The notes under the pieces were generated by a model that searched no databases, was not told where the DNA came from, and worked only from the letters and a program-made list of their open reading frames with translations. The position numbers were made by a program, and so were the translations under genes. This document shows, one piece after another, positions 1 through 64,000 of a stretch of DNA of 64,000 bases; the first letter of the stretch is position 1; each line of letters begins with the position of its first letter. The DNA is taken from positions 28,871 through 92,870 of the IMG/VR virus record IMGVR_UViG_3300031857_015401; one strand, written 5' to 3'. Origin of the DNA: a virus.

Positions 1-203
1 TGTCTGTGTTCAGCAAACTCCTCTGTGGACATACCAACCTCTTCTTCGTTTTCAGTCATAACAATAATCTGAGTTGGCATAAACATAATATTATCATCCC
101 AATCAAAGGCATAATATTTTGTATCTGGGTTTCCTTGTTCGTCAAACCCTTCTATTAAAGATTTTTTTCTAACGTATTTATAAACGTGTTCTTTTATATT
201 CAT
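1..203 (-). CDS. HAD-like phosphatase-type protein, N-terminal part (runs off the window)
   Basis: The frame is open to the left edge, so only the first 67 or so residues are visible. The start is the ATG at 203-201. It overlaps the stop of the small gene upstream (ATGA), which supports that choice. Around residue 33 the protein reads YYAFDWDDNIMFMPT. This fits motif I of the HAD superfamily (hydrophobic stretch, then D-x-D), the nucleophile and acid of phosphatases. Phage HAD proteins of this kind may be nucleotidases or polynucleotide phosphatases, but the substrate cannot be told here. The fold assignment is moderately sure; the function is not. Confidence 0.6.
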   Translation of the reverse strand, partial: MNIKEHVYKYVRKKSLIEGFDEQGNPDTKYYAFDWDDNIMFMPTQIIVMTENEEEVGMSTEEFAEHR

Positions 204-340
204 TTTTTATTAAGTTGTGACAATAATTTTTCTAACTGAGATTCAGTTATAATAATATTTTGTTTTTTTTGTGAATAGGAATTATAACTTTTAAAATCGT
301 TACCTACACTTTCTTTAATAAGTTTTTTTTGTATTTTCAT
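200..340 (-). CDS. small hypothetical protein, 46 aa, with a TESQLEKLL tail
   Basis: This short frame runs from an ATG at 340-338 to a TGA that overlaps the next gene's ATG. An exact TATTTATA box (353-360) lies 12 bases upstream, so it is probably expressed. The protein is basic and polar. It starts MKIQKKLIKES, where I-K-E followed by S resembles a T4-type prohead protease site, and ends in a helix containing IIITESQLEKLLSQLNKK. No catalytic motif is visible. It could be an internal head protein or a small structural helper. Function unknown. Confidence 0.55.
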   Translation of the reverse strand: MKIQKKLIKESVGNDFKSYNSYSQKKQNIIITESQLEKLLSQLNKK

Positions 341-352
341 GACTTTTTATTT

Positions 353-360
353 TATAAATA
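353..360 (-). promoter_or_regulatory. candidate late promoter box TATTTATA
   Basis: Exact TATTTATA on the minus strand, 12 bases upstream of the ATG at 340. It belongs to the set of such boxes found upstream of late genes in this window; the promoter role is inferred. Confidence 0.5.
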
Positions 361-364
361 TATA

Positions 365-390
365 AATGGGGAATATTCCTACTCCCCATT
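365..390 (-). terminator. hairpin downstream of the tail sheath gene
   Basis: An 8-bp perfect stem (AATGGGGA at 365-372 with TCCCCATT at 383-390) with a 10-base loop sits about 20 bases after the sheath stop. The tract after it is AT-rich but has no clean T run, so termination may be partial. Confidence 0.5.
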
Positions 391-409
391 ATATAAAATT
401 TATGTTTTA

Positions 410-3400
410 TCACACATCTTCAAAAGATGCTCCCGTTGGTGTGATTACAAACTCGATGTCAATATATTCTAACGCTCTTGTTGGTTTTAAGTAAATTTTA
501 CCTGTTAATGTATTAGAATCTAAATCTTCAGGAGTGTTAGAAACGGTAACTCTAAAGTCAATTAAACCTCTGTCTCTTCTTATAGAATCTAATATTGGAT
601 TAACTGAGTCTAAGAATTGTTGTCTAACTTTATCGTCATTTTGTTCAAATAATAATCTTACTGCCACAGCTGAGATTAATTTTCTTGCTTGTAGTAACAA
701 TCTTCTTACGTTAATTCTGTCAAGTGCAGATTCTTTAACTTGTAAAGTTTTATTACCCCAAATAACTGTACCAACATCAGAGAAAGTTGCAATTGGGTTA
801 ATTCTACCTTTATATAAAGTATCTCTATCTTCTTGAGTTAATTTTTTACGAGCTCTTACTGCATTTACTAAACCACGAGTATAACCTGCTGATGCAAACC
901 AAGGGAAAGCTATGTTATCGGTTAAAGCTAAGTTTTTAACAACTTCAGCCGTTGGCGGTAAGTAAATTTGTGTATTATTAACACTATCTCTTGTTAAAAC
1001 CCATGGGTAGTAAGTTGCGGTATAGTTAGAATCGATTGTTGTCTCTTCTAATGAATCAACCGCTTCTTGTGGATATCTCAACCCTTCTTCAACATCTTGG
1101 TAAGAAGGTAATAATAAATTAAAGTCAGGTGTTGTACAAATGTAAATTGAATCCGCCCTATCTGTTTCAACCATATCAATTGCATCCTCAACTAAGTTTG
1201 AGTTATATACGTAATCAATACCTGGTGTTACAAATACATTAATATTAACTGATTCAGGATTTGCAAAAGTTGTTTGACCCCATTTGTATGCGTAATAGTC
1301 AGTGTTCGCCCATGTTTCTTGGTTAGGACCTGCAATTTGTTTAAATGCTCCCCATCCAGACGCTGTTGGGTAAGTAGCTGATGATGCGGCTCCGTTTTTA
1401 AATCCTGATTGACCTAATGCAAATGAGTCTCCGTTTGTTCTACTTTCTCGATATATATCCCATCCGTCAAAACCACCGTATGCTAATAACGTGAATTTAC
1501 GAGTGTTTAGTCTGTAGTAAGGGTTATCACTATCTTCAGGTTCTGAATTAAATGATCCGGCACCAACTTCAAACATTTGAGTTGTTGCTGAATTAACAGT
1601 CATTGTTACAATAGTCGCCCCACTATCCATATGGAAACCTTTTGTAGTATAACCCCAAGATATGCCAACAGTATCAGTTGCTAAATTTGCTGGTATTTGT
1701 TTTCCTTTATAATCAAAAAAGTCATAATCAACTCCTGTAATATTAGATATACCTAAGTAAGCTCTTCTTGGGTTTTCACCATTTGAAATCACTGGGTTGT
1801 CTCCACCTGAAGATGAACCAAATGGTGGGTTATATATTGTATCACCAGGTTGTAAATATCTTGTTTTATAAACTACAAATGGAGGTGTTGCATTAGCGTA
1901 TTCTCTACTAATATAACCTTCAAATCCACAAGGTAATGCGTCTATAGGTGCTTCGTTATTAACCTCTAACATAACATATTTAGATTTAACTTCGTACTCA
2001 CCATTAGATGTACCTATTTTGTTTGCAACATAGTTATTTTGATTAGGATCCATAGAACAATTAGTAAAACTTTCTAAAACTCTTACGTTTTGATCATTAT
2101 CATAAAAATCCCTAATGAATACATCAAAAGTTCCATTAGCAAATGATATATTTCCAATTGACATTTTAACTAGTCTGTTCGCGGCGTTACCATCAGAAAT
2201 TAAAACAAACTTAAATAATTTATAAACTTTATTACCTCTTAATTCAGAAACAACATACGGAGTTTCAGGGGTTTGGTATTGTTCTAAATAGAAAGCGATT
2301 GAATCGTTATAATCAAAGTTAGTTGTGTCTGTCACACCCGGTAGATCAATTAATTCATTGTAAATACCTCTAATTTTACCTAACCTATAACCGGTTAATA
2401 ATAATGAAGTGTAAGATTCTTCAATAAATAAAGGTACTTCATTTCTATCTTTTCCAAAATTACTTCTTCCAAATACTTTAGATATGTATTTTGAATCTGT
2501 TGATGATAAAGATGTTTCAAAACTAAATGTTTCACTATCGTTTGTAATACCTGAAATTGCAAAAGTTTGGAATGGATTAGAAGATATTCCTGAATATGAA
2601 CCTGTAGTTATTATATCAACTCCTGTGGTTGCACTTACTACAAATCTAGGTCCTTTTTGAGTACTAGAGTAATTAGTAATACCTCTTGATCTTAAAGTAG
2701 CGACTACTAAATTATCATAATCAGTATAAGGTGTTCCTGAATAATTAGTAATATATAACTCCATTTGACCTGAATAAACACCGCCAGTTAATCCTGTAAT
2801 ACCGTTTAATACTGCACCAAAACCATATCCATAATAACTACCAATGTCATTGGCTCTACTATAAGAGAATAATGAGTAGTACCAAGGGTCATTAGAGAAT
2901 GAAGAAACGTCGTTATTTGCAAAAATTACATCATCAACACCAAACGTTTCTGTGAATGCTGTTGCCCCTCCACTTGTTATTGTTGCACCTGTGACAGCAG
3001 AAAAGGTAGGAGTATCTACTGAACCCCAAAAATACGCCGTTCTTCCTGAAAGTGCCGATGAATTAGCAAAGTAACCAATTTCATTTGAAATATATTCTTG
3101 AAAATCTAAATCTAATGTTGATGTTCCTCCAATACTATTTGTGTAGTTATTATAAAAACTTGAAGATAGTGGTGATGGAATTGTTCCTGTTATAGTTACT
3201 GTTCCTCCCGTTGTACCTGTAAAATACAAATACACAGGTGTTGATGGGGTTGTTCCTGTAATACCTAAAGTACTACTATCTAAATTACCTGTAGTTACAA
3301 TTGACCAAGACGGTCCAGCATCATAACCTGATAACCCAAGTATTCTAGATACAAATAATTGATTTGATTGTTGTAAATATGCCTTAGCTATGTAAGCAGC

Positions 3401-3628
3401 TTCATATTTAGGTATTTGAGTATTTACAAATTTTTCTGGACTTGTTCCACCAAAATATGTTTGAAACTCATCAAAATTAGTTATAAATATAGGTTCAAAG
3501 GCAGGACCCTGTAAAGTCTCACCAACTATTCCTAAAGTTGTTACACCAACACTTTGTGCAACGAAAGTTAAGTCTCTTTCTGAGGTATATACACCAGGAG
3601 AAACGAATACTTTTGTAGTAGATGCCAT
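410..3628 (-). CDS. contractile tail sheath protein (T4 gp18-like)
   Basis: This 1072-residue protein should polymerise around the tail tube and contract during infection. The N-terminus (VFVSPGVYTSERDLT, then VGVTTLGIVGETLQGPAF) is typical of sheath proteins. So is the C-terminal third, which has INPIATFSDVGTVIWGNKTL, the VNVRRL-like INVRRLLLQARKLI segment and IYLKPTRALEYIDIEFVITP. T4 gp18 has 659 residues; the extra length comes from a long Gly/Thr/Ser-rich beta insertion at roughly residues 100-600, likely exposed on the tail surface. The gene stands alone between a TATTTATA box and a hairpin, so it is probably its own late transcription unit. The start is the ATG at 3628 and no Shine-Dalgarno sequence precedes it. 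Confidence 0.95.
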   Translation of the reverse strand: MASTTKVFVSPGVYTSERDLTFVAQSVGVTTLGIVGETLQGPAFEPIFITNFDEFQTYFGGTSPEKFVNTQIPKYEAAYIAKAYLQQSNQLFVSRILGLSGYDAGPSWSIVTTGNLDSSTLGITGTTPSTPVYLYFTGTTGGTVTITGTIPSPLSSSFYNNYTNSIGGTSTLDLDFQEYISNEIGYFANSSALSGRTAYFWGSVDTPTFSAVTGATITSGGATAFTETFGVDDVIFANNDVSSFSNDPWYYSLFSYSRANDIGSYYGYGFGAVLNGITGLTGGVYSGQMELYITNYSGTPYTDYDNLVVATLRSRGITNYSSTQKGPRFVVSATTGVDIITTGSYSGISSNPFQTFAISGITNDSETFSFETSLSSTDSKYISKVFGRSNFGKDRNEVPLFIEESYTSLLLTGYRLGKIRGIYNELIDLPGVTDTTNFDYNDSIAFYLEQYQTPETPYVVSELRGNKVYKLFKFVLISDGNAANRLVKMSIGNISFANGTFDVFIRDFYDNDQNVRVLESFTNCSMDPNQNNYVANKIGTSNGEYEVKSKYVMLEVNNEAPIDALPCGFEGYISREYANATPPFVVYKTRYLQPGDTIYNPPFGSSSGGDNPVISNGENPRRAYLGISNITGVDYDFFDYKGKQIPANLATDTVGISWGYTTKGFHMDSGATIVTMTVNSATTQMFEVGAGSFNSEPEDSDNPYYRLNTRKFTLLAYGGFDGWDIYRESRTNGDSFALGQSGFKNGAASSATYPTASGWGAFKQIAGPNQETWANTDYYAYKWGQTTFANPESVNINVFVTPGIDYVYNSNLVEDAIDMVETDRADSIYICTTPDFNLLLPSYQDVEEGLRYPQEAVDSLEETTIDSNYTATYYPWVLTRDSVNNTQIYLPPTAEVVKNLALTDNIAFPWFASAGYTRGLVNAVRARKKLTQEDRDTLYKGRINPIATFSDVGTVIWGNKTLQVKESALDRINVRRLLLQARKLISAVAVRLLFEQNDDKVRQQFLDSVNPILDSIRRDRGLIDFRVTVSNTPEDLDSNTLTGKIYLKPTRALEYIDIEFVITPTGASFEDV

Positions 3629-3659
3629 TTTTCTATTTAATTAAAGATTTATTTTTTTA

Positions 3660-3667
3660 TATAAATA
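3660..3667 (-). promoter_or_regulatory. candidate late promoter box TATTTATA (tail sheath)
   Basis: Exact TATTTATA on the minus strand, 31 bases upstream of the sheath ATG. The surrounding bases (TGTATTTATATA) resemble those in front of the capsid gene. Confidence 0.55.
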
Positions 3668-3766
3668 CATTAAAAAAATGAAAAAAACTTAGGTCAAAAA
3701 TAATAAATATGTAATAGTATGAAAAAATTCTACTTTTTTTCTACCTTATAAAATATTTACTTATAT

Positions 3767-3916
3767 ATGAAAAAAATTAAAAATATAAAGATTTCAGAAG
3801 AGACTCATGAAATATTAAAAAAGTATTGTGAGGAAAACGGATTTAAACTTTATAAGTTTTTAGAAAATTTAATCATCAAAACATGTCAAAAAGAAAAAGA
3901 CATTTACGGAGAATAA
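3767..3916 (+). CDS. small ribbon-helix-helix-like protein, 49 aa
   Basis: The frame starts ATGAAAAAAATTAAAAAT and ends one base before the stop of the convergent gene at 3917. Residues 7-26 read IKISEETHEILKKYCEENGF, followed by a second helix (KLYKFLENLIIKTC). A short strand, S/T-E-E-T cap, helix, turn and second helix is the pattern of Arc/MetJ-type ribbon-helix-helix DNA-binding domains. If so, it would act as a dimeric repressor or activator. It is the only plus-strand gene between the sheath and the neck genes. A variant box (TATTTACT) lies just upstream. The family match is by pattern only. Confidence 0.6.
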   Translation: MKKIKNIKISEETHEILKKYCEENGFKLYKFLENLIIKTCQKEKDIYGE

Positions 3917-4957
3917 TTAAACCAATACAGAATTTGTTTTAATTACTGATTGTTTTGTGTTATCTGTTTTAGTAACTATTACTTTTAAAGTATCCCCATC
4001 AGTTATTTGTATTACAGGTAAATCATCACCAAGATAATTATTATTTATAAAAACAGAATAACTTGAAACATTTTCTAATGTTGTAACATTTAAATCAACA
4101 GTGTATCTAAAAACTTCATTTAATTGAGTATTACCAGAAACAAATAATAAATCAAGGTCAAAACTTTTAGGTCTTGGTGGTTCTATTTTAACTCTTTTAC
4201 TTTTAGTTTTTGTGTCAAATTCAAACATAGTTACCGCTCTTGTTATTGCAGGAGAAACTTGAAATTCTTTTTCATCAAGTAACATACCCCTTAAAGTTAT
4301 TTTATAACTTTGAATATAGTATTTTCTTTTTTCAATTTCTTTAACTGATTCGTCGGTTGGGTCCTCTAAAAGTACTGACATATAGTGTCCGTTAATTTGA
4401 ACATACGCTTGTTTTGAAGTAAATTTTTGCATCATAAGTTTATTAAACTCATTTACTTCTCTCATTCTATTACAAAATATTTTTATAGTATATGTAATAT
4501 CTACAGGTACAGGTTGAGGAATTTTATATACATCCGCGCCTTTTCTTTGTCCGTCCCATGTTGGTACTGTGTAATAAAAAAATCTTAATCTTTCAGGTAT
4601 ATTTGCCGCCGCATTTTGCATTTTACCGTATTTAACTTCAGGTTGTCTAACAGTTATTATAAATGGTAAAGAAACATTTTTGTCTAAGTCTTGAAACTTC
4701 CATGTTTCTGTGAATTGAGACCAACTTTGAGTGGTAATAATTTTATCTACTGTTGGTACTGTTTTTTTATCAACGACTAATTTTAAATCAGTTTTAACAA
4801 AATCTAATATACCTCTATCCATATCGGCATGTAAAACCCCTTTTGGGAGATATGTGCCTTTATCGGTAATATCATCCAACATTTCTTGTCTTCTTTCAAC
4901 CCCCACCTTTTTAGGGACTAAAGGTAAATAATTTTTTATTTTTTTAGGTAATGACAT
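3917..4957 (-). CDS. probable tail-completion / head-tail joining structural protein
   Basis: The protein has 346 residues, no signal peptide and no enzyme motif. The central part (VPVDITYTIKIFCNRMREVN followed by a helix and YVQINGHYMSVLLED) is a strand-helix-strand pattern that reminds me of T4-type tail terminator/sheath stabiliser proteins (gp15), which sit at the top of the tail. The C-terminus is beta-rich. Its ATG overlaps the stop of the gene upstream, and both lie next to the sheath gene, which supports a neck or tail-end role. No confident homologue is recognised. Confidence 0.45.
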   Translation of the reverse strand: MSLPKKIKNYLPLVPKKVGVERRQEMLDDITDKGTYLPKGVLHADMDRGILDFVKTDLKLVVDKKTVPTVDKIITTQSWSQFTETWKFQDLDKNVSLPFIITVRQPEVKYGKMQNAAANIPERLRFFYYTVPTWDGQRKGADVYKIPQPVPVDITYTIKIFCNRMREVNEFNKLMMQKFTSKQAYVQINGHYMSVLLEDPTDESVKEIEKRKYYIQSYKITLRGMLLDEKEFQVSPAITRAVTMFEFDTKTKSKRVKIEPPRPKSFDLDLLFVSGNTQLNEVFRYTVDLNVTTLENVSSYSVFINNNYLGDDLPVIQITDGDTLKVIVTKTDNTKQSVIKTNSVLV

Positions 4958-5472
4958 TATATTCCGTTAAATTCGTCGTTAGTTACAGGTGCCGCAATTA
5001 TTGTTCTGTAATATTTTTTATAACCACCATAAGTATGTTTATTATCTGAAGTAACTCTACCATCATTAACAACACTGTAGTATCTTACTTTATCTTCCGT
5101 TTCATAATAACCTAAGTAATCACCCAAAGAAATTTCAACAGCTAAATGATCTAAGTGTGATTGATAAACACTAAACGTCATATTACCTGGTTCTATTTGT
5201 GAAAGTTTCGATGTTCCGTAATCTGAATTTGTAGGAGCTTCTATTTTAACAAGACCTTTTAATTCTACAGGAGCCAAAAATTGTATCCCTTCTGTTAATG
5301 CCTCACCATAAACATCGTCGTTATTTGTTCTTTGTCTATCAACACGATATAAAACAACACTGAAATTCATATCACCCATTTGCCATTCCATACCCATTTC
5401 AATTTCTAAATTGAAGTCCTCTTCAGAAAAAAACTTATTTAATCTTGTTATTGGTACTCTTTTTTGTGTCAT
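4957..5472 (-). CDS. probable neck / head-tail connector structural protein
   Basis: This 171-residue beta-rich protein contains MNFSVVLYRVDRQRTNNDD, then DVYGEALTEGIQFLAPVELK and EPGNMTFSVYQ. A DxxGE segment followed by paired strands is also found in T4-like neck proteins of the gp14 type, but the resemblance is weak. It is translationally coupled to the next gene (ATG and stop overlap at 4957). A TATTTATA box ends only three bases before the ATG. The position between sheath and neck genes suggests a virion component. Confidence 0.4.
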   Translation of the reverse strand: MTQKRVPITRLNKFFSEEDFNLEIEMGMEWQMGDMNFSVVLYRVDRQRTNNDDVYGEALTEGIQFLAPVELKGLVKIEAPTNSDYGTSKLSQIEPGNMTFSVYQSHLDHLAVEISLGDYLGYYETEDKVRYYSVVNDGRVTSDNKHTYGGYKKYYRTIIAAPVTNDEFNGI

Positions 5473-5475
5473 ATA

Positions 5476-5483
5476 TATAAATA
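5476..5483 (-). promoter_or_regulatory. candidate late promoter box TATTTATA
   Basis: Exact match on the minus strand, three bases before the ATG at 5472. If the box sits at -10, the transcript would have almost no leader. Confidence 0.45.
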
Positions 5484-5517
5484 CTTTAATTGATTTTTTT
5501 ATATTATTTACTATTTT

Positions 5518-5525
5518 TATTTATA
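5518..5525 (+). promoter_or_regulatory. candidate late promoter box TATTTATA (SNF2 helicase)
   Basis: Exact match on the plus strand, five bases before the ATG at 5531 and divergent from the box at 5476-5483. Confidence 0.45.
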
Positions 5526-5530
5526 ATATA

Positions 5531-7297
5531 ATGGAAGAATTAATTTCAAAAACTCCCGAAACAAGGGCCCTTCAGTTATTAGATGAATATGTTGGGTCAA
5601 ATAACTATATCTTGTCGTTAAAACACAAAAAACAAAATAGTAAGACATTTACACCTACAAGACCACAAGCAGAATACATTATAAATTTTCACGGAAGAGT
5701 GCCAAAGGTTGCAAAAAAATGGGTTAAACTTGATTCATATTTTGGTAAAAAAATGATGGAAGATAAGATGTATACAAAAGAACCATCAGAAATTTATGTT
5801 GAGAAGTTATTAGTTGAGAAAGATAAATCATACCATATATGGGGTAAAATATTTAGTGGGGAAACTTTACATGATTTTTGGATACCTAAATCGGCACTAA
5901 TAAAAGATAACGAGGTTAAAAATGTTGTTATTGAATATTCTAAGTACGAACACAGATCTCCGATGTCTCACCAAAAAGAGGCTATTGAAAAACTTGTTAG
6001 AAATAAAAAGTTTATCTTGGCTGATGATATGGGTCTTGGTAAAACAACATCAACAATTATATCTGCACTTGAAACAGGTGCAAAAAAAATATTAATAATT
6101 TGTCCTGCGTCTTTAAAAATAAATTGGGAAAGAGAGATTGCAAATTATTCAGACAGAACCGTATATATTGCAGAAGGTAAGAAATTTTCGGATGAATCTG
6201 ATTTTGTAATTATTAACTATGACATATTAAAAAACTTCCACGACCCAAAAAAGAAAGACGACTCTATAATTTTAAAATCAAATTTTGAATTGGTTATCAT
6301 GGATGAGGCTCACATGATCTCAAACCCACAAGCACAAAGGACAAAAATAGTAAACGATTTATGTGATAGGTTAGATAGGGTTTGGTTGTTAACAGGAACC
6401 CCAATGACATCAAGACCAATGAATTATTTTAATTTATTAAAATTGGTTGATAGTCCTGTTGCTGCTAATTGGATGGCTTACGCAAAAAGATATTGTAATG
6501 GTTATCAATTTAATGTTGGAAAAAGAAAAGTTTGGAATGTTACGGGAGCATCTAACTTAGATGAATTAAGAGAAAGAACTCAAACACATATTCTAAGAAG
6601 ATTAAAAGAAGAAGTTTTAGACTTACCTGATAAAATTATTACACCCGTTTATTTAAGATTAAAGTCAAAAGATTATGAAGAACTAATGGGTGAGTACTAT
6701 GATTGGTATGATAAAAACCAAGAAGAATCTTCGTCACTTACCATTCAGTTTGGTAAATTAATGAAAGTAAGAAAAGTAATTGCACAAGAAAAAGTTAAAT
6801 CAACAATTGAATTGGCAGAAAACATAATTGAACAAGGAAAAAAAGTTATCATATTTACAAACTTTACAGATACATTACAAGAAATATATAATCACTTTGG
6901 AAAATCTGCAGTTTATTTAGACGGATCTTGTTCAAAACCCCACCGTCAAAAAGCGGTGGACGACTTTCAAGAAAATGAAAAAATTAAAGTATTTGTTGGT
7001 AACTTAAAAGCCGCTGGTGTTGGTATAACATTAACCTCAGCTGAAGCAGTTATTATGAATGACTTATCATTTGTACCTGCTGAACACGCACAGGCGGAAG
7101 ACAGATCACATAGGATAGGTCAAAAAAATTCAACGTCAGTTTATTACCCATTATTTGAAAATACAATTGAAGGAGCAATTTATGACATCTTAACAAGAAA
7201 GAAAAAAATCATATCAACAGTAATGGGTGATGATCTATTATTGGATGAAGGGTCGTCAATAGAAGAAATGTTAAATATGATTTCTTCTAATAGATGA
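5531..7297 (+). CDS. SNF2-family DNA-dependent ATPase (SMARCAL1/HARP-like helicase fold)
   Basis: The 588-residue protein carries the full set of SNF2 helicase motifs. Walker A is ADDMGLGKT at about 164-172, motif Ia is LIICPASLKINWERE, DEAH is at 258-261 and motif III is WLLTGTP. In the second lobe come VIIFTNFTDTL, GVGITLTSAEAVI and motif VI EDRSHRIGQ. Such enzymes move along DNA using ATP and remodel or reanneal forks. In the phage it may serve replication, recombination or repair, much as T4 uses UvsW, though this is a different branch. I chose the ATG at 5531 because the 40 residues upstream in frame are hydrophobic, non-helicase sequence that overlaps the divergent promoter region. Confidence 0.9.
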   Translation: MEELISKTPETRALQLLDEYVGSNNYILSLKHKKQNSKTFTPTRPQAEYIINFHGRVPKVAKKWVKLDSYFGKKMMEDKMYTKEPSEIYVEKLLVEKDKSYHIWGKIFSGETLHDFWIPKSALIKDNEVKNVVIEYSKYEHRSPMSHQKEAIEKLVRNKKFILADDMGLGKTTSTIISALETGAKKILIICPASLKINWEREIANYSDRTVYIAEGKKFSDESDFVIINYDILKNFHDPKKKDDSIILKSNFELVIMDEAHMISNPQAQRTKIVNDLCDRLDRVWLLTGTPMTSRPMNYFNLLKLVDSPVAANWMAYAKRYCNGYQFNVGKRKVWNVTGASNLDELRERTQTHILRRLKEEVLDLPDKIITPVYLRLKSKDYEELMGEYYDWYDKNQEESSSLTIQFGKLMKVRKVIAQEKVKSTIELAENIIEQGKKVIIFTNFTDTLQEIYNHFGKSAVYLDGSCSKPHRQKAVDDFQENEKIKVFVGNLKAAGVGITLTSAEAVIMNDLSFVPAEHAQAEDRSHRIGQKNSTSVYYPLFENTIEGAIYDILTRKKKIISTVMGDDLLLDEGSSIEEMLNMISSNR

Positions 7298-7305
7298 TAT
7301 TTATA
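7298..7305 (+). promoter_or_regulatory. candidate late promoter box TATTTATA (peptidase-SOD fusion)
   Basis: Exact match starting one base after the helicase stop and ending five bases before the next ATG. Confidence 0.45.
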
Positions 7306-7310
7306 ATATT

Positions 7311-8393
7311 ATGGAAATAGAATTAAATAATAGTGGTAATATAGAACAAAAAAAATTAATAAAAAAATTTATAGATTTTTTAGATAAAGAGTATCCATTA
7401 AAAAATGATTTAAAGATTGATTTTTTAGAAAAAAGAACGGGAACTATGACCACAGGTAGTAGGACTAACAATAACCGATTAAAAATATTAGTAAAAGATA
7501 GATTAAATAGAGATATTTTAAAAACTATCGCACACGAATGGATTCACGAATACCAAAGAACAGTTCTAAAAAGAAATAAGGGACCAAAAATTGGTGGTCA
7601 AAACGAAGACGAAGCCAATTCATTGGCCGGATCATTAATAAAAAAATTTGAAAAAAATAATAAATCTGAAGATAACATTATTTATAAACCGTTTCAAAAA
7701 AAAATTAATGAGTTAGAATTAAAAATTAATGAAGATTTAATTTTACAAAAAAGTATAATATCAGAAATTAAAAAGGTTAGTATTGAAAAACTTCCATATG
7801 ATTTTAATTCAGTAGAAACCTTCATTGATAGTGAGACAATGAAAACTCACTATACAAAACATTATAAAGGTTATGTTGATAAATTAAATTTAGAATTAGA
7901 AAAAATAAAAGGTAAAGATTTAGATTTAGAAGAAATTGTAAAAAACATTTCTAAATTTAATACAAAGGTTAAAAATAATGGTGGTGGCGCATTTAATCAC
8001 GCGTTGTTTTGGAAAATGTTGTCACCAAAAAAACAAATTTTAGAAGACCCGATAAAAAGTAAAATTATAAAACATTTTGGTTCTTTTGAAAAATTTAAAG
8101 AGGAATTTGAAGAAGAAGCAAAATCAAGATTTGGTTCAGGTTGGGTTTGGTTAATTTTAACAAAAAGTAACGGATTAAAGATTGTAACTACCGCGAATCA
8201 AGATAATCCACTTATGAACACAGAAAAAACCCAAGGTTATCCTTTATTAGGTCTTGATGTTTGGGAACACGCGTATTATTTAAAATATAAAAACGAAAGA
8301 GATAAATACGTTAAAAATTTTTGGAAAGTTGTTAATTGGGGGTTTGTTAATGATTTATACACAACCCAATTAAGAAAGAAATCAAATCAATAA
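7311..8393 (+). CDS. fusion of a zincin-like metallopeptidase and an Mn-type superoxide dismutase
   Basis: The protein has 360 residues in two parts. Residues 1-115 hold HEWIH at 75-79 and, about 20 residues later, NEDEANSLAG. That is an HExxH zinc site plus an ExxA-like third-ligand helix, as in M78 (ImmA/IrrE-type) zincins. A Lys/Glu-rich linker follows. From about 160 the sequence is a complete Fe/Mn superoxide dismutase with all four metal ligands: H180 (THYTKHYKGYV), H230 (GGGAFNHALFW), D316 and H320 (LGLDVWEHAYYL). GGG at 224-226 and ANQDNPL at 295-301 favour manganese over iron. The SOD part should convert superoxide to peroxide. Joining it to a peptidase in a phage is unusual. There is no signal peptide, so it acts inside the cell or the virion. 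Confidence 0.88.
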   Translation: MEIELNNSGNIEQKKLIKKFIDFLDKEYPLKNDLKIDFLEKRTGTMTTGSRTNNNRLKILVKDRLNRDILKTIAHEWIHEYQRTVLKRNKGPKIGGQNEDEANSLAGSLIKKFEKNNKSEDNIIYKPFQKKINELELKINEDLILQKSIISEIKKVSIEKLPYDFNSVETFIDSETMKTHYTKHYKGYVDKLNLELEKIKGKDLDLEEIVKNISKFNTKVKNNGGGAFNHALFWKMLSPKKQILEDPIKSKIIKHFGSFEKFKEEFEEEAKSRFGSGWVWLILTKSNGLKIVTTANQDNPLMNTEKTQGYPLLGLDVWEHAYYLKYKNERDKYVKNFWKVVNWGFVNDLYTTQLRKKSNQ

Positions 8394-8395
8394 GA

Positions 8396-8403
8396 TATTT
8401 ATA
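8396..8403 (+). promoter_or_regulatory. candidate late promoter box TATTTATA (neck protein)
   Basis: Exact match 14 bases upstream of the ATG at 8418. Confidence 0.5.
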
Positions 8404-8417
8404 TAAAAATATATCTT

Positions 8418-9536
8418 ATGTCAACATCAATTATTTCAGAACCAGAAAGAGGTAAGTTGTATAAAAGAATTAGAAATCTTTTAGGTGCACCATTACGTTC
8501 AGTAGAGTTGGAAGACGAACAGATGGATTCATTATTAGAATTATCCGTTCAGGATTATGCTCAACACGTTAATGATTGGTTAATTGAATCTCAATGGTCT
8601 TCACTCTATGGATTAAACTTAGATGAACAATCCGTTACAAGGGCGTTTACTACAAGAAGTTTAGATTGGGAAACTCAATACACTTACTCGTATTCAAAAA
8701 TTGTTGGTTTACAGGCCGGGGGTGATTATGTTTTGAAAAAAGATTATATTGATTTAATACCAAATCAACAAATATATGAAATACCTGCAGGTAGAGAACT
8801 TAATGAACTTTTATGGTTTTCAAGATCTGAATTAGATGCTGCGTATTTTGATCCATTTATGGGTGGGTTTGGTGGTTTTGGGGGTATTGGTCTTGGTGGT
8901 GGTGCTGGATTTTCACAAATGGGTACAACGGGTAATTACTTTATAACACCTGCGTTTGATATCCTTTTAAGAATGCAAGATATTAATATTAAAAGAAGAT
9001 TAATCACAGGTGAATTAACATATAGAGTTACCGCATTACCTGAAGGTAAAAAAGCAATACATTTAATGAATGTTCCTGGTGGTAAATTTGATTTTGGTAA
9101 TATGAAAAATAAAGACTACAGAGTTTGGTATTGGTATTATGAAACAAATGATAGAGAAGATTGTTTGAAAAAAAATCCTGACATTGTAAAACTTCCTTCT
9201 GATGTACCTATTGATGAAATTAGGTGGGACGAATTAAATGGTCCGGCACAAACATGGGTTAGAAGGTGGTTCACCGCATATTGTAAAGAAACTTTAGCAA
9301 AAGTAAGAGGTAAATACAGTGGTAATTTAAAAACACCCGATAGTGAAGTAACTATTGAATGGCAATCTTTAAATACTGAAGCTAAAGATGAAAAAACATT
9401 GTTGTGGGAAGAACTAAAAACAAGATTAGAAAGATTAAGACCTGAAAAACAATGGGAAATTAAAGGTGCAATGGCTGAAAATATGAACAAAGCATTAAAA
9501 TTCAGACCATTTACAAGTCCGTATAATGTTATATAA
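8418..9536 (+). CDS. neck protein (T4 gp13-like)
   Basis: The protein has 372 residues; T4 gp13 has 309. The N-terminus (LYKRIRNLLGAPLRSVELED, then EQMDSLLELSVQDYAQHV) matches the opening of gp13-type neck proteins: a helix ending in LGAP, then an acidic helix that ends in a tyrosine-rich segment. A Gly/Phe-rich loop (GGFGGFGGIGLGGG) interrupts the middle, and the C-terminal half is helical and charged. Neck proteins close the filled head and bind the tail. It is preceded by a late-type box and followed seven bases later by a small unknown gene. Confidence 0.75.
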   Translation: MSTSIISEPERGKLYKRIRNLLGAPLRSVELEDEQMDSLLELSVQDYAQHVNDWLIESQWSSLYGLNLDEQSVTRAFTTRSLDWETQYTYSYSKIVGLQAGGDYVLKKDYIDLIPNQQIYEIPAGRELNELLWFSRSELDAAYFDPFMGGFGGFGGIGLGGGAGFSQMGTTGNYFITPAFDILLRMQDINIKRRLITGELTYRVTALPEGKKAIHLMNVPGGKFDFGNMKNKDYRVWYWYYETNDREDCLKKNPDIVKLPSDVPIDEIRWDELNGPAQTWVRRWFTAYCKETLAKVRGKYSGNLKTPDSEVTIEWQSLNTEAKDEKTLLWEELKTRLERLRPEKQWEIKGAMAENMNKALKFRPFTSPYNVI

Positions 9537-9542
9537 TTTTTT

Positions 9543-9875
9543 ATGGCAATTTTTAAAAGTGTACCATCAAAAAGAATTATAAACGGTAATGTTATTGAAA
9601 CATCTGAGTCAGCAATTGTTACAAATTCTTTTTATAAAACAAACGGAGAATATGCAATTGTTGTTAAAGGTATTGAAAAATGTGAAGTATTTTTAGATAG
9701 TAATACTACTGACCATGTTGTAATAAAATCGTTGACAGAAGTTATTGTTAAATCAGAAGAATTAATAGACGAAGAATTTAATGAAGTTGAACTAACTAAA
9801 GGTTCTTGTGTTGAGTTTAAAAAAATAGGATCCTTTTGGTATATACTATCTTCAGATGGGTTAAAGGGATCTTAG
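9543..9875 (+). CDS. hypothetical beta-rich protein, 110 aa
   Basis: Six bases separate it from the neck gene, so it is probably cotranscribed. The chain alternates short strands (YAIVVKGIEKCEVFLDS, HVVIKSLTEVIVKS, CVEFKKIGSFWYILSS), suggesting a small beta-sandwich or SH3-like barrel. It has no signal peptide or enzyme motif. A minor virion part is likely from context; the function is unknown. Its stop overlaps the convergent polymerase gene by four bases. Confidence 0.6.
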   Translation: MAIFKSVPSKRIINGNVIETSESAIVTNSFYKTNGEYAIVVKGIEKCEVFLDSNTTDHVVIKSLTEVIVKSEELIDEEFNEVELTKGSCVEFKKIGSFWYILSSDGLKGS

Positions 9876-9899
9876 TCAAAAACTAAAGACATTAGATCC
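9865..9899. terminator. inverted repeat at the convergent junction
   Basis: GGGATCT (9865-9871) pairs with AGATCCC (9893-9899), and a smaller stem (TAGT/ACTA) lies in the loop. It overlaps the ends of both convergent genes and could stop transcription from either side. There is no T run, so the call is weak. Confidence 0.3.
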
Positions 9900-12772
9900 C
9901 CATCTTCATCGAATTCATAAATATCATCATCATCTACTTCATTTTTTAACTTACTTTCTAACATAATTCTTCTATTGTTTTCAACTCTTTCACTATCCAC
10001 TAAATTAATTGTGTCATCAATATACATGTAGTAAGGGTCAATTCCAACACTTTTCCAAAACGTAACCTCCATATCAGAAAGGGTTAATACCTCATCTAAC
10101 TTATCTTGGTCTTTTTCTTTCATAGGAAACCCTCTACCTAATGTTGTTTGTGATTTTGTAAATATTGGCATATCTTTAGGGTCTTCAATTAAAATGTCTT
10201 TTCTAATTTCAGGACTATATACAACAAGTAACGGTTCAATTCTTTTATTAAATGCCGCCAAATATCTTGGTACATTATACTCACCTAATAAATCAGGATT
10301 TAATTCTATTTCTTTTTCATCGATTAAATAACAATTTAAAATAACTTCACTTTTTGATAACATTTCAAGTGGCACTGCACCATAACCATCCATGTAGTCT
10401 TGTATTTGTTTTTTAGTCATCTTGGTTGTTTTCTTTTGAACGTCTCCATGTGATTTTTTTTCACCGTTATTAACGTAATAGATTGTATCACCTAAACCAG
10501 GATTTTTACCTGCATTCATTAGAAGTTCCATATGTGCTTGACGTGACATTAAACTACCTGCTTTTGTTGTTTTTGTAATATGAACTTTATAATCTTCTAT
10601 TGATTGTTTAACACGGGCCTTATTCGCAATCTTTGCTAATGGAATTTGTTTATTAAATATTTTATCTACATACTCATAGTAAAAATCTAAAAACTCAGCA
10701 CCCTTACCATCAAGTAACATTCTTAGTCCTTTATCTAAAAATTCTGCCACATATGTTTGAAGTTTTTTAGATTTAATTGTATTACCTGTTAATTTAACTT
10801 TACCCTTATCTGTTAAAAGTGCGTAGTTTTTACGAGCCACGTTAATGGTTGCTGGCCATACACCATCAATATCAAGACCCATTTCATTTCTCATAAATAA
10901 ATCATTGTATTCTGCAACATCGGCTTCTGCTCCCGTATAAACTTTTCCTTCCTCAACTAAACCATTAAGACCCTTACCTACATAAGTGTAATTATCTCTA
11001 TCTTCAGGAGTTTCAAAGTTTACACCATCCGTATCCATTACAAGTGGCGTATACCCTTTACTCATGAAGTACATAATCATCTGTCGTAAATACTGCCTTC
11101 CGGTACACGTAATCTGTTCTCCCATGTCCATATCACCCCAAGGGAAGACGTGGGGTGCTGATAATGATCCAAAGAAGGCATTGATAAAGATTTTGATTGG
11201 TAATTGTTTCCTGTCGTATGAGACAGAAAGTTTCGGATCCGTTTTTTTAAATTCACTTGCTAAATTTTTATATTTTATACGGGTATCTCTAAAGTATTTT
11301 AACATACTTTTCATTGCTCCCGTTACATCACATTTAGGAAATACGTCATGAACCAACTGTATAGATGGATAAAGAGAAGAGTAGTCAAGTTTTAATACCT
11401 TTCTTGAATATCCTACTTGAAGTAATCTTGATAGTCCTCCTGTAAATTTTCTTTTTGGTAGCTTTTTAGGAATTGCTAAATTATGTTTATATGACCACGC
11501 ACACATAATCATCTTCCATAAGGTAGCCGTACCCATAGTTGAAAGTCTTTCATATGTTGTTGGTACAAGTTTAGAAAGTAAAAAGTTTGCTTGGTTAAAC
11601 TGCTCGTCAACAACCATTGTTTCGTAAAGGTCATCATCAAGGTAATCCTCAATTATTTTTGAACCTGTAATTTTTTTATATACATCGTCTCTTCTTGAAC
11701 ATATTTCATCTATTTTAGAATCAAGTCCTACTTTTTTGTAGTTACCATTTTCTTTATTCATCCAATATTCCTCATTGTCAAAATAAATTTTACCAATTTT
11801 ATCCCCTTCTACGTATACACGATTTTCTTTTTCCGCTTCAATAAACTTGGTAATGTACTTCAAAGACCAACTCTTAATGTCAGAGTTAATTGCTTGTGCT
11901 CTACGAACTGCATGGGCAATATCAATAATATTATAACCCCACATTTGTGTTTGAACGTAAGGTTCCATTTCATTTGCTAACTTTAAAATTCCGTCTTTTT
12001 GTTTTAATGAATAATCGGGGTTTAAAGTTTTTGCAATTTTTTTAATGTTTAATTTTAAAATCTCTGCACGTTTTAAAATAAAAGGAAAGTCAAAGAATGC
12101 TGAGTTGTATCCACCAACAAGAGAAGGTTTTAGTTTATCTATTGTTTCAAAAAACTCAATAATCATTTGTCTTTCTTCCTCTTCATTCTGAGCCGACAAT
12201 AATTTTAAAAAACCACGATTGTCTTTCATACCAATCAAGAATATTTTACTTGTCTTGGGATCTAAACCTGTGGTCTCGATATCGAATACAAACCTGTGTA
12301 TTTCATCATATTCGTCAAACCCTTTAAATAGTCTTTTACTTTTTTGAATTAAGTATTGTTCAACAGGTGAGAGAATTGTAATTGCGTCTGAATTATCTCT
12401 ACCCCATGGATCAAGACCGCCACCTTTAAAAAAGTTTACAAGGTTTGAATATGATTTTGTTGTTTTAACCAAGAACGTTAATCCGTTCTTTAATCTTTCG
12501 TCGCCGTGATCTTCTAATTTTTCTATGATAATACCGTTTTCGGACATTGCCTTTTTTTGTAGGTCTTTGTTACCTTTGTAAAAGTTTTTACTTCTAAGGT
12601 CACCAACCCATGCGAACGGAATAAATGTGTCCATTCTCAAAAGTTTTCCTTTGATTGGGTCTTGTATTACTTTAAATATTTTATCTGATTTGTAATCGTA
12701 TTCTAACGCTACGATATATTTTTCTTCGTCTTCGCCATGTAAAAAGCGTTCAATTTCTTCTTGTGGAACCAT
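9872..12772 (-). CDS. family B DNA polymerase with 3'-5' exonuclease (T4 gp43-like)
   Basis: This 966-residue replicative polymerase has both activities. Exonuclease motif I is FDIETTGL (D164, E166) and motif II is YNSAFFDFP (D228). Polymerase motif A is LDYSSLYPSI at about 462-471, motif B is around RKQLPIKIFINAFFG at 521-535, and motif C is MDTDGV with D580 and D582. The length is close to T4 gp43 (898). The gene is read toward lower coordinates and lacks the TATTTATA box, in line with early or middle expression. A small dyad lies just upstream. No intein or split is seen. Confidence 0.95.
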   Translation of the reverse strand: MVPQEEIERFLHGEDEEKYIVALEYDYKSDKIFKVIQDPIKGKLLRMDTFIPFAWVGDLRSKNFYKGNKDLQKKAMSENGIIIEKLEDHGDERLKNGLTFLVKTTKSYSNLVNFFKGGGLDPWGRDNSDAITILSPVEQYLIQKSKRLFKGFDEYDEIHRFVFDIETTGLDPKTSKIFLIGMKDNRGFLKLLSAQNEEEERQMIIEFFETIDKLKPSLVGGYNSAFFDFPFILKRAEILKLNIKKIAKTLNPDYSLKQKDGILKLANEMEPYVQTQMWGYNIIDIAHAVRRAQAINSDIKSWSLKYITKFIEAEKENRVYVEGDKIGKIYFDNEEYWMNKENGNYKKVGLDSKIDEICSRRDDVYKKITGSKIIEDYLDDDLYETMVVDEQFNQANFLLSKLVPTTYERLSTMGTATLWKMIMCAWSYKHNLAIPKKLPKRKFTGGLSRLLQVGYSRKVLKLDYSSLYPSIQLVHDVFPKCDVTGAMKSMLKYFRDTRIKYKNLASEFKKTDPKLSVSYDRKQLPIKIFINAFFGSLSAPHVFPWGDMDMGEQITCTGRQYLRQMIMYFMSKGYTPLVMDTDGVNFETPEDRDNYTYVGKGLNGLVEEGKVYTGAEADVAEYNDLFMRNEMGLDIDGVWPATINVARKNYALLTDKGKVKLTGNTIKSKKLQTYVAEFLDKGLRMLLDGKGAEFLDFYYEYVDKIFNKQIPLAKIANKARVKQSIEDYKVHITKTTKAGSLMSRQAHMELLMNAGKNPGLGDTIYYVNNGEKKSHGDVQKKTTKMTKKQIQDYMDGYGAVPLEMLSKSEVILNCYLIDEKEIELNPDLLGEYNVPRYLAAFNKRIEPLLVVYSPEIRKDILIEDPKDMPIFTKSQTTLGRGFPMKEKDQDKLDEVLTLSDMEVTFWKSVGIDPYYMYIDDTINLVDSERVENNRRIMLESKLKNEVDDDDIYEFDEDGDLMSLVFD

Positions 12773-12804
12773 ATTTGTATTTTTTAAATTTGGGTTATTA
12801 TACT

Positions 12805-12820
12805 CACAAAAAATATTGTG
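12805..12820. promoter_or_regulatory. small dyad upstream of the DNA polymerase gene
   Basis: CACAA and TTGTG face each other across six A/T bases, 33-48 bases upstream of the polymerase ATG. On the minus strand it overlaps TTTTTTGTGAGTATAATAA, which contains a TATAAT-like element. It could be an operator over an early promoter; chance is also possible. Confidence 0.25.
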
Positions 12821-12860
12821 ATTTCCCTTTCTTAATAAATACGAAATGGTTGGTCAAATG

Positions 12861-13214
12861 TCAAATAATGTTGATGTATAAATTTGAAACTATCGGGGCG
12901 ATTAATTCTCCATTTTCTAATATAACTGAAAACTCACCAATATACCTACCTTTTTTATTTGTGTCTTTTTGTGTCCATTTGTAAAAGATGTAATACTCTC
13001 TTTCTGAATCGGGGTTTGTTCTATTTTTATCTGTTAAATATGCTGGTTTCATAAATATTTTTTGAATTCCGTTGTCTTCACTTTTCATGGAAAAACGAAT
13101 ATTTGCATTATCTAAAATAGAATAAAAATCTTTCCATGAGTCGGTTCTTCCGTCTCTAATAACATCCATCTTTAAAATGGGTAGTGTTGTATTTTGTTGA
13201 ATAAAAAATTCCAT
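12861..13214 (-). CDS. probable baseplate/tail accessory protein, 117 aa
   Basis: The protein is beta-rich and has no signal peptide. It reads MDVIRDGRTDSWKDFYSILD, then NIRFSM, GIQKIFMKPAYL, a Tyr/Trp strand (YYIFYKWTQKDTNKKG) and a final GELIAPIVSNLYINI. The layout of a modifier strand, W-x-D-F, and a closing G-x-L-I-x-P strand reminds me of N-terminal domains of phage baseplate upper (BppU-like) and fibre-anchoring proteins. It sits directly beside a lectin-like and a fibre gene. Function is inferred from context and confidence is modest. Confidence 0.45.
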   Translation of the reverse strand: MEFFIQQNTTLPILKMDVIRDGRTDSWKDFYSILDNANIRFSMKSEDNGIQKIFMKPAYLTDKNRTNPDSEREYYIFYKWTQKDTNKKGRYIGEFSVILENGELIAPIVSNLYINII

Positions 13215-13228
13215 ATATTATTTAATGT

Positions 13229-13951
13229 TTATAAACCATACCACCATTTAACGGCATTAAAATTATATAATATTTCTTCGTCAGTTAATCTTCTATTATA
13301 TAGATGGACCTCACCTATTGATCCATTTATAAATTGTTCCGAACCAAAACAACATGACCCCCAAGCAATAGCCGTCCACCAAACACTATTATCTAAAACA
13401 GATAAAGTTCCGGTTGTATGTGGGACTCCATTTATATACATTGTTGCGTTATTAGACGGTGAACCTGTCGCACCACTAAATGCTAATGTTACGTATCTCC
13501 ATTGATTATCTAACAAATTAATTCCTGTTGATGTAATTATATTCCCATTCCAACTATAAAAAAGTAAAACGTTATTGTTTGTAAAAATTCCCCAAGCATC
13601 TCGTTTAGTAACAATACCCGCAAATCCACTAGATGATGCGTTGATTTTTACCCAAACACCTACTGTTGCAGTTGTAAGTTGTGTTGATGGGTTGTTTGGT
13701 ACAACCATTTGTTTACTCGTTGTTTTATTAAAGTCAATAACACCTTTATTGTAAATTGGGGTGCCCCCGTTATTTGCGGGTGAGGTTTGTTGTGTAGATG
13801 TTGCATTATTACCCTCTGGATTTTTTGATAAATCAAACCAAGTAGTTCCTGTACTAGGAAATGAATTAATGTTTTTAGCATCTAAGTTAAAAACTAAACC
13901 TGATTGAGTAATTGAATAATTAAAGGTGTGTGAATTTACTATAAAACTCAT
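13229..13951 (-). CDS. LamG/concanavalin-like lectin domain tail protein
   Basis: Its 240 residues form one jelly-roll domain of the LamG type. The landmarks are GLVFNLDAKNINSFPSTGTT, GVIDFN, TATVGVWVKI, QWRYVTLAFSG, ATMYINGVPH and, at the end, NGSIGEVHLYNRRLTDEEIL. Such domains bind carbohydrates, so this is a likely receptor-binding or fibre-tip protein recognising host surface glycans. It is two bases from the fibre gene upstream and belongs to the same minus-strand tail block. Confidence 0.75.
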   Translation of the reverse strand: MSFIVNSHTFNYSITQSGLVFNLDAKNINSFPSTGTTWFDLSKNPEGNNATSTQQTSPANNGGTPIYNKGVIDFNKTTSKQMVVPNNPSTQLTTATVGVWVKINASSSGFAGIVTKRDAWGIFTNNNVLLFYSWNGNIITSTGINLLDNQWRYVTLAFSGATGSPSNNATMYINGVPHTTGTLSVLDNSVWWTAIAWGSCCFGSEQFINGSIGEVHLYNRRLTDEEILYNFNAVKWWYGL

Positions 13952-13953
13952 AA

Positions 13954-15039
13954 TTAACTTGTTCTATTACCAATTATTGTAACTTTTAAGCCTCTTGCCG
14001 TTCCACTACCTGTCTGAGTTATTTTTACACTAATTTCGTCGTCATCTACCAAAATTGGTGTCGATATTACGGGTTGTGTTGTACCTAAAGCTTTTGATGT
14101 TTTTTGATTATTATCTATGGTTATTAAAGTAGATAATATTGTTGTTCCCGTATTTAAAATATCAACTGTAAAAGTATTACCACTTGTTTGTGCGGTTGTT
14201 AGTGAACCTCTAACCTCAGTAACTAACATGTTATATGGTATTCTAAAAGTTGTTGTTGTTCCAGTAATTAATGCGGTTATTTCATCAGAACAAGAAACTT
14301 GTATAACAACCGGCAAGTTTTGGTAGGTCGTTGCACTAAATGTGTTGGCAGATAAACCACCTGTAAAATTAGTTGGGTTAGTTACTGTCCCTCCCGAAAA
14401 AGAACCTCCTCCACCACCGCTAATACCTGTCAAATTAGAACCATCACCATAAAACGTTGTTCCACTAATTGTGGTTGCTGAAATAGAACCAGCAACTTCT
14501 AAATTTGCCGTTGCTGCAGTTGTACCGATACCAATCTTACCATCACTTTGAATTCTCATTCTCTCAACTCCAACGTCAGACCCAAAAGTCAAAGTACCTC
14601 CTGTTGTTTCTGTCGATATATCAAAAGTACCTCCAGTGTAAAACCAAGACATTTTTGCACCATAAACACTTGATGGTGTGCCAAAATATATTTGTGATGT
14701 ATTATTATCGGTAGTAAAAAGACCTACATTATTATTATTAAAACCTTGTACTATAAAATTAGTAGTAAATGGTAATCCTGATGATGGTATTTGTGATGTA
14801 CTGTTATTTACTTGTAATTTTGCTTGAGTACCTCCTGAAGTTGTTAAATATTCAATTCTACCAATATTAACACTACCACCTGAATTTATAATAAATGGAG
14901 TTAAATCAGGATTTGTACTATCTTCAATTAATACTGCATTTCCGGTTCCTAATTGACTAATATAAATTGCGTCTGTTGATGTATTAGAACTTATATTCAG
15001 TCCTCCACTTATTCCTAAAGAATCATAAAAATTTGTCAT
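13954..15039 (-). CDS. tail fibre protein with GDGSNLTGI-type repeats
   Basis: The 361-residue protein is rich in Gly, Thr and Ser. It contains RMRIQSDGKIGIGTT, then LEVAGSISATTISGTTFYGD and GSNLTGI, sequence typical of trimeric phage fibres built from short beta repeats. These fibres often end in a peptidase-type chaperone, which is absent here. The C-terminal 120 residues (VSCSDEITALITGTTTTFRI onward) form a separate beta domain likely to fold as a knob. The linker NTFSATTYQNLP recurs almost unchanged in the fibre gene at 15210. Probably a host-recognition fibre. Confidence 0.75.
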   Translation of the reverse strand: MTNFYDSLGISGGLNISSNTSTDAIYISQLGTGNAVLIEDSTNPDLTPFIINSGGSVNIGRIEYLTTSGGTQAKLQVNNSTSQIPSSGLPFTTNFIVQGFNNNNVGLFTTDNNTSQIYFGTPSSVYGAKMSWFYTGGTFDISTETTGGTLTFGSDVGVERMRIQSDGKIGIGTTAATANLEVAGSISATTISGTTFYGDGSNLTGISGGGGGSFSGGTVTNPTNFTGGLSANTFSATTYQNLPVVIQVSCSDEITALITGTTTTFRIPYNMLVTEVRGSLTTAQTSGNTFTVDILNTGTTILSTLITIDNNQKTSKALGTTQPVISTPILVDDDEISVKITQTGSGTARGLKVTIIGNRTS

Positions 15040-15044
15040 AATAA

Positions 15045-15209
15045 TTAATTTTTAAGTGAATATCCCTCTCTTATATAACCAAAATAATACTCTTCGAGTT
15101 CAATTTCATTTTGATTATTATAATAAATAATTTTTTGTTTATTGATAGTTCCTTCTACAGGATGATTAATACTATAATTTACAATTTCATATGTACCTAA
15201 GTAACCCAT
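15045..15209 (-). CDS. small hypothetical protein, 54 aa, between two fibre genes
   Basis: The frame starts at the ATG at 15209, directly after the stop of the fibre gene upstream, and ends five bases before the next fibre gene. It is Tyr-, Asn- and Ile-rich: MGYLGTYEIVNYSI, then EGTINKQKIIYYNNQNEIEL and YYFGYIREGYSLK. The alternating pattern suggests two or three beta strands. The tight fit between neighbours argues that it is real. Possibly a fibre-assembly or fibre-tip partner; no family is recognised. Confidence 0.5.
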   Translation of the reverse strand: MGYLGTYEIVNYSINHPVEGTINKQKIIYYNNQNEIELEEYYFGYIREGYSLKN

Positions 15210-16571
15210 TTAAAAATCTATTAATACGTTTATTTGTTGTCTTACTGTTGTTGGGTTTGTTGCATATGCCGGAGTGTCCCATTCAATTTCTAATTTATCA
15301 CCAGCAACAACAGGTAATGGTGATGTTAATGTATAATTAATTAATGAACTTGACGAATCAAAAGTCGCGGCACTTGTTATAATTCTTGTGGTTGATTGTG
15401 TTATATTATTTATTGAAAATGTGTTTAATTCAGAAGATCCTAAAGTACCACCAATTGTTCTTGATATGGACACTTGTGTGATATTACCTGTTTTTTGTGA
15501 TATTAATCTTCTACCATCACTTGATGACGTAAGAGGAGCTAAATTAAATTGACCCCCAATAAAATATGAGACACTATCTGAAGGACTTACACTATCATGA
15601 CCAAAAAGTAATGCTATCGATCCCCTTGGCGTTGTAGATGTCAAAGAACCTCCAACAACAACAACTTTAACACCATTTAAAGAACTACTTAATGTAATAT
15701 CAAATGAATTTAGTTGATAGTTACTAATATTTCCAAAAATTTGTTGATTAGTATTTGTGTCTATAATTTGCGCTAATACTTCAGTTGTACCAAAATTGTG
15801 TGTTATTGAAACAGGGATTCCTGACGTATAGTTATTTGTTTGACTATAAGTATATCCAGTACTGAATCCTGTAATAGAAAACGTACCTCCCGTATTATTT
15901 GTGAATGTTGTGGTTCCTGCTGAATATGTACCACCAGTTACTCTGATGTCTGTGGGTAAATTTTGATATGTTGTTGCTGAAATTGTATTTACGTTTAAAG
16001 TACCATTTAATATTGCCTGTGATCCATCAAAAGTAAAATTAGATTCCCCTGTTATCACACCAGAAGTACCAAGAGAGGTTAAAACGTAATTATTAACGTT
16101 GTTTAAAATTTGAGCCACTCCGCTAGTTCCTGATGTTCCATTTATTCCGCTAGTTCCTGATGTTCCATTTATTCCGCTAGTTCCTGATGTTCCATTTATT
16201 CCGCTAGTTCCATTTATTCCGCTAGTTCCTGATGTTCCATTTATTCCGCTAGTTCCTGATGTTCCATTAATACCCGATGTTCCGTCAATCCCTGACATTG
16301 GTATAGTTACTGTATTACCATCGTTACGGTAAAGATATAATATCGATGTTCCCGAAAAAAATGTACCGCCAGTAACAAATGTGTTAGTATCTGCAGCAAT
16401 ATTCACAGATAAAGTACCTCCGGTTGGGTTAATTAAAGTTAAAGTACTTGAAGAATAAGTAATTCCGCTTACCCCCAAACTTTGTAGATAATACAAATTA
16501 TTATCCATATCTGCAAATGTAAGTTTTGCATTCTTATTATCAGGAGGTAGTATTCTAGTTATTAATGACAT
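15210..16571 (-). CDS. tail fibre protein with collagen-like GTSG repeats
   Basis: The 453-residue protein opens with MSLITRILPPDNKNAKLTFA and a helix, likely the tail-binding end. Residues about 95-155 are a low-complexity run of GTSGINGTS units, a Gly-x-y pattern able to form a collagen-like triple helix. After it come NTISATTYQNLP, shared with the fibre at 13954, and a beta-rich C-terminus with IALLFGHDSVSPSDSVSYFI and a final immunoglobulin-like stretch. It is probably a long flexible trimeric fibre. The box at 16579 lies seven bases before the ATG. Confidence 0.75.
   Translation of the reverse strand: MSLITRILPPDNKNAKLTFADMDNNLYYLQSLGVSGITYSSSTLTLINPTGGTLSVNIAADTNTFVTGGTFFSGTSILYLYRNDGNTVTIPMSGIDGTSGINGTSGTSGINGTSGTSGINGTSGINGTSGTSGINGTSGTSGINGTSGTSGVAQILNNVNNYVLTSLGTSGVITGESNFTFDGSQAILNGTLNVNTISATTYQNLPTDIRVTGGTYSAGTTTFTNNTGGTFSITGFSTGYTYSQTNNYTSGIPVSITHNFGTTEVLAQIIDTNTNQQIFGNISNYQLNSFDITLSSSLNGVKVVVVGGSLTSTTPRGSIALLFGHDSVSPSDSVSYFIGGQFNLAPLTSSSDGRRLISQKTGNITQVSISRTIGGTLGSSELNTFSINNITQSTTRIITSAATFDSSSSLINYTLTSPLPVVAGDKLEIEWDTPAYATNPTTVRQQINVLIDF
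16120..16272. repeat. 27-bp tandem repeat coding for GINGTSGTS
   Basis: Five 27-bp units (starting at 16120, 16147, 16174, 16219 and 16246) and one 18-bp short unit (16201) lie head to tail in the fibre gene. The first four are nearly identical at the DNA level, which suggests recent expansion. Unit loss or gain keeps the frame. Confidence 0.85.
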
Positions 16572-16578
16572 TTTATTT

Positions 16579-16586
16579 TATAAATA
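16579..16586 (-). promoter_or_regulatory. candidate late promoter box TATTTATA (collagen-like fibre)
   Basis: Exact match on the minus strand, in the 21-base gap between two tail genes and seven bases before the fibre ATG. Confidence 0.45.
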
Positions 16587-16592
16587 TAAAGT

Positions 16593-18521
16593 TTATTCAA
16601 AATAGAAGAAATCCGCATAACCCTCTTCCATATAACCGTTAGTTACCGTACAGTTTGGACACCAAAAATCAAATAGATTAAATTTATTTTTTAATATTCT
16701 AAAATTATGTTGTACTTGTGGAGAACTTAAAGGTTCAACGTACATTCTAAATTGTGATATTCCACCCATAAAAGTTCCTCCAAAATTTTGTTCTAATAAA
16801 ATATTTGTTGAAAGTCCTGATAATGTTGTTGCGGATAAAATATTATTCGGAAATAATTCAGGGTCTTGTATGTAAGGTCCGTATGGGTTTGAGCAACCAG
16901 AAAAAATTAAATGGTCATGCAATCCTTGGGTTCCTCCACCAAATGAAATATTAAACGGAACACCAACCTGTTTTTCCTTTTCTGTATTTAATTCTCTTGG
17001 TATTATCTCTTCAAAATCCTCAATAACTAAAAACAAATACCCATTAACATAAAGTTTTAACGTTCCCAATCTATAATCTAATTCCTCAAACCATTTTCTA
17101 TCAAATCTAACTTTATAAACTTTTGGTTCTTTTGTGTCACCAGGATGTGTATTCGGTGGAGATATCAATTTATAAGATTGTCCATCAATAGACGATTGGT
17201 AAGTTTCTAACCTTAAATCATTAAGTCCTCCTAAATTTAATAAATCACATTCTTCAATAGTTTTATACCTTTCAAAAACAGCACTTATCATTACCCATCT
17301 TTCTTCATCTGTGTCATCACATGCTAAATTACATATTTCATAAATTGGTGGTGTTACCACTGTTGTTATTGTATATCCTGTTTGAAATGTTACTCCTGTT
17401 GTTTCACAAGTTCCTGTTGTAACGCAATCACCTGTTATTTTTATATATTTAACAGCTAAACTCGGATTTAATGGACACCCACTAAATTGAAAAGAAAGTG
17501 CGTTTGATAGTACATCAAACTTAGGATCTGTTTCAGGTAAGGGTACTATTTCTGTCGACGCACAACCACAATTACAACCTGTATTATGGACAGTTGTAAA
17601 ACCACTATTAGGGTAAACGTGAATACAATTTGCATTTGTAACGCCAGTATCTGAACAAGCACAAGATTCAATACAAGTTAAATCATTTGTAACTCTTGTA
17701 TACCCTGAATTTGATTCTGGTGTTCCTGTTGCACTATGGTAATATTTATTTTCTGACCTTGTACCAAAATAAAAGAATGTCCCTGCGTTTGATGGGTAAA
17801 CATCATTTAAATATTGTTCAGTAGCATAGTTAGGGTTATATTCTTCAGTTATTCTTGGTTTTAATAACATTTCAACTGACCAACCCTTATTTACTCTTTC
17901 AGGAAAAACTTCATAATCATGACCAAATAATTTGTAAAACCCTTGATAAAACCCGCCATATAATTCTTGGTAATACCCAACAGTGTCGCCTGTTTTTGAT
18001 ACAATATTATAAAGAGTGTTTTTTGATCTCCCCGAAAATTTTACATTTGGTGATTTTGCAAAACTTCTAACGGGGTGCATTTTAAATCTACTATCCCTGT
18101 AATCAGGTTCAAATTTGTAAGTATTATCTATTCCTTTTATATAATATAAAGTTTCACCAGTTATTTGATTAAATAAACCATTGTCTGTAGCAACTAAACC
18201 AACATCACAAATACCAGTGTACGCGGTATAACAAGAATAATCTAATTTTTTTGGGTTATAATAATTTAATGAAACTAGTGTGTTATCATCATAATAGTCA
18301 CCAAAATCTATTGTATATTGTTTTGTAGAACCTGAATTTGATAAATCAAACCTTATTGGTAACCTATTACCATCATTTACAGCAATAACGTCATCTGAGA
18401 ACACAACTTCTTCGTCATAATCTCTTTCATCTGAAGCCAAAGTAAGGTCAAAATACTGACCATAGTTTAGTTTCATTTTATATCTTGGGTAATAATACGA
18501 ATTTATGTTCTGACTTGACAT
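16593..18521 (-). CDS. large tail/baseplate-associated protein with a lectin-like fold
   Basis: The protein has 642 residues and no signal peptide. The first 110 residues are beta-rich. The middle (KGWSVEMLLKPRI, then TFFYFGTRSENKYYHS) and the region near residue 480 (LGTLKLYVNGYLFLVIEDFE) read like the strands of a concanavalin/LamG jelly roll. A Cys-rich insertion at about 285-320 (ESCACSDTGV, GCNCGCAST) could bind metal or be disulphide-linked. The C-terminus has further Cys residues (FDFWCPNCTVTNGY). Its position beside fibre genes suggests a fibre base or baseplate decoration. The exact role is unknown. Confidence 0.6.
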   Translation of the reverse strand: MSSQNINSYYYPRYKMKLNYGQYFDLTLASDERDYDEEVVFSDDVIAVNDGNRLPIRFDLSNSGSTKQYTIDFGDYYDDNTLVSLNYYNPKKLDYSCYTAYTGICDVGLVATDNGLFNQITGETLYYIKGIDNTYKFEPDYRDSRFKMHPVRSFAKSPNVKFSGRSKNTLYNIVSKTGDTVGYYQELYGGFYQGFYKLFGHDYEVFPERVNKGWSVEMLLKPRITEEYNPNYATEQYLNDVYPSNAGTFFYFGTRSENKYYHSATGTPESNSGYTRVTNDLTCIESCACSDTGVTNANCIHVYPNSGFTTVHNTGCNCGCASTEIVPLPETDPKFDVLSNALSFQFSGCPLNPSLAVKYIKITGDCVTTGTCETTGVTFQTGYTITTVVTPPIYEICNLACDDTDEERWVMISAVFERYKTIEECDLLNLGGLNDLRLETYQSSIDGQSYKLISPPNTHPGDTKEPKVYKVRFDRKWFEELDYRLGTLKLYVNGYLFLVIEDFEEIIPRELNTEKEKQVGVPFNISFGGGTQGLHDHLIFSGCSNPYGPYIQDPELFPNNILSATTLSGLSTNILLEQNFGGTFMGGISQFRMYVEPLSSPQVQHNFRILKNKFNLFDFWCPNCTVTNGYMEEGYADFFYFE

Positions 18522-18531
18522 TCTTTTTTAT

Positions 18532-18539
18532 GATAAATA
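18532..18539 (-). promoter_or_regulatory. candidate late promoter box, variant TATTTATC
   Basis: One mismatch to the box, 10 bases upstream of the minus-strand ATG at 18521. It forms one arm of an 8-bp inverted repeat with 18551-18558. Confidence 0.4.
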
Positions 18540-18551
18540 CTTTAATCGCAG

Positions 18552-18559
18552 TATTTATA
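18552..18559 (+). promoter_or_regulatory. candidate late promoter box TATTTATA
   Basis: Exact match on the plus strand, 13 bases upstream of the ATG at 18573 and back to back with the box at 18532-18539. Confidence 0.45.
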
Positions 18560-18572
18560 GGTAAAAGCCTGA

Positions 18573-19328
18573 ATGAAAACATATAAATATTCAACAAAGG
18601 AAAGAGCAGAAAGGGTTGCAAAAACACTTGGTTGCTCAGGCTCACACTATCACAATGAAGATGGTAATAGAAAATATATGCCCTGTAAGGACATGAAAAC
18701 TTTTAAAGAAAAAACAAAAAAAGAAAAAAAAGGAAAAGAAGAAGAGGTTACTGAATTAATTGATGATGATGGTACTTGGTTAACATCAAGTATTCCTTTA
18801 TTAGACCCAGCATCAAGTCTAAATGGTCTGTCTTTTACTGATAGAACTGTTGGTATGTCTAGAATGCCAAGAGACCCTTTATTAAGAGGTTGGTATGGGT
18901 ATTACGGAGAAGGAACAATCAAAGAGGAAGATATGGAAGATGCGTTTGGTTTTGAAGACACTATGTTTATGGATTATAAAGATACTGTAAAACATTTTCA
19001 AAAAAAATTAGGGTTAGACAAAGAGGACGCCGTTGATAGGACCATACAACAAGGTAAAAAACCTAATTTACATAAAAGGACACCAAAAAAAATAAGTAAA
19101 TTAAAAAACTTTATAGACAGATTAATTTTAAAAGAAAAAGAAATCGATGAATCTGAGATTGCCGAAGATGTGTTAGTTGATAAAACAAAATCTAATTTTT
19201 TAAATAAAAAAGAAAATGAAGATGTTAATAAATTGATATTAAAAAATATTAATTCATTAAAAAAAATGGCAAGAAATCAAGGAATAACAACACAACAACT
19301 TGTAAGATTAATTAGTCGTGAACAGTAA
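18573..19328 (+). CDS. hypothetical phage protein with an N-terminal Cys/His module, 251 aa
   Basis: The N-terminal 45 residues read YSTKERAERVAKTLGCSGSH, then YHNEDGNRKYMPCKDMKTF. Two Cys and nearby His residues could bind zinc, and the same kind of module recurs in marine phage genomes I remember. The rest is charged, with an acidic middle and a Lys-rich helical C-terminus ending in ARNQGITTQQLVRLISREQ. It heads a plus-strand run of five closely packed small genes. No enzyme motif is visible. Function unknown; a virion or assembly role is possible because of its late-type promoter. Confidence 0.6.
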   Translation: MKTYKYSTKERAERVAKTLGCSGSHYHNEDGNRKYMPCKDMKTFKEKTKKEKKGKEEEVTELIDDDGTWLTSSIPLLDPASSLNGLSFTDRTVGMSRMPRDPLLRGWYGYYGEGTIKEEDMEDAFGFEDTMFMDYKDTVKHFQKKLGLDKEDAVDRTIQQGKKPNLHKRTPKKISKLKNFIDRLILKEKEIDESEIAEDVLVDKTKSNFLNKKENEDVNKLILKNINSLKKMARNQGITTQQLVRLISREQ

Positions 19329-19770
19329 TTTATACAATAGAAAGGCAAAATTACCTGATGATTTGATAAAACATTTAAAACAATGTGCCGGTTCTGTTAG
19401 TGCTGATTCAAATACGGAGGGATTTAATAGAAATAAAGAAATAGTTAGTAGCGGAGTTGTTACTTACCAACAAATAAAAAGAATAAAAAATTGGTTTGAT
19501 CAATTTACAGGTAAAAAAGAAGATGCTCCTTTTATTTTAAATGGTGGTGATAGGATGAAATCGTGGTGTGATGAGGTTTTAAGAGTTTGGAGAGACAACG
19601 ATTCATCTAGTAAAGAACATAAAAGCGATGCTGGAATGCAAAACCAATATTTAGATTCTCATGAAAAAAATAGTTTTAATCTAAACGATAAACACACAAC
19701 AACGGTAGATAATTTAAAAGTTGAAAACGAGATAAAAAGAATAAATAAACTTATAAAAATAATAAATTAA
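19318..19770 (+). CDS. hypothetical phage protein, 150 aa
   Basis: The frame begins with a GTG that overlaps the preceding gene by 11 bases; there is no better ATG before the conserved-looking part. The chain is helical and charged: LPDDLIKHLKQCAGSVSADS, then VVTYQQIKRIKNWFDQFTGK and DRMKSWCDEVLRVWRDN. Similar proteins occur in T4-like phages known only from metagenomes, always without a known role. The C-terminal 50 residues are polar and probably flexible, ending in a short helix. Confidence 0.6.
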   Translation: MNSNLYNRKAKLPDDLIKHLKQCAGSVSADSNTEGFNRNKEIVSSGVVTYQQIKRIKNWFDQFTGKKEDAPFILNGGDRMKSWCDEVLRVWRDNDSSSKEHKSDAGMQNQYLDSHEKNSFNLNDKHTTTVDNLKVENEIKRINKLIKIIN

Positions 19771-19771
19771 A

Positions 19772-20065
19772 ATGGCGGTACAATCAGATAAAATAGATTT
19801 TTCTCAACCTGATAATGAGTTGTCAAGAATTGCTGAAGAGCAAAGAAAAAAATTATTTCCAAGAAATGATTTTAAACCAACCGACCCTTATTCGTCAGTT
19901 CATCCTGATGCTTTAGCTAATGGTGACAAAATTGGTAGGGGGACTGGTGGTGATTTAGATATTTATAACAATAATATTGGAACATCTGATGATGTAACAA
20001 AAAGAAAAGAAGAGTTAAAAGTAAATAAATATTCATCTAACAACCCATACTATAACGTTAAATGA
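19772..20065 (+). CDS. hypothetical protein, 97 aa
   Basis: It starts one base after the previous stop and ends overlapping the next ATG (ATGA). The sequence is polar and Pro/Asn/Asp-rich (QRKKLFPRNDFKPTDPYSS, then NPYYNVK at the end), so it is likely mostly unstructured. Its only recognisable property is its place in this small-gene operon. Function unknown. Confidence 0.55.
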   Translation: MAVQSDKIDFSQPDNELSRIAEEQRKKLFPRNDFKPTDPYSSVHPDALANGDKIGRGTGGDLDIYNNNIGTSDDVTKRKEELKVNKYSSNNPYYNVK

Positions 20066-20454
20066 AACTTCTTAACAGTTTAAAAGGTTTGGTTACTGAG
20101 GCTGCGGCTCTTGGTGATGTTCAAGATTCTATAAAGAAAAAATCTATTATGATTATTTATTACGATGGTGATGATAATGGAGGAAAGGGATATAGAACAA
20201 TAGAACCTGTATGTTTAGGATATAGTAAAAGAGGAAATTTAGTACTAAGAGCATGGGAAAGAGAAGGAGCGTCTTGGTCAGAAAAAAATAAAGGAAATAT
20301 TTTACCTGGTTGGAGGTTATTTAGATTAGATAAAATCTTTACATATAAACCAACTATGGATAATTTTATGGATATAAGACCTTACTATAACCCTAATGGT
20401 GATAGATCTATGGATAGGGTCTTAATAAATGCAAAATTTGATAATATAACATAA
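20062..20454 (+). CDS. WYL-domain-like small protein, 130 aa
   Basis: After a short amphipathic start (MKLLNSLKGLVTEAAALG) the sequence follows the WYL pattern: IMIIYYDG, YRTIEPVCLGYSKRGNLVLR, AWE, and GWRLFRLDKIFTYKPT. WYL domains are Sm-like barrels that sense ligands or nucleic acid, usually behind an HTH domain in bacterial regulators. Here the domain stands alone. The N-terminus ends in L-V-T-E followed by A, like a T4-type capsid-targeting site, so the protein may be packaged into the head. That part is inference. Confidence 0.6.
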   Translation: MKLLNSLKGLVTEAAALGDVQDSIKKKSIMIIYYDGDDNGGKGYRTIEPVCLGYSKRGNLVLRAWEREGASWSEKNKGNILPGWRLFRLDKIFTYKPTMDNFMDIRPYYNPNGDRSMDRVLINAKFDNIT

Positions 20455-20455
20455 T

Positions 20456-21082
20456 ATGGGAACAGCCGAAGATTTGATGCAAAGATTAGCAGTATCAAAA
20501 AAAATAATGGAAAAACATAATGAAATAAAAAGGGGGGACGCTAGATCAATTAACCCATCGGTACAGGAATTTGAACCGGTTTCTGCAAACTATAATATAC
20601 CGCAAGAATTTATTTCTGAACAAACAACACCTAAAAGTACATATGATCCATCACAACCTTTAGATATGGATAGAATTAAAAATTCAAAATTACCTGATGA
20701 AATTAAACAACTAATGTTTGAACACCCAATAGTACAACCAAGCTCAATTGGTGCCACCGCATTGTCTGATGAAGTTATTGAGGGAGCACAAAGACTAATG
20801 GGTAAAACTAATAAAATCACAGAACAACCTAAAGAAATAAAAACCCAAACAACAAAAATTATTACTGAAAATCATACAAATTCTAATATTAATGTTTCAG
20901 AAATTAAAAATATGATTAGAGATGTTGTTAGAGATACAGTTAGAGATGTTGTTAGAGAAGAACTAAAAGATGCCGGCATGTTAGTAGAATCAACACAAAA
21001 TTCAAACGAAACAATACAATTTAAAGTTGGTCAACATTTGTTTATTGGTAAAGTAACAAAAATTAAAAAATTAGAAAAATAA
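20456..21082 (+). CDS. hypothetical structural-type protein with coiled coil, 208 aa
   Basis: The N-terminal half is polar with a Pro-rich stretch. At about 155-180 there is a heptad-like repeat (IRDVVRDTVRDVVREELKDA) that should form a coiled coil and oligomerise the protein. The C-terminal 25 residues (IQFKVGQHLFIGKVTKIKKL) look like a small beta hairpin. It is the last gene before a strong terminator. A virion or scaffold-like role is possible; nothing more specific can be said. Confidence 0.55.
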   Translation: MGTAEDLMQRLAVSKKIMEKHNEIKRGDARSINPSVQEFEPVSANYNIPQEFISEQTTPKSTYDPSQPLDMDRIKNSKLPDEIKQLMFEHPIVQPSSIGATALSDEVIEGAQRLMGKTNKITEQPKEIKTQTTKIITENHTNSNINVSEIKNMIRDVVRDTVRDVVREELKDAGMLVESTQNSNETIQFKVGQHLFIGKVTKIKKLEK

Positions 21083-21102
21083 TATTATTTGAGTATCATC
21101 TG

Positions 21103-21131
21103 AAATCCACTCCAAAAGGGTGGATTTTTTG
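21103..21131 (+). terminator. strong rho-independent terminator
   Basis: AAATCCAC (21103-21110) pairs with GTGGATTT (21120-21127), with two further G-C pairs inside after a one-base bulge, and the stem runs into a T tract. It closes the 18573-21082 unit ahead of the glycan island. Confidence 0.85.
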
Positions 21132-21169
21132 TTTTATATTTTTTATATTTTATTTAAATTATATTTTAA

Positions 21170-22381
21170 ATGAAAAAAATAAAAGTATTAGTACTCCCAT
21201 CAGACCGCACGGGAGTTGGAAAATTTAGGTCTGTTGATCCTCATGTAATGTTACAAAATAATCATTCAGACGAATTTCACGTAGATATTGATTACGAACC
21301 AAAAATTAATGATATAAATTATTGGAAACAATATGATATTGTTCATTTTCATAGATCCATTGGCCAAGATTATAACCAAGCACCGAATATTATTAAAAAT
21401 TTAAACGCTTTAGGTATTGTAACAATTATGGATTTGGATGATTATTGGTTACCTACTAAAGAACACCCAGTACATCAGTTAGTAGTTCAAAATAAGTTAC
21501 ATGAAAAAATTATGGATAACTTAAAAGTTGCAGGTCATGTAACGACAACAACGTCTATTTTTGCTACAGAAATATCTAAACTTAATAAGAATGTTTATGT
21601 GTTACCAAACGCAATAAATCCAAACGAGCAACAGTTTAAAGCAGAAACATTACCTTCAGATAAGTTAAGATTTGGTTGGTTAGGTGGTTCTTCACATTTA
21701 CACGACTTAAAATTATTAGACGGTACAATTAATAAATTAAAACCGTATAACGATAAGTTTAGTATGTACCTTTGTGGTTTTGATATTAGAGGTAGTGTTA
21801 CAGAAATAAATAAAGAAACTGGAGAACAAAAACAAAGACCAATTAGACCTGAAGAAACTGTTTGGGCTCGTTACGAAGAAATATTCACAGATAACTATAG
21901 AATGGTTACTCCTGAACATAAAGATTTTTTAATGAAATTTAAAGAAGAAGATTACGTTTCTGATGTCTTACCTTTCTATAATAGAATTTGGACAAAACCT
22001 GTAACGAGTTATGCTGCAAATTATAGATGGTTTGACGTTTCATTAGCACCAATTAAAAACCATATCTTTAATAGAGTTAAGTCACAATTAAAAGTAATTG
22101 AAGCAGGGTTTTATAAAAAAGCATTAATCGCATCTAATGTTGGTCCTTACACAATTGATTTAAAACATTCTTTAAAAAATGGTGAATTTACTGATGGAAA
22201 TGCGCTTTTAGTGGATGAGGTAAGAAATGGTGATTGGTCTAAATACATGAAAAAATTAATTGACAACCCTAATTTCGCGTATGATTTAGGCCAACGTCTT
22301 TATGAAACAGTTAAAGACACATACGACTTAAATAAAGTAACAAAAGATAGAGCAGAATTATATAAAACACTTGTAAAATGA
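21170..22381 (+). CDS. GT-B glycosyltransferase (GT4-like)
   Basis: The 403-residue protein has two Rossmann halves. The first reads IKVLVLPSDRTGVGKFRSVD, then YDIVHFHRSIG and VTIMDLDDYW. The second reads LRFGWLGGSSHLHDLKLLDG, then FSMYLCGFD, and has a donor-site region DVSLAPIKNHIFNRVKSQLK followed by EAGFYKKALIASNVGPY. It should transfer a sugar from a nucleotide donor, inverting or retaining unknown. It opens the glycan island just after the terminator and its stop overlaps the next start, so the island is probably one transcript. Confidence 0.8.
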   Translation: MKKIKVLVLPSDRTGVGKFRSVDPHVMLQNNHSDEFHVDIDYEPKINDINYWKQYDIVHFHRSIGQDYNQAPNIIKNLNALGIVTIMDLDDYWLPTKEHPVHQLVVQNKLHEKIMDNLKVAGHVTTTTSIFATEISKLNKNVYVLPNAINPNEQQFKAETLPSDKLRFGWLGGSSHLHDLKLLDGTINKLKPYNDKFSMYLCGFDIRGSVTEINKETGEQKQRPIRPEETVWARYEEIFTDNYRMVTPEHKDFLMKFKEEDYVSDVLPFYNRIWTKPVTSYAANYRWFDVSLAPIKNHIFNRVKSQLKVIEAGFYKKALIASNVGPYTIDLKHSLKNGEFTDGNALLVDEVRNGDWSKYMKKLIDNPNFAYDLGQRLYETVKDTYDLNKVTKDRAELYKTLVK

Positions 22382-23097
22382 TAAACATACCTATAACAAA
22401 AATTTTATTCTTGGATATTGAAACCGTTGGTGGTTGTCCTGATTTAGAATCTTGTGAAAGATTTAGTCCTGAAATTGCAGAACAATTTCATAAATATTTT
22501 GATTGGTTTATTAAAAGGTTTCCTGAAGATAATACAATAGGTAAATCTGAAATAGAATTAAAAAATGAGGTGTTTAAAAAGAGATCCGCTCTTGTTCCTG
22601 AATTTGCAAAAATTGTTTGTGTTTCTATGGCGTTTGTATTGGATAACGGAGAAATTAAAAAACAAACATTTTCAGGTGACGATGAAAAAGAATTATTGTT
22701 ACAAGTAAGAAATCTTTTGGATAGATGTCAAAAGTTAGATTTTTATTTATGTGGACATAATCTTAAAAATTTTGATATTCCTATGATGGCAAAAAGAATG
22801 ATTATTAATGGTATTATGCCATCAAAACTTCTTCCATCGTATGATACAAAACCTTGGGAGGTAAAAGCGATTGACACAAAAGAAATATGGCAATATGGAG
22901 CATACACGGCCATTGGATCATTAGATTTAGTTTGTTCAACAATGGGAATACCAACACCAAAAGATGGTGAAGTCACTGGAGATAAAGTTCATCACGCTTA
23001 TTGGGTGGAACAAAAATTACCACAAATTTCAGAATATTGTGAAAAAGATGTTAATGTATTAATTGAATTTATAAAAAAACTAAAAGAATTAAAGTAA
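22378..23097 (+). CDS. DEDDy 3'-5' exonuclease (DnaQ/PolB exonuclease-like)
   Basis: The 239-residue protein has the three exonuclease motifs: FLDIETVGG (D-x-E) near the N-terminus, LCGHNLKNFDIPMM (motif II, FD), and ISEYCEKDVNVLIEF (motif III, Y-x-x-x-D). It belongs with stand-alone exonucleases related to the proofreading domain of family B polymerases. It may trim DNA ends, recycle host DNA or proofread in trans. It is a replication gene lying between a glycosyltransferase and a dUTPase, with overlapping ends. Confidence 0.85.
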   Translation: MINIPITKILFLDIETVGGCPDLESCERFSPEIAEQFHKYFDWFIKRFPEDNTIGKSEIELKNEVFKKRSALVPEFAKIVCVSMAFVLDNGEIKKQTFSGDDEKELLLQVRNLLDRCQKLDFYLCGHNLKNFDIPMMAKRMIINGIMPSKLLPSYDTKPWEVKAIDTKEIWQYGAYTAIGSLDLVCSTMGIPTPKDGEVTGDKVHHAYWVEQKLPQISEYCEKDVNVLIEFIKKLKELK

Positions 23098-23702
23098 TGA
23101 TTGAAAAAGTTAAAGATTTACAAAACAAATTAAAATTAATCCAAGACCTAAAATCTAGTTTTTTGGAACGTGAAGATTTTTCTGAAGATGAACCAAAAAC
23201 AATTGAAGAATTAGGTATTGATGAAGATATGATATCAAAACATTTTGAAGATCAAATGATAAAAAAAGTTTCTTTAGAATATACAAATTCTTCTGATAAT
23301 AAAGAACCTGAATACGCTTACGGGTCCGACTCTGGTTTTGATTTAAGATCAACCGAAGAATTATGGGTACAAGGAAATGATAGAAAATTAATACCGACAG
23401 GTCTAAGATTTGATATTCCTGATGGGTATGAAATACAAGTAAGAAGTAAAAGTGGTTTAGCATTAAATCAAGGACTAATGGTTTTAAATTCGCCAGGCAC
23501 TGTGGATAGTGGATATCAGGGTGAAATTAAAGTTATTTTATTTAACACAACAAAAGAAAGAATTAAAATAGAAAAGGGTCAAAAAATTGCACAAGCAGTT
23601 CTTTGTCCTGTAATTAATGGAAAATGGATTAACTTAGTTAAAGTTGAAGAGATTGGTGAGAAAGATAGAAACGATAAAGGATTTGGTAGTACTGGTTTAT
23701 GA
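23097..23702 (+). CDS. dut: dUTPase (trimeric type) with an N-terminal extension
   Basis: All five motifs of trimeric dUTP diphosphatase are present: GSDSGFDLRS, RSKSGLA, GTVDSGYQGEIKV, GQKIAQAVL and RNDKGFGSTG. The enzyme cuts dUTP to dUMP, keeping uracil out of DNA and feeding thymidylate synthesis. The total length is 201 residues because of about 65 extra charged helical residues before the core; a typical enzyme has about 150. The extension has no recognised motif. The start (23097) overlaps the upstream stop. Confidence 0.93.
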   Translation: MIEKVKDLQNKLKLIQDLKSSFLEREDFSEDEPKTIEELGIDEDMISKHFEDQMIKKVSLEYTNSSDNKEPEYAYGSDSGFDLRSTEELWVQGNDRKLIPTGLRFDIPDGYEIQVRSKSGLALNQGLMVLNSPGTVDSGYQGEIKVILFNTTKERIKIEKGQKIAQAVLCPVINGKWINLVKVEEIGEKDRNDKGFGSTGL

Positions 23703-25336
23703 TTACAATAGGATTTTCTACAAGAAAAATTGATAATGATTTTGTTGAGTTGTTAAAAAAAACTTCAGGGATACCTAAATGTGAAATTGTACCGGTCGAA
23801 AATAACGGTCAGTTTTCATTAACTGAAGTTTATAATAAAATAATAAACGACTCTTCAAACGATATTGTGGTATTGTGTCATGATGATATATATTTTGATA
23901 CCAAAAATTGGGGAAATAAAATTTTAAACCATTTTAAAAGAAATAAAGATTATGGTGTATTAGGTTTGGCTGGAACAACTAATATGCCAAAATCAGCAAA
24001 ATGGTGGGAAGACTTTTCAAAAATGAAAGGTATTGTAAATCATGAACATGAAGGTAAAAAATGGGAATCAAAATATTCGGCAAGTAAAGGAAACCAATTA
24101 GACGACGTTGTTTTAGTTGATGGTCTTTTTATTGTTATTAACAAACAAAATATTAAAAAAAATTTTAATGAAGGCATAAAAGGATTTCATTTTTATGATG
24201 TTGATTTTTCTTTTAGAAATTTTATAGACGGTGTTAAAATTGGTGTTATGTATGATGTCAGAGTCACCCATAAATCAATTGGTCAAACAAACGAACAGTG
24301 GGAAAAAAATAGAGAGGTGTTCGCTGAAAAATATAAAGACATATTACCCGTTAAGGTTAAAAGAAATTTGAACATAGATTCACCATTAAAAGTTTTACTT
24401 TCTTGTTTATTTTTTAAAACATTTACCGGTTCAGAAATGTATGTTTATGAATTAGCAAGAGGTTTAAAAAAATTAAATTGTGATGTTACTGTTTTATCTG
24501 ACATTAATGGACCGTTATCACAAATTGCAAAATCACAAGGGATTAAAGTTTTAGGTTTTAACGACGCCCCCGGTTATAAAATGGGAGACGGAAAATGGGG
24601 ATTTAATACTCCACAAGGAGTTCAACCATCACAACCAAATATGTTATATAAAATGGGTGAGGTTGATTTTGACATTATCCATACACAACATACACCAATA
24701 ACAAACCAAATGTGTCAAATGTACCCAAACGTTGATAAAATATCAACAATACATTCTGAAGTTATAGAATTAGAAAATCCGGTTTTAAATGAATCAATCA
24801 AAAAATATATTTGTATTAGACCTGAAATACAAGAACATATTACAAATAATTTTAACATCGACATTAATAACACTGAAGTGATTTACAACCCAATAGATAC
24901 TGATAGATTTAACACAAAAAATACAAAAGACGATGGGTATATTTTATTTGTTGGGACGTTAGATTATTTAAGAGAAAACACAATTAAAGATTTAGTTGAA
25001 TATACAAAATCAATAGGTAAAGAATTTTGGTTGGTTGGTGAAAATAAATCAAACTATTTAGAAGATTTATTAAAATCAGAACACGTAAAACATTATGATG
25101 CAACAAATAAAGTTGAGAATTTTGTAAAAAATTGTAGTGAGACTGCGGGCATACTTTTAGGAAGAACAACTATTGAGGGTTGGATGTGTGGAAAACCTGG
25201 TTGGATTTATAATGTAGATGAATCTGGATATATTTTAAATAAAGAAAAGTTTGACATTCCTAAAGATATTAATAAATTTAATTCTTTAGAAGTATCAAAA
25301 AAAATAAAAGAAGAGTATATAAAAATTTTAAACTAA
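23699..25336 (+). CDS. two-domain glycosyltransferase (GT2-like plus GT4-like)
   Basis: The 545 residues look like two enzymes in one chain. Residues 1-215 are a GT-A fold: the donor-site acids lie in IVVLCHDDIYFD, followed by FHFYDVDFSFRNFI and a putative acceptor/metal segment VRVTHKSIGQ. From about 230 a GT-B fold begins: LKVLLSCLFFKTFTGSEMYV, then VTVLSDINGPL, FDIIHTQHTP, VIYNPIDTDRF, YILFVGTLDYLREN and GRTTIEGWMCGKP. Fused transferases often add two successive sugars. The order of action is unknown. Coupled at both ends by ATGA-type overlaps. Confidence 0.8.
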   Translation: MITIGFSTRKIDNDFVELLKKTSGIPKCEIVPVENNGQFSLTEVYNKIINDSSNDIVVLCHDDIYFDTKNWGNKILNHFKRNKDYGVLGLAGTTNMPKSAKWWEDFSKMKGIVNHEHEGKKWESKYSASKGNQLDDVVLVDGLFIVINKQNIKKNFNEGIKGFHFYDVDFSFRNFIDGVKIGVMYDVRVTHKSIGQTNEQWEKNREVFAEKYKDILPVKVKRNLNIDSPLKVLLSCLFFKTFTGSEMYVYELARGLKKLNCDVTVLSDINGPLSQIAKSQGIKVLGFNDAPGYKMGDGKWGFNTPQGVQPSQPNMLYKMGEVDFDIIHTQHTPITNQMCQMYPNVDKISTIHSEVIELENPVLNESIKKYICIRPEIQEHITNNFNIDINNTEVIYNPIDTDRFNTKNTKDDGYILFVGTLDYLRENTIKDLVEYTKSIGKEFWLVGENKSNYLEDLLKSEHVKHYDATNKVENFVKNCSETAGILLGRTTIEGWMCGKPGWIYNVDESGYILNKEKFDIPKDINKFNSLEVSKKIKEEYIKILN

Positions 25337-26340
25337 TGAAAATATTATTTTGTCTTGGGACTAGGCCTGAGTGGTTAAAAATAAAACCCCTTATAAATAT
25401 TTTAGATAAAAAAAATTACGATATTTTTTTTACTGGTCAACATCAAGATTTATTAAAAGACTTAGAATTTGATTACAACGTTAATGTTATAAACAATAAA
25501 AATCGACTTGATGATATTATTATTTCATGTATGTTAAATTTTCCTACAGAAAAATACGATTACGTTTTAGTACAAGGAGACACTGGTTCTGCCTTAGGGT
25601 GTGCGTTGGCAGCATATAATAGAAAAATAAAATTAATACATTTAGAAGCAGGACTTAGAACTTATGATTTAGAAAACCCATATCCCGAAGAGTCTTATAG
25701 ACAAATAATATCAAGAATATCGTCAATTAATTTATGTCCAACAAACGTTTCTTTTAATAATTTAACAAATGAAAAAGTTTCGGGTAAAACATATGTTGTT
25801 GGTAACACTGTTTTAGATAATTTAATAGATTTAAAAGAAAAATCTAATTATGGTGATGACGTTTTAGTTACTTTACATAGAAGAGAAAACCATGACATTA
25901 TGGATAGATGGTTTTTAGAATTAAATAAACTATCAAAAAAGTACCCTAATTTAAATTTTATTTTACCAATACACCCAAACCCAAATGTTCAAAAATACAA
26001 AAACATTTTAGATAAAAAAATTAAAGTTGTTAATCCATTATCACACGGTGATTTAATTAAAATTTTATTAAATTGTAAATTTGTTATTACTGATAGTGGA
26101 GGTATTCAAGAAGAAGCAACATTTTTAAATAAAAAATCTATAGTTTGTAGAAAAACAACAGAAAGACCTGAAGGTATAAGTACCGGTCATTTATTTTTAT
26201 GTAATGAAACAAAAAATTTAGATGAGTTGGTTTACATAATTAATAAAAATTATTATATTAATAATGAATGTCCATATGGTAATGGAACTTCATCAAAGCA
26301 AATAATAGAAATTTTAAAAAATGATTACAGTAATCCTTAA
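25336..26340 (+). CDS. wecB: UDP-N-acetylglucosamine 2-epimerase (WecB-like)
   Basis: The 334-residue protein should convert UDP-GlcNAc to UDP-ManNAc. Visible family residues are GTRPEWLK near the N-terminus, the catalytic acids D82 (VQGDTGS), E104 (HLEAGLRTYD) and E118 (PEES), and H181 (TLHRREN). Near the C-terminus is ITDSGGIQEEA. Length matches the nonhydrolysing family, slightly short of the usual 370. This supplies an amino sugar donor for the transferases around it, and suggests that the product glycan contains ManNAc or a derivative. Confidence 0.88.
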   Translation: MKILFCLGTRPEWLKIKPLINILDKKNYDIFFTGQHQDLLKDLEFDYNVNVINNKNRLDDIIISCMLNFPTEKYDYVLVQGDTGSALGCALAAYNRKIKLIHLEAGLRTYDLENPYPEESYRQIISRISSINLCPTNVSFNNLTNEKVSGKTYVVGNTVLDNLIDLKEKSNYGDDVLVTLHRRENHDIMDRWFLELNKLSKKYPNLNFILPIHPNPNVQKYKNILDKKIKVVNPLSHGDLIKILLNCKFVITDSGGIQEEATFLNKKSIVCRKTTERPEGISTGHLFLCNETKNLDELVYIINKNYYINNECPYGNGTSSKQIIEILKNDYSNP

Positions 26341-27049
26341 TGGTTATAAAAGATCTTCTCATTTTGAGAGACAATTAAATGCAATAAAGTCACAAACATT
26401 AAGACCTAAAGAAATAATGTTATGGCAAAATAAAGGTGAGGATTTTGAGATATCTTTAACCGAACAAACAACACACGCAAATTGTAATAAAAATTTAGGT
26501 GTTTGGGCTAGATTTGCATTTGCATTAAATGCAAAAACAGAATATGTTTGTATTTTTGATGATGACACAATACCTGGTACAAAATGGTTAGAAAACTGTT
26601 ATAATACAATACAAACAAATGATGGTTTATTAGGAACTATTGGTGTAAAATTTTTAGATAAAAATAATTACGTTTCTAATGTTAGGGTTGGTTGGGACAG
26701 ACCAAATAATCAAACAGAAGTAGTTGATATTGTTGGTCATTCTTGGTTTTTTAAAAGAGAAGATTTGGCAACTTTTTGGAGAGAGTTACCTGATTTAAAT
26801 CACAATACTTTAGTTGGTGAGGATATGCATTTTTCATACACGTTACAAAAGTACACAAATAAAAAAACATACGTTCCTCCGCACCCACCGTCTGATATGG
26901 AAATGTGGGGTAGTAAACCTGACACCGCATGGACAATTGGTACGGATTCGGCAGCAATATCAAAAGATTGGTCAAACATGAACGCTATGAACCAAGCGTT
27001 TATAGGATATATAAATAAAGGATTTAAAATATTAAAAGATAATATATGA
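26321..27049 (+). CDS. GT-A glycosyltransferase (GT2-like)
   Basis: In 242 residues it shows the start of a GT-A fold (ITVILNGYKRSSHFERQLNA, then PKEIMLWQNKGED) and the metal-binding acids in YVCIFDDDTIPGTKWLEN. The later VGHSWFFKREDLATFW and VGEDMHFSYTLQ fit the acceptor side, with E-D as the likely catalytic base. The gene begins 20 bases inside the epimerase gene in another frame. Donor and acceptor are unknown. Confidence 0.82.
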   Translation: MITVILNGYKRSSHFERQLNAIKSQTLRPKEIMLWQNKGEDFEISLTEQTTHANCNKNLGVWARFAFALNAKTEYVCIFDDDTIPGTKWLENCYNTIQTNDGLLGTIGVKFLDKNNYVSNVRVGWDRPNNQTEVVDIVGHSWFFKREDLATFWRELPDLNHNTLVGEDMHFSYTLQKYTNKKTYVPPHPPSDMEMWGSKPDTAWTIGTDSAAISKDWSNMNAMNQAFIGYINKGFKILKDNI

Positions 27050-27834
27050 AAACATTTATATCGGACTTTAATAAAATTAAAAAATTTATTGAAAATAACG
27101 TAAATTTTTCATTTACAAGATTTTCTGATGGAGAACTTTTTGTATTACAAAACAAAAGATTAGAACTTAATGAGGATCATTATATTATTGGAAACAGTAG
27201 AGGAGGTGGGTGGTACAATAAAGAAGAACAAAAAACTTTTATACCTGGTGAACATGAATTTTATAGAAAAAAATTAGAAGAGTCTCTACAATGCAATTTA
27301 CCTAATTTTTATCGTGGCATATGTACAAGACCTGATGTTGATTTAGAAACCTTTAATTGGATGGTTAATTTAGCAGGTGGAGATAGTGAAACACTTACTT
27401 GGTCTAATCTACTAATAAATGGTAATTACGAAAGATATTTAAATGAAATAGTTCCTTTATTTAAAAACAAAGAAATTATTTTTATTGTTAATGAAAGTGC
27501 TAATTTTGATAAATTACCTTTTATAGTTAAAAAAGATTTTAGAGTTGGTACAAACTGTTTTATTAATAATTATGACTTAATAGAAACAATTAAATCTTAT
27601 ATTATTGAAAACAATATTGAAAATCATTTATTTTTGGTTTCAGCGGCTAGTTTTAGTAATTTATTAATTCACGAATTACATAAATTATCAAATAAAAACA
27701 CATATTTAGAAATTGGTAGTACGTTGAATCCATTGATGGGTATGGAAGGTTGGAAAGGTAGTCGTGGTTATTTACGAGAATATTGGTTGGGTCAAAATAG
27801 AAATTATTTAAATATGGATTGTTTATGGAATTAA
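27046..27834 (+). CDS. GT-D-type glycosyltransferase-like protein (DUF1792-like)
   Basis: The opening FSFTRFSDGELFVLQNKRLE is close to the RFGDGE signature of the GT-D fold (DUF1792) transferases, which extend glycans on bacterial surface proteins; D-G-E is the putative catalytic motif. The 262-residue length is near the family norm. Later parts (FRVGTNCFINNYDLIE, then FLVSAASFSNLLIHEL and YLEIGSTLNPL) fit the Rossmann half. Family call from memory of the motif. It overlaps both neighbours by a few bases. Confidence 0.65.
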   Translation: MKTFISDFNKIKKFIENNVNFSFTRFSDGELFVLQNKRLELNEDHYIIGNSRGGGWYNKEEQKTFIPGEHEFYRKKLEESLQCNLPNFYRGICTRPDVDLETFNWMVNLAGGDSETLTWSNLLINGNYERYLNEIVPLFKNKEIIFIVNESANFDKLPFIVKKDFRVGTNCFINNYDLIETIKSYIIENNIENHLFLVSAASFSNLLIHELHKLSNKNTYLEIGSTLNPLMGMEGWKGSRGYLREYWLGQNRNYLNMDCLWN

Positions 27835-28232
27835 AATTAGTTAAAAACAAAAAAAAATATTACGAATTTATTCGTAATATGAGGATACATCCTGATAACG
27901 AGTCGGGATTTTTAGAAAAAGTCAACATAACTTCAGAACAACAAGAAAATTATATGAAAAAATATAATGATTGTTATTATGTTGCCATTTTAAATGAAAG
28001 TCCTGTTGGGTATGTTGGTGTTGTTGACAATGATATAAGAATTTGTACAGACCCTTCATATAAAAAAACAGGTGCCGGAACTTTTATGTTAAATGAAATA
28101 ATGAAATTATATCCAAATGCAACTGCAAAAATATTAAAAGATAATGTTGCAAGTTTGTCTCTTTTTAAAAAATGTAATTTTACTATTGTTAATGACGATG
28201 AAAATCTTTATTATTTAAAATATGGAATATAG
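27825..28232 (+). CDS. GNAT-family N-acetyltransferase
   Basis: This is a compact GNAT domain of 135 residues. The strand YYVAILNESPVGYVGVVDND is followed by the acetyl-CoA loop region DPSYKKTGAGTFMLNEIMKL and by the closing strand-helix-strand ATAKILKDNVASLSLFKKCN. It would acetylate a small substrate, probably an amino sugar made by the neighbouring DegT-like protein. I take the ATG at 27825 as the start; a TTG six bases earlier in frame is less likely. Confidence 0.8.
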   Translation: MELKLVKNKKKYYEFIRNMRIHPDNESGFLEKVNITSEQQENYMKKYNDCYYVAILNESPVGYVGVVDNDIRICTDPSYKKTGAGTFMLNEIMKLYPNATAKILKDNVASLSLFKKCNFTIVNDDENLYYLKYGI

Positions 28233-28887
28233 AAGACCAAAAAACAACCCATACAAAGTTGTACAAATGTTTGAAGAGGAGGTTGCGGATTATACAGGTG
28301 CACCTTATGCCGTTTCTGTTGATAACTGTACTAATGCATTATTTTTATGTTTAAAATACTTAAAAAATGTAAATTTTTTAGATAATGCAACACCAATAAC
28401 AATACCATCTAAAACATACTTGTCTGTACCACAATCAATTATTCATGCTGGTTTTATGCCAATATTTGATACAAGGGATAAATCTAACAATTGGCAAGGA
28501 ATTTATAAATTAGAACCATTACCTATATACGATTCAGCAAAAAGATTTACATCTAATATGTACATACACGGAACATTTATGTGTTTATCTTTTCATATAA
28601 AAAAACATTTAAAGATTGGTAAAGGCGGTATGATTTTAACAGACAATAAAGATGCTGTTGAGTGGTTTAAAAAGGCTAGGTATGAAGGTCGTGGTGAAAA
28701 ACTTTACCACGAGGACGATATAGATATGTTAGGGTGGAATATGTATATGACCCCACAACAAGCATCTCACGGATTATCACTTATGCAAAATTATCCATTA
28801 AACGTTCCTGATCTTGGAGAAAATAATGGGTATAGAGATTTAACAGAATTTACTGTTTTTAAAAATTATAAAAAAATAACAAAATGA
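28222..28887 (+). CDS. short DegT/DnrJ/EryC1-type aminotransferase-like protein (first copy)
   Basis: The 221 residues keep the PLP core of sugar aminotransferases: NCTNALFLCL after the first helix, D104 in PIYDSAKRF, and K128 in SFHIKKHLKIGKGGMILTD, the expected Schiff-base lysine spacing. Family members usually have 370-400 residues; here the C-terminal small domain is missing. The next gene starts at once and in frame with no remnant, so this is not a recent truncation. It may transaminate a nucleotide sugar as a homodimer or together with the second copy at 32442. Confidence 0.75.
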   Translation: MEYRRPKNNPYKVVQMFEEEVADYTGAPYAVSVDNCTNALFLCLKYLKNVNFLDNATPITIPSKTYLSVPQSIIHAGFMPIFDTRDKSNNWQGIYKLEPLPIYDSAKRFTSNMYIHGTFMCLSFHIKKHLKIGKGGMILTDNKDAVEWFKKARYEGRGEKLYHEDDIDMLGWNMYMTPQQASHGLSLMQNYPLNVPDLGENNGYRDLTEFTVFKNYKKITK

Positions 28888-29522
28888 AAAAAATAACAAT
28901 CGAAAACAAAGAAGAGTGGAAAAAATACATAATGAAAGAAGCGAATTATTCTTTACCTGATGAATGTAGAGGTGGATTATGTGTAGATGCAGGATGTAAT
29001 ATTGGTGATTTTCCTATGAATAATAAAAATAGATTTGACAAATATATTTGCTATGACGTTTTTCAAGAAAATATAGATGAATGTAAAAAAAATACAGACA
29101 CACTTGGTTGTATTGTAGAAATACATAAAAAAGCGGTTTGGTCAGAATCTGGAAAAAAAATTAACGTTATGGCTTATAGGCAAAACGAGAATGGAGATTT
29201 ACAACATTTTGGTAATTCGGGAAATGTGGGTTGTATTGAAATTGTTGGTGATGGTGGTCAGGGATGGACTAAAGATAATGTAATCGATACTGTTGAAACT
29301 ATTTGTATAGAAGATATAAAAAAAACATATGGGAATATAAAACTGTTAAAGGTTGACGTTGAGGGGTCTGAATATAGTTTTTTACTTAACAAAGATCTAT
29401 CAAATATTGATTATATTGTTGGTGAATTTCATTTTGAAAAAGAAAAAAAAGACAATTTAGATTCTTGGATATGTAAAACACATGATAAGTTAGATGGTTA
29501 CTACAAATTAAAAACAATATAA
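28884..29522 (+). CDS. FkbM-family methyltransferase
   Basis: The protein has 212 residues with the Rossmann SAM-binding start CVDAGCNIGDFPMNNKNRF and YICYDVF, and the FkbM hallmark IKLLKVDVEGSEYSFL near residue 155. FkbM enzymes O-methylate sugars and polyketides. In this setting it probably caps or modifies a glycan. It begins overlapping the DegT-like gene (ATGA), consistent with a shared pathway. Confidence 0.85.
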   Translation: MKKITIENKEEWKKYIMKEANYSLPDECRGGLCVDAGCNIGDFPMNNKNRFDKYICYDVFQENIDECKKNTDTLGCIVEIHKKAVWSESGKKINVMAYRQNENGDLQHFGNSGNVGCIEIVGDGGQGWTKDNVIDTVETICIEDIKKTYGNIKLLKVDVEGSEYSFLLNKDLSNIDYIVGEFHFEKEKKDNLDSWICKTHDKLDGYYKLKTI

Positions 29523-29527
29523 AATTT

Positions 29528-30055
29528 ATGATTATTGGTAATGATGTCGTTATTGATGATTTTGCAACTTTTAAAAGACCCGAATTAGTTGAAATTGGTA
29601 ATCATGTATCGATAGATCATGGATTTTATTGCACAACTTCTTTAAATATTGGTGATTATGTGCACATATCACCCTATGTTACTTGTATTGGTGGGTCTCA
29701 AGGTGTTTTTATAGCAAAAGGTTTTAATAATATAATGTCGGGTGCTAGAATTATATGTAGTTCAGATAGATTTGATGATAGCGGACTTTTTGGTGCAATG
29801 ATCCCTAAAAAATATAAAGGTAAACAAATAACAAAACCAGTAATTATGGAAGAATTTTCAAATATTGGTACTAATTCTATTGTTTTACCCGGATCAATAC
29901 TTAGAAAAGGTGTATTATTAGCTGCCGGTAGTTTGTTAATTGGGGATACAGAAGAATGGGGGGTATATAAAGGTAATCCCGCAAAATTAGTTAAAAAAAT
30001 AGATGGGTCAAAAATCATAAATCAATCATTGAACTTAGGGTATAAAAATATTTAA
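29528..30055 (+). CDS. left-handed beta-helix acyl/acetyltransferase (hexapeptide repeat)
   Basis: The 175 residues show hexapeptide repeats: IIGNDVVIDDFATFKRPELV, EIGNHVSIDHG, NIGDYVHISPYVTCIGG, then after a loop FSNIGTNSIVLPGSILRKGV and LLAAGSLL, closing with VYKGNPAKLVKKIDG. This is the WbbJ/maltose-acetyltransferase type; it acetylates sugars from acetyl-CoA as a trimer. Likely O-acetylation of the glycan made here. Confidence 0.85.
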   Translation: MIIGNDVVIDDFATFKRPELVEIGNHVSIDHGFYCTTSLNIGDYVHISPYVTCIGGSQGVFIAKGFNNIMSGARIICSSDRFDDSGLFGAMIPKKYKGKQITKPVIMEEFSNIGTNSIVLPGSILRKGVLLAAGSLLIGDTEEWGVYKGNPAKLVKKIDGSKIINQSLNLGYKNI

Positions 30056-30056
30056 T

Positions 30057-30953
30057 ATGTCAATAATAACTAATGGATTAACCCAAGACGGTTTTGGCGC
30101 TAGACTACAAAGAGCAATTAATACAATGTCATTTACATTTTACTTAAATGATAAATATAATACAAACATAGAGTATGTTCATACTCCATTTTCATATGAA
30201 GGTTTTGGTGAAGATTTTAGTTTAGGTGAAAGGGATAGGGAAATAGGAGATAATAGATACCCATACGATGAAATAACAAGAGAAGGTTATTTAAAAAGAG
30301 CAAATTTATGGGATAGTTTTGTAAACTACCAGGGTAAAATAATTACAGATATAGATTTAAATACGTACAATATAATTGATGAATTCGATTACCAATATAA
30401 TAAACTTTTTTACGATATCCATCAAGGAGAAACTAAAAATAATATTTATGTAGTCAAATATTTACAATCACAATTAAATAATGGTTTTATTAATTTTAAT
30501 AATATTGATTTTTATTATGATCAGATAAAAAAAAGAATACCGATAATAGAAAAAGAACATAACAATGAAATTATAATTCATATAAGAAGAAAAGATGCTA
30601 TTAATTTTGGGTATGATAGATTTTTATCTGATGAATATTATTTGGATTTATTAGATAAGCTTAAATCTTTTAAAGAAAAATATAAAATAACTATTCATAC
30701 ACAAAGAAAAAATTTTGATTATAATAAATATTGTGGTTGGGATATTTGTTATGACGATGAAATTGAAGACTACGACCTGTTTAAAAAAATGGTTAATTGT
30801 AAAGTTTTAGTTGTTGGTAAAAGTTCTTTTAGTATTGCAGCAGCAATGTTAAATAAAAATATTATTGTATATCCCGAACAACCAACAAGAAAACTTGATA
30901 GATGGATAAATAAAATAAACTTTTTTAATTTAATAGAAAATTATGGATTATAG
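30057..30953 (+). CDS. fucosyltransferase-like GT-B enzyme (HxRRxD type)
   Basis: The 298-residue protein has IIIHIRRKDAINFGYDRFLS, matching the H-x-R-R-x-D signature of the alpha-1,2/alpha-1,6 fucosyltransferase group (GT11/GT23) and NodZ. Further on it has the donor-side stretch CKVLVVGKSSFSIAAAMLNK. The N-terminus (GLTQDGFGARLQRAINTMSF) fits the GxGN-type first loop of GT11. The donor may be GDP-fucose or a similar deoxysugar. A fucose-synthase-like gene is close by (33164), though it lacks a key tyrosine. Confidence 0.7.
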   Translation: MSIITNGLTQDGFGARLQRAINTMSFTFYLNDKYNTNIEYVHTPFSYEGFGEDFSLGERDREIGDNRYPYDEITREGYLKRANLWDSFVNYQGKIITDIDLNTYNIIDEFDYQYNKLFYDIHQGETKNNIYVVKYLQSQLNNGFINFNNIDFYYDQIKKRIPIIEKEHNNEIIIHIRRKDAINFGYDRFLSDEYYLDLLDKLKSFKEKYKITIHTQRKNFDYNKYCGWDICYDDEIEDYDLFKKMVNCKVLVVGKSSFSIAAAMLNKNIIVYPEQPTRKLDRWINKINFFNLIENYGL

Positions 30954-31779
30954 GTTGGTAAAAGTTGATAGCTATGGTAGTGGGTTTTTTGGTAATTTTT
31001 TTACCATTTTATCAAATATTATAGGTCACGAAAATAGTGGTTATTACCCGTATGTTAATATTAATAAATCCGTTTGGGCCAATGGGTATGACCCAAGATA
31101 CGATTTGTCACCACCAGAAAACGCAGATAACCCGTGGGATTGGTGGTTTGATCAACCAATTCCAAAAACCGATGATAATATACATTATTTACCATTTGTT
31201 GGAAACGCATATTTTCCAGCAAACACAAAAGTTTGGGGTAGAAATGATATACCATATGCTAAAAGTGTGTCAGATAAGTACATAAAAATTAAAGATCATA
31301 TATTAGAAAAAATTAATGATTTTTATGAAAAAAATTTAAAAAATGAAATAGTTTTAGGTATTATGGCAAGAGGTGCCGAAATGGGGATATGCCATCCAGA
31401 ATATGGGAATCAAGGAATAAATGATTGGATTAATGAAACAAAAAAAATTATAAGTTTACATCCAGAAATTACTAAAATTTTTTTAGTAACTGAAGAATCT
31501 TATTATGTTGAAGAATTTAAAAAAGAATTTGACAATTTAATTTATATGACTGATGTATATAGAAGGACCACAGAATCTTTAGAAGACATTGTAAATTTTT
31601 CATTATTATATTGTTTAGTGACACCAAGAGAAAACCATAAAAAACTTTTAGGTGAAGAATGTTTAATTCAGGCTAAATTATTAAGTAGGTCCGATTATCT
31701 TTTAGTTAAACAATGTGGTACATCTTCAGCGGCGATATTTTTTGCCGATAATAATTTAAAAAACGTATTTTATATATAA
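30943..31779 (+). CDS. probable fucosyltransferase-like protein, divergent
   Basis: In 278 residues the plan resembles the gene before it: VDSYGSGFFGNFFTILSNII at the start, VLGIMARGAEMG where the H-x-R-R-x-D strand is expected, IFLVTEESYYVEEFKKEF, and QCGTSSAAIFFADNNL near the end. The R-G motif is kept but the second Arg and the Asp are not clear. It overlaps its upstream neighbour by 11 bases and may be an old duplicate. Transferase activity is plausible but not certain. Confidence 0.55.
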   Translation: MDYRLVKVDSYGSGFFGNFFTILSNIIGHENSGYYPYVNINKSVWANGYDPRYDLSPPENADNPWDWWFDQPIPKTDDNIHYLPFVGNAYFPANTKVWGRNDIPYAKSVSDKYIKIKDHILEKINDFYEKNLKNEIVLGIMARGAEMGICHPEYGNQGINDWINETKKIISLHPEITKIFLVTEESYYVEEFKKEFDNLIYMTDVYRRTTESLEDIVNFSLLYCLVTPRENHKKLLGEECLIQAKLLSRSDYLLVKQCGTSSAAIFFADNNLKNVFYI

Positions 31780-31782
31780 AAA

Positions 31783-32433
31783 ATGAATAGAACAGAAATT
31801 ATAAATCATATAATATCAAAATATAATTTTGATACATATTTGGAAATCGGAGTAAGTGACGTTAATTTAAACTTTAACCACATAAAAATAAAAAATAAAA
31901 TTGGGGTTGACCCAAACCCTGATGTTTGGGGAATTGACTACAATATGACTTCTGACGATTTTTTTAAAATTAATAAACAAAAATTTGATATTATTTTCAT
32001 TGATGGTATGCATGAGTTTCATTTTGTTTATAGAGACATAATAAACTCATTAGATATACTAAACGAAAATGGGGTTATCGTTTTACACGATTGTAATCCC
32101 GAAAATGAAGTTATTCAAATGGTGCCGGAAACAAAAGATGGTATTTGGACCAATCAAGAGTGGGTTGATTTTGCAGAAAATTGGAGAAAATTATCTGTTG
32201 ATGGTAATTGGAGTGGTGATTGTTGGAAAGCCATTGTTAAATTTAGATCACTTCATAATAATTTTAAAACTTTTGTTATTGATACTGATTTTGGTGTGGG
32301 AATAATAACCAAATCTACTAAATCAGTAGAACCATTAATATTAAATGAAGAATTAACATATAAAAATTTAGAAAAAAATAGAAAAGAATGGTTAAATCTT
32401 TTTTCTATTGATGATTTCATAAATAATATATAA
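31783..32433 (+). CDS. class I SAM-dependent methyltransferase
   Basis: The 216-residue protein shows a SAM-binding glycine strand (TYLEIGVSDVNLNF) and then FDIIFIDGMHEFHFVYRDII with ENGVIVLHDCNPEN, the pattern of the Methyltransf_24 group often found in glycan and polysaccharide clusters. Histidines and aspartates at FIDGMHE and LHDC may bind a metal. Probably methylates a sugar. Not a copy of the FkbM enzyme at 28884. Confidence 0.78.
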   Translation: MNRTEIINHIISKYNFDTYLEIGVSDVNLNFNHIKIKNKIGVDPNPDVWGIDYNMTSDDFFKINKQKFDIIFIDGMHEFHFVYRDIINSLDILNENGVIVLHDCNPENEVIQMVPETKDGIWTNQEWVDFAENWRKLSVDGNWSGDCWKAIVKFRSLHNNFKTFVIDTDFGVGIITKSTKSVEPLILNEELTYKNLEKNRKEWLNLFSIDDFINNI

Positions 32434-32441
32434 TTTTTATT

Positions 32442-33167
32442 ATGACAAAATATAAATACAATAGTTATGTATTAGGTAAAGTTCCTGAAAACTTACAAAG
32501 ACCGGACATTTATAAACTAAAAGAGTCTGGTTATGACTTTAATGATGCCAGAGAAATTATAGATATTTTTGAAGAAAAAATTGCAAAATTTGCTGGATGT
32601 AAATTTGCAGTTTTGACTGATTGTTGCTCACACGGACTATTTCTTTGTTTAAAATATATACAAAGAAAAAAAGAAATAGATGTTGATCAAAAAATTACTA
32701 TACCTAATAGGACGTATATATCTGCACCAATGCAAATTATACATTCAGGTTATAAAGTAAATTTTGAAGATATTGAATGGTCGGGGTTATATCAATTAAA
32801 ACCAACAAGAATTTATGATAGTGCAGTAAGATGGACAAAAAATATGTACGTCGGTAATAATGCGTTACAGGTTATTTCTTTTCAATTTAAAAAAAGAATC
32901 CCAATAGGAAAAGGAGGGGTTATATTAACCGATGATGAAGAAGCCGCCAAAATGTTAAAACTTATGAGTTACGATGGAAGGGATTTAACTGTACCATATG
33001 ATGATGAAAACCATATAAAAACAATGGGATATCATATGTATATGACACCCGAAGATGCAGCTAGAGGAATACTTTTAATGGATCAAACACCTGAAATAAA
33101 TGAAGACGCTTGTAATCATACAAATTATATGGATGTTGAACAAATGTTAAAAAATATATCTTTATGA
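32442..33167 (+). CDS. short DegT/DnrJ/EryC1-type aminotransferase-like protein (second copy)
   Basis: This is a 241-residue paralogue of the protein at 28222. It keeps DCCSHGLFLCLKYI, D126 in RIYDSAVRW and K151 in SFQFKKRIPIGKGGVILTD, and it shares the MYMTP motif near the end (HMYMTPEDAARGILLMDQTP). The C-terminal domain of full-length family members is again missing. It has about 25 additional N-terminal residues compared with the first copy. It may pair with the first copy or act on a different sugar. Confidence 0.72.
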   Translation: MTKYKYNSYVLGKVPENLQRPDIYKLKESGYDFNDAREIIDIFEEKIAKFAGCKFAVLTDCCSHGLFLCLKYIQRKKEIDVDQKITIPNRTYISAPMQIIHSGYKVNFEDIEWSGLYQLKPTRIYDSAVRWTKNMYVGNNALQVISFQFKKRIPIGKGGVILTDDEEAAKMLKLMSYDGRDLTVPYDDENHIKTMGYHMYMTPEDAARGILLMDQTPEINEDACNHTNYMDVEQMLKNISL

Positions 33168-34117
33168 AGACAAAAATATTATTATTAGGTGGATATGGTT
33201 TTTTAGGTTCAAATATACACAACGAATTTATTAATGACCAAAATTATGAAATTTTTTGTGAAAGTAGAAGAACAGATTGTGATATGTTAAATTATGAAAA
33301 ATTATATCAAAAAATAAAAACAATTATGCCAAATATAATAATTTATTGTTCGGCTAATGTTGGTTCTGTTAACTATGTTACAAATTATGCCGCGGATGTT
33401 ATAGATAATAATTTAAATATGTGTTTAAATTTATACAAATCGGTTAAAAATATTAATAAAGATATTTTAATTATTAATCCATTGGCTAATTGTTCATATC
33501 CTGGTAATATAGATATACAACACGAATCTATGTGGTGGGATGGAAAAATACACGAGTCAGTTGAGTCATTTGGTATGTTTAAAAAAACGTCATTTATTAT
33601 TTCAGAATGTTACAAAAAACAGTATGGGATAAAAACTATTAATATTATGTTAGGTGGTGGATATGGTGAAGGTGATCATACCGACGAAGAAAAGACGCAC
33701 GCAATGAATGGAATAATTCTAAGAATGATAAAATCCAAAAAAAACAATGAAAATAAGTTTGTTGTTTGGGGTACAGGATCACCAATTAGGGAATGGGTTT
33801 ATATGTCAGACGTTGCTAAAATAATAAAAGAAGTTATTGACAAAAATATGTATAACATTCCTAATCCTTTAAACATTGGTCAAAATAATGGAATTTCTAT
33901 TTTGGATATAGTTAATATAGTTAAAGAAGAATTAAATTATAATGGAAAAATTATTTTTGATACCACTAAGCAGGATGGTGCACCAAAAAAAGTTTTGGGG
34001 TCCACATTGTTTGATCAGTTTTTCCCAAACTTTAAATTTACAAACCATAATGATGGTATAAAAAAAACAATTAAATATTATTTAGAAAAATATGAAAGTA
34101 ATAGTATCGACTTGTGA
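33164..34117 (+). CDS. GDP-L-fucose synthase-like NAD(P)-dependent reductase, catalytic Tyr replaced
   Basis: The 317-residue short-chain fold begins ILLLGGYGFLGSNIHNEF (GxxGxxG cofactor site). INPLANCSYPG, GTGSPIREWVYMSDVAKII and FDTTKQDGAPKKVL fit the GDP-fucose synthase/NAD epimerase group. The YxxxK pair should lie at 136-140, but the sequence is ESFGMFKKTSF, giving F136 and K140. Loss of the tyrosine hydroxyl would normally impair catalysis, so the enzyme may have a changed reaction or be inactive. Alignment was done by eye. Confidence 0.75.
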   Translation: MKTKILLLGGYGFLGSNIHNEFINDQNYEIFCESRRTDCDMLNYEKLYQKIKTIMPNIIIYCSANVGSVNYVTNYAADVIDNNLNMCLNLYKSVKNINKDILIINPLANCSYPGNIDIQHESMWWDGKIHESVESFGMFKKTSFIISECYKKQYGIKTINIMLGGGYGEGDHTDEEKTHAMNGIILRMIKSKKNNENKFVVWGTGSPIREWVYMSDVAKIIKEVIDKNMYNIPNPLNIGQNNGISILDIVNIVKEELNYNGKIIFDTTKQDGAPKKVLGSTLFDQFFPNFKFTNHNDGIKKTIKYYLEKYESNSIDL

Positions 34118-34817
34118 TAAATACATAAATTGTGTTGAAGCGTTAAAATATACATTTGATAAAAATGGGGGGTCTGATTTTGATGTTACAATACTAGGGT
34201 TTAAAGAACCAAATTTTGATTATGGAAATTGGAAATTTTTTTCTATGGGTACTGATGTTGGTCCACAAAATTTGAGTAACGATTTATGGACTTTTTTTAA
34301 AGATTTTGATGATGAAATTTTTCTTTGGTTAAATGATGACATAGTTTTAGTTGATGGTATAGATATTGAATTGTTAAATGAAATGAAAGATATGATACTA
34401 AATAACAAATCAATTGGAAGGATAACTGCAACATCGGCAACTAAAAATCATTATGGAAATTATCCTGTCTATGAAGTTAAAGATGGTTATGAGTACCGTG
34501 AAGTACCACAAAACGCAGAATATAGACTATCTTTAAATTCAAGTATATGGAGAACATCTTATTTTAAAAAATATTGTCAGCAAGGTGCTGGTAATTGGGT
34601 ATGGGAAACAAGAAGCGATGCTTTAAATGATGGATATACAATTTTAGGGACTATTGGTAGATACGCAATTGATTTTGGTCATCTATTTAGATTTGGTAAT
34701 TTACATCTTTCACATAATTGGTATATGTCCGAATACACAAATAAAACTTTATCTGTAGAAGATAAAAATAAAGTTGAAAATATAATAAACAATAATTATA
34801 ATTTATTAAAAAAATGA
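34092..34817 (+). CDS. putative glycosyltransferase (GT-A-like)
   Basis: The 241 residues begin MKVIVSTCDKYINCVEALKY, then have FDVTILGFKEPNFDYGN and EIFLWLNDDIVLVDGIDIEL, a strand ending in N-D-D that fits the metal/donor site of a GT-A fold. The second half is Tyr- and Asn-rich. It starts 26 bases inside the preceding gene. No closer family is recognised, but the context of transferases makes this role likely. Confidence 0.6.
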   Translation: MKVIVSTCDKYINCVEALKYTFDKNGGSDFDVTILGFKEPNFDYGNWKFFSMGTDVGPQNLSNDLWTFFKDFDDEIFLWLNDDIVLVDGIDIELLNEMKDMILNNKSIGRITATSATKNHYGNYPVYEVKDGYEYREVPQNAEYRLSLNSSIWRTSYFKKYCQQGAGNWVWETRSDALNDGYTILGTIGRYAIDFGHLFRFGNLHLSHNWYMSEYTNKTLSVEDKNKVENIINNNYNLLKK

Positions 34818-35749
34818 AAGTATTAATAACAGGAGGAGCCGGTTATTTAGGATCAACTTTATCTGAGTTGTTATTAGATAATGGGTATGAAGTAACAGTT
34901 TTGGATAATTTAATGTACAATCAGTTATCCATTTTACATTTATTTAAAAAAGAAAATTTTAAATTTATAAATGGGGATGTTAGAGATAAAAGTCTATTAA
35001 AGTCACTTGTTAATTTAAACGATGTTTTAATACCTTTAGCCGCTATTGTAGGTATGCCAGCTTGTAAATCAAACGAGCAATTAGCAATAGATGTTAATTT
35101 TGAACAAATTAAAACAATTGTTGAGTTTATGGGGGAAAGCCAAAAAATTATACTCCCAAACACCAACTCACAATACGGGTCGTCTGATAAAATTATTACC
35201 GAAGAGTCACCATTTAATCCATTATCATTATATGCCAAAACTAAATGTGATGCAGAAGATATGATGTTAACAAAAGGTAATGGTATTTCTTTAAGATTAG
35301 CAACTGTTTTTGGCGTTTCACCAAGAATGAGAACCGATCTTTTGGTTAATGATTTTGTTTATAAAAGTTTGGTGGATGGTTATTTAGTTTTATTTGAATC
35401 TCATTTTAAAAGAAATTATATACACGTACAGGATATTGCTAGGACTTTTCTTTTTATGATTAAAAACTACGATGATTGTAAGGGACAAGCATTTAATGTT
35501 GGTTTATCTACAGCAAATTTAAGTAAATTAGAATTAGCAAATAAAATTAAAGAATATTTACCTTCTTTAGTAATTAAAGAAGATAATTTTAAAGAAGATT
35601 TTGATAAAAGAAATTATATAGTTTCTAATCAAAAATTAGAATCTAAAGGATGGAAACCACTGTATGATTTGGATTACGGTATAAATCAACTAATCCAAGC
35701 ATATTCAGTAGTAATAAATAAAAATAACTCAAATTTTACAAATTTATGA
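34814..35749 (+). CDS. NAD-dependent sugar epimerase/dehydratase
   Basis: The 311-residue extended short-chain enzyme has KVLITGGAGYLGSTLSELLL at the N-terminus, LDNLMYNQLSILHLF, ANTNSQYGS-type PNTNSQYGSSDKI with the active-site region, and an intact YAKTK (Y-x-x-x-K). Then come RNYIHVQDIARTFLFM and a GWKPLYDLDYGI end. It probably interconverts nucleotide sugars, like UDP-glucose 4-epimerase relatives, and unlike the neighbour at 33164 it keeps its catalytic tyrosine. Confidence 0.85.
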   Translation: MKVLITGGAGYLGSTLSELLLDNGYEVTVLDNLMYNQLSILHLFKKENFKFINGDVRDKSLLKSLVNLNDVLIPLAAIVGMPACKSNEQLAIDVNFEQIKTIVEFMGESQKIILPNTNSQYGSSDKIITEESPFNPLSLYAKTKCDAEDMMLTKGNGISLRLATVFGVSPRMRTDLLVNDFVYKSLVDGYLVLFESHFKRNYIHVQDIARTFLFMIKNYDDCKGQAFNVGLSTANLSKLELANKIKEYLPSLVIKEDNFKEDFDKRNYIVSNQKLESKGWKPLYDLDYGINQLIQAYSVVINKNNSNFTNL

Positions 35750-36147
35750 CAAGAAAATATTTACCAACATTAAGCGAATTAATTGATAGACTTTCAATTG
35801 TACAATTAAAGGAAGTCTTTATTTCCGAACATAAATCTGAGTATGCACAAGAAATAAAAGATATTGTTCATGACATTCAACAACACATTAATGAAAATAA
35901 ATCTGAAATCACCGCAGAAACAATTAGAGCTATCGTTGTTTTAAGTCAAATGAATCTACATATTTGGCATAACGAATCCAATTACCGCAAAGGAATTAAA
36001 GACGGGAATAATTTAGAATTGACACACGGTATAAATGGAATTCGTAACACGGCAAAAAATAAAATCCAAGAGGTTGTTGGTGGTCGTAAAGATTATAAAA
36101 TTGATTGTTTAGCCGCTGAATTTAAAGATTGGGAAATTAGTTGGTAA
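35746..36147 (+). CDS. hypothetical helical protein of glycan clusters, 133 aa
   Basis: The chain is helical: YLPTLSELIDRLSIVQLKEV, then YAQEIKDIVHDIQQHINEN and IRAIVVLSQMNLHIWHNESN. I recall similar small proteins (PTLSELIDRLSI... and MNLHIWHNES) in bacterial and phage sugar clusters, without a settled function. It lies between an epimerase and a sugar kinase, with a four-base overlap upstream. Role unknown. Confidence 0.55.
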   Translation: MTRKYLPTLSELIDRLSIVQLKEVFISEHKSEYAQEIKDIVHDIQQHINENKSEITAETIRAIVVLSQMNLHIWHNESNYRKGIKDGNNLELTHGINGIRNTAKNKIQEVVGGRKDYKIDCLAAEFKDWEISW

Positions 36148-36148
36148 T

Positions 36149-36907
36149 ATGAAAATACTTGTAATTGGGGATTCCTGTCAAGACGTTTTTATATATGGTA
36201 AATGTGAAAGGTTATGTCCTGACGCACCTGTACCCGTTTTAATACCATATAAAACTAAAACAATGGGTGGTATGGCATTAAATGTTTATGAAAATCTAAA
36301 ATCTTTAGGTGTTAACGTTGATATTGTCACTAACAAAAAAAAGATATTAAAAACAAGATATATAGATGAAGTTTCTAATCAGTTAATTTTAAGGGTAGAC
36401 TCTGAAAAAAATGGATATGATCGGATACAAAATATTGAATTAATAAATTTTAATCTGTATGACGCGGTCATAATATCTGACTACGATAAAGGATTTTTAT
36501 CTTATGATGATATTAAGTACATATGTAATAATCATAGCTATGTTTTTATAGACACTAAAAAAATAATTGATTCTAATTTTATTAATTGTAAATTTATTAA
36601 AATAAACGAACACGAATATAAAAATAATTTAAATCAAAGTAATTTTTTAAATAAAATTGAAAATAAATTAATTATTACTTTAGGTAGTAAGGGATCAATG
36701 CATAATAAAAAAATATATCCAGTAGAAAAAGTTGAAATTAAAGATATGGTGGGTGCCGGAGATACTTTTATTTCAGTATTTACATATAAGTTTATTTTAA
36801 CTAATAATATAGTAGAGTCAATTAGATTTGCTAATGAGTGTGCAACAATTATAGTACAACACAAAGGAGTAAATAAAATTGGTGATTTTATAAAAATAAG
36901 TAAATGA
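36149..36907 (+). CDS. PfkB-family sugar kinase, HldE kinase-domain-like
   Basis: The 252 residues match the kinase half of HldE/RfaE: ILVIGDSCQDVFIYGKCERL, then CPDAPVPVLIPYK, the substrate glycines TMGGMALNVYENLKSLGV, and KDMVGAGDTFISVF with the catalytic Asp in GAGD. HldE phosphorylates heptose 7-phosphate at O1 on the way to ADP-heptose. The protein is shorter than usual (about 315), with a trimmed lid region, and lacks the adenylyltransferase half. It may feed a heptose-like sugar into the island. Confidence 0.78.
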   Translation: MKILVIGDSCQDVFIYGKCERLCPDAPVPVLIPYKTKTMGGMALNVYENLKSLGVNVDIVTNKKKILKTRYIDEVSNQLILRVDSEKNGYDRIQNIELINFNLYDAVIISDYDKGFLSYDDIKYICNNHSYVFIDTKKIIDSNFINCKFIKINEHEYKNNLNQSNFLNKIENKLIITLGSKGSMHNKKIYPVEKVEIKDMVGAGDTFISVFTYKFILTNNIVESIRFANECATIIVQHKGVNKIGDFIKISK

Positions 36908-37638
36908 CAAGAAAAAAACAACCAAACCAAAACGAAGAGTCAGAATTAAAACCATTTTCAAGAAAAGATTTTATTAATTCAGTAATTAAAAAAAAAGTTA
37001 AAAACAAATTTTTAACACAAAGTCAAGAAGAATACTACAATCTTTTAAAAAACAATCAAATAACTATTTGTTCAGGACCGGCAGGGGTTGGTAAATCGTA
37101 TATAGCAATGAAGGCGGCTGTCGATTTATTAATGGACCCAAATAACTCATATGAAAAACTTGTTATTGTTAGACCAGCAGTTGAGGCCGAAGAAAAACTT
37201 GGTTCACTACCAGGAAATTTAGAAGAAAAATTAGACCCTTATATTTTCCCATCATACTATCTATTAAATAAAATTATAGGTAAAGAGGCTCGTGAAAAAT
37301 TAAAAGATGCCGAAATTATTGAAGTATTTGCTTTAGCATACATGAGAGGAATGAATATAGATAATACAATTTTAATATTTGAAGAGTCACAAAACTCAAG
37401 CCCTAATCAAATGAAATTACTATTGACAAGGATAGGTTTCAATAGTAAATTTTTCATATCGGGAGATATTGAACAAACTGATCGATATAAAGATAAAAAA
37501 CATTCAGGACTTTATGATGCAATTCATAAATTTAAAAATGTTTCCGACATTGGTGTTTTTGAATTTAGTGATGAAGACGTTGTTAGAAACCCGCTAATAA
37601 GTAAGATATTAAAAAAGTATGAAGAGAATAGGGATTGA
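36904..37638 (+). CDS. phoH: PhoH-like ATPase
   Basis: The 244-residue protein has Walker A in ICSGPAGVGKSYIAMKAA, the family segment VIVRPAVEAEEKLGSLPGNL followed by EEKLDPY, EVFALAYMRGMNIDNTILIF leading into the Walker B acids, and FISGDIEQTDR. PhoH-like genes are common in marine phages and were linked to phosphate limitation, but the biochemical role is uncertain (an RNA helicase/nuclease link has been proposed). The N-terminal 45 residues are Lys-rich. Overlaps both neighbours. Confidence 0.9.
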   Translation: MTRKKQPNQNEESELKPFSRKDFINSVIKKKVKNKFLTQSQEEYYNLLKNNQITICSGPAGVGKSYIAMKAAVDLLMDPNNSYEKLVIVRPAVEAEEKLGSLPGNLEEKLDPYIFPSYYLLNKIIGKEAREKLKDAEIIEVFALAYMRGMNIDNTILIFEESQNSSPNQMKLLLTRIGFNSKFFISGDIEQTDRYKDKKHSGLYDAIHKFKNVSDIGVFEFSDEDVVRNPLISKILKKYEENRD

Positions 37639-38269
37639 AATTAACGGAGTTCTTAGAGATACTATTGGTAAATTTACGCAATTATATGAAAAACATATGA
37701 TTGATGAAGATGAACACGATGGTAAAACTTTTGAATTAGATATTTCTGGTAATACGGAAGAGTTAGTATCTAAGGAAGAATTTGAATATAAAATTTTAAG
37801 TGATGTCACTTCATTAAATTTGATGAATCATTTTAGATTTAATGGTGAAGAAGAATTATACTCATTTATGTATGAAGATTTTGCTATGCAAATTTTTGGT
37901 CATGCGGGATCAACAGAAACTTTTACTTTTAACGATTTAAATGATTTATATATAAAATATAGAGACAAAAACGAATTACTAATAGTTTCAGACGAAATGG
38001 GTAAATCTAAACCAGCATCATTATTTTTCCTTTCTAAGTTTGGTTGCCAATTAGAGAAAGTAAAATTTTATTCAAATTCAACAAAAAAATCAATGTGGGA
38101 TGAAATTGATGTTTTACTTACTGCGAATCCTGACTTAATATTAGAAAAACCAAAAGATAAAATTGTCGTTAAATATAACACAATTTATAATAAAAATATC
38201 GACTGTGAATATGAAATAACTACATTGAAGGAGTTCGACGAAATTTTACAAAAATTTAACATATGCTGA
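37619..38269 (+). CDS. HAD-like protein with a changed motif I, 216 aa
   Basis: The start MKRIGIEINGVLRDTIGKF aligns with HAD motif I (hydrophobic-D-x-D-G-V-L), but the two acids are E and N here, so the nucleophilic Asp is gone. Later parts (LLIVSDEMGKSKPASLFFLS, then VKFYSNSTKKSMWDEIDVLL) fit HAD motifs II and III with K-x-x-S and D. It may be a non-catalytic relative with a binding or regulatory role. It overlaps the PhoH gene by 20 bases. Confidence 0.6.
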   Translation: MKRIGIEINGVLRDTIGKFTQLYEKHMIDEDEHDGKTFELDISGNTEELVSKEEFEYKILSDVTSLNLMNHFRFNGEEELYSFMYEDFAMQIFGHAGSTETFTFNDLNDLYIKYRDKNELLIVSDEMGKSKPASLFFLSKFGCQLEKVKFYSNSTKKSMWDEIDVLLTANPDLILEKPKDKIVVKYNTIYNKNIDCEYEITTLKEFDEILQKFNIC

Positions 38270-38553
38270 CATTTTTAGGTGAAAATTACTACTTAGATAT
38301 TGACGAGTTAGAAAAACAAGTTAGTTATGAAAAATCAGTTTTACCTGTAACATATAGTGGTGAAACTGAAATGCCTGAACAACAAATTAGTGTTACTAGA
38401 TTTGAAACTTTTAAAGGATTGATTGATGTGATACTAACAGAAAGAGAAGATTTAGATGAAGGTTTAGGTGCTCACGCAGGTAAAGACCTATCAATACCAT
38501 TTAAAATTGCATTTAATACGCTTTTAATAAACAATATACTTAAAACACTCTAA
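38263..38553 (+). CDS. hypothetical protein, 96 aa
   Basis: Mixed alpha/beta, acidic: MLTFLGENYYLDIDELEKQV, then VTRFETFKGLIDVILTERED and IPFKIAFNTLLINNILKTL at the end. It overlaps the HAD-like gene by seven bases and precedes a glycosyltransferase by five. No motif or family is recognised. Gene reality is supported by packing and by codon use like that of its neighbours. Confidence 0.55.
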   Translation: MLTFLGENYYLDIDELEKQVSYEKSVLPVTYSGETEMPEQQISVTRFETFKGLIDVILTEREDLDEGLGAHAGKDLSIPFKIAFNTLLINNILKTL

Positions 38554-38558
38554 TAAAA

Positions 38559-39623
38559 ATGGATTTAGAAAAAATTGAAAAACTAGAACAGTCTATTAGA
38601 AACTTAGAAAATAAATCTGTTAGAATTTATTTTTTAGTTCAAGACACAAAAGGAAACCCAAAGGCATCTATAAAATATATTTATGATGTTGCATTAACCT
38701 TAAAAAACAATGGGTTTAATCCTATTATCATACATGAAACAAAAGAATATACTGGAGTTTCTGAGTGGATAGATGATAGGTATAATGAATTACCTCATCA
38801 AACAATTGACGGTCAAAATTTGGCAATTTCACCTGAAGATTTTATTGTCATTCCTGAAATTTATGGTCATGTCATGGATCAATTAAAAAATTTCCCTTGT
38901 GGTAAAATTGTTTTATGTCAGGCATATGACCACATGTTAGAAACATTACCACCTGGAGTATCTTGGTCACAATATGGGTTTTTAAAGGTTATTACAACTA
39001 ATGAAAATCAAAAGAAGTATGTTTCAGATATTATGAGAGGAGTTACTTTTGATGTAATTGAACCAAAATTAGATGATGTTTTTTCTAAAAAAGAAAAACC
39101 GTCTAAACCTATTATCGCAATTCATACTCGTGAGCAAAGAGACACTGCAAAAATTATCAAAAGTTTTTATTTAAAATACCCTCAATATAGATGGATCACA
39201 TTTAGAGATATGAGAGGAATTAAACAAGATGACTTTGCTAAATTTTTAAAAGAATCTTATGTATCAATATGGGTTGATTTAGAATCTGGTTTTGGTACAT
39301 ACCCTTTAGAGTCGATGTCTTGTGGAACTCCGGTTATTGGTAAAGTACCATCACTAAAACCAGGATGGATGAATGACTCTAATGGTATTTGGACTTACGA
39401 ATTTAATGATATAATTGACATCATTGCTAATTTTACTCAAAATTGGTTAGAAGATAATATTTCAGAATCTCTTTATGAAAACATGAAATTAACTTCAAAT
39501 AGATACTCAACTGATAGTCAATTCACGTCATCGGTTATTGAAACATTTGAAGATTATATTGAAACAAGAAAAACATCATTTAACGAACAGTTAGAAAAAA
39601 TAAAAGAAACAACAGAAAATTAA
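38559..39623 (+). CDS. GT-B glycosyltransferase (GT4-like)
   Basis: The 354 residues have a GT-B plan: VRIYFLVQDTKGNPKASIKY with a first Rossmann half, FIVIPEIYGHVMDQL, VLCQAYDHMLETLPPG, then in the second half PIIAIHTREQRDTAKIIKSF, YVSIWVDLESGFGTYPLESM and SCGTPVIG. The E-S-G-F-G-T-Y-P-L-E stretch is the donor-binding E-x7-E motif of GT4 enzymes. Together with the GT2-like gene just after it, it closes the glycan island. Confidence 0.82.
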   Translation: MDLEKIEKLEQSIRNLENKSVRIYFLVQDTKGNPKASIKYIYDVALTLKNNGFNPIIIHETKEYTGVSEWIDDRYNELPHQTIDGQNLAISPEDFIVIPEIYGHVMDQLKNFPCGKIVLCQAYDHMLETLPPGVSWSQYGFLKVITTNENQKKYVSDIMRGVTFDVIEPKLDDVFSKKEKPSKPIIAIHTREQRDTAKIIKSFYLKYPQYRWITFRDMRGIKQDDFAKFLKESYVSIWVDLESGFGTYPLESMSCGTPVIGKVPSLKPGWMNDSNGIWTYEFNDIIDIIANFTQNWLEDNISESLYENMKLTSNRYSTDSQFTSSVIETFEDYIETRKTSFNEQLEKIKETTEN

Positions 39624-39628
39624 TAATT

Positions 39629-40441
39629 ATGGAAGAAAAAAATATATTCGATGTATCGGTTATTTTACCAATTGATTCATCAAAACATTTAGACTTTAGT
39701 GAACTTTTAGAAAGATCTATTAAATCTTTAAAAAACCAAACAGTTGGTATTAATGAGTTAGTAATTGTTCATACAAGTGAAGAAACTTTAAAATTGGCTT
39801 TAAGTAGTTTTGATTTTAGTGGTTTAACGGTTAATTTAGTTGAAAACACAGGTTCTAAAGATTTTGCAACTCAAGTTAGTTTAGGTGTAAAAAACGCAAA
39901 AAGTAAATGGATATCAATTTTAGAGTTTGACGATGAGTATTCATCTATTTGGTTTAAAAATGTTAAAAGATTTGCAGAAGCATATTCAGATGTTGAGGCA
40001 TTTTTACCTTTAGTTGTTGATACTGATGAAAAAGGAGTATTTGCTGGATTTACAAATGAAGCAAGTTTTGCGGTTAGTTTAAATAGTGAGATAGGGGTAT
40101 TAACTAATGATGTTCTATTAAATTACCAAAATTTTCAATCTAGTGGAATGGTAATTAAAAAATCAACATTTGAAAGTAATGGTGGTTTAAAACCATCAAT
40201 AAAATTAACATTTGTGTATGAATACCTTTTAAGATTAACGTATAACTCAGTTAAAATTATGACAATCCCAAGAATTGGTTATAAACACACAAATATGAGA
40301 GAAGGGTCTATATTTTGGAATTATAAATATGGAGATCAAAGAATGACTGATAATGAAGTTTCTTTCTGGTTGGAAACTGCGAAAAAAGAACACTTTTTCA
40401 CAGCTGATAGGGACATAAAATATGAGCCCCAAACTGTTTAA
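39629..40441 (+). CDS. GT2-like glycosyltransferase
   Basis: The 270-residue GT-A protein has FDVSVILPIDSSKHLDFSEL with LLERSIKSLKNQTVG, the strand INELVIVHTSEETL, and SKWISILEFDDEYSSIWFKN with the D-D metal site. The C-terminal half (SSGMVIKKSTFESNGGLKP, then FVYEYLLRLTYNSVKIMTIP) fits the acceptor domain. Its stop overlaps the start of the sigma factor gene by one base, so the late regulator may be read from the same transcript. Confidence 0.8.
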   Translation: MEEKNIFDVSVILPIDSSKHLDFSELLERSIKSLKNQTVGINELVIVHTSEETLKLALSSFDFSGLTVNLVENTGSKDFATQVSLGVKNAKSKWISILEFDDEYSSIWFKNVKRFAEAYSDVEAFLPLVVDTDEKGVFAGFTNEASFAVSLNSEIGVLTNDVLLNYQNFQSSGMVIKKSTFESNGGLKPSIKLTFVYEYLLRLTYNSVKIMTIPRIGYKHTNMREGSIFWNYKYGDQRMTDNEVSFWLETAKKEHFFTADRDIKYEPQTV

Positions 40442-41184
40442 TGAATTTAGAAAATGAAGACAAAAGTTTAATAGAGAATAAGACAAGTAAAAAAGTAAAA
40501 GTTAATAATTACTTTGACACTCGTGAAGAGGAGGCGGTGAGAATGTATATCACCGCCAAAACTCGTGAAGAAAAAGAGGAAATATATAATACCTATTTAA
40601 AAGACCCATTAACTAAGATGATTGAATCAATCATCAGAAGGTACAAGCTATATCGTAAAGATATGGATTATCAAGACGTGCATCATGACACACATTCTTT
40701 TTTGATGACAAAGGTTGATAAATTTAAACCTGATAAAAATAAGAAAGCATATTCTTATTTTGGTACTATCTGTAAAAACTACTTAATGGGTCAAATACAA
40801 AAAGACCAAAAAGATAGTAACAGAAAAATTTCATACGAAGATATTTCATCAACTTTAGAAAACAGACCTGACATGGTTTATTACATGGAGTTTGAAAGTA
40901 TGGACGCACAAAAAACAATAGAAATTTTTAAACAGGATTTAAAAAAATACATAACCGAAACAAATATGAATGAAAATGAATCGAAGTTGGGTTATGCTCT
41001 AATTGAATTATTTGAAAACTATGGTAATATTTTTATTGGAAACGATAATAACAAATTTAATAAAAATATTGTTTTATTATCTCTTAGAGAGATGACTAAT
41101 TTAAACACAAAAGAAATAAGAATTTATTTAAAAAAATATAAAATATTATACACAAAAACATTAAAGCGTATATATAGCGAATAA
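40441..41184 (+). CDS. late-transcription sigma factor (T4 gp55-like)
   Basis: The 247-residue protein contains LTKMIESIIRRYKLYRKDMD, then VHHDTHSFLMTKVDKFKPDK and NKKAYSYFGTICKNYLMGQI, the region-2 pattern of gp55-type phage sigma factors (KFKPDKNKKAYSYFGTI is characteristic). The end ELFENYGN plus LSLREMTNLNTKEIRIYLKK could be a region-4-like helix-turn-helix. T4 gp55 has 185 residues and directs host RNA polymerase to late promoters. Here it would read the TATTTATA boxes upstream of the virion genes; that link is inferred. Confidence 0.85.
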   Translation: MNLENEDKSLIENKTSKKVKVNNYFDTREEEAVRMYITAKTREEKEEIYNTYLKDPLTKMIESIIRRYKLYRKDMDYQDVHHDTHSFLMTKVDKFKPDKNKKAYSYFGTICKNYLMGQIQKDQKDSNRKISYEDISSTLENRPDMVYYMEFESMDAQKTIEIFKQDLKKYITETNMNENESKLGYALIELFENYGNIFIGNDNNKFNKNIVLLSLREMTNLNTKEIRIYLKKYKILYTKTLKRIYSE

Positions 41185-41196
41185 TTTAAAATATAA

Positions 41197-41204
41197 TATT
41201 TATA
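41197..41204 (+). promoter_or_regulatory. candidate late promoter box TATTTATA
   Basis: Exact match in the 24-base gap after the sigma gene, four bases before the ATG at 41209. Confidence 0.45.
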
Positions 41205-41208
41205 TATT

Positions 41209-41577
41209 ATGAATAGAACAAGAAAAAAAGAAATATCATTAAATAAAGACTCGGTTCTTAGTTTAATGCAAGAAATTTATAATGAGTTGGTTGAACAAAG
41301 AGCAACCGCTATTAGGATACAAAATAAAATGTTAACCATGTTAAAAGATCCTGAAGACATGACTCTTATTGGCCCAATTATAAAGGAACAACAAAAAATT
41401 ATTAACGATACGATAGAAAAAAAATTAAGTCTTTCTAAATTACAATCTACTATTTGGGAAAAAAGTAATAACAATAAAGAAGATAATTTTACATTATCGG
41501 AAATGGATGACGATTTATTACAAACATTAATTAAAAAAGATGTGGATAATAACAATAATCAAAATTATAAGTTGTAA
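41209..41577 (+). CDS. small coiled-coil protein next to the sigma factor, 122 aa
   Basis: The middle is a long helix (LMQEIYNELVEQRATAIRIQ, then IIKEQQKIINDTIEKKLSLS) predicted by its heptad pattern to be a coiled coil. The acidic tail is flexible. Its place behind the sigma gene would suit a late co-activator (T4 gp33), and a coiled coil of this size would also suit a terminase small subunit. Neither can be shown from the sequence. It precedes a run of structural genes. Confidence 0.5.
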   Translation: MNRTRKKEISLNKDSVLSLMQEIYNELVEQRATAIRIQNKMLTMLKDPEDMTLIGPIIKEQQKIINDTIEKKLSLSKLQSTIWEKSNNNKEDNFTLSEMDDDLLQTLIKKDVDNNNNQNYKL

Positions 41578-41580
41578 AAA

Positions 41581-43350
41581 ATGGGCGCAGATACTAAAGC
41601 AGACTTAGAGGCTATAAAATCAACAATAAGGGCAATTAAAACCGTTAAAAAACAAAAAGCGGAAATAAAGGCCAGAAAAAAAAAGAATCTTAGTCAGAAA
41701 ACCGATAAGGCAAAAAAACTAACAGTAGACACAATTAAAAATTTTGACAAAGTTTTAAAAAGTAGAACTAAAAGTCTTTTTGAGGAATTAATAGAATTGT
41801 TTGTACAAACAAACGAAACAATAGATGAAAGTATAAAAAAACAAAAAGAATCGTTTGAAAAAAAATTCAATAAAAAAATACCAAAAAAAGGAAAAAGAAA
41901 ACAAGAAAAACAAGAACAAAAAGTAGATGAAGATAAACCTAATGTTGCTCTTTTAAAAATACAAAACTCAAGTACTTTTAGAAACTTAGGTAAAATATTT
42001 TTTACTGCTATTGAAAATACAAAGGCTAAAATATCACAATTACTTATTGAGGACATTATATCGACGATAGGTTGTTCTGAGGAACAATCATATAGTAATT
42101 TATCTCAAACATCTACACCAGTGTATGTTAATTTAAAAACTATTGATTTATTTAATATTTTAAAGCAATCACCTGAAGATGAACTTGGTAGTTTAAAATA
42201 TGAAAAAAGCGAAACCCAAAATGGTGAAATACCTTATTCAATGAATAGACAACTATATCGTAGATTAAGTTCGCCTCAATCTTTTTCGCAAGAATATGGT
42301 CTTTCATTTAAAGGTATTTCAGGTCAAGAATTATTTGATATACAATATGTTGATAACTATATAAATCAAAATGGTAATACTTTTTATGGTGATTATTTTA
42401 AAGTTACCCTTAAAAATCAAGCAAATAATAGAAACAATATATCTGATTTTTTAAATGACTATTATAGTAGTATTGATGTTTTTAATTTAGATGGTTTAAT
42501 TATTACAATACTTGGTCAAATTTTTGGAGCTTTTAATGTAGGGATTTCACCTGAAGAAACAAAAGAATTGTCTAAATTTAATAAAATAGTAACAAGATTT
42601 TTAGGATTATGTAATGACCCGACACAAAAAATAGACATTACAGGTACAGGAAAATTAAGTGATGGTGATTTAATTGATGATAGTTTTTTTGAATTGACCG
42701 CATCTGAAGAAGTTGAATTAGAAGAGACGGTTAATAGAATAATAAATGGTTTAGCCACTTTTGAAGATTGTGAAACTTTAAATTTACCTGTAAATGTTCC
42801 CGCAGTAAAAAGTGTTGCAAATGATGTAATTAAAGAAAATAAAGCAACAGCAAAAATAAATAAATTTTTTAATGGTATTGATGATTTAACTTCTGATCCT
42901 AACTGGGGACAACCTCAAGGATTAAATATAAATCTTTCAATAGAGTTTGATATTTTAGCAAAACTACCTCTTTCTTTGTTTATTACGATTTTATCCCCTA
43001 AAGTTATGTTAGGTTTTATGATTATGGTAAAATCACTATCAACAAACCTAACAGATTTTTTGGACTTAAATGAATTTTTAAAAAAGTATAAAAAATTTAT
43101 TGCAAAATTCACAAGAAATATTATTGGTCTTTTTTTAGAAGAACTTACAAACGAAATTAAAAAGAATTTAAAAAAATTAGTACAGTCTTTACTTAAAGAC
43201 ATAAAAGATGAACTTTTAGATAAAAGAACAAAAATGTATGTTACAATAGCACAGGCATTACTTATAATAGGTACAGGTATTGTCGATTATAGACAATGTA
43301 AAAGTGTTATTGATGACATACTCAGACTAATAAACTTAATAGTAAATTAA
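41581..43350 (+). CDS. large virion-associated protein with a Lys-rich N-terminal coiled coil
   Basis: The 589 residues divide into a basic helical part to about 125 (KTVKKQKAEIKARKKKNLSQ and similar), a central mixed domain, and a C-terminal third with hydrophobic helices (FDILAKLPLSLFITILSPKV, MLGFMIMVKSLS and MYVTIAQALLIIGTGIVDYR). There is no signal peptide. The hydrophobic helices could insert in the host membrane on infection or pack inside a baseplate hub. It sits upstream of the gp5-like baseplate gene. No family is recognised. Confidence 0.55.
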   Translation: MGADTKADLEAIKSTIRAIKTVKKQKAEIKARKKKNLSQKTDKAKKLTVDTIKNFDKVLKSRTKSLFEELIELFVQTNETIDESIKKQKESFEKKFNKKIPKKGKRKQEKQEQKVDEDKPNVALLKIQNSSTFRNLGKIFFTAIENTKAKISQLLIEDIISTIGCSEEQSYSNLSQTSTPVYVNLKTIDLFNILKQSPEDELGSLKYEKSETQNGEIPYSMNRQLYRRLSSPQSFSQEYGLSFKGISGQELFDIQYVDNYINQNGNTFYGDYFKVTLKNQANNRNNISDFLNDYYSSIDVFNLDGLIITILGQIFGAFNVGISPEETKELSKFNKIVTRFLGLCNDPTQKIDITGTGKLSDGDLIDDSFFELTASEEVELEETVNRIINGLATFEDCETLNLPVNVPAVKSVANDVIKENKATAKINKFFNGIDDLTSDPNWGQPQGLNINLSIEFDILAKLPLSLFITILSPKVMLGFMIMVKSLSTNLTDFLDLNEFLKKYKKFIAKFTRNIIGLFLEELTNEIKKNLKKLVQSLLKDIKDELLDKRTKMYVTIAQALLIIGTGIVDYRQCKSVIDDILRLINLIVN

Positions 43351-43356
43351 AAAAAT

Positions 43357-43650
43357 ATGCCAATAACAGGACTACCAAATTTTATTTTAGCAGGTGCCAG
43401 TTTATTGAACGGGAGTTCTGACACAGGAGCATTTGCAAATGTAATATTAAGATTACAAGAATCAGGATTACCAACTGACGATAACGCCGATGGATCACCA
43501 AACTTAATGAATTTAGCTTTTTTATGTTTAATTCAAGGTATGAATGAAGAAGCAACAAAAAATAGTAAAGTAGAGGTTTTTATTCCTCCTTTGGCTGTTA
43601 CACCAGCAGGATTCACCACACCAACAAAAGCGTACGGTAAATGTTATTAA
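43357..43650 (+). CDS. hypothetical small structural protein, 97 aa
   Basis: It is small and hydrophobic with helical segments (GLPNFILAGASLLNGSSDTG, then LMNLAFLCLIQGMNEEATKN) and a Pro/Thr-rich end (VFIPPLAVTPAGFTTPTKAY). It is tightly packed between baseplate-region genes. A tail or baseplate part is likely by position; no family is recognised. Confidence 0.55.
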   Translation: MPITGLPNFILAGASLLNGSSDTGAFANVILRLQESGLPTDDNADGSPNLMNLAFLCLIQGMNEEATKNSKVEVFIPPLAVTPAGFTTPTKAYGKCY

Positions 43651-43651
43651 T

Positions 43652-43855
43652 ATGGACAGTATTAAAGTATTAGAAATTTTAAAAAATTATAAAAACACAT
43701 CTAATAAAGAATTATTAGAGGTTATGGATTTTTTAAAAGATGATTTTGATAAAACAAAAGAAACTATTTTAAAATTAACATACCATTTAGATTCTACTGA
43801 AATTACTTATAATAAATTATTAGAAGAAATGAATAATAGAGTAAAAAATGTCTGA
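43652..43855 (+). CDS. small helical protein, 67 aa
   Basis: Almost entirely helical with heptad-like spacing: MDSIKVLEILKNYKNTSNKE, then LLEVMDFLKDDFDKTKETIL. The C-terminal helix ends overlapping the next ATG by eight bases. Possibly a small assembly chaperone for the following baseplate protein. Function unknown. Confidence 0.5.
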   Translation: MDSIKVLEILKNYKNTSNKELLEVMDFLKDDFDKTKETILKLTYHLDSTEITYNKLLEEMNNRVKNV

Positions 43856-45434
43856 CGGTTTTAAACAAAATATGACACAAGAAATGTCCCAAAATTTTTA
43901 TTGGGGTGAGTGTGTTAATAATGATGATCCTTTAATGTTAGGTAGGGCTAGAATCAGGCCCCTAATAAAAAATATCGACCAAGTTTTAAAGTCAGCAGAA
44001 AAAAAAGGTTTTTCTGAAACAAGTAAAACACCTGAAAAAAATGGTCCTTGGTCTGATTTAGATCCTTTAATACATCTTTCATTTTTACCGTTTTTTATTA
44101 ATCAAGTACCTAAAATTGGTGAGCGGGTAATGATATTTTATTTTGATCGTAAAAGAACGACAGGTAGAAATAAATTTTACATGATTGCTCCTTTTTCTTC
44201 ACCTACAACAATTAAAGAAGAGAATTATAATTCATCAAGAACTCATTTAGATGACGGATATCAAAACTCATTATCAAGTCTACCTAATATTAAAAACAAT
44301 GACGGATCTTATAAAGACTCATCAAAAACAGGTGTGTTTGTTGACCCAATAGATATTAGTTTAAATGGTAGAGATAGTGCAGATGTTATTGTTAAAGACA
44401 ATGAGATTTTATTAAGGGCGGGAAAACATTATGATTTTGTTAGGAATGAAATTCCAGCACCAAACCCTAAAAGGGCCTTTTTACAATTAACTAATTTAAA
44501 ACAAAAAAAATCTGTCGGTAATCCAGAAGAAATATTAAAATTTAAAGATAGAATAGATCAAAATAAATACCTAATAGAGTACTATTGCACTACACAAAAT
44601 AGCACTGTAAATTTATTTTCTGGAGGAATTTATATTTATAAATTACCAGAAAATGATAGTTATTTAACACAAGCAGGTGTTTTAGATAACGATACTGTAT
44701 TGACCGCAAAAACATCATACCCATTAGTTTATAGTACAATTATTGGACCTCCCGTTAGTAACCCATTACCTATGGAAGATTTTGCAAAGTTTATTACTGA
44801 TACTATAAGAAATTTTCATGATGGGCCATCCGCATTTACAGACATTTTTAATGGTGAACAATTCCCTTTCTTTTTTAGGGCAGACGATTCAATAAGAGGA
44901 ACATTAAATAATTTAACAGATAATGTTGACTTAAATTCTGTTCAAAATATGTCTAAATTAGTAAGTTTGGTGAAGGTTAATAAGACTCAAATAAATTCCG
45001 GTTATGGGACTGTTTATAAAAATTTTATATCTCCAAACCCGTTTAAAATAGAAAAAGAAATCGTATCACCAATTAACACGATTGCCGAAGATAATAGTAT
45101 AGGTATTATGGGTGCCAATAAATTATATTTATTAAGTCATGAAAGTCAAATTGAGGGTAAAAAAAGAATAGATTTATCAAATACTATATATGGTATAAGC
45201 GGAGAAACAATATTTGATGAAATAGAACCTAACACTTCTTCTGTTGTTAGGGGAGAGCCTTTATTAGAATTACTTCAGTTAATAGTTAATTTTTTAATAA
45301 CCCACGATCACCCATACCCAATGTTACCACCAACACCAGTATCAAGAGCATCACTGATTAGTACTGATGATGTTTTAGTAAAAATGCAAGAGGCATACTT
45401 TAAAGTTTTAAATAGTAATATTCGGATTAACTAA
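43848..45434 (+). CDS. baseplate central spike-like protein with N-terminal OB fold (gp5-like)
   Basis: Residues 14-110 read NFYWGECVNNDDPLMLGRAR, then DPLIHLSFLPFFINQVPKIG and ERVMIFYFD. This is the OB-fold start of T4 gp5 and VgrG-type spike proteins (W-G-x-V-x-N-x-x-D-P-x-x-x-G-R-x-R, then a P-x-x-G-E/D strand). There is no lysozyme domain visible. The C-terminus (LLELLQLIVNFLITHDHPYP) is helical with an H-D-H cluster that might bind metal. It is probably the hub that carries the spike. The 528 residues are close to gp5's 575. Confidence 0.7.
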   Translation: MSDGFKQNMTQEMSQNFYWGECVNNDDPLMLGRARIRPLIKNIDQVLKSAEKKGFSETSKTPEKNGPWSDLDPLIHLSFLPFFINQVPKIGERVMIFYFDRKRTTGRNKFYMIAPFSSPTTIKEENYNSSRTHLDDGYQNSLSSLPNIKNNDGSYKDSSKTGVFVDPIDISLNGRDSADVIVKDNEILLRAGKHYDFVRNEIPAPNPKRAFLQLTNLKQKKSVGNPEEILKFKDRIDQNKYLIEYYCTTQNSTVNLFSGGIYIYKLPENDSYLTQAGVLDNDTVLTAKTSYPLVYSTIIGPPVSNPLPMEDFAKFITDTIRNFHDGPSAFTDIFNGEQFPFFFRADDSIRGTLNNLTDNVDLNSVQNMSKLVSLVKVNKTQINSGYGTVYKNFISPNPFKIEKEIVSPINTIAEDNSIGIMGANKLYLLSHESQIEGKKRIDLSNTIYGISGETIFDEIEPNTSSVVRGEPLLELLQLIVNFLITHDHPYPMLPPTPVSRASLISTDDVLVKMQEAYFKVLNSNIRIN

Positions 45435-45435
45435 C

Positions 45436-45443
45436 TATTTATA
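45436..45443 (+). promoter_or_regulatory. candidate late promoter box TATTTATA
   Basis: Exact match two bases after the spike gene stop and 13 bases before the ATG at 45457. Confidence 0.5.
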
Positions 45444-45456
45444 GTAAAAAGTTAAT

Positions 45457-46917
45457 ATGTCTATTCACAAGTCTTATTTTGATAAAACAAATACATTAAT
45501 ATATAATTCATATACTAATACGGCAAGAAACCCAATAGTTGAGTTGTTTTATGGTAGAGTTGATAATATTGCAGTCCCATTAGGTTATAGTAGATATATT
45601 TTTAATATTGATTTAACCGACTTACAAGAAAAAATAACAGATAAAATAATATCTACAGGATGTACTTCTTTTAGTGAGATTAAACACACTTTAAGAATGA
45701 CAAATACTTCTTTTTTTGATAACGAATTGCTAAACGATAAAACATCACAAGGTAGAAGAAGGGCAACTTCTTTTGATTTAATTTTATTTAGAATACCACA
45801 AAACCAACAATGGGATAGTGGGGTCGGTTATGATTATTACGACTTTAATTCAAATCCATTAAATGATAGGTCGTTTTCTAATAGGCCATCAAATTGGTTT
45901 GAAACAACAACAATTAGTGGGTGGACAACACCTGGACTATATGATAATGAAAATTCAGTAACAGGAACAGGGGTTAATTATTCAGGTTTAACTATTATTG
46001 ATACTCAACACTTTGAATTTGGTAATGAAGATATTGAGTTTGATATGACAAATGAAATTAATTCAATTCTTAGTGGTGGGACAACCGGAGTAACAGGATG
46101 GGGAATTGCATATTACCCTGAAGTTGAAAATATTTCAGGATTAACTGAAAACTATTCTGTTGGGTTTTTCTCTCCTCACACTCAAACATTTTATGAACCA
46201 TTTTTAGAAACAAGTTATAATGACTTAATTTTAGATGATAGAAATCATTTTATAAATGAAAGTGTAAATAATCTTTATTTGTACCTTTATGAAGACGGAA
46301 TACCTGTAAATTTGGATGCAAACCCGACTGTTGATATTTTAGATATAAATGGGGATCCGGTCGATGGATTTACAGGATTAACTAGTTGTTTAGTTACTGA
46401 GGGGGTTTATAAAGTCACAATAAATAATTTATCTTCAGAAAGTCTTCCTTGTTTATATTATGATTTATGGAAAAATTTAAGTATTAATGGTTCGTCTATT
46501 GATGATGTTGAAAATGATTTTGCGGTTCAACCTAAATCAAATAAGTATAAAATAGGTACAACAACTGAAAACCCTAAACTATACGGATTTAGTTTTGATG
46601 GAATTAAACAAAGTGAAAAAGTATTAAACACCGATATTAGAAAAATTAACGTTAATATTAAAGAAGCATATACATCAAAATCAACGTTAAGTAATATTAA
46701 AGTATATTATAGAATATATGTAAAAGAAGGTGATAAAACCGAAGTTCAGGTTCAAGATTGGACTAGAATTAATAGAACACCCGACGGACATTATTTTATT
46801 TTTGATACAAGAGATAAAATACCAAATGAATATTATGTAGATATTAAAGTTGTTAGTGACAAAAACACAGAAACCTATAAACGGGAATTGCAATTCCAAA
46901 TAGTAAATAAAAAATGA
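45457..46917 (+). CDS. tail/baseplate structural protein, 486 aa
   Basis: The N-terminal half is beta-rich: NPIVELFYGRVDNIAVPLGY, then SRYIFNIDLTDLQEKI and TSFSEIKHTLRMTNTSFFDN, and later YSVGFFSPHTQTFYEPFLET. The second half has Ig-like strands (VNNLYLYLYEDGIPVNLDAN, NIKVYYRIYVKEGDKTEVQV). Strings of beta domains without signal peptide suggest a tail-surface or wedge protein. It follows the spike gene and has its own late-type box. Exact role unknown. Confidence 0.6.
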   Translation: MSIHKSYFDKTNTLIYNSYTNTARNPIVELFYGRVDNIAVPLGYSRYIFNIDLTDLQEKITDKIISTGCTSFSEIKHTLRMTNTSFFDNELLNDKTSQGRRRATSFDLILFRIPQNQQWDSGVGYDYYDFNSNPLNDRSFSNRPSNWFETTTISGWTTPGLYDNENSVTGTGVNYSGLTIIDTQHFEFGNEDIEFDMTNEINSILSGGTTGVTGWGIAYYPEVENISGLTENYSVGFFSPHTQTFYEPFLETSYNDLILDDRNHFINESVNNLYLYLYEDGIPVNLDANPTVDILDINGDPVDGFTGLTSCLVTEGVYKVTINNLSSESLPCLYYDLWKNLSINGSSIDDVENDFAVQPKSNKYKIGTTTENPKLYGFSFDGIKQSEKVLNTDIRKINVNIKEAYTSKSTLSNIKVYYRIYVKEGDKTEVQVQDWTRINRTPDGHYFIFDTRDKIPNEYYVDIKVVSDKNTETYKRELQFQIVNKK

Positions 46918-46918
46918 T

Positions 46919-47380
46919 ATGAACATACAAAGTATTATTAGAAAAGTTTTAAGAGAAGAAGAAAATAAAAGGTCTTCAAGATACATGTTTTTTTCTAACC
47001 TACAACAAATGAGAAGACAATGTGATTTACTTCTTGATTTAGATGAAGAAATGGTTGAGGATATATTAGATAATGGTCATGATTGGGCTCAAGACCATAT
47101 CGCGGAAGCAAAAAATAATATGGATCAAGTTTTTGATTTTATTATGAATGAATCCAAAAAAGATGGTATGGAATTATCTATGTCTATAGATGATAAAGAT
47201 ATGGTTGAAGAAGGTCGTAAAAAAACTGGGACTAAATTATGTGCTAGAGGTAAATCAGCGGCAAAGGCAAAATTTGACGTGTATCCATCGGCTTATGCTA
47301 ACGGATATGCCGTACAAGTTTGTAAAGGAAAAATTAAAGGATTAGACGGTAAAAAACATTGTTCAGGTTCTTTTTGTTAA
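46919..47380 (+). CDS. Cys-containing phage protein with KLCARGK...YPSAYAN domain, 153 aa
   Basis: Residues 1-15 (MNIQSIIRKVLREEE) form an amphipathic helix ending in L-R-E, like a T4 capsid-targeting sequence. The middle is acidic and helical. The last 50 residues hold GTKLCARGKSAAKAKFDVYP, then SAYANGYAVQVCKGKIKG and GKKHCSGSFC, a conserved small domain with four Cys that I associate from memory with DUF5872-type phage and giant-virus proteins. It is the last gene of the plus operon; a terminator follows inside the convergent gene. Confidence 0.65.
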   Translation: MNIQSIIRKVLREEENKRSSRYMFFSNLQQMRRQCDLLLDLDEEMVEDILDNGHDWAQDHIAEAKNNMDQVFDFIMNESKKDGMELSMSIDDKDMVEEGRKKTGTKLCARGKSAAKAKFDVYPSAYANGYAVQVCKGKIKGLDGKKHCSGSFC

Positions 47381-48087
47381 AGGGAACTCAAAATATTTCT
47401 AACAATAATATCTAAAGACTCTTTTTGAGTCTTTTTTGGTTTATATGATGTCATTACAGGTTTTTGTCCTTTACCCGATTGTGTATCTTTTTTTTCTGCA
47501 TTTCTTTTTTGTTGACAAGCAGATCTTTTTTCGCTATCGGACATTTTACCGGCAACACCGGCTGCTCGACATTTAGGGTACCCACCTTTATCAGTATCTT
47601 GTCTTCCACAAGGAGGATGTTTCCCATCAACTTTTCTACATATATTTACCCAAGGACCTTTTGGTTGTTTTGACCCTTTTGGTTTTTTCTTTGTCCCAAA
47701 CCAAACCGCTAAATCTTCATTTAATGGTATTTTATCTAACTCAACCCATTCACCAACTATTGGAACTATTTTTTTACCTTTACCTGGTGTAGGATTTATT
47801 GGTCCACCTTCTTCATCACTAAGTTGTTTATGTGTTTTGTTATATTTACTAATTCTTCTTGATTTTGCTTCTAATTTTTTTCTATCTTTTTTGTGTGAAT
47901 CTAAACTACCGTCATAACTATCGTATTCTAATTCAGAATTAAAATATTTAGAAACTTTATTTGTAAAAGGACCCATGACACTATCATCCCAATCTACTTC
48001 ACCCATAGTTAATGGTCCGTTATAGTTACCTGAGTACCTTGAGCTAGTGGTTTCATTTAAAACCTTTTTGATTATTTTTTCAATCAT
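47377..48087 (-). CDS. Cys-containing phage protein, 236 aa, partner-like to the convergent gene
   Basis: It begins MIEKIIKKVLNETTSSRY, again an amphipathic helix ending in L-N-E. After a Lys-rich, disordered middle comes KIPLNEDLAVWFGTKKKPKG, then GPWVNICRKVDGKHPPCGRQ and GGYPKCRAAGVAGKMSDSEK, with Cys pairs that may hold zinc. The C-terminus (ESLDIIVRNILSSL) is another short helix. It overlaps the convergent gene by four bases. A packaged internal head protein is a reasonable guess; the function is unknown. Confidence 0.6.
   Translation of the reverse strand: MIEKIIKKVLNETTSSRYSGNYNGPLTMGEVDWDDSVMGPFTNKVSKYFNSELEYDSYDGSLDSHKKDRKKLEAKSRRISKYNKTHKQLSDEEGGPINPTPGKGKKIVPIVGEWVELDKIPLNEDLAVWFGTKKKPKGSKQPKGPWVNICRKVDGKHPPCGRQDTDKGGYPKCRAAGVAGKMSDSEKRSACQQKRNAEKKDTQSGKGQKPVMTSYKPKKTQKESLDIIVRNILSSL
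47414..47437 (+). terminator. rho-independent terminator embedded in a convergent coding region
   Basis: AAAGACTC (47414-47421), a five-T loop and GAGTCTTT (47427-47434) followed by TTT make a standard plus-strand terminator 34 bases after the stop at 47380. It lies inside the 3' coding part of the minus-strand gene. Confidence 0.75.
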
Positions 48088-48091
48088 ATAC

Positions 48092-48099
48092 TATAAATA
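48092..48099 (-). promoter_or_regulatory. candidate late promoter box TATTTATA
   Basis: Exact match on the minus strand, four bases before the ATG at 48087. Confidence 0.45.
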
Positions 48100-48101
48100 T
48101 A

Positions 48102-48560
48102 TTAATGTTTTAAATAATACGAATAAAACATTACGTGCATATGATAAAATACTAAAGTAATTATTCCCCAAGTTTCCATCCAAAAAAATCCACCAAAAAA
48201 TAAAAAGAAAATGGAAAATAAATATATTGGTAAATAAAATCTAAATTTTTTAATAGACCATAAAGGGATTAACGATATTATAAAAAAAGATATTGCAAAT
48301 ATATTGTGTAATACCATCCAATCTTGTACTGAAAATACAGTTAATAAAAGTAACAACACCGCAGGTATTCTCCATTTAGGTAGATCAAATAAAAAATAAC
48401 TAACAAGTGCATTTGAAAAAATAAATAAAGGTTGTAGGGGTGTTTCCCATGATTGTGATATTGATTGTAATTCCCCAAAACTAAAATAAATTATAAAAGG
48501 TTGTAATACTGCCAAAACAGAAGTAAACAACCTTTTTATAATTTCAAATTTACTTATCAT
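48102..48560 (-). CDS. multi-pass membrane protein, 152 aa
   Basis: Four hydrophobic stretches are seen: LFTSVLAVLQPFIIYFSFG, PLFIFSNALVSYFLFDL, IPAVLLLLLTVFSV with FAISFFIISLIPLW, and FYLPIYLFSIFFLFFGGFFW. So it is an integral inner-membrane protein with about four or five helices. Its start overlaps the end of the secreted CUB/GEVED gene by four bases, so the two are probably coexpressed. It might help insert or shield that protein, or be a host-derived passenger. No family is recognised. Confidence 0.6.
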   Translation of the reverse strand: MISKFEIIKRLFTSVLAVLQPFIIYFSFGELQSISQSWETPLQPLFIFSNALVSYFLFDLPKWRIPAVLLLLLTVFSVQDWMVLHNIFAISFFIISLIPLWSIKKFRFYLPIYLFSIFFLFFGGFFWMETWGIITLVFYHMHVMFYSYYLKH

Positions 48561-50578
48561 CTAATAGTTTTTCTCATAGTACCGTCTTCATATACTTCAA
48601 AAACAACTCCTTTATATGTTTCATTAACTTCTTGACCTGCAAGATTTATATATTTGACAATTTTTTTACTTGAGAAAAACCCTTCTATTGATATTGGTCC
48701 GTATATTTTATACTGACCATCAATATCATACTGTAATAATCTATAATAAACAGTATTATTTTGATTATAGTAGTCAAGATAAGTGTAGTTAATTAATGAT
48801 TGACTATTACCAGCCGAAGGTCTACTACCAATGATTCTCCAATCTTCACCATTTTCACTTCTTTCAATATCAAAATGAGATGAATTTTGTTCTGATGCGG
48901 TTGCCCATTTTAAATTATTAAATGAAGGATATCTAACACCTTCAAAATATATTAGTTCTACTGGTAATGACACAGGATTTGAAAGTCTGACTGTGTATTC
49001 TTCTATTTCACCATAACCATATCCTGTTGAATAATATGCGTCGTTTGATGGTGTCACTCCCCAAGCTGATAAAACTCTCATTAAAAAGTCACCTGTTGCA
49101 GCATCTGATGGTATTGTAATTAATTGTGATGTTGAATTTGCTGGTGCTTTTTGTAAAACATTTTCAGTTGTTTGAAAAGTACCATCACCATTATAGTCAA
49201 TCCATGCGGCATATCCTTGACCTGACTGAAAAGTATTTGTTGCGGTAACACTTAATTGATACGGTTCTCCTTTTGTTAATTCAATAACTTGAGAAGTAAA
49301 ATCTTGATAAGCATCTCCATCGTTTGTGGACGTGTTATTAATATTACCAAATGTTACATTTGATATATAATCTCCATCATCGATTCCTGTTGAATATGTT
49401 GATGCATTTCTTAAATTTACACTAACAACATTACTTAAACCTGAAGGACAATTACCATTTTTAGATGTTGTTCTAAACCAAATTTGTGTTTGTTGTACAT
49501 TCATTCTAATACTATATGGGTTTGCAGGATTACTTGTTGACCCCGCAACTGTTGTAAAGTTGTTAAAAGACCACTCTATCAATGTAATGCTTCCTTCGTT
49601 ACCGCTTGTTGTTAATGTTGTTGCATCATTAACAGTAGTATTTGATTTTGACGAAGTAATTGTTCCACCATTTGTTGGTGTTGTACAAACTGTAACTGAT
49701 GTTATATTAGCCGCAAACCCACCCCAAGTACCGACATTAGAAATATCAGTTGTCCATCTAATTGTAAGTTGTCCTGAAGCATTTTCTGCAGTTACATTAG
49801 GCGGTATTGTTGTACCATTAAGTGTTGCAAGTAATGTTGATGAGGTATTTGGACCATCGTAAATGTATAGATAATCATAATTTGTTTCTAAATCCATTTG
49901 AGTGAATTGTAGTTGTAATTTTTTTGTATTATCAGATGGTGTTAATGTTATTGTTCTATCAACACTATTTGTATAACCACCAGCAGCAGGACCTACAGGA
50001 CCAACGTCGTCTGTTAATGTATATGTAAATGTTGAATTTAATGTTTGTGAACAAGCCCCAATCATAGGTATTAATGTGTTTTCACTTGAAACTGTTGATG
50101 TAATCCCTAAATCATCTACATATCTTTCGTGTGTACCTGATCCTCTAGCGTCAATTAACCTAATATAAACATTTGTTAAACTTAATGCTCCAATGTTTAA
50201 TGTGTATTGTTGATATGTTGCAGTAACTGATGTAATAGAACCTCTAGTTGTCCAAGTTGTTCCATCTGGTGACGTTTGTATGTTTAATGTCCAAGCAGTT
50301 GTGTTTGAACTTCTTCTATACCAAAATGTTAATACCCCAGGATTTGCAATTAATGGTGTTCTAATCGCATCATTAACACCATTAAATGTCAACATATTAG
50401 TCCCTGTTCTTACAGGTGTTGTACCATAAGGAACTGAAGTGTTTGTCCACGTACCTTTTTGTGTTGGTAGTGCGGAACTAAAACTTTCATAAAGAAAGTA
50501 TTGATTACATTGTGAAAATAAAATAGACGTTGTGATTGTACTAACCACAAAAAAGATTAAAATAAATAATTTTTTCAT
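48557..50578 (-). CDS. secreted CUB/GEVED adhesin-like protein with a T9SS-like C-terminal domain
   Basis: The 673 residues start with a signal peptide (MKKLFILIFFVVSTITTSIL, cut probably after FSQ). A CUB-like domain at about 174-297 has YDYLYIYDGPNTSSTLLATL and WGGFAANITSV. A GEVED domain at about 440-530 has AAWIDYNGDGTFQTTENVLQ and YGYGEIEEYTVRL. Then comes the Bacteroidota domain with LPVELIYFEG and LKWATASEQNSSHFDIERSE, and a tail YINLAGQEVNETYKG then YEDGTMRKTIR that resembles T9SS sorting domains. It should be exported and displayed or released by the host. Such proteins are normal in flavobacteria and rare in phages, so host origin is likely. Confidence 0.75.
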   Translation of the reverse strand: MKKLFILIFFVVSTITTSILFSQCNQYFLYESFSSALPTQKGTWTNTSVPYGTTPVRTGTNMLTFNGVNDAIRTPLIANPGVLTFWYRRSSNTTAWTLNIQTSPDGTTWTTRGSITSVTATYQQYTLNIGALSLTNVYIRLIDARGSGTHERYVDDLGITSTVSSENTLIPMIGACSQTLNSTFTYTLTDDVGPVGPAAGGYTNSVDRTITLTPSDNTKKLQLQFTQMDLETNYDYLYIYDGPNTSSTLLATLNGTTIPPNVTAENASGQLTIRWTTDISNVGTWGGFAANITSVTVCTTPTNGGTITSSKSNTTVNDATTLTTSGNEGSITLIEWSFNNFTTVAGSTSNPANPYSIRMNVQQTQIWFRTTSKNGNCPSGLSNVVSVNLRNASTYSTGIDDGDYISNVTFGNINNTSTNDGDAYQDFTSQVIELTKGEPYQLSVTATNTFQSGQGYAAWIDYNGDGTFQTTENVLQKAPANSTSQLITIPSDAATGDFLMRVLSAWGVTPSNDAYYSTGYGYGEIEEYTVRLSNPVSLPVELIYFEGVRYPSFNNLKWATASEQNSSHFDIERSENGEDWRIIGSRPSAGNSQSLINYTYLDYYNQNNTVYYRLLQYDIDGQYKIYGPISIEGFFSSKKIVKYINLAGQEVNETYKGVVFEVYEDGTMRKTIR

Positions 50579-50600
50579 TATAGTATTTTTAAAAAAATAA

Positions 50601-50681
50601 AAGATTCCCCTATAATAAATATAAGGAAATCTTTATTTGGTCAACCTATTTGATGTGTAAATTATTATTTATTGGGGAATC
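50601..50681 (-). promoter_or_regulatory. leader of the CUB/GEVED gene with two competing stems
   Basis: GATTCCCC (50603-50610) can pair fully with GGGGAATC (50674-50681). The same bases can instead form a local stem AAGATTCC/GGAAATCTT (50601-50608 with 50625-50633, one bulge). The two are mutually exclusive, as in attenuators and riboswitch-like leaders. No known riboswitch class is recognised. Confidence 0.35.
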
Positions 50682-50689
50682 GTTTATAT

Positions 50690-50788
50690 TTACACTGTGT
50701 GGGTGATTATTTTTATTACCATCATAACGGAAAATGTTATACTGGTGACTAATGTTGTTAAAATTATGTTAAATAATTTATTTTTCAT
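50690..50788 (-). CDS. possible small membrane peptide, 32 aa
   Basis: The ATG at 50788 follows the subtilisin stop by four bases. The peptide is one hydrophobic helix with a Lys-containing start: MKNKLFNIILTTLVTSITFS, then VMMVIKIITHTV. The length and composition would suit a small membrane peptide. There is no further support, and the 3' end lies next to the competing-stem leader. Confidence 0.35.
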   Translation of the reverse strand: MKNKLFNIILTTLVTSITFSVMMVIKIITHTV

Positions 50789-50792
50789 TATA

Positions 50793-52223
50793 TTAGTTTT
50801 TATAAATTCTTTTTACAATTATGTTGTTGTCAACTATAAAATACATTCCAGGAAGAGCGTTATCTAAATTTGTTGTTTTACCATTTACATCAATCACAAC
50901 GATATTACCAAAACCTTCAGACAACTCTTTTTGTCCTTTATCCCATCCGTAGTGATTTCCGTTTCCTCCTTGATTTCCACCACCTTGACCAGGGTTAGAA
51001 GAGTCAACTCCGTCCTCATCATTTCCGTGACCATTATTACCGTCATTATTAGATAAGTCAATTAAGTTTTGAACCATTCTTAACGCTTCACCTGAGTTTA
51101 ATCTACCTGATCCTATTTTACCAATATAATTAGGGTTTAATGAGTCAATATTAACTGCGCTTACTCTTAAAATTGAATCTATTTCGTAATTTGTTAAATC
51201 AGGTTTTAGTGATAACATTAAAGCCACAGTTCCTGTAACAAATGGTGCTGCAAATGATGTACCATTTGAATATGTGTACCATTCCGGTGCTGGTGTAACA
51301 GGTACGTTATAACCAGGAGCACAAATATCAACAGATGAATTTGTTTGGTGTCTTGTTGATGGATTACCGATAGTTCTTTCTATATTATCTTGACTACCTA
51401 CACTTGTTACCGCAAATACGTTATTGTAAGCCGCTGGGTAAACTAATGCGTTAGGATTACCACATGTACTTCCGTTTCCTGCTGCAGCAACGATAAATGT
51501 TCCGTTGTTATAGATCTCATCAATTGCTTGTTGTGCATAGATATTATAGTTACATCCTGATGACCAAGATAAGTTAATAACTTTTGCCCCGCCGTATGAT
51601 GCCATTAACATGTCGTTATAATTCATTCTAAATAGGTTAAGTGTTGTATTATAACCTATAGAAGAGATACCAATATAGTTATTTGTGTTTCCTGCAACTA
51701 TTGTTGCCACGGCCGTACCATGTGTTCTTGTTGCTGTGTTTGTGTTGTCATAATAATTAATTTTACCGTTTAGTTCTTCGTGGGTGTTATAGTAATTTTG
51801 GTCAGAAATAGCCACGTTTAGATTGGGATTTCCCGTTGTGTATGACCATGCTGTTTGAGCATTTATTAAATCTAATGCCCAATTATTAGAAAATGTTGTA
51901 TTGTAGTCGTTTGGTAATTCTAATGTTTCATATGTTGGTGCGTATTCAATACCTTTTAAACCGTTTACTTTATGTAATGAAGTATACAAATCAACAACAT
52001 CACAATCACATGTAAATTCATATACATTTTGTAGAGACTCTTGTCTTGAAGATGGAAAGGCTTTTCTATATTGTAAATCAGTTTTTACTGTGGTGGGTAA
52101 TGTTTGTAATTCTAATTTATTAACATCTTCTACTGTTACCCATACACTTCCTTTTTGTGCGAAAGACACTACAGTTAATAAACTAATTAGTAAAGTTGAG
52201 ATTGTTGTTTTTAAGTTCTTCAT
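50793..52223 (-). CDS. secreted subtilisin-like serine protease with a T9SS-like C-terminal tail
   Basis: The 476-residue protein has a signal peptide (MKNLKTTISTLLISLLTVVS, then FAQ), an I9-like propeptide to about 110, and an S8 catalytic domain. The triad is D141 (NVAISDQNY), H168 (RTHGTAVATI) and S323 (SNGTSFAAP), with N250 (AAAGNG) as the oxyanion-hole residue. A Gly/Asn/Asp-rich linker (about 390-425) leads to GNIVVIDVNGKT and NALPGMYFIVDN then IIVKRIYKN, which look like a type A T9SS sorting domain. It would digest proteins outside the cell, perhaps on the cell surface. It has no late-type box. A 8-bp inverted repeat covers its leader. Confidence 0.85.
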   Translation of the reverse strand: MKNLKTTISTLLISLLTVVSFAQKGSVWVTVEDVNKLELQTLPTTVKTDLQYRKAFPSSRQESLQNVYEFTCDCDVVDLYTSLHKVNGLKGIEYAPTYETLELPNDYNTTFSNNWALDLINAQTAWSYTTGNPNLNVAISDQNYYNTHEELNGKINYYDNTNTATRTHGTAVATIVAGNTNNYIGISSIGYNTTLNLFRMNYNDMLMASYGGAKVINLSWSSGCNYNIYAQQAIDEIYNNGTFIVAAAGNGSTCGNPNALVYPAAYNNVFAVTSVGSQDNIERTIGNPSTRHQTNSSVDICAPGYNVPVTPAPEWYTYSNGTSFAAPFVTGTVALMLSLKPDLTNYEIDSILRVSAVNIDSLNPNYIGKIGSGRLNSGEALRMVQNLIDLSNNDGNNGHGNDEDGVDSSNPGQGGGNQGGNGNHYGWDKGQKELSEGFGNIVVIDVNGKTTNLDNALPGMYFIVDNNIIVKRIYKN

Positions 52224-52225
52224 TT

Positions 52226-52267
52226 CTATTGGTTTAATTTGTAATTTATTATTTTCTACACCAATAG
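52226..52267 (-). promoter_or_regulatory. inverted repeat covering the leader of the subtilisin gene
   Basis: On the minus strand CTATTGGT (52267-52260) pairs with ACCAATAG (52233-52226), a perfect 8-bp repeat with a 26-base spacer, ending two bases before the ATG at 52223. As RNA it would place a stem in front of the start codon; as DNA it could be an operator. Confidence 0.4.
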
Positions 52268-52399
52268 ATATGTGAAAGGCCCCGTAAAAGACCTGTTTTT
52301 GATACCCTAAAAAGGTTACTTTACAACTATAACCCTATAAACATCTAAGTAATTTTACCCATATATTTAGTAGTTATTACTTGAATTATATAAAAACAA

Positions 52400-52425
52400 A
52401 AAAGGTCAGATTTCTCTGACCTTTT
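52400..52425 (-). terminator. strong terminator of the capsid gene
   Basis: AAAAGGTCAGA (52400-52410) and TCTGACCTTTT (52415-52425) form a perfect 11-bp stem with a four-base loop. On the minus strand it is followed by a TTTTTTGTTTTT-like tract, 20 bases after the capsid stop. Confidence 0.9.
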
Positions 52426-52444
52426 CCTTATGTTAAGATATTGA

Positions 52445-54232
52445 TTATCTCAATTCTCTCAAGTCGAATGTTCTAACACCATCAACTACGATTCTACCAT
52501 AGAAACGGTTGTTAACCATTTTCTTAGCGTATCTCGTCATTATACCTTTAATAGGTGTAAAGTTGAATGGGTTATACATTGTAGGTGTTAATTGTAGAGG
52601 TACATATGGAGCGTAAACGTATCCTGTATCTAACAATGAAGAACCTTTGTGTCCTAATAAGATTGTGTTAGGTGGGAAGTAAGGATCTCTATACACTTGG
52701 TATCTTCCTGATAATGTACCAACTCTTTCAATACCCATGTTGTATTGATCTTGCTCAGGTGAAGCGTTAGATACGTGGAAGTACTCAAGGTCATCAAAGA
52801 TAGCTGAAATCTCAGAAGAAACAACAATCCAATTGGCACCACCTCTAAGTGTAGACTTGTGGATTTGTGCAGAAACTTGGTTAATTGCGGTAATCAAAGT
52901 TTGATTCCAATCTTTTTGTGTGTATTGAGTTAATGGATTTGCTGCTGTTCCTCTTTTCCATCCATTGTAATCCCATCTTAAAGTCCATGCAGCTCCTTTT
53001 CTAAGGTCTCTCAAGATTTCTCTATCAATTTCAGCAGCTACTTGTTCAGACAATAAAGCCGTTAATTCAGCTTCAGCATCGATGTTATGGAATGCAGAAA
53101 CGTCTTGTGCCAATTCAGGAGACCATTGTGCTCTTAGTTTTCTTTCTGTAACAGATACAGTAACTGACTCAAGGTCAAAAGAAACTTCACCAATTTTATC
53201 TTCAAATTCTAATTCTTGATATACTCTATAAGTTGCGGTGAATTCTGTGTTAACACCTGCATCACCAGCAATAGTAGTAGTTAAACCTGAATAACCATCT
53301 AATGAAGTTGCTCCTATTGAACAAGGTACTTGTAAATCTACTTCTAAGTAAATTTTACCGTCAGCAGAACAAATATTATCATAAGAACCACCGTTTCCAT
53401 CAGTACCAAAAGTTGTTGAAGTTTGTGTACCATATTGAACAATTCCTTTACCGTATTTTTGAGTTACTACTCTAAATAATAGGTTAGAACCAGAAACTCC
53501 TGAAAAAGCAGCGCCCGCACCACTATTAGCAGTCACTGTTAAATCAGAAAGGAATGATTCGTTATCCATTTCTTGACCATCAGGACCAATTAATTTACCT
53601 GCTCCTGCGTTAGAGAATCCTGACATAACAAGTAATACTTTTCTATATTCACCAGCAGTATACCCTGAAGGAATTAATTCACCATTTGACCACACAACTG
53701 TAGTAACAGAAGCGGTAAGTGCTGAATATCTACCTTTTGAATAATCAAAAAGACCTGCGGGATCTAAACCAGGCTCATTTCCTTCATAAAATCTGTCATA
53801 AAGGTTTTTTCCTGAATTATAAGCCGCTTGAGAAGCTGCTTGAGTTGGTCCTCCATCTGCACCAATAGGTGAAAAATGTTCATTACCAGTATTATAACCT
53901 TGAATTTTAGGTACAAAGTAGAACAATTTACCGATTGGTAAGTTCATTGCTTGTACTGATACTAAATCGTTAGCTAATAATTTAGAGAATACTCTTCTAA
54001 CGATAGGGAATACAACTGTTTCAAAAGAACCTGAACTATCAGTTGATGCCGCTTCATTAATTAGGTGAGACGCTTGGTTTTCATATAATTGTGCCATGTT
54101 CTCTTTAACGTGTCCTCTTAGACCGTCTAGGAATCCTAATCTATCCCATTTGTTGATTGTATCTTCTTTGATAACTTTAAGGTGTTTTAACCCAATGTTA
54201 CCAACAAGACCTGATTCTAATAATGCTCCCAT
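52445..54232 (-). CDS. major capsid protein (T4 gp23-like)
   Basis: The 595 residues have the gp23 landmarks: a helical N-terminus, FETVVFPIVRRVFSKLLAND and LVSVQAMNLPIGKLFYFVPK (the P-M/N-L-P-x-G-x-x-F core), and a C-terminus with IKGIMTRYAKKMVNNRFYGR. HLINE at 56-60 followed by AA fits a T4-type prohead protease site, so about 60 residues should be removed on maturation, as T4 removes 65. A TATTTATA box lies 39 bases upstream and a strong terminator follows, so it is its own late unit. Confidence 0.93.
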   Translation of the reverse strand: MGALLESGLVGNIGLKHLKVIKEDTINKWDRLGFLDGLRGHVKENMAQLYENQASHLINEAASTDSSGSFETVVFPIVRRVFSKLLANDLVSVQAMNLPIGKLFYFVPKIQGYNTGNEHFSPIGADGGPTQAASQAAYNSGKNLYDRFYEGNEPGLDPAGLFDYSKGRYSALTASVTTVVWSNGELIPSGYTAGEYRKVLLVMSGFSNAGAGKLIGPDGQEMDNESFLSDLTVTANSGAGAAFSGVSGSNLLFRVVTQKYGKGIVQYGTQTSTTFGTDGNGGSYDNICSADGKIYLEVDLQVPCSIGATSLDGYSGLTTTIAGDAGVNTEFTATYRVYQELEFEDKIGEVSFDLESVTVSVTERKLRAQWSPELAQDVSAFHNIDAEAELTALLSEQVAAEIDREILRDLRKGAAWTLRWDYNGWKRGTAANPLTQYTQKDWNQTLITAINQVSAQIHKSTLRGGANWIVVSSEISAIFDDLEYFHVSNASPEQDQYNMGIERVGTLSGRYQVYRDPYFPPNTILLGHKGSSLLDTGYVYAPYVPLQLTPTMYNPFNFTPIKGIMTRYAKKMVNNRFYGRIVVDGVRTFDLRELR

Positions 54233-54271
54233 TTTTTAATTTTTAATTAGAGTTTATTTTTATTTTATGTA

Positions 54272-54279
54272 TATAAATA
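54272..54279 (-). promoter_or_regulatory. candidate late promoter box TATTTATA (major capsid)
   Basis: Exact match on the minus strand, 39 bases before the capsid ATG. The wider ACTGTATATTTAT segment matches the scaffold leader at 55821-55833 except for one base. Confidence 0.6.
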
Positions 54280-54305
54280 TACAGTAATTTTAAAAAGTTT
54301 ATTTT

Positions 54306-55784
54306 TTATTTAATTTTTGCCATTAAATCTCTCATTCTCAAGAATTGAGGATTTTCATAAGTTTTACTTTCAATCAAATTAGTTGCCGATCCAGTCTGTG
54401 GTGTTTTAATAACTTTTCTCTCGATAGATTCCGTAACTATCGGTTGACTTTCTTTTCCTCCTAATTCTTTTTTGATTGATTGATAAAGATTTTTAGATTC
54501 TTTTAAAGTTTCAACTGAGTCAAATCTTCTAAGAATATTAATCTTTTCTTGTTTAGTGGTTGAGTGTTCTGTAAATAGTCTTGTTGAATAAGCCAAATTA
54601 GAATTAAATACTGCAACTTCATTTAGTTTAGTTCTAAAGAAATCTAACGCCTTTTTATATTCTTCATTTTTTTCTTTTAACAATTCTACTTGTTTGTATT
54701 GAGACTCAGATACTTGTCTTGGTGCGGTAACTCTACCTCTTTCGGCTCTTCTTCTATATGTCATAGTTCTTGATGCTTCAGTAGTTTCCGCATCTAAATT
54801 TTCTACACTATCAACTAAACCTTCGTTATTTTCTTCTTCCCATTCGTTGAATTCTTCTTCATCCATTTCGGTTTCAGTAACTCCGTGTTTAATAGAAGGG
54901 TATTTAAATTTAGGCCCTTTACCTGTCATACCTCTACCTCCTGATTTTCTATCTTCTTTAAAACCTTTCATATTAACACCTGATTTAGGCATACCTAATT
55001 TTGGTTTACCCATACCTGTGCCTTTGGCTTTAAAAGACTCTAAAACTGACTCCAAAGTATCTTGGTCTATTTCATAAAAAGTTTGATCTTCTTCATACAT
55101 TGAAGGTTCGATTTCGCTTTCTTCTCCAAATCCACCCACCATAGAATCTTCTTCGTACATTTCAAAAGTTTCTTCTTCTCCAAAAGGATTTTCACCGTCA
55201 ACCTCTAATTCATAGATATTTTCAGTTGGCTCCATATACGAATTATCTTCATTCCACTCACCTTCTTCCATATAATTTTCCATCATGTGTTCAGGATTGT
55301 TTGATTCGTCACCCAATTGTATTAAATACTCAGTATTGTTATTTGGGTCTGATAAATGAATTCCTGTTTCGTCTTTTTTAACAATAACACCATCTTCATC
55401 TCCCATTAATTTAAATACTTTCATCACATCACTCATTGGTGCTTGTGTCATATCTAATGGTGGTAACTCATCTGTTGGTTGATCACCCTCAACTTCAGCA
55501 TCTACTTCAACTTCATCTTCCATTTCTGGTTCTTCCATTTCAGGTTCTTCCATTTCAGGTTCTTCTACATCTTCTACTTCAGTATCAACATCAACTTCTT
55601 GATCTTCTTCTTGTTCACGTAGTTTTCTTTTTTTCGGAACATTTAATGATTCCCTTACTAATTCACTGATTTCTTCCTTCATAGTAGAAGCAAGTATTCC
55701 TTTTGCGTTTTCACTGATAGCATTTTCAACGGACTTTATTTGTAATAAAGCCTCTTCTACTACCGATTTTTCTTTCATACTCAT
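54306..55784 (-). CDS. prohead core scaffold protein (T4 gp22-like)
   Basis: The 492-residue protein is highly acidic and repetitive (the run EPEMEEPEMEEPEME at about 75-90), with helical ends and a low-complexity middle. This fits the internal scaffold that guides head assembly and is then degraded by the prohead protease. The C-terminus (MRDLMAKIK) is basic and helical. The gene order protease - small gene - scaffold - capsid matches T4 genes 21, 22 and 23. A variant box and homology to the capsid leader lie upstream. Confidence 0.8.
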   Translation of the reverse strand: MSMKEKSVVEEALLQIKSVENAISENAKGILASTMKEEISELVRESLNVPKKRKLREQEEDQEVDVDTEVEDVEEPEMEEPEMEEPEMEDEVEVDAEVEGDQPTDELPPLDMTQAPMSDVMKVFKLMGDEDGVIVKKDETGIHLSDPNNNTEYLIQLGDESNNPEHMMENYMEEGEWNEDNSYMEPTENIYELEVDGENPFGEEETFEMYEEDSMVGGFGEESEIEPSMYEEDQTFYEIDQDTLESVLESFKAKGTGMGKPKLGMPKSGVNMKGFKEDRKSGGRGMTGKGPKFKYPSIKHGVTETEMDEEEFNEWEEENNEGLVDSVENLDAETTEASRTMTYRRRAERGRVTAPRQVSESQYKQVELLKEKNEEYKKALDFFRTKLNEVAVFNSNLAYSTRLFTEHSTTKQEKINILRRFDSVETLKESKNLYQSIKKELGGKESQPIVTESIERKVIKTPQTGSATNLIESKTYENPQFLRMRDLMAKIK

Positions 55785-55819
55785 TTTTTTATATAATGTG
55801 TTATGCGTTTATTTTATTA

Positions 55820-55827
55820 AATAAATA
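55820..55827 (-). promoter_or_regulatory. candidate late promoter box, variant TATTTATT (scaffold)
   Basis: One mismatch, 35 bases before the scaffold ATG, inside a leader that matches that of the capsid gene. Confidence 0.45.
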
Positions 55828-55887
55828 TGCAGTTTTTTAAAAAAGTTAGTTTTTTTTATAGTTTAAAAAGAAATAATTAATAAGCAC

Positions 55888-55920
55888 AAAAAAAGGGAAC
55901 ACATATTGTATCCCCTTTTT
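55888..55920 (-). terminator. rho-independent terminator between the protease unit and the scaffold
   Basis: On the minus strand AAAAAGGG is followed by ATACA, a short loop, TGTGTT and CCCTTTTTTT, giving a long stem with small bulges and a T run. It ends the transcript of the gene at 55942. Confidence 0.8.
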
Positions 55921-55941
55921 AATAAAAATTTTACTTAAAAA

Positions 55942-56151
55942 TTATTCAATTACCTCATCAATTTTACTTTCAACGATTGCGGTTATTCTCCAATCCATTG
56001 TGTAAGTTTCATAAACTTTAGTTACTTTAGCTTCTACATCGGTAGGACTATAACCTTTAACCAATTTTTCTTCTTTAAGTTTTTTTACTTTTCCTGTGTT
56101 TTCATCAACCATATCGGTTGTTACTTTTGCTACGAAATATTTTTCATCCAT
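55942..56151 (-). CDS. small protein, DUF4494-like, 69 aa
   Basis: The protein reads KYFVAKVTTDMVDENTGKVK, then EEKLVKGYSPTDVEAKVTKV and DWRITAIVESKIDEVIE. A starting strand with an aromatic, a V/K-G/A-x-S-x-T-x-A/V-E-A/K segment and a final I-T-A-I strand recall DUF4494, a family found in Bacteroidota and their phages. It lies 11 bases after the prohead protease gene. Function unknown. Confidence 0.6.
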   Translation of the reverse strand: MDEKYFVAKVTTDMVDENTGKVKKLKEEKLVKGYSPTDVEAKVTKVYETYTMDWRITAIVESKIDEVIE

Positions 56152-56162
56152 GTCTTATAAAT

Positions 56163-56867
56163 TTATTTATCCAAATAATCGGATAATCTTTTCATTAAGT
56201 CAATAGATTTACCTAAAGGATTTGATTCTACACTTTGGTGTTCAGTTAATTTTTCTTCATACTTTGGTCTATCTTCTTTATTTAAATAAAGGTATGCTCC
56301 CGGCGTAGATGGAGATGAAACAAGGTCAAAACAAATTAATTCAAAATCTTCTTGTACTTCATTTTGTTCTCCTTTTTTAACTAATGAACCAACTCCTCTT
56401 GAAGACACTCCCATAGTAACACCTTGTCTCATCATGTTTGCTGCAACATCTCCTTTAGAAGAAATAATACCTCTTTCATGAAAACCTGGTGAAGTTAATA
56501 ATTTAATTTTACCCATTAACACGTTATCTTCCCACCACACATCAGTTATTAAATGAGCTACTCTATCTAAATCAATAAGTGAAGATTCAGGGTGATTAAG
56601 TTCAGAAATTGACATTCCCCTATTAATCATTTCTTTATATTTTTCGGCTTCTCTTTTTAATATTTTTTCAGGATATATTCTACCATTTCTATTTGGTACC
56701 CCATATTTTTGTAATGTTGCATAAAACACAAAAGGTTTAGAATGATCTAACTGTCCGTAAGATTCTTTTATTACTTGACTGTTTCTATATTCATTTGGGT
56801 TAATAATCCCCGCGTCCCACTCAACTAAAATTCCTTTACCTGTATCATTTGGTCCTAATATTTTCAT
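56163..56867 (-). CDS. prohead protease (T4 gp21-like, family S80)
   Basis: The 234-residue serine protease has H92 in SELNHPESS and S155/S156 in TMGVSSRGVGSL, with D181 in ICFDLVSSPSTPGAYL. This is the herpes-like fold used by T4-type phages to cut the scaffold, capsid and internal proteins after [L/I]-x-E during head maturation. The length matches T4 gp21 (212). A variant box lies 14 bases upstream. It is followed by the DUF4494-like gene and a terminator. Confidence 0.92.
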   Translation of the reverse strand: MKILGPNDTGKGILVEWDAGIINPNEYRNSQVIKESYGQLDHSKPFVFYATLQKYGVPNRNGRIYPEKILKREAEKYKEMINRGMSISELNHPESSLIDLDRVAHLITDVWWEDNVLMGKIKLLTSPGFHERGIISSKGDVAANMMRQGVTMGVSSRGVGSLVKKGEQNEVQEDFELICFDLVSSPSTPGAYLYLNKEDRPKYEEKLTEHQSVESNPLGKSIDLMKRLSDYLDK

Positions 56868-56881
56868 AATATATTTTTTAA

Positions 56882-56889
56882 AATAAATA
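56882..56889 (-). promoter_or_regulatory. candidate late promoter box, variant TATTTATT (prohead protease)
   Basis: One mismatch to the consensus, 14 bases before the protease ATG. Confidence 0.4.
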
Positions 56890-57339
56890 TTAGCTAATCA
56901 CAGTTTCTTTAATTTTTGTTTTACTTAATGTGAAATACTTTGATTTTTTTAAATCATCGTGATATATTGATGATATTATTTTTTTAAGTTTGCTTCTTAA
57001 AATTAATGATTTGAAGTCTAAAGATTTATCGTGAACAAATAATGTTATTTCTAAATTTAAAAAACTTTTTTTATTTTTTTGAATTCCGCTAGTTCTTAAA
57101 TCAAGATCAACAATTTGTTTTTTTTCAAAAGTTGTAAACTCAACAACCTCTAATAATGTGTGTAAAATTTGTCTTTTTAAAATTCCTGTAATCCTATTCC
57201 AATTTTCTTCGTCTGTTATGGGTTCTATCCAAGTTTGTAGTACAACATAAATTGATTTTAATTCTTTTGAGTCGACTGTTCCGTAGTGACATTTTGCATC
57301 ATCAAAAATGTTTAATTTTGATGTCTTTCCTTTTTTCAT
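56890..57339 (-). CDS. hypothetical protein, 149 aa, in the head module
   Basis: Mixed alpha/beta and Lys-rich: YVVLQTWIEPITDEENWNRI, then GILKRQILHTLLEVVEFTTF and a C-terminal half with FLNLEITLFVHDKSLDFKSL. The paired strand-helix-strand layout recalls small head-completion or connector subunits. It sits between protease and portal, where T4 keeps genes for small head proteins. No family is recognised. Confidence 0.5.
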   Translation of the reverse strand: MKKGKTSKLNIFDDAKCHYGTVDSKELKSIYVVLQTWIEPITDEENWNRITGILKRQILHTLLEVVEFTTFEKKQIVDLDLRTSGIQKNKKSFLNLEITLFVHDKSLDFKSLILRSKLKKIISSIYHDDLKKSKYFTLSKTKIKETVIS

Positions 57340-57419
57340 TTTTCATTTCTTACAAGTTTATTGTTTTAACAATTATAATAAAACTTTAAGTACTTGTCAA
57401 AATTTAAAAAATATCCTAA

Positions 57420-57427
57420 TATTTATA
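57420..57427 (+). promoter_or_regulatory. candidate late promoter box TATTTATA (bS21)
   Basis: Exact match on the plus strand, 20 bases before the ATG at 57448. Its location also argues against a longer upstream start for the bS21 gene. Confidence 0.5.
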
Positions 57428-57447
57428 TAATAAAACCAAAAAAATTT

Positions 57448-57636
57448 ATGATAATAGTTCCAGTAAAAAACGAAAAGTCTTTAGAACAAGCATTAAAAAC
57501 TTATAAGTTTAAAATTTATAAAACAAAACAAATTCAAAAATTACAAGAAAGACAAGAGTTTACAAAACCTTCAGTTAAAAAAAGAGCTCAGAAAAAAAAG
57601 GCTCAATATAGACAAAAAAATCAAACTTCTTCTTGA
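57448..57636 (+). CDS. rpsU: ribosomal protein bS21 homologue, 62 aa
   Basis: The protein MIIVPVKNEKSLEQALKTYK..., with KLQERQEFTKPSVKKRAQKK and KAQYRQKNQ at the end, follows the bS21 pattern. It is closest in feel to the Bacteroidota form, which opens L/M-I-I-P-V-K and has Y/F-x-K-P-S-V-x-K-R. bS21 sits on the platform of the small ribosomal subunit near the 3' end of 16S rRNA and affects initiation. I chose the ATG at 57448 because a TTG 54 bases upstream would add residues that bS21 lacks and would span the late-type box. It is the only plus-strand gene in the head module. Confidence 0.85.
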   Translation: MIIVPVKNEKSLEQALKTYKFKIYKTKQIQKLQERQEFTKPSVKKRAQKKKAQYRQKNQTSS

Positions 57637-57875
57637 TCTTTTTTATTATCTATTTTTTTCCCAAATATTAATTCTGTTGAGGTTAAACCTAAAGATCCAA
57701 ACGCCAATAATCCAATAACATCAACTAACGATTCGTCAGGACAAAGTGTTCCTTGTGAAAATACTGAAGCCATCAAACTAACTATTAAACTTATAACACA
57801 AATTATACCTACAAACCTTTTTGATGATAGTGTGGTTGATCCTGAACCTAAAAGAGATTTAAAAAATTTTGTCAT
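57621..57875 (-). CDS. small membrane protein, holin-like, 84 aa
   Basis: Two hydrophobic helices are seen: FVGIICVISLIVSLMASVFS at about 21-40 and LVDVIGLLAFGSLGLTSTEL at about 51-70, with a short loop that contains one Cys. The start is basic (MTKFFKSLLGSGS) and the tail is charged (KKIDNKKDQEEV). Two-helix proteins of this size often are phage holins. No lysis enzyme is seen nearby, so holin is only a possibility. It overlaps the bS21 gene by 16 bases at the 3' ends. Confidence 0.5.
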   Translation of the reverse strand: MTKFFKSLLGSGSTTLSSKRFVGIICVISLIVSLMASVFSQGTLCPDESLVDVIGLLAFGSLGLTSTELIFGKKIDNKKDQEEV

Positions 57876-58603
57876 AAACCTAAACTTAATTTTTTAAGTT
57901 TATAATATTCATAATGATCACATTTAGACTCTTTAATTTTTTCAATTGTTTTTGAAATTGTATTATTTAAATCGCTATCTTTTGATTCATTAATTGAGTT
58001 TTTTAAATTATCTAAAACTATTTTTTTTGTTTTTACAAACTCTTCTTTTAAATCATCCCCATTTAAAGAAAGTATTTCATTTAATTCTTTTTGTTCAGAT
58101 TCATTTAAACTTATTTCTTTTTTTAATGTTTCATTTGCGATTTTTACCATAGAAGATATTGGTAAATTTGTTTCTTGTATTGTTAATTCTGATTTTTTAT
58201 TTTCAGAAATTAATGTTTTTTTAATAGTATTTTTTGATTCTAGTATTGACTCTAAATTTCTTATAGATTTATTATATATTGCATTATCAATATCTCTATA
58301 ATTGTTTTTAGATTCTTTTATATATTTAGAAACCCATGTATCTAACCTATTAATAATATTTTTTGAACTTGAAATTAAAATTTGAGAATATTCTAAAGAC
58401 TCATTTAGGTAATCTTCAGCCAAATCTTTATCCAATCCCTTATTTGTAGATAAGTCGTCATATATGTAGTATAATTCAGAAATATCTTTATTTTCTAAAA
58501 CCATAATTTTAAATTCTTTCATAAAATTTTTAAATTGCGGTTTTTGATAAAGGTTAGTTGATGCCTTTTCTATTTTTGTTTTAATTGTACCAAAAGTATT
58601 CAT
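57872..58603 (-). CDS. helical hypothetical protein, 243 aa
   Basis: Lys/Glu/Ser/Asn-rich and almost wholly alpha-helical: GTIKTKIEKASTNLYQKPQF, then MKEFKIMVLENKDISELYYI and EDYLNESLEYSQILISSSKN. The chain has no signal peptide or membrane segment. It lies between the small membrane protein and the portal gene and has its own TATTTATA box. It could be an internal core protein or an assembly factor; no family is recognised. Confidence 0.5.
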   Translation of the reverse strand: MNTFGTIKTKIEKASTNLYQKPQFKNFMKEFKIMVLENKDISELYYIYDDLSTNKGLDKDLAEDYLNESLEYSQILISSSKNIINRLDTWVSKYIKESKNNYRDIDNAIYNKSIRNLESILESKNTIKKTLISENKKSELTIQETNLPISSMVKIANETLKKEISLNESEQKELNEILSLNGDDLKEEFVKTKKIVLDNLKNSINESKDSDLNNTISKTIEKIKESKCDHYEYYKLKKLSLGL

Positions 58604-58615
58604 ATCTTTTTTAGT

Positions 58616-58623
58616 TATAAATA
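58616..58623 (-). promoter_or_regulatory. candidate late promoter box TATTTATA
   Basis: Exact match on the minus strand, 12 bases before the ATG at 58603; its last base pairs touch the stop of the portal gene. Confidence 0.45.
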
Positions 58624-60438
58624 TTACTTATCTATTAAATCTTTCAATTTTTGATCTATTTCGACTAAAGAATTTCTACCTTTAGATAAATCTATAGTTT
58701 CAGGACTATTAAATAATGTATTTTCTAATATTAAATCTAAATCATTTCTTACTAATCTTTCTGTTGGCATTCCAGTATCACCTTCTGGTGGTGGTGCCGG
58801 TGCTCCTCCACCTGTATCTCCTCCTGGAGGTGGTGCCGGTGATCCTCCACCTGTATCTCCTCCCGCTTCTCCTCCAGCAGCTGGAGCCCCTTCTTTTTTA
58901 CCATAAAGTTTATCTATATTATCAAATATACCTGTTTTAGTAATTACTTCTGCGGTTTTTTCTAATTCAGCATAAACCGCTCTTTCAATTCTTTGTTGTT
59001 GCACATCTAATCTTATCTCTTCATCAGAAAACCCTAAAATGTGTTTTTTAGCCCATGACCCTGATACAGGTGCCAATGACTTTGCTACTTCTGCCGTCGC
59101 ATCTTTATAAAGAGTTATCTTTTCTTTCCATATTTCTAAATTTAATAATTCACCTTGTTTAGATGGATTATTTAAACTTAAAGTAAAGTTGGTTAATTCA
59201 TCTTCAAACCCTAATAAAAATAAATGGATGATTGCTATTTTATTTAATTCAGCAATCATTGATTTTTGTATTCTATTAATTGTTCTTGCAAATCTTATAT
59301 CAAGTAAAGATAAGTTTTTACCGTCACCTACCGCCTCTTCAAATCCTAAATATGCTTTAGGTATTCTTAATGCGGTTACAAGTTTCTTTTGAATATATTC
59401 AATATCCGCAATTTCTGCCAAGTTAGCAGCACCCGCCAAAGTAGTAATTGGTTCGGGGGCACCAGCATCCCTAACAGGAATAAAGTAATCTTGATCTACA
59501 GCCATTTGGTTGTATCTCATATCAACATTACCTGTTTTATTATCAACAATTTGATCTCTTTTAAATTTACCGGCAACCCTTTGTACGTAAGCATCAACAT
59601 CTTTATCGTCCATATTACCAACAAATACTTTAAATACTCTTCTTTCAGGTGCTCTTGATACACGATATATTAACATCGCATCTTCACATAATAAAAGTTG
59701 TTTCCAAATACGCCTTGCTTTTTCTAACATAGATGTACCATAAGGTAATTTTCTATCATCACCTAATATTCTAAAATGACCAACTTCCCAAGTGTTAAAT
59801 TCCATATTTTTTTCTTTCCAAACAAACTTTAAAGCATCGTTCTCCATTTCTTGACTATATTTGTCAGGTTGAAATCTCATACCTTTTTCTAATCTTTCAA
59901 TTTGGATGTTTGGTAATTGCTGACAACCAACAATACCTTTTTCAGGGTCTAACTTTAAATAAATAAAATTGTCACCAAACTTACAAGTGTTTCTTGTCCA
60001 CATTGGTAAGTTTGTATTGATGTCTAATTTATTTGTAAATAAATCGGTTAATACTTGTTTTATTCTTTTTGATTCCGAATAAACTTTTAAGATTATACCG
60101 TCTTGATCTGGTGTTGTTGATTCCTCGGCATATATATCTAACGCCGCAGATATTTCAGGAGTATATTCCATTGATTCATAATCGTAATACGATGCCATCC
60201 TTGTCGGTTCGTAATAAACCGCTTGTTGATATAAATTACTTTCAACTTTTTGCCATTGTTGTCCAATGTACATAGTTTGTTGAGACTGTAATTTTTCAGT
60301 TTCGTATTCTTGTTTGTTTGTTGTTTTTAGTAATTCTTTTTTGTCGAATTTAAAAACAGGTGTTTGTTGGTCTAAGTTGGCGTTAGGTCCAAAAACTCTC
60401 CCTAATCTTTGCCAAACTGTATATTTTTGTTCTGCCAT
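58624..60438 (-). CDS. portal vertex protein (T4 gp20-like)
   Basis: The 604-residue protein matches gp20: ASYYDYESMEYTPEISAALD near the start, FGDNFIYLKLDPEKGI, RIWKQLLLCEDAMLIYRVSR, APERRVFKVFVGNMDDKD and VAGKFKRDQIVDNKTGNVD, then DIEYIQKKLVTALRIPKAYL. Twelve copies form the ring through which DNA enters and leaves the head. The last 100 residues hold a flexible Pro/Gly linker (GGSPAPPPGGDTGGGAPAPP) and a short C-terminal helix. It follows the terminase gene, as in T4. Confidence 0.93.
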   Translation of the reverse strand: MAEQKYTVWQRLGRVFGPNANLDQQTPVFKFDKKELLKTTNKQEYETEKLQSQQTMYIGQQWQKVESNLYQQAVYYEPTRMASYYDYESMEYTPEISAALDIYAEESTTPDQDGIILKVYSESKRIKQVLTDLFTNKLDINTNLPMWTRNTCKFGDNFIYLKLDPEKGIVGCQQLPNIQIERLEKGMRFQPDKYSQEMENDALKFVWKEKNMEFNTWEVGHFRILGDDRKLPYGTSMLEKARRIWKQLLLCEDAMLIYRVSRAPERRVFKVFVGNMDDKDVDAYVQRVAGKFKRDQIVDNKTGNVDMRYNQMAVDQDYFIPVRDAGAPEPITTLAGAANLAEIADIEYIQKKLVTALRIPKAYLGFEEAVGDGKNLSLLDIRFARTINRIQKSMIAELNKIAIIHLFLLGFEDELTNFTLSLNNPSKQGELLNLEIWKEKITLYKDATAEVAKSLAPVSGSWAKKHILGFSDEEIRLDVQQQRIERAVYAELEKTAEVITKTGIFDNIDKLYGKKEGAPAAGGEAGGDTGGGSPAPPPGGDTGGGAPAPPPEGDTGMPTERLVRNDLDLILENTLFNSPETIDLSKGRNSLVEIDQKLKDLIDK

Positions 60439-60476
60439 AGTTTTTTTATTAAAAAAATAATATCAAAAGAATAAAA

Positions 60477-62255
60477 TTAAACTCTTCTTCCTCCGAATAA
60501 CCATAAATACTTTTGATAATCACTTTGAGTTACTGTATTTCTATTCATTCCCATTTGATCATACATTGTTACAGGTATTCCTGGATTAAAATTTTGGTGT
60601 GAGTCTTTAAATGTTGAAGTTTCTGTTGCCCAAGATTCTAACATCGCCTTTGCTTGTTCAGTTGCTTTTTCTAATTTTGAAAATGAGGTTTCTGCAACAT
60701 ATAACGCCATAGCCATTGCCATTATAAGGTCATCATGTTGTCCTTTTTGATGGTCAGGTTTTCCGTTTATATATACAAAAGTATTTAATTCGTTATACAG
60801 TCTTTGGGACCTAACTCCAAAATCGTGTCTTAATGCCTCCTCAAAGGCGGCAACTATTTGGACTCTTTTTGAATTAAAGTTAATACCAGGTATTTTATCT
60901 TGTGCTTTTGGGTCCCATTTCCATTTATCAGCAGGATTAATACCGTCCACATATAAATTTTTATACCCTAATTCTTGGAGTTTTCTTGATGTCGCAACAC
61001 CCATACCACCGGTTATATCCGTAACAATAAACGCATTATACATTATTCCCCATTTGTAAGCAATTTCTGCAACAACATCAGGAGGGACTTTTCCAATGTA
61101 TTCTAAAACTTGTTCTCTATTATCAAAATCAATAATTGTAAATGTTGTAAAATCCTCACTATCACCACGAGAAACGTCCATACCCATAATATATCGATGA
61201 CCAGCAACAGGTTCTTTCCATTGCCATAATGCACCACCCATTAATTTATTGTTCGGTTCTTTTAATTGGTTATCTTTTATGGTTTTCATAGTTTCAGGAG
61301 GTATTACATTATCTCCCGAACCTAAAAAGTTACATTCAAGTTCTTGTGATATTTTTCTTCTATCAAACTTTAATTTTTTAGCCATGGCCTCAAACCAAGA
61401 ACTATAAGCCTTGTATCCACCATTTTCTATCCTTTCTTTTATTTCATTAAAATCTCTATCAGAAACTTTAATCTCTGAATAATCTATAGTTATTTCATTA
61501 TCTTTATAGTCAGCCCTATTTAACATATAATGAACAATATCACTACATTTAATTAGTTTTAAATCTTTTGAGTATCTCGGATCTCTAAACCAATACATTT
61601 CAGTAATTCTGAAGTCATTCATTCCTTTAATTGCCTGACTGTATATTGAGTAATAGATAGGGTCAAATCCATTTGGTGTTGAAATTACAATTACTTTACC
61701 TCCTGTTGAAAGGGAAGCCATACATGCTGACCAAAAATCCTCATCGGCATTAATATAAGCCGCCTCGTCAAATATTAATATTGTTGGGGTATATCCACGT
61801 AAAGCATCTTTTGATGTTGCAACCGCCTTTACCTCACAACCATTAGTTAATTTAAAATGTCTTTGTGAATTTTTTTCATTAGAAAACCCAACACCCATCC
61901 ATTTTGGCCATTGTTCAACAAACGCACGAACTTTATTTGCCATCTCAACGGCAGTATCCATTTTGTTTGCGATAATTAGGATTTTTTCAGGTTTTTCTTT
62001 ACGAGCAAAAACTAATCTTTTTGATGCCCATGCTGAGGTTACAGTAGAAACGCCTGCCTGACGATATTTTAATGCAATATTTTCATCACATTCGTCATAA
62101 TCTTTAACCAAAGTAACTTGGTCATTAAATAGTTCTAATGGTACGTATTTTGATTGTGTGTTGTCGTATGTTTGTAAATATGTTTTAAGTGCGTATGGTG
62201 TATCATTTACGCATTTTGCATATTCTAATAAGGCTTGTTCCCTTGTTAACGACAT
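60477..62255 (-). CDS. terminase large subunit (T4 gp17-like)
   Basis: The 592-residue packaging motor has an ATPase half and a nuclease half. The P-loop region is ALKYRQAGVSTVTSAW at 61-76, the Walker B acids are D163-E164 in TILIFDEAAYI, and the coupling motif is VISTPNG. The nuclease half begins at about 350, with D360 in YIMGMDVSRGDSEDFTTF. In the P-loop the usual G-K-T/S is G-V-S-T, with no lysine at its normal place, so another residue must contact the phosphates. Flanked by the portal and a DUF3008-like gene. Confidence 0.92.
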   Translation of the reverse strand: MSLTREQALLEYAKCVNDTPYALKTYLQTYDNTQSKYVPLELFNDQVTLVKDYDECDENIALKYRQAGVSTVTSAWASKRLVFARKEKPEKILIIANKMDTAVEMANKVRAFVEQWPKWMGVGFSNEKNSQRHFKLTNGCEVKAVATSKDALRGYTPTILIFDEAAYINADEDFWSACMASLSTGGKVIVISTPNGFDPIYYSIYSQAIKGMNDFRITEMYWFRDPRYSKDLKLIKCSDIVHYMLNRADYKDNEITIDYSEIKVSDRDFNEIKERIENGGYKAYSSWFEAMAKKLKFDRRKISQELECNFLGSGDNVIPPETMKTIKDNQLKEPNNKLMGGALWQWKEPVAGHRYIMGMDVSRGDSEDFTTFTIIDFDNREQVLEYIGKVPPDVVAEIAYKWGIMYNAFIVTDITGGMGVATSRKLQELGYKNLYVDGINPADKWKWDPKAQDKIPGINFNSKRVQIVAAFEEALRHDFGVRSQRLYNELNTFVYINGKPDHQKGQHDDLIMAMAMALYVAETSFSKLEKATEQAKAMLESWATETSTFKDSHQNFNPGIPVTMYDQMGMNRNTVTQSDYQKYLWLFGGRRV

Positions 62256-62258
62256 TCA

Positions 62259-62834
62259 TTATCTTTTAAACTTTTTAATTGTTTTTAATAAATCACCTTT
62301 TGTTGTTGTTGGATTTAAATGACTTTCAATTAATTTCATTATACTCTCTTCAAGTTTTTTTACATTTTCTTTAGATTCCGATTTCTTTTTTTCAGGAAGT
62401 CCTTTGTGTTTTGTTGATGCGAAATCTTTTAAATCTTTTTTAAACATATCTTTTGACATATCTTGGACTTTTTTTGAGACTTTTGATTTTGGTGTATCTC
62501 CTTTTTTAACAGAAAGAGCTAAACCCATTAGTTTTTGTTGTTGTTTTGAAACCGATCTTTCGGTCATTTCCATTTCACCAACAGTAGCAGTATCGTCGTT
62601 TGGGTTCATTTTAACTTTATCTGGGTCAGTAGTTTTAACCTTTTCAAAAAATTTCTTTTGGTCATTAGCATCTTTAAGATTATATTTTGTACTAGTAACA
62701 CTAGTCTCTTCTTTAGTTTCTTTTTTAGATTTTTTTGCTCTTTCATAAAGAACATTTATTTGATTAGATGTTAAGTTTTCTAAAAAAGAGATTGAAACTC
62801 CCTCTTGTAATAATGTCTGTATTTTATAATTCAT
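62259..62834 (-). CDS. DUF3008-like phage protein with a capsid-targeting-like start, 191 aa
   Basis: The central segment SKQQQKLMGLALSVKKGD, then VSKKVQDMSKDMFKKDLKDF and ASTKHKGLPEK, fits a small family often labelled DUF3008 in T4-like phages. The N-terminus MNYKIQTLLQEG carries L-Q-E followed by G, like a prohead protease cleavage site. The start at 62834 was preferred; an in-frame ATG at 62846 would add four residues. The rest is Lys/Glu/Ser-rich and probably flexible. It overlaps the upstream gene by 11 bases. Confidence 0.65.
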   Translation of the reverse strand: MNYKIQTLLQEGVSISFLENLTSNQINVLYERAKKSKKETKEETSVTSTKYNLKDANDQKKFFEKVKTTDPDKVKMNPNDDTATVGEMEMTERSVSKQQQKLMGLALSVKKGDTPKSKVSKKVQDMSKDMFKKDLKDFASTKHKGLPEKKKSESKENVKKLEESIMKLIESHLNPTTTKGDLLKTIKKFKR

Positions 62835-63243
62835 GTGTCCCATCACTTACCAAATTTTTTTCCCATTTTAATACGATGTCTCTTTCGTATAATTTGTTTT
62901 CAACACTGTCAACACTCTCTCCGTATTGAAAAACAAGACGTTTTCTTTTATTTATTAAAATTTCATCACTATCACCCTTTTCCCAACCTAAAGCAATTAC
63001 ACCATCAACAGCATCATAAACACCAAAAAAATCTGAATTTTGAATTAAAATAAGTTCAATTTCAGAATTTTTTAAAACACCAACTTTTTTTACGTAATCA
63101 ATATTAGGTGGTTGTGGTCTTCCATTTGCTGGTTCTGCATCCCAATCATCACCCCAAACATCATCAACATCAGAAAAGATAAATTCATATATATTATCTC
63201 CTCTAAAATTAGGTCCTAATTCGTTTACATAAACTAAATTCAT
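62824..63243 (-). CDS. hypothetical phage protein near the terminase, 139 aa
   Basis: It opens MNLVYVNELGPNFRGDNIYE, then has FIFSDVDDVWGDDWDAEPAN and later ELILIQNSDFFGVYDAVDGV. Strands alternate with acidic loops, so it is likely a compact alpha/beta protein. Similar proteins with NELGPNYKGxxIYEF starts accompany terminase genes in other T4-like phages as I recall, without a known role. Its start overlaps the gene upstream (ATGA) and its end overlaps the next. Confidence 0.6.
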   Translation of the reverse strand: MNLVYVNELGPNFRGDNIYEFIFSDVDDVWGDDWDAEPANGRPQPPNIDYVKKVGVLKNSEIELILIQNSDFFGVYDAVDGVIALGWEKGDSDEILINKRKRLVFQYGESVDSVENKLYERDIVLKWEKNLVSDGTHEL

Positions 63244-64000
63244 ATAACCCTCCCTCTTGGTGTTACTCTATATTGTTTTCCGTTTTTAACAAAAATTAAA
63301 TTTTCTTGGTTTGTTCTACCAATAAACTTAGCATTTTCATTTAACATCGCTAAACCTGTTTCAAACTGATCGATAGTTTCACTTAATTTTCTTAATTCTT
63401 TTTTTGTTTCAACTAATTGTAATTTTTTTCTTAAAAAGTCTTTTTTTCTTTTTTCTTCTAAAATTGGTTTTTCTGAAGGTTTAATATCAAAATATTTAGA
63501 TAAAACTTTTGCAACATTAGATTCCATAACAGGAGGTTCTGATGGTGGTGCAGGTTCATTAGATGGTTCCTCACCCATTGGTGGTTCTGTCATATCTAAA
63601 TCTTCTTCTGTTCCCATATCTAAATCCTCATCTCCCATATCATATTCATCCCCTTCATCAAATTTAGCCATTATATCGTCTTTATCGTCTTCGTCTAGAT
63701 TTTCTAAATTAATTGCCGATAATATAGAATTAACAACATATTTAATATCTTGTGAATCCATTCCTTTATCTTTGTCAAAAGATCTTATTTTTTGACTTAA
63801 TCTTCCTGTAAGTTTTTGTATTGATTTTAACCCTGACGGTCCTGAAGGTTGTTCTTCATCATCTGAAGGTTCCTCCATTCCCATATCTTCTCCTTCAGGT
63901 GCTGGTGGTTCCATTCCCATATCTTCTCCTTCAGGTGCTGGTGGTTCCATTCCCATATCTTCTCCTTCAGGTGCTGGTGGTTCCATTCCCATATCTTCTC
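63240..64000 (-). CDS. acidic repeat protein of the head module, C-terminal part (runs off the window)
   Basis: The frame is open to the right edge. From the visible side it starts with 12-residue repeats (EGEDMGMEPPAP), then an acidic helical part (LENLDEDDKDDIMAKFDEGD) and a C-terminal third with FLRKKLQLVETKKELRKLSE and AMLNENAKFIGRTNQENLIF, ending YRVTPRGRVI. The composition resembles internal core or scaffold proteins. An ATG at 63992 is in the repeat and is unlikely to be the real start. Confidence 0.6.
   Translation of the reverse strand, partial: EDMGMEPPAPEGEDMGMEPPAPEGEDMGMEPPAPEGEDMGMEEPSDDEEQPSGPSGLKSIQKLTGRLSQKIRSFDKDKGMDSQDIKYVVNSILSAINLENLDEDDKDDIMAKFDEGDEYDMGDEDLDMGTEEDLDMTEPPMGEEPSNEPAPPSEPPVMESNVAKVLSKYFDIKPSEKPILEEKRKKDFLRKKLQLVETKKELRKLSETIDQFETGLAMLNENAKFIGRTNQENLIFVKNGKQYRVTPRGRVI
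63875..64000. repeat. 36-bp tandem repeat coding for a 12-residue acidic/Pro unit
   Basis: Three identical full copies start at 63875, 63911 and 63947, and a partial fourth begins at 63983 and leaves the window. The unit keeps the reading frame. The total copy number cannot be known here. Confidence 0.85.

Follow-up and report, generated by a model that had tools for sequence, protein, structure and literature searches.

One gene of the window (the whole stretch of 64,000 nt analysed here, taken from a viral record of 92,870 bases) encodes an HExxH/ExxA zincin, a flexible linker and a full-length Mn-type superoxide dismutase (SOD) in a single chain, with no internal stop in the reading frame. 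The gene may encode a late polyprotein which is packaged in the capsid and cut by the prohead protease into zincin and SOD; we give this full mechanism a probability of about one half. As far as searches of databases and literature show, a phage SOD fused to a metallopeptidase is undescribed, yet the fusion is common in freshwater viral contigs. The features discussed are collected in Table 1.

Table 1. Positions in the window of the fusion gene, its parts and other features discussed; a slash marks a cut or proposed cut.
Feature	Position	Strand	Evidence
Helicase (SNF2/UvsW-like), 5' neighbour of fusion gene	5411..7297	+	phrog_62, E 7.5e-113; SNF2-rel_dom, E 1e-30
Late-type box ATATTTATA, 5' of fusion start codon	7297..7305	+	8-mer enrichment, conservation, distance profile
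Zincin-SOD fusion gene, 360 aa	7311..8393	+	uninterrupted ORF, Pfam, relatives, alignment
Zincin domain, residues 1-124	7311..7682	+	AlphaFold mean pLDDT 92.8 (residues 1-132); Foldseek
HEWIH zinc-binding motif, residues 75-79	7533..7547	+	H75, E76, H79 invariant
E99-D-E-A102, likely third zinc ligand helix	7605..7616	+	E99, A102 invariant; model helix 97-116
Inter-domain linker, residues 125-157; residues 138-155 with pLDDT < 50	7683..7781	+	AlphaFold, alignment
Proposed prohead-protease site I149-I150-S151-E152/I153	7755..7766	+	conservation in 109 sequences
Mn-type SOD, residues 158-351; ligands H180, H230, D316, H320	7782..8363	+	Pfam, alignment, PDB matches
Head-tail adaptor (neck), 3' neighbour of fusion gene	8418..9536	+	phrog_211, E 9e-11
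Small protein with leader MNIQSIIRKVLRE; different leaders of orthologues end in LxE	46919..47380	+	orthologue comparison
Protein with leader MIEKIIKKVLNE, followed by TTSS	47377..48087	-	sequence
gp23 site LINE/A, equivalent to T4 maturation cut	54053..54064	-	gp23 Pfam E 1.1e-72; conserved in 8 relatives
S77 prohead core protease (T4 gp21 family), proposed cutting enzyme	56163..56867	-	Pfam PF03420, E 1.1e-22

The SOD belongs to the Fe/Mn family (Sod_Fe_N/Sod_Fe_C). Pfam places its N-terminal domain at residues 158-238 (E 9.5e-22; bit score 77.7, cut-off 27) and its C-terminal domain at residues 247-347 (E 2e-40; bit score 137.4, cut-off 20.9). The best PDB sequence matches align residues 154-351 of the fusion with whole SOD chains, which begin at query residue 154-160 and end at about 344-359. 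Because the solved chains are matched from end to end, the SOD of the fusion is considered complete. The closest solved SODs are Mn-type or cambialistic enzymes, and the identity to solved MnSODs is 40-48%. The whole domain, all ligands and the GG and NQD signatures are common to the fusion and to the Mn type, while the fusion differs from known Fe/Mn SODs in being encoded by a phage and in sitting behind a zincin and a linker. The metal ligands and the active-site Tyr/His (H180, H184, Y188, H230, D316, H320) are all invariant, and judged by these predicted ligands the Mn-type active site is intact. A zincin joined to a complete Mn-type SOD is what the initial annotation had read here; the Pfam SOD domains and the invariant motifs agree with it, and the residues it had named (H75, H79, E99, A102, H180, H230, D316 and H320) are all where it had put them.

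The zincin is more difficult to classify. AlphaFold models residues 1-132 alone with a mean pLDDT of 92.8, with the HExxH helix at residues 66-84 and the Glu helix at 97-116. The HExxH motif and the ExxA(N) helix of the peptidase M78 type are present, and H75, E76, H79, E99 and A102 are invariant. In Pfam, no family is above the cut-off for the zincins of the fusions: the best match to SprT-like has E 0.022, below the cut-off, and only 3 of 30 members reach any match to M78 (PF06114, ImmA/IrrE), the best having E 0.035, again under the cut-off. Sequence searches in PHROGs and PDB gave no assignment. Foldseek against PDB places Wss1 at the top (E 2.8e-3, TM 0.57), ahead of IrrE (E 0.27). The filing of this domain under ImmA/IrrE in the initial annotation is therefore not supported past the general zincin fold. 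The zincins of Wss1/SprT, IrrE and the fusion all have a minimal alpha/beta zincin fold, an HExxH motif and a Glu helix (ExxAN); the fusion zincin is unlike them in falling below every Pfam family cut-off and in having distant fold matches only.

Closer relatives of the zincin are found in phages. Foldseek against viral models matches a stand-alone relative of 127 aa (E 3.7e-13) and the same domain within larger phage proteins. Stand-alone phage zincins, such as QPX48222 of Synechococcus phage S-SRM01, are homologous to the fusion zincin (35% identity); unlike the fusion, QPX48222 is without SOD and is located among replication genes. A pattern scan detected 118 zincin ORFs, 63 scored with SOD and 55 without, a split that is rough since some of the 55 end at contig edges. 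Two giant phage ORFs, L346 and L355 (1350 and 1670 aa), also contain this zincin, alongside several further segments. Their N-termini are nucleotidyltransferase-like by eye, and they are possible larger polyproteins.

The initial annotation had proposed a search for the same domain pair in viral metagenomes. A scan of IMG/VR gave at least 599 candidate stretches, of which at least 585 were confirmed as encoding a relative of the fusion. Most of the 80 relatives listed match from residue ~1-16 to residue 353-360. The residues H75, E76, H79, E99, A102, H180, H184, Y188, H230, Q297, D316 and H320 are invariant in 52 distinct sequences. The same open frame on hundreds of contigs, together with this invariance, rules out an assembly or frameshift artefact, the possibility which had been raised against the fusion at the outset. 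On one contig, L306, zincin and SOD are in two overlapping frames at an A5 run (9249-11304, reverse complement coordinates), and in the SOD frame the linker, which ends FFITE, is retained as a leader. This overlap could reflect either a true split or an error in sequencing, and it is therefore given little weight.

The novelty claimed earlier with respect to annotated phages holds in the phage collection searched: the zincin-SOD pair is in no record, none covers 80% of the fusion protein, and the sole zincin match is the stand-alone protein of S-SRM01. The better SOD matches in this collection (38-50% identity) were set aside, since the record names and the gene content of MW462191 suggest that they are mostly bacterial sequences labelled as phage. 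In GTDB genomes, a scan detected SODs and, in a MAG of Flavobacteriales, a single fragment of a stand-alone zincin, but the fusion was absent from what it returned. No such fusion is mentioned in papers on SOD in phages, as judged from their titles and the opening lines of their abstracts.

The gene lies between a helicase gene and a neck gene and is preceded by a late-type box, as the initial annotation had described. TATTTATA is present 5' of 16 of the 87 ORFs of the window, against 0.64 expected (8-mer enrichment), and a ATATTTAT-like box is kept 5' of the fusion in each of the 25 relatives listed. Read on the opposite strand, TATTTATA is the T4 late box TATAAATA; it is strongly enriched on the coding strand 5' of genes.

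The junction between the two domains contains the pattern on which the proposed cut is based. When 109 sequences are aligned on the LPY of the SOD, position -9 is Glu in 109/109 (E152), P3 (-11) is I, L or V in 109/109, P4 (-12) is L, F or I in 109/109, and P2 (-10) is free. E152 is the one invariant residue of the linker, and its context is [LFI]-[ILV]-x-E. This is the pattern of cut sites of T4 gp21-type prohead proteases, and we infer a site here; T4 gp21 favours L or I at P3. In 38 representative linkers, [LI]xE is observed 104 times against 63 expected by shuffling, and 0 of 2000 shuffles reach 104; these linkers, like the sequences counted at the junction, are related and hence not independent. 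[LI]xE is thus found at the domain boundary of the fusion, in the zincin/SOD linker. P1' at the junction is M or I, versus A in the phage's own gp23. Residue 5 of S. aureus SodA aligns with residue 158 of the fusion, and the native SOD start is near residue 154; cleavage after E152 would hence yield an SOD whose first residue is at most two away from the native one. The S77 protease was detected in 6 of 15 related contigs.

Similar junctions are found behind the SOD. Among 110 distinct fusions, 46 have a C-terminal extension, and [LI]xE is within 22 residues past the SOD in 46/46, against 5/64 of the fusions without extension and a background of 25%; the extensions constitute only three BLAST clusters plus L306, so the 46 sequences are not independent. 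Two of these modules are also found alone, behind leaders ending [LI]xE (or LRED). The module of L341 is 55% identical over 104 aa to the stand-alone protein G017_3560, whose leader ends IIITE, while the L341 junction at the same place reads TINE. The module of L079 matches G017_55073 and G017_54642, with the leaders MKELIRHIIKEE and MKELIRHILRED. In L269, the zincin is followed by SIIKKIIREE and then another domain. In these relatives, a second [LI]xE junction is followed by an added or swapped third module.

Leaders of this kind are also present on small proteins. The leader of the window gene at 46919 differs between its orthologues in four phages, and ends LxE in all of them. In the 304-kb relative G017 (L373-L388), a handful of N-terminal leaders ending [LI]xE, for example MKKVIRLTESDLTRIVKRVINE and MKELIRHIIKEE, recur on dozens of small proteins that otherwise differ from one another; these leaders are possible capsid-targeting tags. 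[LI]xE is found at residues 8-24 in 114 of the 334 proteins of G017, versus 81 expected, and the late box in 29/62 leader-bearing ORFs versus 61/304. The leader enrichment reaches significance in G017 only; in G000, G001 and G015 it is in the same direction and not significant (p 0.12-0.17). PSSMs from the N-terminal leaders gave zero matches at the fusion junctions, and their matches fell inside the SOD; leaders and junctions therefore share a cut-like motif, not sequence. A CTS-like N-terminal leader is absent from the zincin-SOD protein, whose zincin fold starts at residue 3.

In T4, as outlined in PMC9026906, PMC9958956 and PMC5694885, a ten-residue targeting sequence (CTS) directs unrelated proteins into the head; it is cleaved off by gp21 after Glu. 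Cleavage after A-x-E or similar motifs is outlined for giant phages (PMC5694885, PMC10052503). The S77 protease, gp23 and the late-type box are common to the window and to the T4 system of internal proteins (IPI-III, Alt; gp21), and the [LI]xE sites at leaders and junctions resemble it. The fusion is unlike the T4 internal proteins in that the site is between two folded domains, not behind a 10-residue leader, that the cargo is an enzyme pair, and that its packaging is a proposal. A search for virion proteomics of fusion-bearing phages found none. The chlorovirus PBCV-1 provides a precedent for a viral SOD, A245R, which is late and carried inside the virion (PMC7019647), as proposed for the fusion. 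It is unlike the fusion SOD in being of the Cu/Zn type, with an unrelated fold and from a eukaryotic virus. To our knowledge, A245R is not a fusion.

Under the proposed mechanism, the late gene would supply a precursor of two enzymes, a zincin-type metallopeptidase and an Mn-type SOD with a flexible linker between them, and this precursor would enter the core of the prohead. The gp21-type (S77) protease would cut after E152 during head maturation, so that zincin and SOD, the latter with an N-terminus of native length, would be separate proteins within the capsid. Both enzymes could then be ejected with the DNA into the host, where the SOD would limit superoxide early in infection and the zincin would act on a host or DNA-bound protein. 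The linker and the junction pattern point to such a polyprotein instead of the oxidative-stress sensor or the protease protecting the SOD that had been suggested earlier. A wider version is tentative: zincin, SOD and exchangeable third modules might be modular cargo polyproteins cut by the prohead protease in the head, alongside dozens of small proteins whose cleavable leaders are interchangeable, so that the head would deliver a large and swappable set of enzymes including SOD.

The alternative that survives best, itself unlikely, is that the protein remains an uncut bifunctional enzyme, produced late and active in the host cytoplasm, where superoxide is cleared by the SOD and the tethered zincin treats damaged or DNA-bound proteins as Wss1/SprT do. 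The predicted integrity of both active sites, the retention of the fusion in hundreds of relatives and the position of Wss1 as the nearest solved fold are consistent with it, but the linker is disordered and variable save for the protease-like motif, the zincin also exists alone, and the junction motifs recur with unrelated modules.

Less probable still is that the E152 region is conserved only for packing against the SOD, without processing, and that the motif is a coincidence in a helix rich in K, E, I and L. Positions -7 and -1 to +2 around KLPY are conserved as well, as is the stretch just behind E152 (K, then KLPY), so E152 could be retained for structural reasons along with these residues from -9 to +2; composition alone also yields many [LI]xE. 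Against this, P3 and P4 are hydrophobic with P2 free, the [LI]xE count exceeds the shuffles, and the model has pLDDT < 50 for residues 138-155. Self-processing, in which the zincin adjoining the invariant linker residue, as a putative protease, would itself cut the linker and free the SOD without the prohead protease, is very improbable, since [LI]xE fits Glu-specific cutting by gp21-type proteases and the same motif is at the leaders of proteins without zincin.

If the polyprotein is packaged and cut in the head, this would be a new route of enzyme delivery by phages. A prohead-protease site at the junction would also widen the T4 internal-protein system beyond short leaders to cleavable enzyme polyproteins and provide a sequence rule to predict capsid cargo in uncultured phages, and the countering of oxidative conditions at infection by phages would become testable.

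By gp23, the closest cultured phage is Flavobacterium phage immuto (39%), and Rhodothermus phage RM378 is also among the top matches. Based on these and on the subtilase and the GEVED/CUB protein of the window, a Bacteroidota host is likely. The phages with the fusion are a freshwater T4-like family, probably with hosts in Bacteroidota. The annotation of immuto from 110000 to 159000 (genome 160410 bases) contains no SOD product. The subtilase and the GEVED/CUB protein (48560-52223, minus strand) are beside gp23 and have secretion-like N-termini, which is unusual phage cargo. Another region of the window, 21170-36904, is a long run of genes which by eye appear to encode glycosyltransferases, sugar-nucleotide enzymes and methyltransferases, perhaps for glycosylation of the surface or of DNA.
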